Source: a virus. Taken from it: 37,809 bases of DNA. Of the stretch, positions 1 through 37,809 are shown in pieces. The position numbers were made by a program, and so were the translations under genes. Within the stretch, counting starts at the first letter, position 1; each line of letters begins with the position of its first letter. The stretch lies in IMG/VR virus record IMGVR_UViG_3300032050_000364, positions 1-37,809 of that record. One strand, given 5' to 3'. The notes under the pieces were generated by a model that was given only the letters and a program-made list of their open reading frames with translations, was not told where the DNA came from and searched no databases.

Positions 1-2
1 AT

Positions 3-284
3 GAATTTATTTTTGAACCATTAGATGGTCCCACATTTTCCGACATTGAATCTGAAATTAGAGACTCGGTTGAACAATATATACCTGAATTAAAAATAAC
101 TAATATATCAATTAAAGCCGCTTCAGAAGGTGAAGAAGATAAAGGAACATTTATTGAAAATGATGAACGAGTATTTAGAGTACCTGGAATATCTGAAAAA
201 GAACATACCGCAAAAGTTAGGATAGATTATATTGTTACTAACGAAGCATTTAACGCGAGTGATTTCGTGATTATTAACATTTAA
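3..284 (+). CDS. 25: Baseplate wedge protein, gp25-like (5' partial)
   Basis: The gene enters from the left edge; 93 C-terminal residues are visible and end at TAA 282-284. The visible part begins EFIFEPLDGPTF, followed by a helix with the pattern I-x2-E-I-x3-V-x2-Y-I-P-E, and ends in beta strands (VRIDYIV, FVIINI). This is the layout of the GPW/gp25 family, whose members carry an FEP motif before an amphipathic helix. In T4, gp25 is a small baseplate wedge core protein that helps trigger sheath assembly. It lies 4 bases ahead of a gp6-like gene, and in contractile-tail clusters the gp25 and gp6 homologues are usual neighbours. The family call rests on motif and context; the N-terminus is not visible. 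Confidence 0.8.
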   Translation, partial: EFIFEPLDGPTFSDIESEIRDSVEQYIPELKITNISIKAASEGEEDKGTFIENDERVFRVPGISEKEHTAKVRIDYIVTNEAFNASDFVIINI

Positions 285-288
285 AATT

Positions 289-2127
289 ATGGCAAATAAA
301 AAAATATCGTATACAACTAGAGATTTCCAATCAATTAGGACTGAGTTAGTTAATTTCACTAAAATTTATTATCCTGATTTAGTTGAAAATTTTAATGACG
401 CTTCGGTATTCTCAGTATTACTTGATTTAAATGCGGCTGTTACTGACAACCTACAATTTAATATTGACAGAAGTATTCAGGAGACGGTATTACAATACGC
501 ACAACAACCATCATCAATCTTTAATATTGCAAGAACTTATGGTTTAAAAATACCAGGTCAAAGACCTTCTGTTGCATTAGTTGATTTCTCAATTACGGTA
601 CCAGCATTAGGTGATAAAGAAGATTTAAGATATTGTGGTATATTAAGAAGAGGGTCACAAGTTAATGGTGCGGGGCAGTCATTTGAAACTGTATATGATA
701 TTGATTTTGCGTCACCTACTAATTCCGAAGGTTATCCTAATAGATTAAAGATACCTAATTTTAATTCAGATAACAAGTTAGAAAATTACACTATTGTTAA
801 ACGAGAAACCGTTGTTAATGGAACCACAAAAGTATTCAAAAAAGTAATAACGGCAAATGATGTAAAACCATTTTATGAGTTATTTTTACCTGAAAAAAAT
901 GTTTTAGGTATTACAAGTGTTCTATTAAAAGACGGAACTCAATATACTAATGTACCAACACCACAAGAATTTTTAGGGTTAGATAATAGATGGTATGAGG
1001 TTAGTGCATTAGCTGAAGATAGAGTTTTTGTTGAAGACCCCACTAAAGTATCTGATAAACCTGGTATAAAGGTTGGTAAATACATACAAACAAGTACTAA
1101 ATTTATTACAGAATATACACCTGAAGGTTTCTTAAAAATGACATTTGGTGGAGGTAGTCAATCGGCGGATGAACAATTAAGAGAATTTGCTAGAAATGGA
1201 TTTAAATTAGACTTATATAAGTATTCTAATAATTTAGCGTTAGGAAGTACTTTAAAAGGTAACTCAACTTTGTTTATACAATATAGAGTTGGTGGTGGAA
1301 CTGGTAGTAATTTAGGTGTTAATGTTATTACTCAAATTGGAACTGTTTCTTTCTTTGTAAATGGACCTTCACAATCATTTAATACTACGGTAGTTAATTC
1401 ACTAAGTTGTACTAATGTTACTGCTGCAATTGGAGGCGCTAATTTCCCAACAATGGAGGAGGTTAGAAATTTGGTCGGATTTAACTTTTCATCTCAAAAA
1501 AGAGCCGTAACGGTTAACGATTATGATTCATTAATTAGAACAATGCCTTCACAGTTTGGGGCACCTGCTAAAGTTGCCATCACAGAAGAAAATAATAAAA
1601 TAAAAATACAAATGTTGGCGTATGATGAGTCAGGTAGTCTGACTGAAATCCTATCAAATACGTTAAAAAATAATGTTGCCAATTACCTTTCAAATTATAG
1701 AATGATTAATGACTATATTTCTGTTGAATCTGCTAATGTTATTGATTTAGCTTTAAACATTGATGTGGTGTTGGATAACAGTCAGACTCAGGGAGCCGTT
1801 ATTTCACAAATAATTAATTTAGTTTCTGATTATTTTGACCCAATTAATTTACAAATGGGTCAAAATGTTAATATATCTGAAATTAGAAAAGAGATTCAAA
1901 ATCAAAATGGGGTTATTAGTGTATCTGACATTAAAGTCTTTAATAAGGTTGGTGGACAATATTCATCATCCCAAACATCCCAAAGATATATTGATAGCAC
2001 AACTAAAGAGATTGAATTAATTGATGACACAATATTTGCGGAACCCAATCAAACTTACCAAATCAGGTACGCAAATAAAGACATTAATGTTAGAGTTAAA
2101 AATCTATCTACCGTTAATTTCAGTTGA
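289..2127 (+). CDS. 6: Baseplate wedge protein, gp6/J-like
   Basis: A 612-residue protein, close to T4 gp6 (660 residues). It begins MANKKISYTTRDFQSIRTEL, typical of gp6/baseplate J-like proteins, in which an early 'Y..RDF..I...L' helix precedes a mixed alpha/beta core. The C-terminal third (about residues 395-610) has the pattern RAVTVNDYDSLIR...LSNYRMINDYISVE...LNIDVVLD, matching the J-like end domain that dimerises in the wedge. In T4, gp6 forms the iris ring that holds the wedges together and transmits the contraction signal. The start is the first ATG after the gp25-like gene, preceded by an A/T-rich leader without a Shine-Dalgarno sequence. The gene ends in TGA, followed directly by TAA. 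No frameshift or missing segment is seen. Confidence 0.85.
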   Translation: MANKKISYTTRDFQSIRTELVNFTKIYYPDLVENFNDASVFSVLLDLNAAVTDNLQFNIDRSIQETVLQYAQQPSSIFNIARTYGLKIPGQRPSVALVDFSITVPALGDKEDLRYCGILRRGSQVNGAGQSFETVYDIDFASPTNSEGYPNRLKIPNFNSDNKLENYTIVKRETVVNGTTKVFKKVITANDVKPFYELFLPEKNVLGITSVLLKDGTQYTNVPTPQEFLGLDNRWYEVSALAEDRVFVEDPTKVSDKPGIKVGKYIQTSTKFITEYTPEGFLKMTFGGGSQSADEQLREFARNGFKLDLYKYSNNLALGSTLKGNSTLFIQYRVGGGTGSNLGVNVITQIGTVSFFVNGPSQSFNTTVVNSLSCTNVTAAIGGANFPTMEEVRNLVGFNFSSQKRAVTVNDYDSLIRTMPSQFGAPAKVAITEENNKIKIQMLAYDESGSLTEILSNTLKNNVANYLSNYRMINDYISVESANVIDLALNIDVVLDNSQTQGAVISQIINLVSDYFDPINLQMGQNVNISEIRKEIQNQNGVISVSDIKVFNKVGGQYSSSQTSQRYIDSTTKEIELIDDTIFAEPNQTYQIRYANKDINVRVKNLSTVNFS

Positions 2128-2197
2128 TAATTTATTTTTATTCATAATCATCTATTTTTAAAAATAGTATATAAACTATTTATGTTAAAAGATTATT
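2128..2197 (+). promoter_or_regulatory. Intergenic region with two overlapping inverted repeats
   Basis: This 70-base spacer precedes the 1631-aa gene. It contains the perfect palindrome CTATTTTTAAAAATAG at 2152-2167. Overlapping it is a second inverted repeat, AAATAGT at 2162-2168 and ACTATTT at 2175-2181 with a 6-base loop. The two cannot fold at once. Possible roles are an operator, a weak terminator for the gp6-like gene, or a structured leader. The high A+T content raises the chance of coincidental palindromes, so the function is open. Confidence 0.35.
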
Positions 2198-5100
2198 ATG
2201 TCAAATTCTTATAGGATAAGAACAACACCTGGGGTAGATAAATCAATTAAAGTATTAATAGACCAAGAATTTGAGTATCTTGAGATATTATCTCTTAAAA
2301 TATTAAAAGACCAAATCTACACAAGACAGTGCTCAGATTATGGTGTGGTTATTGGTCGTATTAGCGTTAATAATGGTCTTGGAATTCCTAATGCGAAGTT
2401 ATCTGTTTTTATTCCTTTAAGCGAAGAGGATTCAACAAATCCAATAATATCAGAAATTTACCCATATAAAACTGTTACAGACCAAAATGAAGATGGGTAT
2501 AGATATAATTTATTACCATATATACCATCATATAACGGACACGTACCTACAGGAACATTTTTTGAAAGGGATGATGTTATTTTAGACCAAACATTAATTG
2601 AAGTTTATGACAAATATTATAAGTACACCACAACAACTAATGATAGTGGTGACTTTATGATATTCGGTGTTCCCACTGGTGAACAAACTATTTTTGTTGA
2701 TATTGATTTGTCCGATATTGGTGAGTTTTCTCTATCACCAAAAGATTTAATAGACATGGGGGTTACTACTGAGGCAATGGTTGATGGATTTAATTTTAAA
2801 GCGTCAACCAATTTAAATTCACTACCTCAGATAGTTTCATTTTCACGAAACATTCAAGTAGAGCCATTATGGGGGGAGCCTGAAATATGTAATATAGGTA
2901 TAACTAGAACTGATTTTGATATAACTAGGGAAACTAATGTACAAATAACACCATCGGCTATTTTTATGGGTTCAGTAATTTCTGATGTTGATATGTCCGC
3001 AATTAAAACGGGGTGTAAAGTTAATAAAAAAATGGGGAATCAATGTTCTCTAATAACAGGTCCTGGTCAAATTAAAAGTATCAGACAAACGATTAATGTT
3101 GATAATCAGGGTAGACCTTTATTAGAGGAATTTGAATTAGAAAATGGTGGTCAAGTTATAGACGAAAATGGTGCTTGGGTTGTGAACGTACCAATGAATC
3201 TTAATTATGTTACAACAAATGAATTTGGTGAACAAGTATTATCTGACGATGTGAATGTAGGTGTACCTACTAAAGGAAAATATAGATTTAAAGTTAAATA
3301 TAATCAGCCACCATCCTTAGACGTTTCAATAAAAAGAGGGTATTTTTTAGTACCTAATATACGAGAATACGGGTGGACAAGTTATATTACAACACCAAAC
3401 GCCTCGGATGTCCAAAGGTCATACGCATTTACCACAAATTGGGATGATTACGGAGATAATATGACAGCATTTGGTCAACAAATGATTAATGATGCGATTA
3501 ATTGTGAGGATAAGTTTTATGAGATGAGGTATAATAAAGTATATACCGTATCAAGTCATATAACTGAATATAGAAAAGGTAAATCTAAAAAACGATTTAT
3601 AGCTATTAAACAAATAACTGACGATAAATGTGATTCGGAGGTAGTTAGATTTCCAACCAATGACGCTCAATATGACCCTAATGCTAATTTTACATTATAC
3701 TCAATTATGATGGGGTTTTTATTACCATTTATGTTGATTATGTTAATTGTAATGCATGTTTTAGCGTTTATTGCTTGTTTTGTACTAGCTATTATTGCAA
3801 CAGTTTTTGTTGTTATTGGTGGTATTATCTATCTAATTGGGTTGGCTATTGGTTTAATACCAGGTGCTGGTGATTTTGCTGATAAAATAAAGAATGCTGG
3901 AAATGCTTTGATTGAAGCGGGTAATTCCTTGGGTGATTTATGTTATTCATTTAAAATGAGATTTTGTCTTTTAACTTATCCTGATTGTGAACGTTGTGAT
4001 AAAAATCCTGACGTTAGTTCAGAGCCATCAACACCACCCTCAAATCCTACGGTAGATTCTCTTAATGAGACTAATGCTGGTTTAGGTAGTGCAGGTGTTC
4101 TTAGTAGTTTTTATGATGCGGGTCAATATAATTGTAATTCTCCTTATGAAAATAAAACTGGCCAAATTTTGGCAGGACTTTCAGATACCTCAATTACAAA
4201 TAAATCACAAGGGTTAATTAATTTAGTTACTATACCACCATCATACTTATTTAGTTCAAGTTTAACTTTGGCGAATAGAATGAATTTATTTAATACTAAG
4301 GGTAAATATTTTGACCCAACGATATCACCAGGTGGAGGGGTTAATCAAATTAAAGTAACCTTTGATACTAATATCAATAACCCCAACACTACTTGGCATT
4401 TAGATAATGTGGTTTGTTTAGTTGTAGATGATAAAAACATCAGCAAGTTCCAAGTAGGAAAAGTATTAACATTTAATAACCCTACAATATCTAATGACCC
4501 AAATTTAACGGGTTCAACTTTAAATATTTATAGTAATAATGCGATAACAGGAACAACGATAGGTACCCCTACAGCATTTTCAAATATTAATCAATATAAT
4601 AGAGTTGTTGAATACGCATCACCCTCAAACACTGGTAATTTATCGGTAACCTATACATTAACCGCATTTACTGAAGATGTGTTATATGCTAAATATCCTA
4701 TGGATATTGAGTATTTCCAAGTTTTACAAATAAAAAAAGTATCCAACTTTATTACGGATTCTACCAATTTATTACCTGATTCATTACCTGAACGTTTTAT
4801 TAAGAACCCTGCGTATTATTTAACAATTGATGATGATAATTGTATGATTCCCGATACTTTGTCACCTGTATCTTGTTATTCGGGGTATAATGAACAAAAT
4901 ATTATATTTTTAGTTAGAGGAGTTGACCCAAATACAACTAAAACAAAATGTAGATATGATTTAAGTAAACTTTATGGTTATTCGTCATTTGGAAATGCGA
5001 GTTCTATTGTTGAGGGTGACTTCTATCTTAATATACCAATACAAGGTAAATTAAGGAATGTTAAACACGATTCACCGTTGATTATATCTAATAGTTATGC

Positions 5101-7093
5101 AACCGACGCATACTCAGGACAAAAATTATTTTATGACTCTTACCAATTTTTACCTGGAGGACAGTTCAGTGCATTTACAAGTACGATGACTAAGTATTAT
5201 TCAAACCTTGATGAAGCGTCTCAACCATTAACACCAACAAACTCAACATTAATTTCACCTAATAATGGGTTAAGTGTTAATCCATTAAATGAAATGACTA
5301 AAGAATGGAATAACTCAACAATACTTGGACCATCTTGTACAGGGTTTACACCGACATTTAACTCATCAGTTGTTCAGAACAGAGGATACCTAATTAATGA
5401 ACAAGTTGAGGGTGGCTCACTACTTTATTTAGACGCTACAATCCCATTAATACCTGTGGCAAACCCAACATCAACCTCACAAGTATACTCAACAATATAC
5501 CCAACAACATTAACAACTAGTTTTACATTAGGACCATCTGGTAGACAGATGGTTATGAGGTCTGACAGATTACCCTCTTCTACAACAACTCAAAGTAATT
5601 TAACAAATCAATATGTTCTTTTTGAAAATGGTAGTTTGGTTGTTTATGGTTTTGATTCTGGTGGTGTGTTAACCACTTTTGATATTACTAATTCACTATA
5701 TACTGATGGTGGTGGTCAAGATTTATCTGATGATGGGTGGGGTAATATTGTTGGTAATGATATTTTAGGTTCTTTTGAATGTGAAAATATGGTTCCTTTA
5801 GGTTGTTATAGTGAGAGTGATGGTCAAATAACCATAGCACCTCCTGGTGATAATTGTTATACCACATTAGGGCAACCAACTATGGAAGATGGTTGTTATG
5901 TTTTCCTTAGAACACCTTTGCTTTCATTACCTATAGATTTATTTTATATGGTTGAATGGTTTGCTAGAAATACAACTATGTATGGTGTATGTCAAAACGT
6001 ATTTGGTCATGTATTCACAAACAATTGGGTGAATGGTGTTTTATATCACTTCCCGTTTAAAAATAATACATTTTTTGATAATAATAATGACCCATACGCT
6101 GTTTATTGTACTGATGTAATATACTTAGACCAAACTAATAATAATTTCTTTTATAGAAGTGCACCATACACTTACACTAATAAGTTTATAGGTAGAGAGG
6201 CACCTGACTATAATGAATACAAAGGTAACGTTGTTAATATGATGTTCCCTACCACAATTATGGATTTAGGACCTAAACAAAAATATTTACAAGAAGTATC
6301 AATTACAAATGAGTATGACGGTTATATTTTAAATAGATTATCACCCACAACATTTAATGATATTAGCGATTTATTAACTTTGTTAGTTGTAGCTAGATTA
6401 GTTAATACACTTAATTTTGGTGGTGTATTGTCTTATTTTAAAAGGGATAATGATTTTGTTGACGGTGATTATGCTCAATTAATAGCCACTAACTCTCAGT
6501 TTGGGGTGTATCCGTTTGAACAAGGGTATTATGGTGGTAATGATATTTATTCATATTCTCAAATTTTTGGAGTTAATAATGTTATTGGTGTGTTCTTTAA
6601 ATCTAATTTGCAGGCTAGAGATTATATCACACCTAAAAGAAATATTTATTCGGGTATAGGTCCTTTTAGTACAATAAATTGTGCTCTTGAAGACATTCCT
6701 GTTTTTAGTCAAAGAGTACCATTCTACATGTGGTCTATTGCGAATAAACCAACAATATTTGGAGGACAAATAAATAATTGGGATACCAATTTAAATTTTT
6801 CAACTGAATTATTTTCTCACAGATATCAAGACTTAGATAGATTATTACAATCGTCTAGATATTTTAGACCTAATAATTTTAACCAAACTGATTATTTTAA
6901 AGGATATATATATGCGGTGAATTCTTCAGGTAACATTGACGCTGATGTCTCTTATTGGTACAAACCAACGGCACCTCAACAATCAATTTTAATGGGAGCT
7001 CCTTTTTATTTTTATTTTGGTTTAAGACAAGGTAGAACGGCCTTTGATAAATTTGCAGAATCTTGGGTAGATTTTGATGATATAACATATTAA
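2198..7093 (+). CDS. Large putative baseplate/tail protein with internal hydrophobic segment
   Basis: A 1631-residue protein of unrecognised overall family, placed directly after the gp6-like gene, so probably a baseplate or tail-periphery component. Residues about 45-180 resemble a carboxypeptidase-regulatory-like beta-sandwich: G-x-I-S-V-N-N-G-L-G-I-P-N-A near the start, and T-x-N-D-S-G-D-F-M-I-F-G-V-P-T-G later, with an insertion between. Residues about 500-557 are strongly hydrophobic (for example MMGFLLPFMLIMLIVM, then FVLAIIATVFVVIGGIIYLI). A Gly/Ala-rich amphipathic stretch and a Cys cluster (CLLTYPDCERC) follow. The rest is Ser/Thr/Asn/Tyr-rich and beta-type, as in virion proteins. 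A transmembrane-type block inside a tail protein is unusual. The gene ends in a TAATG overlap with the next gene, suggesting coupled translation. The structural role is inferred from context; no enzyme motif was seen. Confidence 0.7.
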   Translation: MSNSYRIRTTPGVDKSIKVLIDQEFEYLEILSLKILKDQIYTRQCSDYGVVIGRISVNNGLGIPNAKLSVFIPLSEEDSTNPIISEIYPYKTVTDQNEDGYRYNLLPYIPSYNGHVPTGTFFERDDVILDQTLIEVYDKYYKYTTTTNDSGDFMIFGVPTGEQTIFVDIDLSDIGEFSLSPKDLIDMGVTTEAMVDGFNFKASTNLNSLPQIVSFSRNIQVEPLWGEPEICNIGITRTDFDITRETNVQITPSAIFMGSVISDVDMSAIKTGCKVNKKMGNQCSLITGPGQIKSIRQTINVDNQGRPLLEEFELENGGQVIDENGAWVVNVPMNLNYVTTNEFGEQVLSDDVNVGVPTKGKYRFKVKYNQPPSLDVSIKRGYFLVPNIREYGWTSYITTPNASDVQRSYAFTTNWDDYGDNMTAFGQQMINDAINCEDKFYEMRYNKVYTVSSHITEYRKGKSKKRFIAIKQITDDKCDSEVVRFPTNDAQYDPNANFTLYSIMMGFLLPFMLIMLIVMHVLAFIACFVLAIIATVFVVIGGIIYLIGLAIGLIPGAGDFADKIKNAGNALIEAGNSLGDLCYSFKMRFCLLTYPDCERCDKNPDVSSEPSTPPSNPTVDSLNETNAGLGSAGVLSSFYDAGQYNCNSPYENKTGQILAGLSDTSITNKSQGLINLVTIPPSYLFSSSLTLANRMNLFNTKGKYFDPTISPGGGVNQIKVTFDTNINNPNTTWHLDNVVCLVVDDKNISKFQVGKVLTFNNPTISNDPNLTGSTLNIYSNNAITGTTIGTPTAFSNINQYNRVVEYASPSNTGNLSVTYTLTAFTEDVLYAKYPMDIEYFQVLQIKKVSNFITDSTNLLPDSLPERFIKNPAYYLTIDDDNCMIPDTLSPVSCYSGYNEQNIIFLVRGVDPNTTKTKCRYDLSKLYGYSSFGNASSIVEGDFYLNIPIQGKLRNVKHDSPLIISNSYATDAYSGQKLFYDSYQFLPGGQFSAFTSTMTKYYSNLDEASQPLTPTNSTLISPNNGLSVNPLNEMTKEWNNSTILGPSCTGFTPTFNSSVVQNRGYLINEQVEGGSLLYLDATIPLIPVANPTSTSQVYSTIYPTTLTTSFTLGPSGRQMVMRSDRLPSSTTTQSNLTNQYVLFENGSLVVYGFDSGGVLTTFDITNSLYTDGGGQDLSDDGWGNIVGNDILGSFECENMVPLGCYSESDGQITIAPPGDNCYTTLGQPTMEDGCYVFLRTPLLSLPIDLFYMVEWFARNTTMYGVCQNVFGHVFTNNWVNGVLYHFPFKNNTFFDNNNDPYAVYCTDVIYLDQTNNNFFYRSAPYTYTNKFIGREAPDYNEYKGNVVNMMFPTTIMDLGPKQKYLQEVSITNEYDGYILNRLSPTTFNDISDLLTLLVVARLVNTLNFGGVLSYFKRDNDFVDGDYAQLIATNSQFGVYPFEQGYYGGNDIYSYSQIFGVNNVIGVFFKSNLQARDYITPKRNIYSGIGPFSTINCALEDIPVFSQRVPFYMWSIANKPTIFGGQINNWDTNLNFSTELFSHRYQDLDRLLQSSRYFRPNNFNQTDYFKGYIYAVNSSGNIDADVSYWYKPTAPQQSILMGAPFYFYFGLRQGRTAFDKFAESWVDFDDITY

Positions 7094-8904
7094 TGAGTAG
7101 TAGAATAGAAGATAGAGTAGTATTGGGGTCTTTAAGGTACAAGTCAGCACCTAATAGCAACTTATTATTTCAAGTACCGTTAGTACAGACGGTTAAAGAA
7201 AATATTGAATTTGATAGAACTATCAATTTTGATTTACAACAGTTATATGATGACGAAAGACAAAGGTCAACAATATTCAGACCTATCGCTAAATTATCAT
7301 TATTGTTTGATAACAAATATTCTGGTGTTACATCATATTATCCATATAAATCATCATTGTATTATGAAAATGTACAATCATTAGTTACGAATATTTGTAC
7401 ATTAAGCTCAATAAGTCTTTATTCGGGATATCCTCAATATTATGAATTTGATTTTATGAGGATTGATAATGATATCTCAGGTTATACTTCTCCTGATGTT
7501 ACCAATAACATACATAAATTTTTTATTAATAAAAGTGCTGACACATATAATTGGTCCATTAACATGAGTTATGCGTATGATAACATTAAAAATAAACAAA
7601 TGTCCGCATTTGATAAAGATTCTAACACTACTTTAAATTGGGTGGCATCTGATGGAATACCATTTGTTGTTTATAGAACCATGGACCAAAATCAGACAGT
7701 TATTTCATTTAGGTGCCCTATAACTCACGGACTTTCAGTTGGGGAATATGTTAAATTAAGTATTGATTATTTAGGTCAAGATACGTTCCAAGTATATTCG
7801 TTAGGTGACCCATACTATGGGACTGATGAATATATTTTTAATATTTATGATATTGGATTTACAGGTACCACATTTGTAAGTGGTGTGACGGGTACTTTTA
7901 AAAGAATAATTGATATTAATAATAGTGGTGATACTATTTCGGAATATTATGTTAGAAGACATAAAATTTTAACTGAAAGTGATGATTTAGTATTAGGTAA
8001 ATCAGGATTTGAGCAACAGATATTTAAACAACAAAAAAAGAATGAAAGGGCAACCTATACACCAAATAAACAAAGTAGAATATCATTAAAAAATGGTAAT
8101 ACTGTGTATACGGCCTCATTTAATGAAGACATTGACATTTCATCATTAAGAGATAATCAAAATAGACCCTTAAGTGAATTATTTTACACTATAGTGTGGA
8201 AAGGTTATATGGGTTGGACTTTTGGTTTGTTAAGACCTGGTGGTGGTTATTATGGATTAAAACAAGGATGGGAATTTAATATACAACCATTAAGTACCAA
8301 CCCTAACGCACCTAATAATTGGTGGGCTAATTCTAACACGAATTCAGATGCGGGATTTTCGGTTTTAAATTATACAACTACATTAGGAATACCTGGAAAA
8401 CCATTTACATATATAAGACCAGTACAAAAGGGAGATATAGTTTTAGGAGATTACTGTGAGTGGAATAACTCGGAACAAACTGAAAGAGTTATTTCTGATT
8501 TATATCATAAATTTAGGTTTAATCCTTATTATTTTAATATTGGACTAACTCCTGACTCAAACCCATTTGGTGATAATTGTCGTGGTTACTATTATAAGCC
8601 ACACTATCCTTTAAAAATAAGGGCGTTCTCTAATTATCTTGAAGAAGCTGATAGCCAAAATGTTGTAGGTATACCTGATTATGCTTATTACTCTACGACA
8701 GTTAACCAATTTATTTGGAGGGATTTATACCCATATGGGTTTATTGACACTGAAAATGTTGGGGTTAATTATCCATATTTAAATAACGCCCACTACCCAT
8801 ATAGAGATATTATTTTCAGATTAATTAGTGAAGGGGATACTTATGATTATGGGATAACAAATAATACCGTAGTTGCGGAACCAACTGTTGACGATTGTGA
8901 ATAA
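7093..8904 (+). CDS. Putative tail/baseplate structural protein, unknown family
   Basis: A 603-residue protein starting at the ATG of a TAATG overlap with the preceding gene. I do not recognise the family. It begins MSSRIEDRVVLGSLRYKSAP and is rich in Tyr, Asn, Ser and aromatic residues, with no signal peptide, membrane segment or catalytic motif. A central stretch (about residues 365-405) has many Trp, Gly and Tyr residues (WKGYMGWTFGLLRPGGGYYG). This composition and its position between baseplate-type genes favour a virion protein, such as a baseplate or fibre-attachment component. The last bases overlap the next gene's likely GTG start. The function is inferred from context only. Confidence 0.7.
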   Translation: MSSRIEDRVVLGSLRYKSAPNSNLLFQVPLVQTVKENIEFDRTINFDLQQLYDDERQRSTIFRPIAKLSLLFDNKYSGVTSYYPYKSSLYYENVQSLVTNICTLSSISLYSGYPQYYEFDFMRIDNDISGYTSPDVTNNIHKFFINKSADTYNWSINMSYAYDNIKNKQMSAFDKDSNTTLNWVASDGIPFVVYRTMDQNQTVISFRCPITHGLSVGEYVKLSIDYLGQDTFQVYSLGDPYYGTDEYIFNIYDIGFTGTTFVSGVTGTFKRIIDINNSGDTISEYYVRRHKILTESDDLVLGKSGFEQQIFKQQKKNERATYTPNKQSRISLKNGNTVYTASFNEDIDISSLRDNQNRPLSELFYTIVWKGYMGWTFGLLRPGGGYYGLKQGWEFNIQPLSTNPNAPNNWWANSNTNSDAGFSVLNYTTTLGIPGKPFTYIRPVQKGDIVLGDYCEWNNSEQTERVISDLYHKFRFNPYYFNIGLTPDSNPFGDNCRGYYYKPHYPLKIRAFSNYLEEADSQNVVGIPDYAYYSTTVNQFIWRDLYPYGFIDTENVGVNYPYLNNAHYPYRDIIFRLISEGDTYDYGITNNTVVAEPTVDDCE

Positions 8905-9712
8905 TAAATATAAATTTACTGTACCAGGGACTAATCAAAGTATATCTATTCCCATAGAAATCCAATGGGATTTTTTAGGGAGAGACGATAGTATTGATGT
9001 ATATCAAGAAGATGTATTAAGAGTTATTGCGGGTTTACCTGAAGACTTTGAGGTTTTAAGGTTTGCTCATGACTCTTATACTAATAAAGAAATAACTTTG
9101 ATAGATTATGAGTTTTATTTTTATTCTGGAGTCCCATCAAACGTTACCGCATCAACAATAACTGATTGGGGAAATAGTTATATATCTGAAGGATTTACAG
9201 GTCAAGAGTTATATTACAAAGCAAAACCTTTTATTAAATCATTCTTCAAATTAGATTTTTATGATACGACCGATAGTGTAAAACAAGTTAATTGCTTCAC
9301 AATAATTTTACCTGCTTATAATGGTATTTTTGAAAAAATAAATATATCACCAACACTAACAAATGTTAATGTTGATAAACCTAAATTCTTATTAGATTAT
9401 ATACCATCACCAAGTAAACCGTCAAAAAAAGAAGGGTTTTTTATTTATTGGTTAAAATCAAAAACATTTGTGGATTTAGATACTTTTTATATGAGTGTTA
9501 AATTTTTTGATGCTAAGCAAGGTGTTTATGTAAGAATGATGACAGTTCCACAATCTTCACTACCTAATAAATTTGTATTTAATAATGATGATTATTTCTA
9601 TAATAAAGTAGTCCTAAATTATAATACTAAAACGTATATGATTTATGATTATTTAGGAACTAGAGTGGGTGTTGGTAACCCAATAAAATGGTATGAATAT
9701 GTTAACCCATAA
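8897..9712 (+). CDS. Putative tail structural protein, unknown family
   Basis: A protein of about 271 residues if it starts at GTG 8897 (VNNKYKFTVPG). An in-frame TTG at 8873 would add 8 residues. I prefer GTG 8897 because it gives a compact 8-base overlap with the end of the upstream gene (GTGAATAATAA), like other junctions here. The protein looks like a single beta-rich domain: SIPIEIQWDFLGRDD near the start, a central segment on 'intention' of virion type (LDFYDTTDSVKQVNCFTIIL), and an aromatic C-terminus ending NPIKWYEYVNP. No family, membrane segment or catalytic motif is recognised. It joins the next gene by TAATG at 9710-9714, so it probably belongs to the same assembly module. Confidence 0.65.
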   Translation: MNNKYKFTVPGTNQSISIPIEIQWDFLGRDDSIDVYQEDVLRVIAGLPEDFEVLRFAHDSYTNKEITLIDYEFYFYSGVPSNVTASTITDWGNSYISEGFTGQELYYKAKPFIKSFFKLDFYDTTDSVKQVNCFTIILPAYNGIFEKINISPTLTNVNVDKPKFLLDYIPSPSKPSKKEGFFIYWLKSKTFVDLDTFYMSVKFFDAKQGVYVRMMTVPQSSLPNKFVFNNDDYFYNKVVLNYNTKTYMIYDYLGTRVGVGNPIKWYEYVNP

Positions 9713-10884
9713 TGGATGATAGAATATATAATATAAGAATATCCCCTGAAGTAATTAATGGAGATATATTCTTAGTTAATTTTACTGGTGACTCTTATAA
9801 TGAAGAATTTGATATTGAGATTTGTTGTGACATTTTCACAAGTGCTGTAACTAAGTATTACACAGGTCAAACCTATGTGTATTCGTCAATGACTGAAATA
9901 CTTTCAGGAGGTACAAATGGAACTTCATTATTAACAGGGTTAACCATCCCAATATTTTTATCTGAAACTTGTATAGATATTGGGTATTATTCAACGTTTG
10001 ATGGAGCTGTTTTACAGAAAGATGTAATGACTAATTTTTTATTTTCATCAACAACTCTAAATCCATATGAGTATTATTTTTATAATACATCTGATATTAA
10101 CTCATTAAATTACTTACAGTTTTCCGATTATAAAGTAGATTGGGGTGATGGAACACCAGCTCAAACGGTTAGTTTTACTGCACCATTTTTCCAATCACAT
10201 ACGTATGTCCAAAGTGGAGATTATACTATATCTATGTCAGGTATGAGTCCTTGGGGATATAACATTGTGAAAAAAGATATTACAGTACCTTATACAAATG
10301 TAACAATCACAAATCCAAACGGGACTGCTTATTTTGTTCCTGCAGGTGGAAATTGGTCCGCAACTCCAATTATGTATGATTATATTTTTAGTGGTGATTC
10401 TAATTGTGACTTAGACGTTTATAATTTTTCGGCAACACCAATAACAGTTACAGGTTACACAACATCAAATGTTAATGGGTTACAAGTTTATGGACCCAAA
10501 TATAATTTATTTGGGGGTAATTTTAAATTAGGGGTCCAAGTAACGGGAACATCTGGAAATATTGGGACATATTGGGGACCTGACCCATCAAATACTTACA
10601 CCGCCTATACAATTAATGACATTGACTATTATGATTATAACGATGGAACTACAATATTCATTGTTCAAACATCGGGAATAACATCAGATATGTTAGTTTG
10701 TTCAGCATTAACAAAAAATGAAGTATTATTAAACGTTATTGATGAAGCAGAAGTACAAACTGATGTATTTATTGATAGAGGAAAAGTAAGTGCTTACGAA
10801 AGAGTACAAAGATTAAATGAAGTTGATAATATTGGTGAACTTACTAATTACGGATATAAGTTCTTCAATATTGTAAAATATTAA
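9712..10884 (+). CDS. Putative tail protein with PKD-like domain
   Basis: A 390-residue protein starting at the ATG of a TAATG overlap. Residues about 142-190 carry a PKD-type signature: VDWGDGTPAQTV, then SHTYVQSGDYTISMSG. This matches the family pattern W-G-D-G-T ... H-T-Y ... G-x-Y-x-V of Ig-like PKD folds, common in surface and fibre proteins. The flanking regions are beta-type and Gly/Thr-rich. The C-terminal 40 residues turn charged and helical (RGKVSAYERVQRLNEVDN), which suggests an anchoring or oligomerising end. There are no catalytic residues. A short A/T-rich spacer (10885-10914) separates it from the next gene. The PKD call is from the motif; the tail role is from context. Confidence 0.7.
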   Translation: MDDRIYNIRISPEVINGDIFLVNFTGDSYNEEFDIEICCDIFTSAVTKYYTGQTYVYSSMTEILSGGTNGTSLLTGLTIPIFLSETCIDIGYYSTFDGAVLQKDVMTNFLFSSTTLNPYEYYFYNTSDINSLNYLQFSDYKVDWGDGTPAQTVSFTAPFFQSHTYVQSGDYTISMSGMSPWGYNIVKKDITVPYTNVTITNPNGTAYFVPAGGNWSATPIMYDYIFSGDSNCDLDVYNFSATPITVTGYTTSNVNGLQVYGPKYNLFGGNFKLGVQVTGTSGNIGTYWGPDPSNTYTAYTINDIDYYDYNDGTTIFIVQTSGITSDMLVCSALTKNEVLLNVIDEAEVQTDVFIDRGKVSAYERVQRLNEVDNIGELTNYGYKFFNIVKY

Positions 10885-10914
10885 ATAAAAATAATAAATT
10901 AATAACTAAATAAA

Positions 10915-11823
10915 ATGGCAACTGGCGTTTACGGTACTATAAGACCCGCAGATGTTTCACCTGAAGATGTTGAGATAATTTTAAATTATACCCCATCTAG
11001 AGATGAGACAAACAATTTTCTATTAACAAAATTGGATGCACCATCAATACTTAAACCGTATTTTAATAATGCTGACACTGGTGGTAATGCTAATGTTGAA
11101 TTGTTAGGGGGTTTATATAATTTAACATTACCTTCCGATGTCTTTAATAGAATAGGTATATATACCCTTTATATAAGACCTGCTCAAATTAGAACTACAA
11201 TTTTGGATTGTGGTGTTTTATCCGCACTACCTAATGTTAAAGGTATAGTAATTGATTTAAATGCGGTTCCAACTAACTATAGAAATAAATTTGTTAATCA
11301 AGGATTAGTTGGTTTTAGAGTTGAGTATTTAAATTCTGATGGTACAAAAGTACCTAATTTTTTTAGATTAATTACCTCATCATTCTTTTGTGAGCCTGTG
11401 GTTCAAAATTTAACAAATACATCACAAAAAGCGATACGATACAGATATACCGATAGTAATACTAATTTAATATTTTGCACTTTATCACCATCATCGGCAC
11501 CCACAAATAAACCAAATGCCACTCCATACATTGGGCAACCTGACCAAGATATTATTATAACTAATACATTTTTTAATCCAATAACTTTAGACATTGAATT
11601 GGCGGAACACGATTTCTCAACATTGGCAATTGCTCTTTATGGTAACCAAACTAAGTCAATGGATGACGGGATTTACACTGTTTACGACAGTAATAACAAT
11701 ATCTACAAACAATACAATCTTTATGAAATTAGAGACCAATTTAATAACCTATTGTATGAAGTTAGAGAAGATAGAGGTAATAACATTGATTTTAGTAAAA
11801 ACTTTACAAATATAACTGAATAA
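10915..11823 (+). CDS. Putative tail/baseplate structural protein, unknown family
   Basis: A 302-residue protein beginning MATGVYGTIRPADVSPEDVE. The first 150 residues have alternating hydrophobic strands (FNRIGIYTLYIRPAQIRTTI, NVKGIVIDLNAVP). The last 60 look like an extended arm (DGIYTVYDSNNNIYKQYNLY, then YEIRDQFNNLLYEVRED). I do not recognise the family. The start ATG follows a 30-base A/T-rich spacer with AACTAAATAAA just upstream, typical of weak-Shine-Dalgarno initiation. The end overlaps the next gene through TAATG at 11821-11825. Cysteines are few, unlike the fibre genes downstream. The position between baseplate-type proteins suggests a virion component. Confidence 0.65.
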   Translation: MATGVYGTIRPADVSPEDVEIILNYTPSRDETNNFLLTKLDAPSILKPYFNNADTGGNANVELLGGLYNLTLPSDVFNRIGIYTLYIRPAQIRTTILDCGVLSALPNVKGIVIDLNAVPTNYRNKFVNQGLVGFRVEYLNSDGTKVPNFFRLITSSFFCEPVVQNLTNTSQKAIRYRYTDSNTNLIFCTLSPSSAPTNKPNATPYIGQPDQDIIITNTFFNPITLDIELAEHDFSTLAIALYGNQTKSMDDGIYTVYDSNNNIYKQYNLYEIRDQFNNLLYEVREDRGNNIDFSKNFTNITE

Positions 11824-14800
11824 TGGCGATTAAAAAATATACTTGCCCACCACAAAAAGCGTCAGGAGCGGGAACATTTTCCGATGAATTAGTTGGATTT
11901 CAGTTAGTGCAAGGTGGTGGGTTAACTCAAGGTAATTTTGAGTTCACAACATCGGTTACGGAAAAAGTTAATAGAAATTTTAACACAGGAGTTTTCTCCA
12001 ACCCCATCAATTTAGAAGGGTTAGGTGTGAATAGTATTGATGAATCTAAAGCTTTATTTGAAAACAATTTTAAAGTATATCCAAATTTTGATTTATCTCA
12101 GATTACTAATTTCACACTATATGGGTCAATGGTTAAAAGAATGTCAGTTTCTGTGGAAAAAATCATTAATTATTTCCCTGGAGCTATAGAGTCTAATTTT
12201 TTAGGTAAAGATTATACTACAGGACCAAGTGCTACTAATATAATATATAACCCTCAATTTGATGAAACTAGTTTTGATTTATCAATTTCAAAAATAAGTA
12301 ACCCATTTGGTGTTGATTTTAGTGTTAACGCCACAAGGAATATGGAACTAAATGAAGTTGAAGTTTCCGAGTTAAGGAATATGACAACTCAATATGGTAA
12401 GTATTCATTGTATCTTAACGATAACGGGTATTCCGTAAAAAGAATTGTATCAACAACATCATTGACATCTGGGATATTAACTATTGTTGTTGAGGGTAAC
12501 CCATTTTCGGGTGAATCAACCACCAATCAAACTTTAATTATTAGACCTAATGATTTAGAAGTTAATAAAGTTTTAAATGAATCGTTAGATGAGGTTGAAG
12601 ATTTTTTACTGAATAGAAATGTAAACCCAAAATATACTGCAACATTCAAGATACCTAAAGTAGGTGATGATGGAACATATTATACCGAGTATCAAAATTT
12701 AACTTGGCCTTTATTAGGTAAGTGGAACTTAGATATCATAACGGGGGCATTCACTAATTACTTAAATAAATTAAACGAGGTAAGTATATCATTTGACGAA
12801 TATAAGACAAATTTAATTTCACGGTTCTTAACCACAGGGGCCTTCAATGAGTTTGATACCATTGGTAGAAAAGTTGAGAAAGTACTACAAATTTATGGTA
12901 GAAGTTTTGATGAAACAAAAAAGTTTATTGATGCGTTAGCATATATTAATTCTGTTAATTACAATGTTGGTAATGACATACCGTCACAACTTTTAAAAAA
13001 TTTAGCACAAACATTAGGATGGAGAACAAATATCTCACCAATATCTAATGAGGAATTATTAAATTCTGTTTTTGGTCAAAAAAATACTGATAAGTCGGCA
13101 TTTAGTGGTGTTGATAGTGTAATGACACCTGATGAATTAAACTATCAATATTATAGAAACTTAGTTTTAAATTCGGCTTACCTATTTAAATCCAAAGGTA
13201 CTAGAAAATCAATTGAAACTTTATTAACACTAATTGGTGCACCTGAAGCGTTGGTTGAATTTAATGAGTATGTGTATTTAGCAGACCAAAAAATTAATAT
13301 GACTCAGTTTGATTCATACTATGCTCAAATATCGGGAGGTACGTATGTTCAAAATACGCCAGCATTAGACCCAAGTTATTTGTACTCTATAATGGGGGTT
13401 ACGTATACAGGGTTCACAACTCAAGTCACGTTGCAAGATGTTAATATTGGTAGAGAAGAATATCCGATAGATGATAACGGTTTCCCATCGGCACCTGAAG
13501 ATACGGAAGATTATTTTTTCCAAATAGGTAGTGGATGGTTTGAACAAACACCTCAACACAGGGCGTTAGAACAAGTTGATTTAACTAATAGCGTGTTTAC
13601 TGGGTCCAACCCTAATTACCAAACGGTTTTAGAACCGTATTCATATGGACAAGTTTATTTAAATAGATTCCGTGAGTTTCCGTTCATGGATATCGGGTTT
13701 AGATTAAGACCAACTATTGATAATAATAAAAGTTGGACTGATAGAGAAATTGGTTTAAGAAGTAATTTAGATGGTAATTATAATGCAAGATATTTTACTA
13801 GTGATGATAAGTTAGTATTAAATGTTAAAAACGTTGATTTATTTTTAAATCCTGCCCAAGGAATCGCATACGACATATGGTATATGTCAAGACAATATAA
13901 TTTCCCAATACCTAATGAAGGGTTAAATTATGTACCACAAATTAGTCAATTTTACAGTATTAGCTCAATATACCAACCAGGTTCTGTTGATATAACTTAT
14001 AGTGCTTCTACTATCATACCACCATTGTTTGATATAACATTTAATTTTACAAATGTTTTAGGTACAATAAGTGGTGACGTAAGTGTAACTACAGGTATAA
14101 CAATTTCGGCGGGTAGTACAACAGGTGTTACTAATGTAATATTACCTGATGATTATAGTGGGTTAACATTGACCAGTACGTTTACAAATATAAATGCAAA
14201 TCCTAGTGAAATTTCATATGGACTTAGTGTTGTACCGTCATTCATTTCGGGTACAAGTGAAACGGTATTACCAACGCAATTTTACACTGTTTCACCGATA
14301 AACATTTACCCTAATAAAGGAGGTATTGATTGGACCGAAATAAATCCACAGCCAAAAATACAAACATTTTTTGAGTTCGCTCAAACTTTTTGGACTAATA
14401 CCATTAATGTTAGAGATAGACAATTCAACTCAACTAGAACTGGAGGTTACCCAACATTAGGTTCTATTTTTTGGAGGTATTTAGAATCTGAAGGCAGAAT
14501 TGGTGTAAAGAACGATAATTTTTCATACAAAACAATGATAGAATATGTCAATGGTCTTGGTGATTATTGGATTAGACTTGTTGAACAAATGATACCTGCG
14601 ACAACCATATGGAATACAGGTGTTAAATATGAGAATTCAATCTTCCATAGACAAAAATTTGTATGGAGAAGACAAAGAGGATGTGAAATCATTCCTGTAC
14701 CTTGTAAACCTTGTGAATTAACGACAAATATATTTCCTGTTGATTGTCCTGTACAATCTACTGAATGTCCTGTTTATCCTTGGGATACAAATCCACAAAT

Positions 14801-15179
14801 ACAACAATTTAGTGGTGTTTTGGCTTATTTATTAAATCAATATTTGACCGCCAACGGTTATACATTAAATGATTGTTTAATAAATTCATTAAACTCAAGT
14901 TGGTTTGTTGATATTAGAATAAATGATGTGGTAATTGTTCAAACACCATTCTTTAATGGGGTGGGATTAACAGTACCTAATATTAGTTATCCGACTACAA
15001 CTACGGCTTGGTTATCAGGATTAACTGATTCATTAGAATCTTTAAAAATCTATGGATATGATTATTATTTTACAACTGAAGATACTGTTGTTGTATTTAA
15101 TAATATTTGTTCTGAAGATGATGATGGTGTTAATTTAAAAATTAATGTCGGAATAAATTTTAATATATTATGTAATTAA
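11823..15179 (+). CDS. Large putative baseplate/tail protein with Cys cluster
   Basis: An 1118-residue protein. Residues about 430-480 contain NLVLNSAYLFKSKGTRKSIE followed by TLLTLIGAPEALVEFNEYVY. This resembles the helical 'L...G..YRSKGT..AI..LL...G' region of phage tail protein I and related baseplate proteins, a tentative match. The N-terminal part is mixed alpha/beta. A beta-rich, Gly/Ser/Thr segment spans about residues 715-820. The segment ending near residue 955 has W-rich text (NTGVKYENSIFHRQKFVWRR). A Cys cluster follows at about residues 953-982, with the pattern C-x6-C-x2-C ... DCP ... ECP, perhaps disulfide- or metal-bonded. It is flanked by TAATG overlaps on both sides, so it is translated with its neighbours. 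A baseplate or tail-fibre connector role is inferred. Confidence 0.7.
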   Translation: MAIKKYTCPPQKASGAGTFSDELVGFQLVQGGGLTQGNFEFTTSVTEKVNRNFNTGVFSNPINLEGLGVNSIDESKALFENNFKVYPNFDLSQITNFTLYGSMVKRMSVSVEKIINYFPGAIESNFLGKDYTTGPSATNIIYNPQFDETSFDLSISKISNPFGVDFSVNATRNMELNEVEVSELRNMTTQYGKYSLYLNDNGYSVKRIVSTTSLTSGILTIVVEGNPFSGESTTNQTLIIRPNDLEVNKVLNESLDEVEDFLLNRNVNPKYTATFKIPKVGDDGTYYTEYQNLTWPLLGKWNLDIITGAFTNYLNKLNEVSISFDEYKTNLISRFLTTGAFNEFDTIGRKVEKVLQIYGRSFDETKKFIDALAYINSVNYNVGNDIPSQLLKNLAQTLGWRTNISPISNEELLNSVFGQKNTDKSAFSGVDSVMTPDELNYQYYRNLVLNSAYLFKSKGTRKSIETLLTLIGAPEALVEFNEYVYLADQKINMTQFDSYYAQISGGTYVQNTPALDPSYLYSIMGVTYTGFTTQVTLQDVNIGREEYPIDDNGFPSAPEDTEDYFFQIGSGWFEQTPQHRALEQVDLTNSVFTGSNPNYQTVLEPYSYGQVYLNRFREFPFMDIGFRLRPTIDNNKSWTDREIGLRSNLDGNYNARYFTSDDKLVLNVKNVDLFLNPAQGIAYDIWYMSRQYNFPIPNEGLNYVPQISQFYSISSIYQPGSVDITYSASTIIPPLFDITFNFTNVLGTISGDVSVTTGITISAGSTTGVTNVILPDDYSGLTLTSTFTNINANPSEISYGLSVVPSFISGTSETVLPTQFYTVSPINIYPNKGGIDWTEINPQPKIQTFFEFAQTFWTNTINVRDRQFNSTRTGGYPTLGSIFWRYLESEGRIGVKNDNFSYKTMIEYVNGLGDYWIRLVEQMIPATTIWNTGVKYENSIFHRQKFVWRRQRGCEIIPVPCKPCELTTNIFPVDCPVQSTECPVYPWDTNPQIQQFSGVLAYLLNQYLTANGYTLNDCLINSLNSSWFVDIRINDVVIVQTPFFNGVGLTVPNISYPTTTTAWLSGLTDSLESLKIYGYDYYFTTEDTVVVFNNICSEDDDGVNLKINVGINFNILCN

Positions 15180-16879
15180 TGTCTTGTCCTTTATCATATA
15201 GTTTAAATATAACAGGTGATTGTTCTAATATAAATGTTGGGACTTTTGAACTTAGTATTCTTGGTACGGCACCTGATTATACAATACAATGGATTAGTCC
15301 TGCATCTTATGGTACAATTGCTTTAGGACCTGGGGTTACAACATATAGTGAGAGTGGATTATCTGCCGCGACTTACACATTTAATATTATAGATAGTTGT
15401 GAACCTAATACAGTAGTTCCTGTTAATGTTTATATATCAAGTGGGACTTGTGTATCTATTGAATCGTTTGAAGATACTTTATGTGGTGAGAATAATGGTT
15501 CTTTAAGTGCTGTTACAAGTGGGTATTATGGGACAGCAACTTTTTCATTGTATGATTCTGTTTATGGTTTTATAATGTCAGCATCAACCGCTGGTAATTC
15601 TTATCAGTTTACTAATTTATCCGCAAGTACATATTATGTAATTGCTAATGATGGTGGTGGTTGTACAGGTCAAAGTGAATCTGTTATAATTAAAGACTCA
15701 AGTACCATAGATTTTGGTTTTTATGTTGTTAATGATGCGGGATGTGCGGTTAATTCAGGTAAAATATTTATAACAGGGTTAACGGGTAATCCTCCGTACA
15801 CTTATTTATGGTCTAATGGTCAAACAACATCAAGTATTAGTGGATTAACCGCAGGGTTTTATAATGTTACGGTAACTGATAGTACAGGGTGTGCGGTTAA
15901 TAAAGTAACTTCAGTTTCAGAAGTACCTAGTGTAGGTATTGCGTCTATTTTAACAACAGACCCATCTTGTTATTCTTCGGATGGTGAAATTACTGTTATT
16001 GTTACGGGCGGTACTTCACCGTATAACTTCTCCGCCTCAACATTAGGTAATTACTTTACATTTGACACTGAATACACATTTACTAATGTATCTAGTGGGA
16101 ATTATAGTATATTAGTGACTGATGCGGGACTTTGTACTACAAGTGCAACAATAACGGTCACAACTCCAGGAGGATTTTCGGTTGTATCGTTTTCGTATTC
16201 TCCAACGGTATGTGGGGCATCTGGATATGTCACGATAGTATTGAATGGAGGGTCACCACCTTACAACTACACTTTAAGTGAAACAGGTGGGCCAACTACA
16301 ACGCAAACAACAAATAGTTCAACTTGGACCTTTAATAATTTATTCTACGGTGAATATACTTTAACAATATCTGACGATGGTCCTTGTGAATATAGTAATA
16401 CCTTCACAATTGAGAATGATAATGCGTTTATTTTGTCAACAAGTGTTACAGGTACTACTTGTGGTGATGATAATGGGATAATAACTGTTGAAGTTTCAGG
16501 AGGAACACCTTCTTACACATATACTTTAGATGGTAGTGAAATTGTTATTAGTCCTTTAAGTTCGGTAACTTTTACTAATCTAACATCAGGATTACATAGT
16601 ATAAATGTTGTGGATGATAATGGGTGTACCCAAACAATATCGGCAAATGTGGCAACATCAAGTGATGTTGATTTTATTTTAGTACCGACCGATGCTTTAG
16701 GGGGTAATAATGGTTCAGTAACAGCGTTAATAACTAGTGGAGAACCACCATTCACATTAACTTGGAGCCCAAACGCTAGCGGACAAACAGGGTCAACTAT
16801 AACGGGGTTAAGTGCTGGAACCTACTCATTGACTGTTGTTGATGACAATGGGTGTGAGTCAACTACGGAAGTTATAGTT
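15179..16879 (+). repeat. Tandem SprB-like protein repeats (about 7 units)
   Basis: Degenerate repeats of about 210-235 bases each. They are visible in the protein as recurring motifs: a Cys near the start, G-G-[ST]-x-P-Y in the middle, and V-x-D-x-x-G-C at the end. The units have diverged at the DNA level, so this is an old or selected expansion, not a recent one. Confidence 0.7.
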
Positions 16880-18055
16880 AATGGTAATGTTTTATTATCA
16901 TCTTATCAAGTTTATAGCGTTTGTGATTCTGACTTATTAAATTATGGTGAAATAATTTTAAAAGGACCTAAACAGATGTTACTTGATGGGTTTTATAGTT
17001 TAAGTTCGGGGGATACAAATTGTATTTTGAATCAGGCTATATTTGAAGCATCCGTTACAGTTAGCGGAGTTACCACAACCCAAACATTTTTTACGGGAGA
17101 AACTTTAAATGATTACCCAACTACCCAACAATGGAATGATGTTATTGGAAGTTTAATATTAGGGTATGATGGTATTGGTTCTGTTATTTTTGATATTGAA
17201 ACTAATCAAATGACTATTTTAACTGATTGTAATTCCGAAATTTCATTAAATGATGCTAATATTATAATTAATATGATAATTCATTACGATATTTCGTGTG
17301 TCGCTTGTTATTGTCCCGTACCTGAATTTACCCCTATTAATTGTGAAATAACTGAAGAGTATTGTGAAACCGAAGAAACTAAAGTAATCTATGATATTAA
17401 ATGGCCTTTATTTGGAATTGATTTATTAGACAATTTGGATATTATACCTACTAGATGTCAAGAGTTACCAAATTATCCTGATTGCGGTGTTATTGAGAGT
17501 AAACAAATTGAGTTTAGAAATGCTAGAAATGCCTATTTGTCTTATATAAATAATTATCTTTTAGCCCTTTCAGTGGGTAGAATTAGTTATGCCCAATCCA
17601 TTCCTGTTGTATTACCACCATCTAGATACGAGGGTGATTATTTTTACAATGGGCCTGAAAATGTTGGGTGGACGCAATTCAAGGTAATACAAGGATGTAG
17701 TTGTAAAAAAATATTTGAGGAAAATGGTTTAGTTGGGCCTCAATATGACTTTGATATCGTATGGTTAACTGAAGTCCAATCATATGGTGATTTACCATTA
17801 ACAGGTAATTTTGGTGAATTTTGTTTTGTTATAGACGATGGTGTTTTTTATAAATGGGACCCTAATACAAATACGTGGATTAATGAAAGTTCACCAATAA
17901 TAGGTTATCCTGATATTGAAGATTGTGCTGCGGTACAAAGAGCTCAAAGAGATTATTATCTTTTATCATTAAACCAACTTATGTTGGTTTGGAGGTCTTT
18001 TACTTGGTCGTCATTTCATATCCCATTATACCAAATTTTTAAATATAATAGTTAA
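15179..18055 (+). CDS. SprB-repeat fibre/adhesin protein
   Basis: A 958-residue protein. Residues about 1-567 are about seven degenerate Ig-like units of 70-80 residues. Each follows the SprB-repeat pattern: Cys, then N-G-x-I/V-x-V, then G-G-x-P-P/S-Y-x-Y, then L-x-A/S-G-x-Y-x-V/I-x-V-x-D-x-x-G-C. The clearest unit has GNPPYTYLWSNGQTTSSISG. SprB repeats are best known from the gliding-motility adhesin of Flavobacterium and from type IX-secreted proteins. The C-terminal 390 residues differ: a Cys-rich linker (CVACYCPVPEFTPINCEITE), a helical part and a final segment with YKWDPNTNTWINESS. The likely role is a host-contact fibre. It is preceded by a TAATG overlap and followed by a 168-aa gene 11 bases downstream. 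The SprB resemblance is seen in the sequence; the receptor-binding role is inferred. Confidence 0.75.
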   Translation: MSCPLSYSLNITGDCSNINVGTFELSILGTAPDYTIQWISPASYGTIALGPGVTTYSESGLSAATYTFNIIDSCEPNTVVPVNVYISSGTCVSIESFEDTLCGENNGSLSAVTSGYYGTATFSLYDSVYGFIMSASTAGNSYQFTNLSASTYYVIANDGGGCTGQSESVIIKDSSTIDFGFYVVNDAGCAVNSGKIFITGLTGNPPYTYLWSNGQTTSSISGLTAGFYNVTVTDSTGCAVNKVTSVSEVPSVGIASILTTDPSCYSSDGEITVIVTGGTSPYNFSASTLGNYFTFDTEYTFTNVSSGNYSILVTDAGLCTTSATITVTTPGGFSVVSFSYSPTVCGASGYVTIVLNGGSPPYNYTLSETGGPTTTQTTNSSTWTFNNLFYGEYTLTISDDGPCEYSNTFTIENDNAFILSTSVTGTTCGDDNGIITVEVSGGTPSYTYTLDGSEIVISPLSSVTFTNLTSGLHSINVVDDNGCTQTISANVATSSDVDFILVPTDALGGNNGSVTALITSGEPPFTLTWSPNASGQTGSTITGLSAGTYSLTVVDDNGCESTTEVIVNGNVLLSSYQVYSVCDSDLLNYGEIILKGPKQMLLDGFYSLSSGDTNCILNQAIFEASVTVSGVTTTQTFFTGETLNDYPTTQQWNDVIGSLILGYDGIGSVIFDIETNQMTILTDCNSEISLNDANIIINMIIHYDISCVACYCPVPEFTPINCEITEEYCETEETKVIYDIKWPLFGIDLLDNLDIIPTRCQELPNYPDCGVIESKQIEFRNARNAYLSYINNYLLALSVGRISYAQSIPVVLPPSRYEGDYFYNGPENVGWTQFKVIQGCSCKKIFEENGLVGPQYDFDIVWLTEVQSYGDLPLTGNFGEFCFVIDDGVFYKWDPNTNTWINESSPIIGYPDIEDCAAVQRAQRDYYLLSLNQLMLVWRSFTWSSFHIPLYQIFKYNS

Positions 18056-18066
18056 ATATAATTTAT

Positions 18067-18573
18067 ATGGATATTTGTGATTATCTAAACGGAAATATTA
18101 TTGGGACTGGTACTACTGAGTCTGATTGTACTACTTGGGGGGATATATATTTATATGCTAATAATTCAAAAAACGCATTCATCCAAGCATTAAAACAATT
18201 TATAAACGCTGCAACACCATGTACTTCAGGTGAAACTTGTGGTGAGGTATACCAAGAAAAAATATACCAAGATTTTTGGGAGGGATGTTTCATTGATTAC
18301 CATAAAAAATTCCAAGTGTTTTTTAACATGATGCAATGTTCACCACAAACAGGGGTTCAAAATGAAAGTATTAATTTACCAACAAGTGGAGGTACTATGG
18401 TTTCTTATAATTACACTGTGGATTATGGGGATGGTAGTTTTGATTTAACGATAGCCGAAGAATATCAAACAATGGAGGCGGAATTTATGTGTTGTATTAA
18501 AAACATAATGGTATTAATAATGGGTGAAACTTTTGAAGGTACATCATACGTCAATTTTAATTACATCACTTAA
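18067..18573 (+). CDS. Hypothetical virion-type protein (168 aa)
   Basis: An unrecognised 168-residue protein between the SprB-repeat protein and the glycosyltransferase. It is Cys-rich: CDYL near the start, DCTTWG, the pair CTSGETCGE, WEGC, MMQC, and a CC pair near the end. The middle is helical and aromatic (YQEKIYQDFWEGCFIDYHKK). The C-terminal part has DYGDGSFDLTIAEEYQTMEA. There is no signal peptide or catalytic motif. It starts 11 bases after the previous stop, so it is likely co-transcribed and co-functional with the fibre proteins. It could be a fibre adaptor or a chaperone; neither can be decided from the sequence. Confidence 0.6.
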   Translation: MDICDYLNGNIIGTGTTESDCTTWGDIYLYANNSKNAFIQALKQFINAATPCTSGETCGEVYQEKIYQDFWEGCFIDYHKKFQVFFNMMQCSPQTGVQNESINLPTSGGTMVSYNYTVDYGDGSFDLTIAEEYQTMEAEFMCCIKNIMVLIMGETFEGTSYVNFNYIT

Positions 18574-18616
18574 AATAAATTGTTGATAAGAAAAACTTCT
18601 GAATTATATTTCCTAT

Positions 18617-19600
18617 ATGGTTAATAATTTAAAATTTGTTTCAGCACAACCTGATGTTCCATATTTTCATTGGCAAATAAAAGTCTACGTACATAATTTT
18701 ATTGAAAAGGGTATAAATCCAAATAACATTCACGTTCTTTTAGCGATGGTTCACGGAAAAAAAGAACCTAGTGAAGAATCATTACGTTTAAAAGATATGG
18801 GTATAAATGTTCATCATTATGTTGATGAGAGAGAAAAAAAACATTATATCCCTAACATTAAACCGTTTTTAATTTATAAATGGCTAGAAGAATATCCTGA
18901 ATATGGTAAATCTTTTTTTCTGCATGATGCTGACATTATTTTTAGAGAGTTACCCGACTTTGATAAATTAATGGGAGATGATGTAATTTATCTTTCCGAT
19001 ACTGTAGGTTATATTGGGTACAATTATATTATGGATTGTTGTGAACGGTATGAGAAACAACACCCAAATTCCGAAAAAGGTCAGTTAATTCAAGAAATGG
19101 TTGATATTGTTGGGATTGACGTTGAATGTGTTAAATGTAATCAACTTAATTCAGGTGGAGGACAATATATAATAAAAAACACTGATTCAGAAATTTGGAA
19201 AAAAATATATGACGATTGTGTTCCATTATATGACCAAATGTTAAATTATCAAAAGAGATTCCCTATAAGTCCTGGTGAGATTCAGTTTTGGACCGCTGAG
19301 ATGTGGTCAGTATTATGGAACTTATGGTATTTTGGTAAAGAAACTAACATTACCAATGATTTAGATTTTTCTTGGGCGACTGATACTGTTAATTTATATG
19401 AAAAAAAACCAATACTTCATATGGCTGGAGTGACTCAAGATTTAAGAAATACAAAATTCTATAAAGGGGATTATATTAATCAGGACCCACTTCAAAAACT
19501 TGAAGAAAATCCTAACTATTTTAATTATATAGATAAACATAGCTCAACCATTAAATATATTGAAGTTATGAAGTCATTAATTAATAAAAAAACCAAATAA
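18617..19600 (+). CDS. Putative GT-A-type glycosyltransferase
   Basis: A 327-residue cytoplasmic-type enzyme, with no signal peptide or membrane segment. It has the key GT-A elements in order: an N-terminal strand and helix with a basic, aromatic segment (YFHWQIKVYVHNFIEKG); the DxD motif as FFLHDADIIFRELP, with D104-A-D106; NSGGGQYIIK at about 178-187, the acceptor-site 'NSG' element; and a late His in ILHMAG at about residue 272, a common metal ligand. In known GT-A enzymes the DxD binds the metal and the nucleotide sugar. The acceptor is unknown. It lies between fibre genes, close to Thr-rich repeat proteins, so decoration of phage fibres is one option; modification of host surface glycans is another. 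The fold assignment comes from motifs; the substrate is inferred. Confidence 0.7.
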   Translation: MVNNLKFVSAQPDVPYFHWQIKVYVHNFIEKGINPNNIHVLLAMVHGKKEPSEESLRLKDMGINVHHYVDEREKKHYIPNIKPFLIYKWLEEYPEYGKSFFLHDADIIFRELPDFDKLMGDDVIYLSDTVGYIGYNYIMDCCERYEKQHPNSEKGQLIQEMVDIVGIDVECVKCNQLNSGGGQYIIKNTDSEIWKKIYDDCVPLYDQMLNYQKRFPISPGEIQFWTAEMWSVLWNLWYFGKETNITNDLDFSWATDTVNLYEKKPILHMAGVTQDLRNTKFYKGDYINQDPLQKLEENPNYFNYIDKHSSTIKYIEVMKSLINKKTK

Positions 19601-19627
19601 CACATTATTTATATAAAAAAAACTGTA

Positions 19628-20485
19628 ATGTCAGAAAACGTTAATGAATGTTCACCTATAACCATTTTCCCTATGGGTGTGGTATGTGTTGTGACTAATC
19701 CTAGTAAACCTAGAGCATCTAACGGTACCGCAACTTTAATTATAACAGGAGGGACACCACCATATAATATTGTGTGGGAAAATGGGAATAATACAGTTTC
19801 AATAGATAATCTGTCGGAAGGGTCTTATTCGGCAACAATAACTGATTATTATGGTGATTTTATTATTAATACAACTTGTGTTCTAACAACTCAGGGGACA
19901 ACTACTACCACAACAACATCAACAACAACATCTCAACCAACTTATGATTTTTGTATGGTTATTTCATATTACGATTATGTTGGTAAACAAGTTACTGAAG
20001 TTAACTTGCTAATTCACTTTAACCCTAATGGATTATATGACGGATACCCAACTTGGATTTCAGATGATATGTTATATTCTATAATATGGGATACAGTTGA
20101 CAACAGATGGGAATTGGTTGACACATTAACTAATTTAGTTGTTATAAATAATAACCCAGCATACCCACCATTAAGTGGTTGGAACATATTAGGTGTTGAT
20201 GGAAGTGTAACTGTTTACGAAGGTGAATGTCAAAATAATGATAATTTAACCATAAGTGCAAGTGTTAATTATAAAGGTTGTGATTACAGTTGTTTAAATT
20301 CTATCACAATTACTGGTGGCGGAGGGGTACCACCTTATCAATACTCCATAGATGGGGGGGTTACTTGGGTGAGTAGCCCAATATTCCAAGGAATATGTAA
20401 TGGGTTATATTCACCACAAATAAAGGATTCATTGGGTACTATCGTCGCTAGCAATAATATAACAGTTATAGGAATACCTTGCTAA
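19628..20485 (+). CDS. Fibre-like protein with SprB-type repeats and poly-Thr linker
   Basis: A 285-residue protein. Residues about 20-95 form an SprB-like unit (GGTPPYNIVWENGNNTVSI, then LSEGSYSATITD). Residues about 91-103 are a threonine run, TTTTTTSTTTS, likely a flexible or glycosylated linker. A middle domain, about residues 105-200, has aromatic strands (FCMVISYYDYVGKQ, YSIIWDTVDNRWELVD). A C-terminal SprB-like unit has GGGGVPPYQYSIDGGVTW and ends in a Cys. No catalytic motif is present. It starts after an A/T-rich spacer and ends 30 bases before the 811-aa fibre gene. It is likely an accessory fibre or tip protein. The repeats and linker are seen directly; the role is inferred. Confidence 0.65.
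   Translation: MSENVNECSPITIFPMGVVCVVTNPSKPRASNGTATLIITGGTPPYNIVWENGNNTVSIDNLSEGSYSATITDYYGDFIINTTCVLTTQGTTTTTTTSTTTSQPTYDFCMVISYYDYVGKQVTEVNLLIHFNPNGLYDGYPTWISDDMLYSIIWDTVDNRWELVDTLTNLVVINNNPAYPPLSGWNILGVDGSVTVYEGECQNNDNLTISASVNYKGCDYSCLNSITITGGGGVPPYQYSIDGGVTWVSSPIFQGICNGLYSPQIKDSLGTIVASNNITVIGIPC
19898..19933 (+). repeat. Poly-threonine linker coding repeat
   Basis: ACN codons, mostly ACA and ACT with two Ser interruptions, encode a Thr run between the SprB-like unit and the middle domain of the 285-aa protein. The same linker style recurs in the 811-aa gene and in the 695-aa minus-strand gene. Confidence 0.65.
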
Positions 20486-20515
20486 TTTTTAAAATAAGAT
20501 ATTTATAAATAAAAT

Positions 20516-22951
20516 ATGAGTTATATAATAAAAAATACATCAGCGTTAATTAATAGTAGGTTAACTGATACGGGAAGACAAAGGTTATCCGAAGGTAATT
20601 TTAATATTTCATATTTCCAAATTGGGGATAGTGAGGTGTCATATGATGTATTACCAAGTTCGTATAACCAATATAATACGATGATATTGGAACCAGCATT
20701 TAATGCTCAAAATTCAAGTGGAGTTCCTCAATCAAACAAACAAAATGTTAAATATCCTTACTACGTTGATGGTTTTACGGGTAATACTTATGGGATTCCT
20801 TATATGGATTCAGTAGTAAGTCCTGTATATAATAGGGCGGAGCCTAGAGGTTTTTTTACGGGAATTACGGTTAATGATTTTACATCTTGGAGTGCTTATA
20901 CTGATAATAGTCATACTATTAACTCTAATTATATAGTTGATATGACTACATTAAATGGGTCAAATATCATTGAAATTATTTATTCTGGTTGTAACCTAAA
21001 TATAGGTAGATTACCTCAAGTTGGTGATTTTATTACAATATATTATGATGGTATGGCTAAACAAGATTGTGGGTGTGGCACTGAAACTACCACAACAACC
21101 ACAACCACCACTATACCACCAACCACAACGACAACGACAACAATACCTTGTGAAACAACTACTACTACAACAACAGTGTTCCCAACACCGACCCCTGTAG
21201 AAGTACCTAATTGTGCGATGTCAATGTATAGCTGTTATCCAATATTAACATATAGGATTATTGATGTATGTCATAACCAAATCACATTAGATAGACCTAC
21301 ACCTGACTTTACTTATTTGTTGGGGAATTGTTATTCCCGAACTTTAATATACCCACCAGCAATGGTACCTTTTTATGATAGTGAAACTCCCTTACAACAT
21401 TTTGGAATTGATGTGATTGATTTTGAATCAGTTTGTAATACTGACCAATTAGATGTTAAGATATGGAATATGAATATTCCTTGGTCAGAAACTTTAGCTG
21501 GTATTAATAATTCGGTATATAAAGGATTTAGTGACTTTGGTTCGGTTGATTATATTGGAACTAAAGAATATTTGGGGTATCAATCAAGTTCAGGTCAGAC
21601 CGATACTGATTCGGTATATTTTTATAATTCATTTGATGAAAAGGTTGTGGTAACACCTGAAGAACAAAAGGCTATTGCTATTATTCATTACACTAATCAA
21701 ACTATTGATTTTGTTTATGGTGAAAAATTCGCATTAGAACCATTAGACCCGAATGTACCTGAAGATACTTTAGGACAAGCAAGAAATTTTAAAATGTGTT
21801 TACCTTGGTTAATGTGGCATAAAAACCCTGATTGTTGTCAAGGGCAATGTTTTTATGTGGACCCTCCAGGATTTGAGGAGTTTGATTTATTTCAAGTAGA
21901 ATATATTGAGTCTAAGAAAAACATTGATATGAATTTACCTGGTATTCGTTACTATCATCTTTGGGATACTAACCCTAATAGTAACGGATTACCTAATAGA
22001 ATTGGGAAAGTATTTCCTGACCACAAAATTGTGGTTATAGACGATGAGGAGATTATAGCTGCAATGTCGTATAAATCAAATAGAAACTGGACATTACCAG
22101 CACCTAAAACATCTTTAGTTACACCTAATACTTGTGGAAGTGAAAGTCAATCAACCCAAGGAGTTTTAACGGGTAATACTGAATATATGTATGTTACTTA
22201 TAGATTAAGTAATGATATGTCATTTACCAATTCATTACATTGCAATTATTACATTAAACAACAGGGTCCTAATCTAAATTGTAATGATATTTCATCACAA
22301 AATGTTGCGGTGAGATTCGGAGGTGAATTTGGGTGTTTAAATTACCAACCGTACAATCCATCTACAACAACTACCACAACAAGTGTCTATACAACAACTA
22401 CAACAACCATTTGTCCGACGAATTGTGATATTACAACAGGATATTTAGGAACCAAATTTGAAATAATTTGTCAAAAAGTAACTGGTGATGGAAGACCTGA
22501 CCCTACGGATTGGAAAATTATTGATTTCACCGATTTATTATCTGCAACCACAATTAATGGTCACATTACTCAAGATGGATTGACAGGTACAACATTTGTG
22601 ATTACTGATGATTTATATAACAATGCCCCCACTTATGATTTAAGTGATTATCTTGATTTAACAACACTTGGTGATACTGGTACCCAACTTAATTTTGGTG
22701 ATGAGTTTTATTTTTATGGAACACTTGAAACGGATATTCAAGCAACTATATATGAGATGAGGTACAAAATTAATTTAAGTCAAGCCGAATTCCAAGCAAG
22801 TTCAAACCCTGGATGGGTCAATGGTACAACATCTTACATAACTGAAGTTGGACTTTATAATTCTAAAAAAGAGCTTATGATTATATCAAAATTGCAATCA
22901 CCAACACCAAGACAAGGGATTCAGCAATTTGTTATAAAATTTGATTTTTAA
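20516..22951 (+). CDS. Large tail-fibre/collar-like protein with poly-Thr linkers
   Basis: An 811-residue protein. The N-terminal head has IINSRLTDTGRQRLSEGN-type text (NSRLTDTGRQRLSEGNFNIS), then YFQIGDSEVSYD, a pattern I associate with attachment domains of myovirus structural proteins. Two threonine-run linkers interrupt it: residues about 190-227, a long run ending PTPTP, and about 615-636. The intervening domain is Cys- and aromatic-rich (CCQGQCFYVDPPGFEEF) and contains a Trp-rich stretch (CLPWLMWHKNPDCC). The C-terminal domain (about 640-811) is beta-rich and ends LQSPTPRQGIQQFVIKFDF, typical of a virion beta-sandwich. The start codon is preceded by an A/T-rich palindrome (ATTTATAAAT, 20501-20510). 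It ends 4 bases before the RuvC-like gene. The structural role is inferred. Confidence 0.65.
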   Translation: MSYIIKNTSALINSRLTDTGRQRLSEGNFNISYFQIGDSEVSYDVLPSSYNQYNTMILEPAFNAQNSSGVPQSNKQNVKYPYYVDGFTGNTYGIPYMDSVVSPVYNRAEPRGFFTGITVNDFTSWSAYTDNSHTINSNYIVDMTTLNGSNIIEIIYSGCNLNIGRLPQVGDFITIYYDGMAKQDCGCGTETTTTTTTTTIPPTTTTTTTIPCETTTTTTTVFPTPTPVEVPNCAMSMYSCYPILTYRIIDVCHNQITLDRPTPDFTYLLGNCYSRTLIYPPAMVPFYDSETPLQHFGIDVIDFESVCNTDQLDVKIWNMNIPWSETLAGINNSVYKGFSDFGSVDYIGTKEYLGYQSSSGQTDTDSVYFYNSFDEKVVVTPEEQKAIAIIHYTNQTIDFVYGEKFALEPLDPNVPEDTLGQARNFKMCLPWLMWHKNPDCCQGQCFYVDPPGFEEFDLFQVEYIESKKNIDMNLPGIRYYHLWDTNPNSNGLPNRIGKVFPDHKIVVIDDEEIIAAMSYKSNRNWTLPAPKTSLVTPNTCGSESQSTQGVLTGNTEYMYVTYRLSNDMSFTNSLHCNYYIKQQGPNLNCNDISSQNVAVRFGGEFGCLNYQPYNPSTTTTTTSVYTTTTTTICPTNCDITTGYLGTKFEIICQKVTGDGRPDPTDWKIIDFTDLLSATTINGHITQDGLTGTTFVITDDLYNNAPTYDLSDYLDLTTLGDTGTQLNFGDEFYFYGTLETDIQATIYEMRYKINLSQAEFQASSNPGWVNGTTSYITEVGLYNSKKELMIISKLQSPTPRQGIQQFVIKFDF
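21086..21198 (+). repeat. Poly-Thr/PTP linker coding repeat (first)
   Basis: Dense ACN codons encode three threonine runs broken by I-P-P and I-P-C-E, then a short P-T-P-T-P. The codon mix is varied (ACC, ACA, ACT, ACG), so the Thr identity is conserved without a uniform DNA repeat. Confidence 0.7.
22363..22410 (+). repeat. Poly-Thr linker coding repeat (second)
   Basis: A shorter run of ACN codons, broken by S-V-Y, in the same 811-aa gene just before the C-terminal domain. Confidence 0.65.
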
Positions 22952-22955
22952 AATT

Positions 22956-23564
22956 ATGAGTAAAACCTTAAAAGAAAGCCCAAAAGTTTTGGGTTTAGAT
23001 ATCTCAACTCGTACCATAGGGTGGGCGTTATTTGATATAAAAAATCAAGAATTATTAGAATTGACTCACATATCGCCAAGACCAAAATCAAAAGATAATG
23101 GTGAGAATAGTAAAATAAAAGAACTATTATTAAAGGCCGAGATATTTAGAACCAAATTACTTGAATATAAAAATTTAGGTATCGTTAAAGTCATTATAGA
23201 AGAACCATTATTGAATTCAAACAATATTAATACGGTCCAAACCCTATTAAGATTTAATAGTTTTCTTTGTAAAGAAATATATGATATGTTAGGGATTGTA
23301 CCTGAGTTTATTTCTACGTATAATTCAAGAAAGTTTGCATTTCCTGAACTAGTCCAACAAAATGATAAAGGGAAATATGTTTTATTTGGTGGTTTACCAA
23401 AAGATATTGATAAGAAAATGATTATATGGGAAAAAGTTGCAAAACTTGAACCACAAATTCAATGGTTGTATACTAAGAACAATACCCTTAAAAAAGAAAA
23501 TTTTGACCAAACAGATGCCTATTGTTGTGTCCTTGGTTATATGAAACAACTTGAAGTTTGGTAA
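22956..23564 (+). CDS. RuvC-like Holliday-junction resolvase/RNase H-fold nuclease
   Basis: A 202-residue protein starting at ATG 22956 (MSKTLKESPKVLGLDISTRT). A TTG five codons upstream is less likely and overlaps the preceding gene. It has the RNase H-fold acidic set: D15 in LGLDIST; E82-E83 in KVIIEEP; and D184 with D187 in ENFDQTDAYC. This order and spacing match RuvC-type resolvases. In T4 the resolvase is the unrelated endonuclease VII, so this phage would use a different solution. It may trim branches before packaging. It is the last plus-strand gene of the structural block. It converges head to head with the 79-aa minus-strand gene with no intervening base (TAA ends 23564; the facing TAA occupies 23565-23567). 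Confidence 0.7.
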   Translation: MSKTLKESPKVLGLDISTRTIGWALFDIKNQELLELTHISPRPKSKDNGENSKIKELLLKAEIFRTKLLEYKNLGIVKVIIEEPLLNSNNINTVQTLLRFNSFLCKEIYDMLGIVPEFISTYNSRKFAFPELVQQNDKGKYVLFGGLPKDIDKKMIIWEKVAKLEPQIQWLYTKNNTLKKENFDQTDAYCCVLGYMKQLEVW

Positions 23565-23804
23565 TTATACACTTTCAGTAAACCATTCTGGACCTGATAA
23601 AATAGTAATCATTTCTGAGTTATTATACGGACCTTCCATATAACTTAAATCAATAAGAAATGTAGGGTCAGTTTCCGATTGCCATCTTATAAAAGTTTTA
23701 GTACCGTCAATACTAAATCCCAATTCAGAAATACTTCTTTCTAAAATTTGATTAAAATCAACTTTGCTAAGTTCTGATGTTAAAATAATTAAATACTTTC
23801 TCAT
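23565..23804 (-). CDS. Hypothetical 79-aa protein
   Basis: A small, mixed-charge protein ([20 protein letters not shown] at the N-terminus) with no recognised family. It is supported by an ATGA overlap with the end of the giant repeat gene (its ATG is at 23804-23802; that gene's TGA is at 23803-23801), implying translational coupling. It has no signal peptide, membrane segment or Cys motif. It may act with the giant protein, for example in assembly, but this is unproven. It is the last gene of the minus-strand cassette. Confidence 0.5.
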   Translation of the reverse strand: MRKYLIILTSELSKVDFNQILERSISELGFSIDGTKTFIRWQSETDPTFLIDLSYMEGPYNNSEMITILSGPEWFTESV

Positions 23805-26800
23805 AAACCAAATCTATCTTTTTCTGAATTAAAATTATTGGTGACCTCAGTAGAGCTTAATTCTCTGTTATATATTCTAATAATAGCGATATAACCTTGG
23901 AAATATTCTTGAGGCGAACCTGCTTGGAACCTACCAACCCGTAAACTAGAAACGTTTGTAACTGTCCCAAAAGGGTCCCCATTACTACCAACTGAAGTAC
24001 CGTTAAGATATAAATTACCACCACTTGGGCCGTGTGTTGCAACAACGTGAGCCCATGTATTTGCGGTTAATACTGTTGGTGATGATGTATAATTAATTGC
24101 CGAACCATCAGCAATAAAATTAATATTTCCCGATGTATTAATTCTCAATCTATAACCGTTATTACTATCTTTTGAAATTATATTAGGGCTATTAGTAAAC
24201 CCTGTTGGTCTAATAAACGCCTCAACAGTACAACCCGTTGATAATTGTATTGATGCGTTATTACCATCTAACCCATCATCACCAGCACCATCAAAAAGTA
24301 AACTACCATAAACTTGAGGTATATTTGGAAAATACGTAACACCCGAACTTAAGACGGTATCGTTATTATTTGTTGTTAAATCAAGTAAATTGGTACTCCC
24401 TGAATAAGAATTTTCATTACCCGCATCATACCATAAAACTAATCCTGACTGAGTTAGATTACAACTTGGACAACACCCCACGGCTGTTACAGACCCAGCA
24501 CCTGAACGGGATGGGGTAGTACTGGAACATACATATACAGGACTCTGAAAATTATTTATAATAATTGGTGATGTTGCGGCCTCATCACAACAAGGGGTAA
24601 ATGTAAATGTTGTATTCGCAGGAAATGAGTTTGACACCAATTCATACTGAAGACAACTACAAGTTGGTGTTGGTGTTGGTGTTCTTGTTGGAGTAACGGT
24701 TCTTGTAGGTGTATTTGTTGGTGTTCTTGTTGGAGTAAGAGTTCTTGTTGGTGTATTAGTAGGTGTTCTTGTTGGAGTAACGGTTCTTGTAGGTGTATTG
24801 GATGGTGTTCTTGTTGGAGTAACGGTTCTTGTAGGTGTGTTGGTAGGTGTGTTGGTAGGTGTATTTGTTGGTGTTACAGTATTAGTTGGGGTATTAGTTG
24901 AAGTTCTTGTAGGTGTATTTGTTGGTGTTCTTGTTGGAGTAACGGTTCTTGTAGGTGTATTTGTTGAGGTATTGGTTGGTGTAACGGTTCTTGTAGGTGT
25001 ATTTGTTGGTGTATTTGTTGAGGTATTGGTTGGTGTGTTAGTAGGTGTCCTTGTAGGTGTTACAGTATTAGTTGGGGTATTAGTTGAAGTTCTTGTAGGT
25101 GTGTTGGTTGGAGTATTTGTTGGAGTAACGGTTCTTGTAGGTGTATTTGTTGAGGTATTGGTTGGTGTAACGGTTCTTGTAGGTGTATTTGTTGAGGTAT
25201 TGGTTGGTGTGTTAGTAGGTGTCCTTGTAGGTGTTACAGTATTAGTAGGTGTCCTTGTAGGTGTTGCAGTATTAGTAGGTGTTTGAGTGTTACTTGGTGT
25301 TGGTGTAGGAGTTACATCATCAGTACAGATTATTAAAGTTGCGCTTGATAACGTACCAGCATCTACTACCGCAAAATCTTGGATATATAATGACCAAGTA
25401 CCATTTGAATTTGGTGGTTGTATTCCGTCAAATACAGTAAACTCAGGTGAGTTACCAGGAGCCACCAAAGGAGGTACTGGACAAGGGGCACTAAACGTCA
25501 TTGAGTTTTGTATTGTAGAGTTATTACCAAATGTACCTGAACTAAATCCATTCCAATCAGGCGTTGAGAAAGACGTTAATGTAACTGTTACATTAGTTGC
25601 GGTTGTAACACCACCTATTCTACCCGCAATTAATGAATAAGTTGAATTATCAGGTGCAACTAAAACCATCCCAACGTCCCCAACCGCATTGTGAGAATAA
25701 CCACTAAGTACAAATTTAACATCTGTAATTGGTGTAACTAAACCTGATACTGTAAAAGTTATAGGGTATACTGATGCGGTTGTATTATCGTTAATTATAA
25801 TATTTGTCTGATTTGAAGGGAATGAAAAACAGAATTGTGAAGGGGTTTCAGTTAATGTAGGTGTGTTTGTAGGTGTTGATGTTCTTGTAGGTGTATTTGT
25901 AGGTGTTGATGTCCTTGTAGGTGTGTTTGTTGATGTCCTTGTAGGTGTTGATGTCCTTGTAGGTGTGTTTGTTATAGTGTTAGTAGGTGTTTGGGTAGGT
26001 GTTTGGGTAGGAGTTGGTGTATTAGTTGGTGTTCTTGTTGGCGTCACCGTATTGGTCGGGGTGTTAGTTGAGGTTCTTGTCGGAGTGTTAGTTGGTGTAG
26101 ATGTTCTTGTAGGTGTATTAGTCGGAGTATTTGTATTAGTCGGAGTATTAGTCGGAGTATTAGTTGGTGTTGGTGTTGGAGTTGGTGTTGGACATATACC
26201 TCCAGAACAAAATCCACCTATAGTGAATTCTAATTTAGGACTACTAACAATAGGATTACTACCACAAACTCTAAATGAATCATTACCTGGATTTGTAACA
26301 CCTGTAACGGTAACATTTGAACAATCAACATAACTATATGTGATAAAACCCTCTATTGTTGTATCTAAAAAGTCAATACAATTACATGGGTATTGAGTTG
26401 GTGTTGGTGTTACAGTATTAGTTGAAGTGTTAGTTGGTGTCTGAGTATTTGTTTGAGTTGGTGTCTGAGTACTTGTTTGAGTTGGTGTTACAGTATTTGT
26501 AGGGGTATTAGTTGGTGTATTCGTTGCGGTTCTTGTAGGGGTATTAGTTGGTGTGGATGTTCTTGTAGGGGTATTCGTTGAGGTATTCGTAGGAGTGTTA
26601 GTAGGAGTGTTAGTAGGAGTGTTAGTAGGAGTAACGGTATTTGTTGGTGTATTCGTTGCGGTATTTGTTGGTGTATTTGTTGAGGTGTTAGTAGGTGTAA
26701 CAGTATTTGTTATCGTGTTTGTTGGCGTATTAGTTGGTGTATTTGTCGGTGTTATAGTGTTAGTAGGAGTATTAGTTGAGGTATTCGTTGGAGTATTAGT

Positions 26801-29053
26801 AGGTGTAACAGTTCTTGTTGGTGTGTTAGTCGGAGTTTGAGTTGAAGTAATAGTTGGAGTTACGGTATTTGTAGGAGTGTTTGTTGGTGTCTGAGTTAAT
26901 GTGTTCGTTGGTGTTAAAGTATTAGTCGGTGTATTGGTTGGAGTTTGTGTTATTGTACCTGTAGGTGTAATTGTGTTTGTAGGTGTGTTCGTAGGGGTTT
27001 GAGTAATAGTGTTGGTTGGTGTTAAAGTATTTGTAGGTGTATTTGTAGGGGTGATAGTAGATGTTACAGTATTTGTAGGTGTATTGGTTGGTGTTTGAGT
27101 TGATGTATTAGTAGGTGTTATAGTGTTAGTAGGTGTAACAGTTCTTGTTGGAGTATTAGTAGGTGTGTTAGTCGGAGTTTGAGTGGAAGTATTAGTTGGC
27201 GTTACAGTATTCGTTGGAGTATTTGTAGGTGTGTTGGTCGGAGTTTGGGTTGAAGTGTTTGTTGGGGTTACAGTATTAGTTGGAGTATTCGTTGGTGTGT
27301 TAGTTGCAGTTCTTGTTGGTGTAACGGTATTCGTTGGAGTATTTGTTGATGTGTTCGTAGGTGTTTGAGTTGATGTGTTTGTTGGGGTAATAGTATTTGT
27401 CGGCGTATTAGTTGGTGTATTTGTTGATGTGTTTGTAGGTGTATTTGTTGGAGTACCTGTGTTAGTGGACGTATTAGTCGGAGTTTGTGTTGAAGTTATT
27501 GTCGGTGTAACAGTATTTGTAGGTGTATTTGTTGGAGTTTGAGTTGAAGTATTAGTTGGTGTGACAGTATTCGTAGGTGTATTAGTTGGTGTTTGAGTGG
27601 GGGTCTCAGTATTAGTTGGGGTTATCGTGTTAGTTGGCGTTTGAGTAGGTGTTTCAGTATTAGTTGGGGTTATGGTATTAGTTGGCGTTTGAGTAGGTGT
27701 CTCTGTGTTTGTTGGTGTGATTGTGTTTGTCGGTGTGACTGTGTTAGTTGGTGTTTGAGTAGGTGTTTCAGTGTTAGTTGGAGTAATAGTGTTAGTTGGG
27801 GTAATAGTGTTAGTTGGTGTTATTGTGTTCGTAGGGGTGTTCGTGGGAGTTTCAGTGTTAGTTGGTGTTATTGTGTTCGTAGGGGTGTTCGTAGGGGTCT
27901 CAGTATTGGTTGGTGTTATTGTGTTCGTAGGGGTGTTCGTAGGGGTCTCAGTATTGGTTGGTGTTATTGTGTTAGTCGGCGTTTGAGTAGGGGTCTCAGT
28001 ATTGGTTGGGGTTATCGTGTTAGTTGGGGTAGGTGTAGGAGTTTCAGTGTTAGTTGGTGTTATTGTATTTGTTGGGGTGTTCGTAGGGGTCTCAGTATTG
28101 GTTGGTGTTAATGTGTTCGTTGGAGTGTTCGTTGGAGTTTCAGTATTAGTTGGGGTAATGGTATTAGTTGGGGTATTAGTAGGTGTTTCAGTCGGAGTTG
28201 GGGTAATGGTATTAGTTGGCGTTTGAGTAGGTGTTTCAGTATTAGTTGGAGTTATTGTATTAGTTGGTGTAATTGTGTTAGTCGGTGTTTGAGTAGGAGT
28301 CTCAGTATTAGTAGGTGTTAATGTATTCGTAGGTGTGTTCGTAGGGGTCTCAGTATTGGTTGGTGTTATTGTGTTAGTCGGTGTTTGAGTAGGAGTTTCA
28401 GTAGGTGTATTCGTCGGAGTTTCAGTAGGTGTGTTCGTTGGTGTTTCAGTAGGTGTATTTGTTGCAGTTTTTGTTGGTGTGTTCGTCGGAGTTTCAGTTG
28501 GTGTGTTAGTTGGTGTTTCAGTTGGAGTGTTAGTTGGCGTCTCAGTTGGAGTGTTAGTAGGGGTCTCAGTTGGTGTATTTGTTGCAGTTTTTGTTGGGGT
28601 GTTAGTAGGTGTTTCAGTTGGGGTGTTAGTAGGTGTTTCAGTTGGGGTGTTAGTAGGTGTTTCAGTTGGGGTGTTAGTAGGTGTTTCAGTTGGGGTGTTA
28701 GTTGGAGTTTCAGTTGGGGTGTTAGTTGGAGTTTCAGTTGGGGTGTTAGTTGGTGTTGGAGTTGAAGTTGGAGTCGGTGTTGGAGTCGGTGTTGGAGTTG
28801 GGGTTGGGGTTGGGGTCGTAATTAGTGATATACAATAAACAATTTCAAATCGTTCACAACCATCATTTGTTATAATTTTAATACCAACTGCAGGTGCGCT
28901 ATCAAATTGACTGGGTAATAAAAATGTTGTACTTGGAGGTACTAAAGTATTAATTGTTGCAATTAGAACACATTGATTACCAAATACGTCACAAACGTAA
29001 ATCTGATATGGGTTTGGTAAACCTGATATGTTACTTATTTCAATTGAAGTCAT
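23801..29053 (-). CDS. Giant mucin-like Pro/Thr-repeat protein with P-domain-like and LamG-like modules
   Basis: A 1750-residue protein; about 65% of it is PT-repeat. Layout: N-terminal beta domain (residues 1-79), paralogous to the 71-aa protein upstream; repeat block 1 (about 80-885); a Cys-containing insert (about 886-953, PCNCIDF...CSGGICP); block 2 (about 954-1064); a P-domain-like beta-sandwich (about 1065-1245, ending [10 protein letters not shown] and [13 protein letters not shown]); block 3 (about 1246-1463); a Cys-rich module (about 1464-1535); and a LamG/concanavalin-like domain (about 1536-1750, [38 protein letters not shown]). PT blocks suggest an extended, possibly O-glycosylated stalk, and LamG and P-like folds often bind glycans. 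No signal peptide is visible. A long phage adhesin or surface fibre is the best inference. Confidence 0.75.
24663..25300 (-). repeat. Pro/Thr-repeat block 3 (coding)
   Basis: A PT array of about 215 residues, rich in Arg ([10 protein letters not shown]), linking the P-domain-like module to the C-terminal Cys-rich and LamG-like domains. It is the most basic of the three arrays. Confidence 0.85.
25860..26193 (-). repeat. Pro/Thr-repeat block 2 (coding)
   Basis: A shorter PT array, about 111 residues. It has frequent Arg in place of Asn or Glu ([10 protein letters not shown]). It joins the Cys-containing insert to the P-domain-like module. Confidence 0.85.
26398..28815 (-). repeat. Pro/Thr-repeat block 1 (coding, about 2.4 kb)
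   Basis: The minus strand encodes T-P-T-N/E/Q-type units; on the plus strand the DNA appears as G/T-rich units such as GTTGGTGT. Sub-arrays are visible: T-P-T-E-T-P-T-N near the N-terminal end, [11 protein letters not shown] in the middle, and [13 protein letters not shown] further on. Units are multiples of 3 bases, so copy-number changes keep frame. Confidence 0.9.
28794..28815 (+). other. Potential G-quadruplex in the repeat gene's template strand
   Basis: The plus strand has GGGG at 28800-28803, 28806-28809 and 28812-28815, spaced by TT, with a GG at 28794-28795. This could form a four-tier or mixed G-quadruplex. It lies in the template strand at the start of PT block 1, just after the N-terminal domain coding. 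It may be a by-product of Pro/Thr codons. Confidence 0.4.
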
Positions 29054-29104
29054 TATATTACATAAATATTTAATTCACTTTTTTATATCTGAATAAAACT
29101 AAGT

Positions 29105-31192
29105 TTATGCGAGACACTTTTCACAGGATGCTGTAACGGATATAATCGGTGAACCTAAAATTATGTTAGGGTATGTAATTGAACAAAAACTAATTGAACC
29201 TTCATCAAAAGTATATGGTGACGGTAATGATTCACCACAACATGGAGTATATTCAAATGTGATAGAATTGCCTTTTGTTGTATTAACAGTATAAGTATAA
29301 CACTCAGAAAAAGTTGTACAAACAGCACAACCACCTAAATTAGATAATCCTAAAGGACCAACATTTAAAATTATATTATTAACCCCGATTACTTGAGTTG
29401 TAATCCCAACATATGAAATACATTTAGTTAATCCGTCAACAGTTGAATAGAATACTTGATATTGTTCTAAAGTCCCTCCTGATGGGATAGTTACGTTATT
29501 AGTGGTATAATACATTGTTCCATTGTAACAATCTTGAAATTGTTTACTCACAGGACAATTAATCATTTCATTAACCGTATTAAATGTTACATCACCAGAG
29601 TATTGACACGGCCTTTCAACAATACCCGAAGGTGTTGGTGTTATTGTAGGAGTCGGGCTTGGTGTTGGCGTAAACGATAAAATAGTTGCACCAACATTTA
29701 CACCTCCACAAACATTTGTTGGACTTGGTGTTGGGGTAGGTGTGGGTGTTGTTGTTTGAGTTGGGGTGGGGGTAGGGGTTGGCTCAAACTCGCAATTAAA
29801 TAACGATTCAAAATCAAAAGTATCACAAGGTGACGTTGTTGTAGTTGTGGTTGAACAAGTTCCTTCAGAAAAATATTCTGAAAGTAAATCAGGACAAACA
29901 CTAACACAAGGTGATTTACCTGAAAGAAAGCAAGGACCGTCTAAAGACATCGCTAAACACCATTGAGTGTTACCTGTTGAATAATAAATAAATAAACCAT
30001 TAGATTCCCCAACCCAATAAGGTTTACCGTTATGTAAACCACTCTCAATGTAGTTATCATCATATGATATATTTTCCGTATTTGAAACACAATAACCTGA
30101 TGTGTTACATATATCACCACAACAATCACTTTCTTCAGAACAATTTTCTTCTTGTAAAACAAATTCACTTAAAACACTTTCACCTGAAACTATTATATCA
30201 TCTTGATAATAATAAAGTGTTGGTGACATTGGTGTTTCGCAGAATTCATATGAAACACAAGTTCCACTACATTCAGAATAAACATATCCTGAAGGACAAG
30301 TATAACCTGATGAATCGTAATTACCTAATGTGTCTTGAACTATAGTAAATTCTGTTTGGCCTGATGTTGTGAATATTATATAAGGTTCTAATGCCGCATA
30401 AGTCGTTAAACCAGTTAATGTTGCTAAATCACCATCATAAATCTCACATCCAAAACCACCTTGACTACCAGCATTTAATCCGTAAACCTCCAAAGTATGG
30501 TCACCTGCACCAATCTCAACGGGGTATACGTTCCATCTTTTAAAGGATTGACCGTTACTCGTTGTGAAAGGATTAGGAGGTAAAGAAGTATCTACAATAA
30601 GATTACCATCTAAGACAAGTCTAAAATCATCATCAGCCCCAATTCCAACCCAGTATGTTTTTGTTTCAGTAATCCCTGATAAACAAGATGAAAATCCTAA
30701 CCATTTGTTGAATGGTGGTGCACTTCCACCTGTTGTTGGCCAAATGGCACATCTATTTAAAGGGCCTTCAGAAATAGTGTCACCAACATTTTCCCACGAA
30801 TCAACACCTGTAACTATAGTATATGTTGCACCTGAACCACATTGACAAAATCCTGGTTGGTAAAAATAACTACCAAATTGTGAATACACAAAAAATGATG
30901 TGGCAACCGCCGATAATGGTGATACAGGAGGTGTTGCGGCTGTTGTAATTTCTCTGTAGCAAGATGTTTCGTCATAAACGACCCATCCGTCACCCGCACA
31001 AATACTACAATCTGCGGAAGTTGTCATACAATAACAGTAATACCCTCTATCTGTAAATTCATTTACAACAGGGGTTGACTCACAATCTAAAAAACCATCA
31101 ATAAAGACGGTATTATCGGTGTATAGGGTATTACCTGTTGATGAACTAATATCATTAGGGTCAATTCTGACTAATAAACAATTACAACTCAT
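29105..31192 (-). CDS. Cys-rich multidomain surface/fibre protein
   Basis: A 695-residue protein with many cysteines. Residues about 170-260 resemble a PA14/CBM-like beta domain (TYWVGIGADDDFRLVLDGNL, then a Trp and VEIGAGDHTLEVYGLN), a fold that often binds carbohydrate. Residues about 385-425 hold a small aromatic module (NGKPYWVGESNGLFIYYSTG). Near residues 452-540 lie a Thr run and PT linkers ([35 protein letters not shown]). The C-terminal about 70 residues form a Cys-rich module (TPCCGES..., ending ASCEKC) that resembles the module before the LamG domain of the 1750-aa protein (TPCCDEA..., ending CCPSC). It joins the 71-aa gene by TAATG (31194-31190) and lies 51 bases before the giant repeat gene. 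It is probably part of the same surface structure; the domain calls are motif-based. Confidence 0.65.
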   Translation of the reverse strand: MSCNCLLVRIDPNDISSSTGNTLYTDNTVFIDGFLDCESTPVVNEFTDRGYYCYCMTTSADCSICAGDGWVVYDETSCYREITTAATPPVSPLSAVATSFFVYSQFGSYFYQPGFCQCGSGATYTIVTGVDSWENVGDTISEGPLNRCAIWPTTGGSAPPFNKWLGFSSCLSGITETKTYWVGIGADDDFRLVLDGNLIVDTSLPPNPFTTSNGQSFKRWNVYPVEIGAGDHTLEVYGLNAGSQGGFGCEIYDGDLATLTGLTTYAALEPYIIFTTSGQTEFTIVQDTLGNYDSSGYTCPSGYVYSECSGTCVSYEFCETPMSPTLYYYQDDIIVSGESVLSEFVLQEENCSEESDCCGDICNTSGYCVSNTENISYDDNYIESGLHNGKPYWVGESNGLFIYYSTGNTQWCLAMSLDGPCFLSGKSPCVSVCPDLLSEYFSEGTCSTTTTTTSPCDTFDFESLFNCEFEPTPTPTPTQTTTPTPTPTPSPTNVCGGVNVGATILSFTPTPSPTPTITPTPSGIVERPCQYSGDVTFNTVNEMINCPVSKQFQDCYNGTMYYTTNNVTIPSGGTLEQYQVFYSTVDGLTKCISYVGITTQVIGVNNIILNVGPLGLSNLGGCAVCTTFSECYTYTVNTTKGNSITFEYTPCCGESLPSPYTFDEGSISFCSITYPNIILGSPIISVTASCEKCLA
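29763..29782 (+). other. Potential G-quadruplex in the 695-aa gene's template strand
   Basis: Plus-strand G runs at 29763-29766, 29768-29772, 29775-29778 and a GG at 29781-29782, with loops of 1-2 bases. It lies within the PT linker coding of the 695-aa gene. It may be a by-product of Pro codons. Confidence 0.4.
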
Positions 31193-31407
31193 TATGGTAT
31201 TAAATTTTCTTCAACCGAGCAACCGTTATTATCCACAATTTTTAAATTATATGATGATTGACCATCCAATAATGTAGGTACGTTAAATACATAAGGAACA
31301 GTTGAAATTGTACTTATATATATGCAAGTTGTGATTGGGTCATCACATATGTATATATCGTATGGTTGAACTCCCGAAATTGTGTTTATGGTTATTTGCG
31401 TCGGCAT
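31192..31407 (-). CDS. Small beta-type protein, stand-alone copy of the giant protein's N-terminal domain
   Basis: A 71-residue protein: MPTQITINTISGVQPYDIYI, then CDD..TTCIYISTI and VDNNGCSVEE. It aligns by eye with residues 1-70 of the 1750-aa protein ([33 protein letters not shown]). Shared features are ISG near the start, the Y-[DQ]-I-Y-[IV]-C-D strand, a following Cys and a late N-[ND]-G-C. It is probably a paralogue by duplication. It may be a subunit that packs with or caps the giant protein. It is first in the minus-strand cassette, and an inverted repeat (31406-31429) overlaps its start. Its TAA overlaps the ATG of the 695-aa gene. Confidence 0.65.
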   Translation of the reverse strand: MPTQITINTISGVQPYDIYICDDPITTCIYISTISTVPYVFNVPTLLDGQSSYNLKIVDNNGCSVEENLIP

Positions 31408-31429
31408 TTATTTTGTTTTTAAAATAAAT
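31406..31429. other. Inverted repeat over the start of the 71-aa minus-strand gene
   Basis: ATTTATTTT (31406-31414) and AAAATAAAT (31421-31429) form a perfect 9-bp stem with a 6-base loop. On the minus-strand transcript it would occlude the region just before and including the start codon. It might regulate initiation or be an operator; high A/T content makes chance possible. Confidence 0.45.
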
Positions 31430-31492
31430 ATAAAGGAGGTCAAAAACTTGTGAAGGTTGATTCATATATTATTTATTCTTATTTTAGGTGTA
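31408..31492. promoter_or_regulatory. Divergent intergenic region between adhesin cassette and replication genes
   Basis: An 85-base spacer separates two divergent gene sets, so both transcripts probably start within or near it. It is A/T-rich. It contains a perfect inverted repeat reaching the minus-strand start codon, a GGAGG motif on the plus strand (31432-31440), and runs of A/T. No textbook promoter box could be assigned with confidence: on the minus strand TATATTTA resembles part of the Bacteroidota TAnnTTTG box, but a properly spaced TTTG was not found. Confidence 0.4.
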
Positions 31493-31506
31493 ATGTCAGA
31501 CGATAA
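31450..31506 (+). CDS. Possible 18-aa leader ORF with Shine-Dalgarno motif
   Basis: AAAGGAGGT at 31432-31440 is followed 9 bases later by GTG (31450), opening an 18-codon frame (VKVDSYIIYSYFRCNVRR) that ends at TAA 31504-31506. It overlaps the primase start (31493) in another frame. A strong Shine-Dalgarno sequence is rare in this window, so either it serves this leader peptide or it is chance. Low confidence. Confidence 0.2.
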   Translation: MKVDSYIIYSYFRCNVRR

Positions 31507-32392
31507 AGAAATATTGGTTGAATTGCTCAAAGAAATTTTGGGTGATGAGAAACTTCACTACGAACATAGGGGTCAAATCTCATTTGATTGTCCTGTTTGT
31601 GATGAGGATAGACACAAGGGTAATCTTGAGGTTAATTATTTCTCACATGTTTATAAATGTTGGTCTTGCGGCGATAGCGAGGGGACTCACGGACCTTTGG
31701 GTAAGTTGTTTGATAAATATGGTAATCGTAAACAAAAAAAGGTTTATAAAATCCTCCAACCAGAGGAAAATAAACCCAAAGAAAAGAAAGTTAAAAAATT
31801 AACATTACCACCAAATTTCACCCTCTTCAAGGATTCAAACCCAAGATACCCTATATATCAACAGGCATATAACTATCTTAAAAGTAGAGGTATTACTAAT
31901 GATATAATTGAAAAGTATGGGATTGGGTTTTGTGATAAGGGTAGTCATTCAGGTAGAATAGTTGTTCCGTCATATGATAAGAAAGGTGAATTGAACTATT
32001 ATATTGCGAGAAGTTGGGACCCCCACACCAAAGCTAAATACAAGAACCCAGAGGCTGAAAAAGATAAGATAATCTTTAACGAAAACCTAATTGATTGGAA
32101 CAAAGATATCTATTTGGTTGAAGGCGCGTTTGATTCGGTGTTCTTACCCAATAGTATTGCAATGCTTGGTAAACATATGTCGGATTTACTATTTGAAACG
32201 ATATATAATAAAGCCAAAGGTAACATCATAATATGTTTGGATAGTGACGCTTGGAGTGATGCCACCAAGTTATACCACAATTTAAATGGTGGTGATTTAT
32301 ATGGTAGAGTTAAGATTATAAAATTAACGGGAGATTCGGATGTTGCCGATTTAAGAGGGGAAATAAATGAATATTATTATAATATGCGATGA
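31493..32392 (+). CDS. DNA primase, DnaG-type (Zn finger plus TOPRIM)
   Basis: A 299-residue protein starting at ATG 31493 (MSDDKEILVELLKEILG); a TTG at 31457 would add 12 hydrophobic residues and is less likely. Residues C33-x2-C36 and C56-x2-C59 form a zinc-binding site, here four Cys in place of the CHC2 type. The TOPRIM part has E210 in IYLVEGAFDS and D250/D252 in ICLDSDAWSD, the metal-binding acidic set used in primer synthesis. In T4 the primase is gp61; this homologue is of similar size (T4 gp61 about 340 residues). It is followed by a nuclease gene with an ATGA overlap (32389-32392). The primase fold is well supported; the partner helicase is not in the window. Confidence 0.8.
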   Translation: MSDDKEILVELLKEILGDEKLHYEHRGQISFDCPVCDEDRHKGNLEVNYFSHVYKCWSCGDSEGTHGPLGKLFDKYGNRKQKKVYKILQPEENKPKEKKVKKLTLPPNFTLFKDSNPRYPIYQQAYNYLKSRGITNDIIEKYGIGFCDKGSHSGRIVVPSYDKKGELNYYIARSWDPHTKAKYKNPEAEKDKIIFNENLIDWNKDIYLVEGAFDSVFLPNSIAMLGKHMSDLLFETIYNKAKGNIIICLDSDAWSDATKLYHNLNGGDLYGRVKIIKLTGDSDVADLRGEINEYYYNMR

Positions 32393-33246
32393 ATTTATAC
32401 GAGATTAGAGATGAGATTAATGAAATAATCAAAAAGAAACAAGAAGAACTACAATTAACATTCGTTGAGGACACACACACTTATACGATGTTAGATAAGA
32501 AAGGTGAGTTAAGGTCTGATTGGCCATCTGTATCAAAAGTTATGAAACTTTTTTATACTGAGTTTGACTCTGATGGAATTGCTGATAAGAAAGCCGCTGG
32601 AGACCCTGTTGAGAAAGAGAGGTTATTGAAGGAATGGTCCCAAGCTGGTACATATTCCACAAATATGGGTTCCAGAGTCCACTATTTTTTGGAGAAGAAG
32701 TCAGTTGAGATGTTTGGTTTGGACAAAGAAGTGAGGGAACCAATATTTGAGGTTGATTTTACTCAGATATTAAAAGGGGATTCTATGATATCTGCGGGTA
32801 GTAGATATTTGGAATTGATGTTAGAAAGAGAAGGTGTTCTATTGGATACTGAAATTGTGTTAGGAAGTAATGAACTTGGATATGTTGGACAACCTGATAA
32901 GAAGTGGTTGTTCTTTAATAAAGACAAAACAGAGGTAGGTATTGTGGTAACAGATTGGAAGACAAATAAGAAGAAGAACTTTGAAGCGAATCACTTTACC
33001 AAAAAGATGAAATACCCCTTCAATAACTTGGATGATACCGCACTTGGACACTACTTCACTCAATTACCATTTTATGGTAAATTACTTTTAGATATGTTGA
33101 AAGGTAGTAAATACGAGAACATTAAGATATATGGATGTATTGTTGTTCACTTAAGTGATGAGGGTGAATATGAGGAATATAGAGTCCCCAAACAAGTTTT
33201 AAACACAATACTTGATATGGATATGTCAAAGTATTTGACAAAATAA
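32389..33246 (+). CDS. PD-(D/E)XK nuclease, RecB/Cas4-like
   Basis: A 285-residue nuclease with the RecB-type motif set. A His-containing element GSRVHYFLEKK has H98; GQPDKK has D170; VVTDWKTNKK has D189 and K191; and the QxxxY element QLPFY spans Q225-Y229. In RecB/Cas4-like enzymes the acidic residues bind metal, and the Lys and Gln/Tyr assist catalysis or substrate binding. The start lies 4 bases inside the primase stop (ATGA), so the two are translated together. A role in processing DNA ends during replication or recombination is likely. No Fe-S Cys set is visible, unlike many Cas4 proteins. The motifs are clear; the exact role is inferred. Confidence 0.75.
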   Translation: MNLYEIRDEINEIIKKKQEELQLTFVEDTHTYTMLDKKGELRSDWPSVSKVMKLFYTEFDSDGIADKKAAGDPVEKERLLKEWSQAGTYSTNMGSRVHYFLEKKSVEMFGLDKEVREPIFEVDFTQILKGDSMISAGSRYLELMLEREGVLLDTEIVLGSNELGYVGQPDKKWLFFNKDKTEVGIVVTDWKTNKKKNFEANHFTKKMKYPFNNLDDTALGHYFTQLPFYGKLLLDMLKGSKYENIKIYGCIVVHLSDEGEYEEYRVPKQVLNTILDMDMSKYLTK

Positions 33247-33269
33247 AACAAATTTAATATTATTAGACT

Positions 33270-33359
33270 ATGGAATCTACAATTACAATTGCATGGTGGT
33301 ATAACACATCGTGGGATAAAGAAGTTGGAAAAATAAACATCAAATATATAATAAAATGA
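33270..33359 (+). CDS. Possible 29-aa microprotein (ATGA-coupled)
   Basis: A 29-codon frame from ATG 33270: MESTITIAWWYNTSWDKEVG, then an Ile/Lys-rich tail. Its TGA (33357-33359) overlaps the ATG of the next gene (33356), making an ATGA junction like the one at 32389. The sequence is aromatic-rich (three Trp in 29 residues). It fills the only larger gap (109 bases) in this gene run. Coding status is uncertain. Confidence 0.45.
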   Translation: MESTITIAWWYNTSWDKEVGKINIKYIIK

Positions 33360-33604
33360 AACTTTACATGACCAAAACCTATGAGGTTTACGAATCTTAT
33401 GGACCAATTGAAATTAACTTAGAAGATTATCCTGAACTTGAAGGGAAAACTGAAGAAGAAATTGTTGAACATTTTAACGAAATTATGTACGAAGAAAACA
33501 TTAAAGGGGGTTCTGAAAGTACATTATCGGACGAGTTTCAGTTTAATACTGAAATGATTAAACAAAAATACACAAATGAGGAAGAAGAAATAGTAAATTA
33601 CTAA
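33356..33604 (+). CDS. Hypothetical acidic 82-aa protein
   Basis: A small, strongly acidic protein (MKLYMTKTYEVYESYGPIEI at the start; NEEEEIVNY at the end) with no recognised family. It has a mixed strand-helix look, with the middle helix EEEIVEHFNEIMYEEN. It lies in the replication gene run, downstream of the nuclease and the possible 29-aa frame, and 2 bases ahead of the zinc-ribbon gene. Acidic small phage proteins often act as inhibitors or adaptors, but nothing here shows it. Confidence 0.6.
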   Translation: MKLYMTKTYEVYESYGPIEINLEDYPELEGKTEEEIVEHFNEIMYEENIKGGSESTLSDEFQFNTEMIKQKYTNEEEEIVNY

Positions 33605-33606
33605 TT

Positions 33607-33822
33607 ATGGAAGATTTAATACAACCTAGAATTGACTTAAAGAAACAACCTACGGTAGTTTGTGAGGAATGTGGTAGTACCTATTTTAAAGAAGTGGTTT
33701 TAATTAAAAAAGTTGCGGCGTTATTAACTGGTAGTTCTGAAGACACTATAGTACCATTCCCAACATACAGATGTGATGATTGTGGTCATGTTAATGAAGA
33801 ATTTAAATTATTTGATAATTAA
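33607..33822 (+). CDS. Small zinc-ribbon protein
   Basis: A 71-residue protein with two Cys pairs: CEECGS near residue 19 and CDDCGH near residue 57, the typical zinc-ribbon layout. Between them lie FKEVVLIKKVAALLTGS and IVPFPTYR. From memory, similar short proteins with 'C-x2-C ... LLTG ... P-x-P ... C-x2-CGHVN' occur in T4-like phages near recombination genes; their role is unknown. A nucleic-acid or protein contact role is possible. Its TAA shares a base with the ATG of the 47-aa gene (TAATG, 33820-33824). Confidence 0.65.
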   Translation: MEDLIQPRIDLKKQPTVVCEECGSTYFKEVVLIKKVAALLTGSSEDTIVPFPTYRCDDCGHVNEEFKLFDN

Positions 33823-33965
33823 TGGAAATTGGTAAAATGAAATATAGTGATGTCAAACCATATTTAGTTGTGATTGCACACACTTATGGTCTAAAATTAA
33901 ATAGGGTTAAAGAATTTAAAATGGCTCGGTTGATATTAGCTAATTTATATAATATGGGGGTATGA
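33822..33965 (+). CDS. Hypothetical 47-aa protein (coupled both ends)
   Basis: A 47-codon frame from ATG 33822 (MEIGKMKYSDVKPYLVVIAH) that ends in TGA 33963-33965. It overlaps the preceding stop by TAATG and the next start by ATGA (33962), so it fills the gap exactly between two genes. It is basic and helical (KLNRVKEFKMARLILANLY) with no known motif. The double overlap is good evidence for a real gene. Confidence 0.65.
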   Translation: MEIGKMKYSDVKPYLVVIAHTYGLKLNRVKEFKMARLILANLYNMGV

Positions 33966-34192
33966 CACATAAGGAATTTTATATTTGGTTGGAAGGATAT
34001 CTATATGGGAAGTTGGAGAACAAACATATAGATATAGCGCCAATTATTGAGAAGATGAGTCAGGTTAAAGATGAGATTGACCTTGATACATTTAAACATT
34101 TAGGTAGAAAAACCGCACCTATATTTGAACCTATCACTATTAAACCCGACGAATATGATGACTTGGGTAAACCACCAAAAATTGTAATGTAA
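33962..34192 (+). CDS. Hypothetical 76-aa phage protein
   Basis: A 76-residue protein starting MTHKEFYIWLEGYLYGKLEN. It has a helical, aromatic N-terminal half (FYIWLEGYLYGKLEN) and a Pro/Ile-rich tail (APIFEPITIKPDEYDDLGKP). No family is recognised with certainty. It is linked by ATGA to the 47-aa gene upstream and by TAATG to the gp47-like gene downstream, so it is translated with the recombination genes. Confidence 0.6.
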   Translation: MTHKEFYIWLEGYLYGKLENKHIDIAPIIEKMSQVKDEIDLDTFKHLGRKTAPIFEPITIKPDEYDDLGKPPKIVM

Positions 34193-34971
34193 TGATACAG
34201 AAATTAGTACACTTTTCAGACTTACATATCCGACTTTTCAGGGACCACGATTTATATCGTGGGATATTGGTGGATATGTTTGAACAATTTAAGGAAATCA
34301 AACCTGATAGAATTGTTTTTACTGGTGATTTGGTTCATTCTAAAAATCAAATGACACCTGAACTTATTGAGTTTGTTGCTTGGACTTTAACTGAATGCTC
34401 AAAGATTGCAAAAACAATTCTTATTATTGGTAACCACGACTTTTTGGAAAACAACATGTCAAGATTGGACGCTCTAACACCTATTATTGATTCATTACAA
34501 GATGAGAACATTGTTTACTTAAAAAGTAGAGGTGTATATGAAGACCAAAATATTGATTGGTGTGTTTATTCTTTGATGGACCACAACATTCCACCCGACA
34601 TTCAAAAGTCAGACCAAGTTAAGATTGGTTTGTTCCACGGACCAGTACAAGGATTAACGACCGATATTGGGTATAAATTTGACACAGGATTTGAAACTGA
34701 TAAGTTTGCAGGTTGTGATATTGTACTTTGTGGGGATATTCATAAAAGACAAGTATTCAACATACCAGGAGGTAAGAAAGCATACATGGTAGGGTCAACC
34801 ATTCAACAAAACTATGGTGAAACAATAAAGAACCATGGATATGGAATTTACGATGTTGAAAAGGATAAATATGAATTTGTTGATTTGGAAAATCCTAAAC
34901 CTTTCTTATCATTTAAGATAAAATCATTTGAGGATATCATTAATGGTGATGAGGTTTTAAGTAATGTATAA
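34192..34971 (+). CDS. 47: Recombination nuclease subunit, gp47/Mre11/SbcD-like
   Basis: A 259-residue calcineurin-like phosphoesterase. Metal-site motifs in order: D10 and H12 in SDLHIR, GDLVH at 45-49, GNHD at 80-83, H149 in LFHGP, and GDIHKR at 181-186. These are the phosphodiesterase signatures of Mre11/SbcD nucleases. In T4, gp47 pairs with gp46 (Rad50-like) to resect DNA ends for recombination-dependent replication. It is shorter than T4 gp47 (about 339 residues), so the C-terminal capping part is reduced. The gp46-like gene lies 1.4 kb downstream with three genes between. The start overlaps the preceding stop (TAATG), and the end overlaps the next gene by 8 bases. Confidence 0.85.
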   Translation: MIQKLVHFSDLHIRLFRDHDLYRGILVDMFEQFKEIKPDRIVFTGDLVHSKNQMTPELIEFVAWTLTECSKIAKTILIIGNHDFLENNMSRLDALTPIIDSLQDENIVYLKSRGVYEDQNIDWCVYSLMDHNIPPDIQKSDQVKIGLFHGPVQGLTTDIGYKFDTGFETDKFAGCDIVLCGDIHKRQVFNIPGGKKAYMVGSTIQQNYGETIKNHGYGIYDVEKDKYEFVDLENPKPFLSFKIKSFEDIINGDEVLSNV

Positions 34972-35653
34972 TGTTAATCCAAAATATAATTCAGACATAC
35001 TTGACTATTGTAAATTAAATAATATTGATGATGTTGAGTTATTCGTGTCCCAGTGTTTCAAACAAGGGTTTGACATAAAAAAGTATGGACTTTTGGGAAA
35101 AACACTTAATGAAGGTGAAAAAGACTTAATAAAAGAAGTTATTGTTGAAAAACTAGTGGAAGTCCCTGTTGATAGGATTGTTGAGGTACCTGTTGAAGTT
35201 ATTGTTGAAAAAGAAAAGATTGTTGAGGTACCTGTTGAAGTTGTGATTGAGAAGGAAATTATTAAAGAAATACCCGTTGAAAAAGTTGTCACAAAAGTTG
35301 AGTATATTAGTGACAAAACAACTGAAGATGAACTTGGCGGAGTTATTGCCGAGTTAAAAAATGAAATGTCTAAAAAGGATGAAAAATTAGACGAACTTAG
35401 ACGAAGTTTAGACATTGCTTTAGACAAACCACCTGTTGAAATTATCAAAGAGGTGGAAGTAATTAAGGAAGTTGAAAAACCAAATGATAAGGTTATTATG
35501 CTTCAGGATACATTACAAAAGTTAAGAAGTGAAATGAAAGATAAGAACACCGAAATAGATGGTTTGAAGGGTCTTATTAAACAATTAGAATCAAGATTAA
35601 ATCCGACAGGTGCGGTATATATGAAAGGTTCAAACATAAACGAAAATTTATAA
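34964..35653 (+). CDS. EVPV-repeat coiled-coil protein
   Basis: A 229-residue protein of unknown family, overlapping the gp47-like gene by 8 bases. The N-terminal 50 residues look globular (DDVELFVSQCFKQGFDIKKY). They are followed by 14-residue repeats (EKLVEVPVDRI, VEVPVEVIVEKEKI, VEVPVEVVIEKEII, KEIPVEKVV). The rest is charged and helical, likely coiled coil (ELKNEMSKKDEKLDELRRSL, LQDTLQKLRSEMKDKNTEID). The repeat rhythm resembles beta-helical or rod-like E-V-P-V segments found in some surface and phage proteins. Its place between gp47- and gp46-like genes suggests a partner of that nuclease complex or an unrelated cargo gene; this cannot be decided from the sequence. Confidence 0.6.
   Translation: MYNVNPKYNSDILDYCKLNNIDDVELFVSQCFKQGFDIKKYGLLGKTLNEGEKDLIKEVIVEKLVEVPVDRIVEVPVEVIVEKEKIVEVPVEVVIEKEIIKEIPVEKVVTKVEYISDKTTEDELGGVIAELKNEMSKKDEKLDELRRSLDIALDKPPVEIIKEVEVIKEVEKPNDKVIMLQDTLQKLRSEMKDKNTEIDGLKGLIKQLESRLNPTGAVYMKGSNINENL
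35176..35242 (+). repeat. 25-base direct repeat, 42-base period
   Basis: A 25-base exact repeat lies at 35176-35200 and 35218-35242, period 42 bases (14 codons), inside the EVPV-repeat coding region. The DNA identity suggests a recent in-frame duplication. Confidence 0.7.
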
Positions 35654-35657
35654 AGTT

Positions 35658-36065
35658 ATGGTACAATTATTAGCGTGGTTCATTTTAAGTTATGGTTTAA
35701 TGAACATTATGGTTTACGGCTCAATATTCCAAGGATTGAGGGATGGGTTAAGAAAATGGGGTGAGAATGAACTAACACCATTTAGTGAGTTAGGTACATT
35801 TTTACATGGTATTATATCTTGTCCAATGTGTTTCTCAACATGGGGTGGATTCTTTTTGGGATTTTGTGTATATTCACCAGTAAGTTCTTTATTTGGTATT
35901 GCTGATGAAATTTCTTGGTTTTTTGATGGTATACTTTCATCAGGAGCTGTATGGGCAATCAATGCAATTGTAGAATGGTTTGAGGAAAATAGAATGTCAA
36001 ATCAAAAACAAGAGTTAACATATATTGTTAAAGATGAGAATGGTGAAGAAATTATTAATGGTTAA
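35658..36065 (+). CDS. Small membrane protein with CPMC motif, DUF1360-like
   Basis: A 135-residue protein with likely membrane segments near residues 1-22 (LLAWFILSYGLMNIMVYGSI), 58-78 and 85-108. It has ISCPMCFSTWGGFFLG at about residues 52-67, resembling the C-x2-C-x3-W-x-G core of DUF1360-type membrane proteins (tentative, from memory). The C-terminal 25 residues are polar. The function of that family is unknown to me. Placed between recombination genes, it may relate to the cell membrane during replication. It starts 4 bases after the EVPV protein and is followed by a 12-base gap. Confidence 0.6.
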   Translation: MVQLLAWFILSYGLMNIMVYGSIFQGLRDGLRKWGENELTPFSELGTFLHGIISCPMCFSTWGGFFLGFCVYSPVSSLFGIADEISWFFDGILSSGAVWAINAIVEWFEENRMSNQKQELTYIVKDENGEEIING

Positions 36066-36077
36066 TTTAAAATAAAA

Positions 36078-36335
36078 ATGGGAAAGAAAGCTAAAGAACA
36101 CAGAAAAAAAGTTGTTAAAAGAAATCAACGAATTGCTATTGAAAAAAAACAATTTCAGAAAACTTATAACGAGTTAATGAAAATGAAGTTTGATGAGTTG
36201 GCGAAAAACTTTAATGAAATTGAAGGTGCGGAAGTTGTTGACATGATTGAGAATGGTGTTTCTGTTATGGAAAAATCTGAAGAAGTTGAAGATGCAACAA
36301 TCGTTGATGAAACATTACCAGACCAAGAAGGATAA
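36078..36335 (+). CDS. Hypothetical basic-to-acidic 85-aa protein
   Basis: An 85-residue protein with a very basic N-terminus (MGKKAKEHRKKVVKRNQRIA) and an acidic C-terminus. It is helical throughout (FQKTYNELMKMKFDELAKNF). The basic end may bind nucleic acid. No family is recognised. It lies directly before the gp46-like gene (6-base gap), so it is likely co-translated. Confidence 0.55.
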   Translation: MGKKAKEHRKKVVKRNQRIAIEKKQFQKTYNELMKMKFDELAKNFNEIEGAEVVDMIENGVSVMEKSEEVEDATIVDETLPDQEG

Positions 36336-36341
36336 TAAACT

Positions 36342-37809
36342 ATGGATTTATTTAATCCACCACCAAAATTTAATTATACAAAAATGACAGAAGAAGTAAC
36401 ATTAACAACTTTAGATAACCCATATGTCCAAGTGGTATGGGAGGACTACGCTGAAAACTTTACACAAGAGAAGATTAAAAGTGTTAGACACTATTTCCAA
36501 AAGAAATATGAAACAACTAATGTTAATGTAATTACTAAAACCAAAGTTGATAAGGAAACAACCCATAATGTTGACATCTCATTCAATATCTTGGATAAAA
36601 ATTATCAACAAGAATTAGCTAAACAATATCTAGAAAACAAGAATTTAGATGATTATTTAGATAAAGTTTTAGATATTGATTCCGCAGTTGACAACAAAAT
36701 GTCATTGAACGATGATGAGGCTCAACCATTTAAAAGATGGTTCATTAAGAATATTGAGTTTTCAAACTTCCTTTCTTATGGTGAGAATCAAAAGATTGAT
36801 TTTGATAAGTGTAGTGGGATATCGGTGGTGGAATCAAATCCACCTAACTTTGGAGGTAAGACGGTCCTTACCGTGGATTTATTATTATTCTTATTCTTTA
36901 ACGAAACAACGAAGACAACTAAAGCAGAAGAAATCTTTAATAGATTTACAGATAAGAACAAGGTTGCGGTTAAAGGTGAGGTATTAATAGATGGTGAGGA
37001 ATATATCATCCTAAGAAACATTGAGCGTAAAAAATCTAAGAGTGGTGATTGGAATGTTAAAACTGAGTTGGATTTCTACAAAAGATTATCTGATGGTAGC
37101 TTACAAAATTTCACTGGTGAACAGAGAAGGGAAACTGAAAAATTTATTAAGACATCTATTGGTACAAAAGAAGATTTCTTAATGACGATTCTTACCACCG
37201 CAACAAACTTGGAGGACCTGATTGACTCAAAACCAACGGCTAGAGGTCAGGTCCTATCAAGATTTATGGGTCTTGAGTTCTTAAAAAGAAAAGAAGAGAT
37301 TGGTAAAGAAATCTATGGAGAGTTCTCCAAGTCCATGATATCAAATGTCTATAGTAGTGAAAAACTTAAAAGTGATAATGAGGAAAAACAGAAATCAATT
37401 GATGAGTTAAAAGTTGAGATTGAAACTGCTAATACAACATTGATTGATATCCAAAACAGGATTATCAAAGGACAAGAATATCGTGATGATTTATTGAAAC
37501 AAAAACATACTGATATTGATACTGAAATAAGTTCATTAATACCAACAACCGTAACAACTGAGATTGAGACACTTGAAAAGACAAAAGAGGGTATTATCAA
37601 ACAAATTGAAGAACTTAATGTTGTTGAACCAAGTGAGTTTTATAAAGAGGACAAGCATGATGAGGTTAAGGAAGAATATGCTAAACTTAATAAAGAGTTA
37701 ATTCAACTTGAAACCAAAATAGAAGAAGTTGAGAAGTTAAAAACTTCAGTTGAGGGTGGAATTAAATGCGAACATTGTGGTATTGAGTTAATGAATGCGG
37801 CAATTACCA
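36342..37809 (+). CDS. 46: Recombination ATPase subunit, gp46/Rad50/SbcC-like (3' partial)
   Basis: The frame is open from ATG 36342 to the window end; 489 residues are visible. The ATPase N-lobe starts near residue 133 (WFIKNIEFSNFLSYGENQKI). The Walker A-type element is NPPNFGGKT, with GGKT at 171-174; the canonical first Gly is replaced by Pro. Residues about 330-475 are coiled coil. C476-x2-C479 (KCEHCG) is the Rad50 zinc-hook motif. In T4, gp46 is the ATPase partner of gp47. The first about 130 residues precede the ATPase fold and are unusual (YVQVVWEDYAENFTQEKIKS; a helical segment follows). An internal ATG near residue 124 is the alternative start. The C-lobe with Walker B lies outside the window. 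Confidence 0.8.
   Translation, partial: MDLFNPPPKFNYTKMTEEVTLTTLDNPYVQVVWEDYAENFTQEKIKSVRHYFQKKYETTNVNVITKTKVDKETTHNVDISFNILDKNYQQELAKQYLENKNLDDYLDKVLDIDSAVDNKMSLNDDEAQPFKRWFIKNIEFSNFLSYGENQKIDFDKCSGISVVESNPPNFGGKTVLTVDLLLFLFFNETTKTTKAEEIFNRFTDKNKVAVKGEVLIDGEEYIILRNIERKKSKSGDWNVKTELDFYKRLSDGSLQNFTGEQRRETEKFIKTSIGTKEDFLMTILTTATNLEDLIDSKPTARGQVLSRFMGLEFLKRKEEIGKEIYGEFSKSMISNVYSSEKLKSDNEEKQKSIDELKVEIETANTTLIDIQNRIIKGQEYRDDLLKQKHTDIDTEISSLIPTTVTTEIETLEKTKEGIIKQIEELNVVEPSEFYKEDKHDEVKEEYAKLNKELIQLETKIEEVEKLKTSVEGGIKCEHCGIELMNAAIT

Follow-up and report, generated by a model that had tools for sequence, protein, structure and literature searches.

The stretch of viral DNA analysed here (IMG/VR record IMGVR_UViG_3300032050_000364, positions 1 to 37,809, hereafter the window) encodes, directly downstream of a gp6-type baseplate wedge gene, a 1631-aa protein with an internal block hydrophobic enough for a lipid bilayer. 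The question raised by this locus is whether such a block, in a protein of the baseplate region, touches the host membrane or remains buried within the particle.

Hydrophobic block in the 1631-aa protein

The initial annotation of this DNA, made from the sequence alone, had described residues about 500-557 of the protein as almost wholly hydrophobic, possibly spanning a membrane twice or more and followed by a Gly/Ala amphipathic stretch, and that description stands. Positions 3690-3900 correspond to residues 498-568, and residues 498-558 are devoid of D, E, K, R, N and Q, with H520 the sole strongly polar residue. The 19-residue Kyte-Doolittle mean peaks at 3.15 (residue 522). This value exceeds the threshold for integral membrane proteins (hydropathy above 1.6 over 19 residues or more) and is reached by none of 1000 shuffled versions of the protein (median maximum 1.83, 99th percentile 2.56, highest 2.98). 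The minimum summed Hessa value for the block is -4.9, the block could cross a membrane twice, and residues 558-584 are amphipathic, with a hydrophobic moment of 0.48. Of the 27 window ORFs checked, none apart from that of the 1631-aa protein has a segment that counts as membrane-grade on both scales used, and the second-highest hydropathy is 1.71. The protein has no match in PHROG, PDB or cultured-phage records, and a Pfam search returned solely a sub-threshold CarboxypepD_reg.

Table 1. Coordinates of the protein, its block, its neighbours and two compact homologues
Feature	Position	Strand	Basis or remark
1631-aa protein with hydrophobic block	2198..7093	+	ORF; T4 gp7 position, directly 3' of gp6
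Long hydrophobic helix, residues 496-552	3683..3853	+	AlphaFold helix (two models), hydropathy, alignment
Return helix, residues 558-584	3869..3949	+	Gly/Ala-rich, amphipathic in window; AlphaFold, relatives
His520, sole strongly polar residue within hydrophobic run	3755..3757	+	Kept in 93/97 sequences
Invariant Cys478 just N-terminal of block	3629..3631	+	97/97 sequences
Cys597-x-x-Cys600 C-terminal of block	3986..3997	+	Near-family alignment
gp6/J-type baseplate wedge protein, 612 aa	289..2127	+	PHROG 219 baseplate wedge, E 9e-22; Pfam Baseplate_J, E 3e-7
603-aa neighbour in T4 gp8 position	7093..8904	+	Relative also 3' of target elsewhere and 3' of two compact homologues
Compact homologue without block	L155:2870-5110		747 aa
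Compact homologue without block	L158:10001-12184		728 aa

Gene neighbourhood and phage type

The gene order gp25-gp6-target recurs in related genomes, with gp6 and the target directly adjacent in G001, G008 and L157. In the 272-kb relative G002 the genes run in the order sheath, tube, hub, then a 581-aa candidate tape measure (helix-rich in appearance, judged by eye from the sequence), a 1637-aa protein, a 2307-aa hub/spike candidate, replication genes, gp25, gp6, a 308-aa ORF, the target and the gene in the gp8 position, and a distant 339-kb relative keeps the tail gene order. The intervening 308-aa ORF (G002:C1:124351-125277, L326) is absent from the window. The 603-aa downstream neighbour has no detectable match to T4 gp8, and the proteins neighbouring the target have no match to T4 gp8-gp12. 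Among eight related contigs of 149-412 kb, seven encode a contractile sheath and five a terminase, and the genomes are therefore those of contractile-tailed phages. With terminase encoded on related contigs, the idea of a stand-alone injection system was discarded.

Elsewhere in the window, a 958-aa protein (15179-18052, plus strand; likely tail-fibre position) contains SprB repeats (Pfam E 2e-22). Repeats of this kind occur in the gliding adhesins of Bacteroidota, and the protein hints at a Bacteroidota host. A ribosomal protein S21 gene is present in two long relatives (G001:C1:272389-272547 and G002:C1:27723-27878). Both also have sheath and terminase genes and in this recall the bS21-encoding Bacteroidetes myoviruses, which have sheath and baseplate genes and Bacteroidetes hosts according to the accessible text of PMC9723584. 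This likeness concerns the two relatives, not the window, and that text describes no such protein or hydrophobic block. Judging from gene content, a Bacteroidota host is likely for the window phage. On the minus strand, a 1750-aa protein (23801-29053) matches PHROG 15511 (unknown function) in four stretches, and the long ORFs that overlap it on the plus strand are probably shadow ORFs.

Distribution of homologues

Homologues are abundant in IMG/VR, on contigs of up to 412 kb: window-type queries yielded at least 591 and at least 597 confirmed candidates and distant queries 161 and 226, the four candidate sets overlapping. In a bacterial genome collection four homologues were found, all in metagenome-assembled genomes, and a search of 50,697 cultured-phage records returned none. 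Among the matches listed, 263 distinct homologues are at least 700 aa long, and in 260 of these the block lies between residues 400 and 700. In four relatives (L125, L133, L136 and L144) a second membrane-grade segment occurs further downstream in the protein, at residues about 1053-1061.

The three homologues without the block are L155, L158 and L241 (753 aa, ending at a contig edge), in which the chain continues past the N-terminal core without a hydrophobic run. L155 and L158 adjoin a relative of the target's downstream neighbour, and L158 also lies near sheath and tube genes; a search for relatives with the compact L158 protein as query found none. These compact homologues identify the block as an accessory module, which appears, on sequence comparison, to be dispensable for the basic protein. 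Since two of them still stand beside related tail genes, the block is not a universal wedge core.

Variation of the block

Within the near family, comprising 97 nonredundant relatives of the window protein, block hydropathy is at least 2.0 in every member, yet identity to the window is 0.18 in the block versus 0.60 in the first 480 residues. The initial annotation had named homologues lacking hydrophobicity as half of what would overturn membrane insertion; hydrophobicity is conserved in the near relatives, and the block is present in nearly all listed homologues, so that half fails. Length varies as well, with 62 to 161 residues between D489 and C597, and the number of predicted membrane-grade segments per homologue varies, mostly from one to three. 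In a 42-sequence alignment, residues 496-529 are gap-free and indels gather at 532-534 and beyond, with a possible helix break at 530-534. Drift of the block with hydropathy kept is, as far as alignments can tell, what would be expected if selection acted on hydrophobicity and not on exact packing.

The same drift would also suit a hydrophobic insertion acting as a spacer or relic with no specific role, but the retention of the block across the listed homologues, the invariant flanking cysteines and the nearly invariant histidine make this highly improbable. C478, P486, C597 and C600 are invariant, H520 is retained in all but four near relatives, and position 602, the third cysteine of a CxxCxC motif, is Cys in 92 of the 97 and Lys in the window. 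Cys478 and the CxxCxC motif, flanking the block on either side, could form a metal site or a disulfide.

The long helix is not uniformly greasy. Polar positions 502, 506, 509, 520, 527 and 530 cluster along one face of the helix or close to it, and the 100-degree periodicity of polarity is significant by permutation (p about 0.0002; 0.0003 without H520). The residues of this stripe are mostly S, T, N, Q and H, with some K/R and little D/E. By inspection, a divergent clade has a similar polar alternation with an invariant Asn and Cys, and its helix has lower hydrophobicity and more Lys. The return helix is hydrophobic in some relatives and hydrophilic or missing in others (L021, L048). Mean net charge in the near family is -0.5 before the block and +0.4 after it, giving no clear flank bias. 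Two of these results go beyond the initial annotation, namely the accessory nature of the block, which compact homologues lack, and the narrow polar stripe that it bears family-wide.

Predicted structure

AlphaFold was run separately on residues 1-760 and 440-1631, both covering the region (450-620) for which the initial annotation had proposed structure prediction, and both models show residues 496-552 and 558-584 as the two helices of a confident hairpin, most of which scores above 85. For the first helix, pLDDT per ten-residue block is about 77-95 in the first model and 86-96 in the second. As modelled, this helix is a single unbroken one of 57 residues, about 85 A long, or more than twice the thickness of a bilayer. 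In the second model short strands occur at both ends of the hairpin, and outside the hairpin the target is mainly strand and loop. Foldseek with the residues 440-1631 model gave no significant fold match in PDB or the viral library, and against PDB neither model had gp7 or another wedge protein among the matches listed. Alpha pore-forming toxin components and four-helix bundles were rejected as relatives (E >1, long helices alone explaining the matches), as were the matches of the N-terminal model, which were strand-rich domains with low TM-scores.

The models bear on two further explanations. The block could form a buried oligomerisation core, in which the long helices of several copies, perhaps together with gp6 or the hub, build a tall hydrophobic bundle within the baseplate that never meets lipid, with the polar stripe turned towards a central cavity or the solvent. 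An unbroken long helix with a return helix fits such a bundle, as does the less hydrophobic, Lys-richer helix of the divergent clade, and the accessible text of PMC10457771 describes how helix-turn-helix motifs of the wedge proteins gp6 and gp7 make up a helical core bundle. Low identity and variable length would nevertheless be unusual for a packed core, the compact homologues show that no universal wedge core is involved, and the hydropathy of all near relatives exceeds what burial needs.

Alternatively, the block might anchor the protein in the host inner membrane late in infection, with baseplates assembling there and being freed at lysis. The hairpin ends running into short strands in the model would allow both ends to lie on the same side of a membrane, and very hydrophobic stretches of proteins synthesised in the cytoplasm tend to be membrane-inserted. 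Release, however, would require freeing a spanning segment from lipid, and no sequence evidence favours anchoring over delivery; an assembly anchor is considered quite unlikely.

Comparison with T4 gp7 and other systems

T4 gp7 is, like the target, large and encoded directly after gp6. The initial annotation had called such hydrophobic segments rare in virion tail proteins, and a survey of 27 T4 structural proteins agrees: gp7 alone passes clearly on both of the hydropathy scales, with gp29 a borderline case. The membrane-grade segment of gp7 has a hydropathy of 2.07 at residue 886 in record AF158101, and gp7 carries the GenBank note 'C-terminus is predicted integral membrane domain'. For this segment (residues 886-908; AF158101, L334), the accessible parts of the literature consulted give no role. 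T4 gp7 is present in several solved baseplate entries, so a membrane-grade segment can sit in the virion and does not in itself prove insertion. This precedent, together with a predicted helix that exceeds the bilayer, keeps the buried core a serious, if less likely, alternative.

The resemblance to gp7 has limits. The segment of gp7 is one short run near the C-terminus, whereas the target has a 61-residue block after its N-terminal third, and profile comparison of the two proteins gave no match (hhalign probability 0.4%). With no detectable homology, the target can be called an analogue of gp7 in gene position and hydropathy rather than an established member of its family. The wedge components Alg12, Afp12, Pvc12 and XM1 gp17 adjoin a gp6-like part as the target does but, in contrast to it, have no hydrophobic block described in the accessible text of PMC8894135 and PMC10457771, where gp7-like wedge components of contractile injection systems are presented as a hotspot of evolutionary change. 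Sequence and fold searches of PDB with the target had no gp7-like injection-system part among the matches listed.

Hydrophobic helices in a tail protein also recall tape measure proteins. Some of these have transmembrane segments, hydrophobic helices thought to aid DNA passage across the inner membrane. The target differs in that a separate 581-aa candidate without a membrane-grade segment lies upstream, and a tape measure identity was rejected; outside the hairpin the target is predicted to consist mainly of strand and loop, and its gene is located after gp6 and not beside the tube gene. In the tail regions of G001, G002 and G008, no other identified tail-module protein has a membrane-grade segment, the tape-measure candidate included.

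A proposed membrane-interacting hairpin

The reading favoured here, at a probability of about 0.48, is that the block is a conserved accessory membrane-interacting helical hairpin of a baseplate wedge-region protein. Flanked by invariant cysteines, the hairpin would consist of a long, very hydrophobic helix, which bears the narrow, mostly uncharged polar stripe that holds H520, and a return helix that is shorter. It would most likely be shielded in the resting baseplate. On rearrangement of the baseplate at the surface of the host, its hydrophobic faces would enter the host membrane (probably the outer membrane, which lies within reach of the baseplate), and the inserted hairpins might hold the baseplate down or seal the hole round the tube. 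Should the copy number be six, as for gp7, the hairpins could together make up a ring. The sequence of the block, its conservation, the gene context, the predicted helices and the polar stripe are direct results of the analysis; from these we infer presence in the virion, the copy number of six, exposure on contraction, insertion and the choice of membrane.

Membrane interaction is slightly favoured over the buried core because hydrophobicity rather than sequence is kept, length varies freely and the stripe is mostly uncharged. Against insertion stand the unbroken predicted helix, with its excess over bilayer thickness, and the lack of a clear flank charge bias, and a return helix that is hydrophilic or missing in some relatives is hard to square with a simple two-span hairpin. 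A more specific arrangement, in which six long helices with the stripe turned inward (H520, or Asn in the divergent clade) form a hexameric pore or collar round the tail tube in the host membrane, is thought unlikely; if true, it would be a membrane channel from a wedge-region protein, not from a tape measure.

Implications

How the DNA of contractile phages passes through membranes after the tube punctures the envelope is an open question. The carriers of this block are abundant, uncultivated giant phages, and the existence of a conserved module alongside compact relatives without it offers a specific comparison by which to ask if baseplates come into contact with lipid. The finding further points to the membrane-grade segment in T4 gp7, a segment testable in a laboratory phage. 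If the favoured reading is true, the hairpin may let the phage tail grip or breach the host membrane.

Follow-up and report, generated by a model that had tools for sequence, protein, structure and literature searches.

The usual picture of a phage fibre is a rigid trimeric beta structure. Flavobacterium phage immuto has genes annotated as tail fibre and tail spike (gp101-104) in the slot that separates its tail genes from the primase gene. The gene described here holds a comparable place, between a tail cluster (gp6 to the gene of an 811-aa protein) and a primase gene, on the strand opposite to that cluster. Its product, a giant built around a threonine-alternating stalk, has the appearance of a host-attachment fibre taken to an extreme, with relatives of up to 5,472 residues. 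A search of open-access literature found no description of such stalks in phages.

The phage and its tail locus

The DNA analysed, a window of 37,809 nt (the whole stretch, from IMG/VR record IMGVR_UViG_3300032050_000364), represents part of a virus record and, judging from its genes, belongs to an uncultured T4-like phage. The product of its gp6-like baseplate wedge gene (289-2127, plus strand; phrog_219 match) is related to proteins of Flavobacterium phage immuto (26.5% identity), an uncultured 484-kb phage and Microcystis phage Mel-JY01. Close relatives are contigs of 304-318 kb with gp6 proteins 79-86% identical to that of the window, which makes jumbo genomes likely for this clade. The host is probably a member of the Bacteroidota, as suggested by the relation to immuto, the scarcity of Shine-Dalgarno-like stretches (upstream of 1 of the 23 genes in the window) and the SprB repeats, known from Bacteroidota, that Pfam detected in two tail-cluster proteins (15179-18055 and 19628-20485). 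The moraphages are a published lineage of aquatic jumbo phages for which Bacteroidota hosts were predicted (PMC12619734); the clade of the window could be this lineage or a different one. Promoter and terminator scans of the window gave no excess over shuffled sequence.

The last gene of the tail cluster encodes the 811-aa protein (20516-22951, plus strand), which is weakly related to tail-region proteins of cultured T4-like phages. Both this protein and that of 19628-20485 contain homopolymeric Thr stretches, a type of Thr linker unlike the stalk. A RuvC/RNase H-like gene (22956-23564, plus strand), assigned from its motif only, is the convergent neighbour of the giant gene and served as synteny anchor, with 476 related stretches in viral contigs. 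On the minus strand, the giant gene is accompanied by the co-directional gene (29105-31192) of a 695-aa protein that is rich in Cys and has short TPTP stretches. A sequence-based guess that this neighbour is PA14-like found no support in Pfam. The first gene of the minus-strand unit encodes a stand-alone copy of the giant's N-terminal module (N-module), of 71 aa (31192-31407).

Architecture of the giant and its stalk

The giant gene (23801-29053, minus strand) is an open frame of 1,750 aa from an ATG. It is unbroken in four other IMG/VR contigs (L002-L005), which are 100% identical to the window over 20.5 kb; because no SNP separates them, they are perhaps not fully independent samples and may partly share source material. 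The initial annotation had read from this frame three PT-repeat blocks making up about 65% of its length, a Cys-containing insert, a P-domain-like sandwich and a C-terminal LamG-like domain. All of these hold, the frame included, and both named domains score above the Pfam cut-offs. That description did not include the N-terminal module, how strictly the threonines alternate, or the family to which the protein belongs.

From the N-terminus, the protein begins with a module of 78 residues (1-78; 28820-29053), predicted to be a beta-sandwich, followed by stalk block 1 (residues 79-887; 26393-28816) and a first Cys-containing insert (residues ~888-955; 26189-26392), which resembles modules of 18 ORFs in related loci. 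Stalk block 2 (residues 956-1065; 25859-26188) leads to the P-domain-like module (residues 1066-1246; 25316-25858), which matches PF01483 with 25.3 bits over a short best stretch (curated cut-off 21, E=1.6e-5); 8 more viral contigs encode homologues of it (33-70% identity). Stalk block 3 (residues 1247-1464; 24662-25315) is followed by a second Cys module (residues 1465-1530; 24464-24661) shared with the C-terminus of the 695-aa neighbour (BLASTP E=3e-5). Neither Cys module had a match in Pfam. The C-terminal LamG/ConA-like domain, which we call the tip (residues 1531-1750; 23804-24463), is a clear Laminin_G_3 match (PF13385, 92.8 bits against a curated cut-off of 27.6, E=3e-26). Its nearest solved sequence is that of an S-layer protein (4qvs_A, E=4e-6), and its PHROGs matches are confined to generic virion families or families of unknown function. 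The Laminin_G_3/ConA-like fold family includes binders, enzymes and proteins that are neither. The first 15 residues of the giant hold no basic residue and a strong hydrophobic core is absent, so that a signal peptide is not apparent and the giant is not an obvious secreted protein.

In the stalk, every second position is Thr or Ser. Block 1 contains 404 consecutive alternate threonines with zero exceptions, block 2 has Thr at 55/55 of these positions, and block 3 at 107/109, with Ser at the other 2. When the same residues were shuffled 2,000 times, the longest alternate-Thr run never exceeded 17. Pro (39%) and Asn (28%) prevail between the threonines, followed by Ser, Arg, Glu, Ile, Gln and Val, with Gly at 0.4%; Asp, Phe, Trp, Tyr, Cys, His and Met never occur there. 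The charge of block 1 shifts from acidic (Glu) at its start to basic (Arg) towards its C-terminus. If fully extended, the ~1,130 stalk residues, at 0.31-0.36 nm each, would measure a computed 350-400 nm.

At the DNA level the repeat is not uniform. Adjacent Thr codons are identical in 30.5% of cases (32.5% by chance), third positions are near random, and the 27 copies of TPTNTPTN have 25 DNA spellings. Thr has thus been kept while synonymous positions were scrambled, which means that the repeat is old in DNA and that the alternation is maintained by selection on the protein. Asp occupies 1 of the 3,876 x positions in the stalk tracts of the clade, as against 132 for Glu, and is more frequent than Glu in the sequence flanking these tracts. 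Since Asn is common at the x positions and is one transition from Asp, Asp seems to be counter-selected between the stalk threonines. One idea is that this reflects escape from a host glycosylation sequon, as the O-glycosylation motif of Bacteroidota, D-[S/T]-hydrophobic, requires Asp before Ser or Thr (PMC12871550). However, D-T-P would be a poor fit to the sequon, and the cytoplasm is where phage proteins are synthesised.

A modular family of stalk proteins

Searches of viral contigs returned 12 loci with the P-domain, 80 with the RuvC-like protein and 80 with the N-module. Long relatives were scanned with Pfam in pieces, as whole-protein scans missed domains, probably because of the composition. 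The N-module is carried by 111 different phage ORFs, 109 of which have it at the N-terminus; it occurs either alone or before unrelated C-terminal parts. The AlphaFold model is a six-strand beta-sandwich (pLDDT 83.8, pTM 0.71) whose confident structural matches are restricted to uncharacterised proteins of uncultured phages. Matches in the PDB are weak and mixed (best E 0.03, TM ~0.5), and one of the weak ones is a T9SS C-terminal domain (E 0.03). As no PDB match is confident, it is the position and recurrence of the module that suggest its role as a probable virion anchor. In the N-module loci (L094-L173), it stands alone or heads many unrelated C-terminal parts, and several of these phages carry more than one copy. 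In some N-module/stalk proteins (in L028, L056, L101 and L029), the C-terminus consists of short peptide repeats, for example LLLQTGDYIILQDGTGFIELQ, in place of a folded tip.

In nearly all of the 80 RuvC-anchored loci, a minus-strand protein gene converges on the RuvC-like gene, its product having an alternating stalk of 0 to 1,517 residues. A homologue of 3,005 aa (L007) has an N-module 77% identical to that of the window giant, a P-domain, a LamG tip and more beads; beside it lies a homologue of the 695-aa neighbour (56-58% identity), and the stand-alone N-module gene also has its counterpart there (69% identity). In L006 the P-domain is kept (72% identity; PF01483 at 26.5 bits) and the C-terminal domain is different from LamG. 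L019 carries a LamG tip, PF13385 being above its cut-off both there and in L007. Thus, phages whose RuvC-like neighbours are 89-90% identical (90% in L006) have either LamG (window, L007, L019) or something else (L006) at the tip. A further relative (L012) ends in a DUF5122 propeller. Judged by such sequence comparisons, the giant is one member of a large modular family in which the N-module recurs and stalk length and tip are exchanged. The combination of a stalk with binding domains in one phage gene, as first described, is therefore not unique to this gene.

The longest version is encoded by a more distant relative, IMGVR_UViG_3300005527_000042 (G001, L411-L412), a contig of 155.7 kb whose gp6 is 55% identical to that of the window. 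Its stalk protein (43073-59491 of the contig, plus strand) has 5,472 aa, 45% of them Thr. Alternating stalk accounts for 4,923 residues (90%), which would reach ~1.5-1.8 micrometres by computation if extended, and one run of 3,437 residues is unbroken when isolated Ser is tolerated in place of Thr. Stretches of the sequence of this gene are present on several other contigs. The gene lies within a run of T4-like baseplate and tail genes, between genes homologous to those of the 1118-aa and 811-aa proteins in the window, and this position is the best evidence that stalk proteins are parts of the virion. A cultured carrier was sought in a phage collection with the P-domain, N-module, RuvC-like and 811-aa proteins and with stalk DNA, which gave no match.

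Function and comparison with known systems

Membership of the giant in the virion fibres is plausible from its gene context, and the genes do not distinguish between attachment to head, collar or tail. We consider it likely that the giant is a virion-attached modular adhesin, in the manner of a long tail or baseplate fibre. The N-terminal beta-sandwich would dock it to the particle, and a stiff, extended and nearly Gly-free Thr-x-Thr-x stalk would span 350-400 nm, with the Cys and P-domain modules as beads. The LamG/ConA-like tip would then bind a glycan or glycoprotein at the cell surface. The exchange of stalk length and tip, seen as a module pattern among related phages, would shift reach and target as the anchor persists. 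Synteny with the tail cluster, the common N-module, tip swapping, the lack of a signal peptide, the two Pfam domains and the selection on the stalk together argue for this role. They agree with the fibre or adhesin first proposed for this gene; the accompanying suggestion of mucus binding finds no support. A more tentative proposal, which we regard as possible but somewhat doubtful, is that strict Thr-x alternation constitutes a new, length-tunable type of virion stalk, a defined extended chain, perhaps glycan-clad, which stands in for trimeric beta fibres and, at up to ~1.7 micrometres in related phages, exceeds the length of the particle.

The giant could instead decorate the head or collar as a whisker, tethering free virus particles to particles, polysaccharide or a mucus-like gel, and not serve as a receptor-binding fibre. 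Loose tethering would suit a stalk with a lectin-type domain, the minus-strand unit is set apart from the tail operon of the window, and chains of 4,923 residues are longer than a baseplate fibre requires. But the stalk gene of G001 is inside a baseplate/tail run and the immuto slot holds tail fibre and spike genes, and we regard the whisker as improbable. It is very unlikely that the giant is a non-structural protein, such as a decoy on the cell surface or secreted, or a superinfection-exclusion factor, acting during infection. The separate convergent transcription unit near replication-type genes (primase) would fit such a protein, but the missing signal peptide, the tail-cluster location of a relative's gene and the occurrence of the N-module in many small putative fibre proteins do not.

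An assembly artefact, or a recent slippage expansion without function, could be argued from the difficulty of assembling repeats and from a possible common data source of the four identical contigs. It is opposed by the scrambled synonymous positions with invariant Thr, by the same architecture in different sequence in L006, L007 and L012, and by the recurrence on several other contigs of sequence from the gene that encodes the 5,472-aa protein. The codon scrambling and this recurrence refute artefact or slippage as the main cause, and we give the explanation hardly any weight.

Compatible with the fibre role, the alternating threonines might be O-glycan acceptors, to which a phage GT-A enzyme would add a coat that stiffens or hides the fibre. 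The regular spacing of hydroxyl residues would favour such a coat, as would the putative GT-A glycosyltransferase gene with an HDAD motif in the tail cluster of the window (18617-19600, plus strand). The AlphaFold model of its product (pLDDT 86) has GT-A enzymes as best PDB matches (E ~3e-5, TM ~0.4). Homologues of this protein are also known from phages of Gram-positive bacteria (Lactobacillus, Enterococcus and Staphylococcus), in some cases encoded beside or near a gene annotated as major tail protein. In the RuvC-anchored set, all 9 distinct loci whose alternation covers 130 residues or more have the glycosyltransferase. However, its association with long stalks is not significant (Fisher p=0.09, relatedness ignored), and no homologue accompanies the 5,472-aa stalk on the G001 contig or the stalks of several other long-stalk contigs, records that may be fragments. 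Glycosylation by a linked enzyme is thus rejected as a general rule. In addition, Asp is avoided and the D-[S/T]-x sequon is missing from the stalk, the three in the giant (residues 51, 897 and 1565) being all outside it. A glycan-clad stalk is, from the sequences, possible but unsupported, and an O-glycan coat added by the phage enzyme appears unlikely.

These results bear on the term mucin-like, which had been applied to the giant. With mucins and PTS domains it shares an extended Thr/Pro-rich region flanked by Cys-containing modules, and the Thr/Ser/Pro-rich composition over ~65% of its length justifies the comparison. It differs from them in alternating strictly where mucin PTS regions are irregular, in having little Ser and in carrying no known signal or other sign of O-glycosylation. 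A likeness in sequence is provided by TPTN-rich linkers of bacteria (Herpetosiphon, Anaerolineae, Roseiflexaceae and FCPU426; Chloroflexota and others), in which the same (TPTN)n alternation lies between domains. Those linkers are shorter, with 111 Thr in the longest unbroken strict run among the matches listed as against 404 in the giant. They also contain Asp (165, with Glu 115, among the matches listed, or 3.2% of x positions), which the stalk of the giant lacks. Ig-like decoration proteins, by which phages adhere to mucus, may be alike in weak carbohydrate tethering. Pfam gave no Ig-like domain in the giant, whose N-module is a small predicted beta-sandwich with weak and mixed structural matches. 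For cyanophages S-RIM44 and S-H9-2, the likeness is confined to a related Laminin_G_3 (PF13385) domain with 25-41% identity.

Long repetitive genes of uncultured phages are readily written off as low complexity, but those described here are strongly selected and form one modular system. Two questions become open to test: do long stalks enlarge the encounter radius, and do the alternation and the Asp avoidance stem from an unusual fold or modification? The giant resembles T4-type tail fibres and spikes, such as immuto gp101-104, in its place after baseplate genes and before primase, and in keeping its N-terminus while the C-terminal tip varies. It differs in its opposite strand in the window and in its sequence, as PHROGs gave no sequence or profile similarity to T4 long or short tail fibre proteins, and no recognised trimerisation or fibre fold was found in it. 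A family of stalks with Thr at half of the residues under selection, tens to ~4,900 residues long and provided with swappable tips, would let phages tune their reach, and its Thr-x stalk suggests a physical design unlike that of the known trimeric beta fibres.
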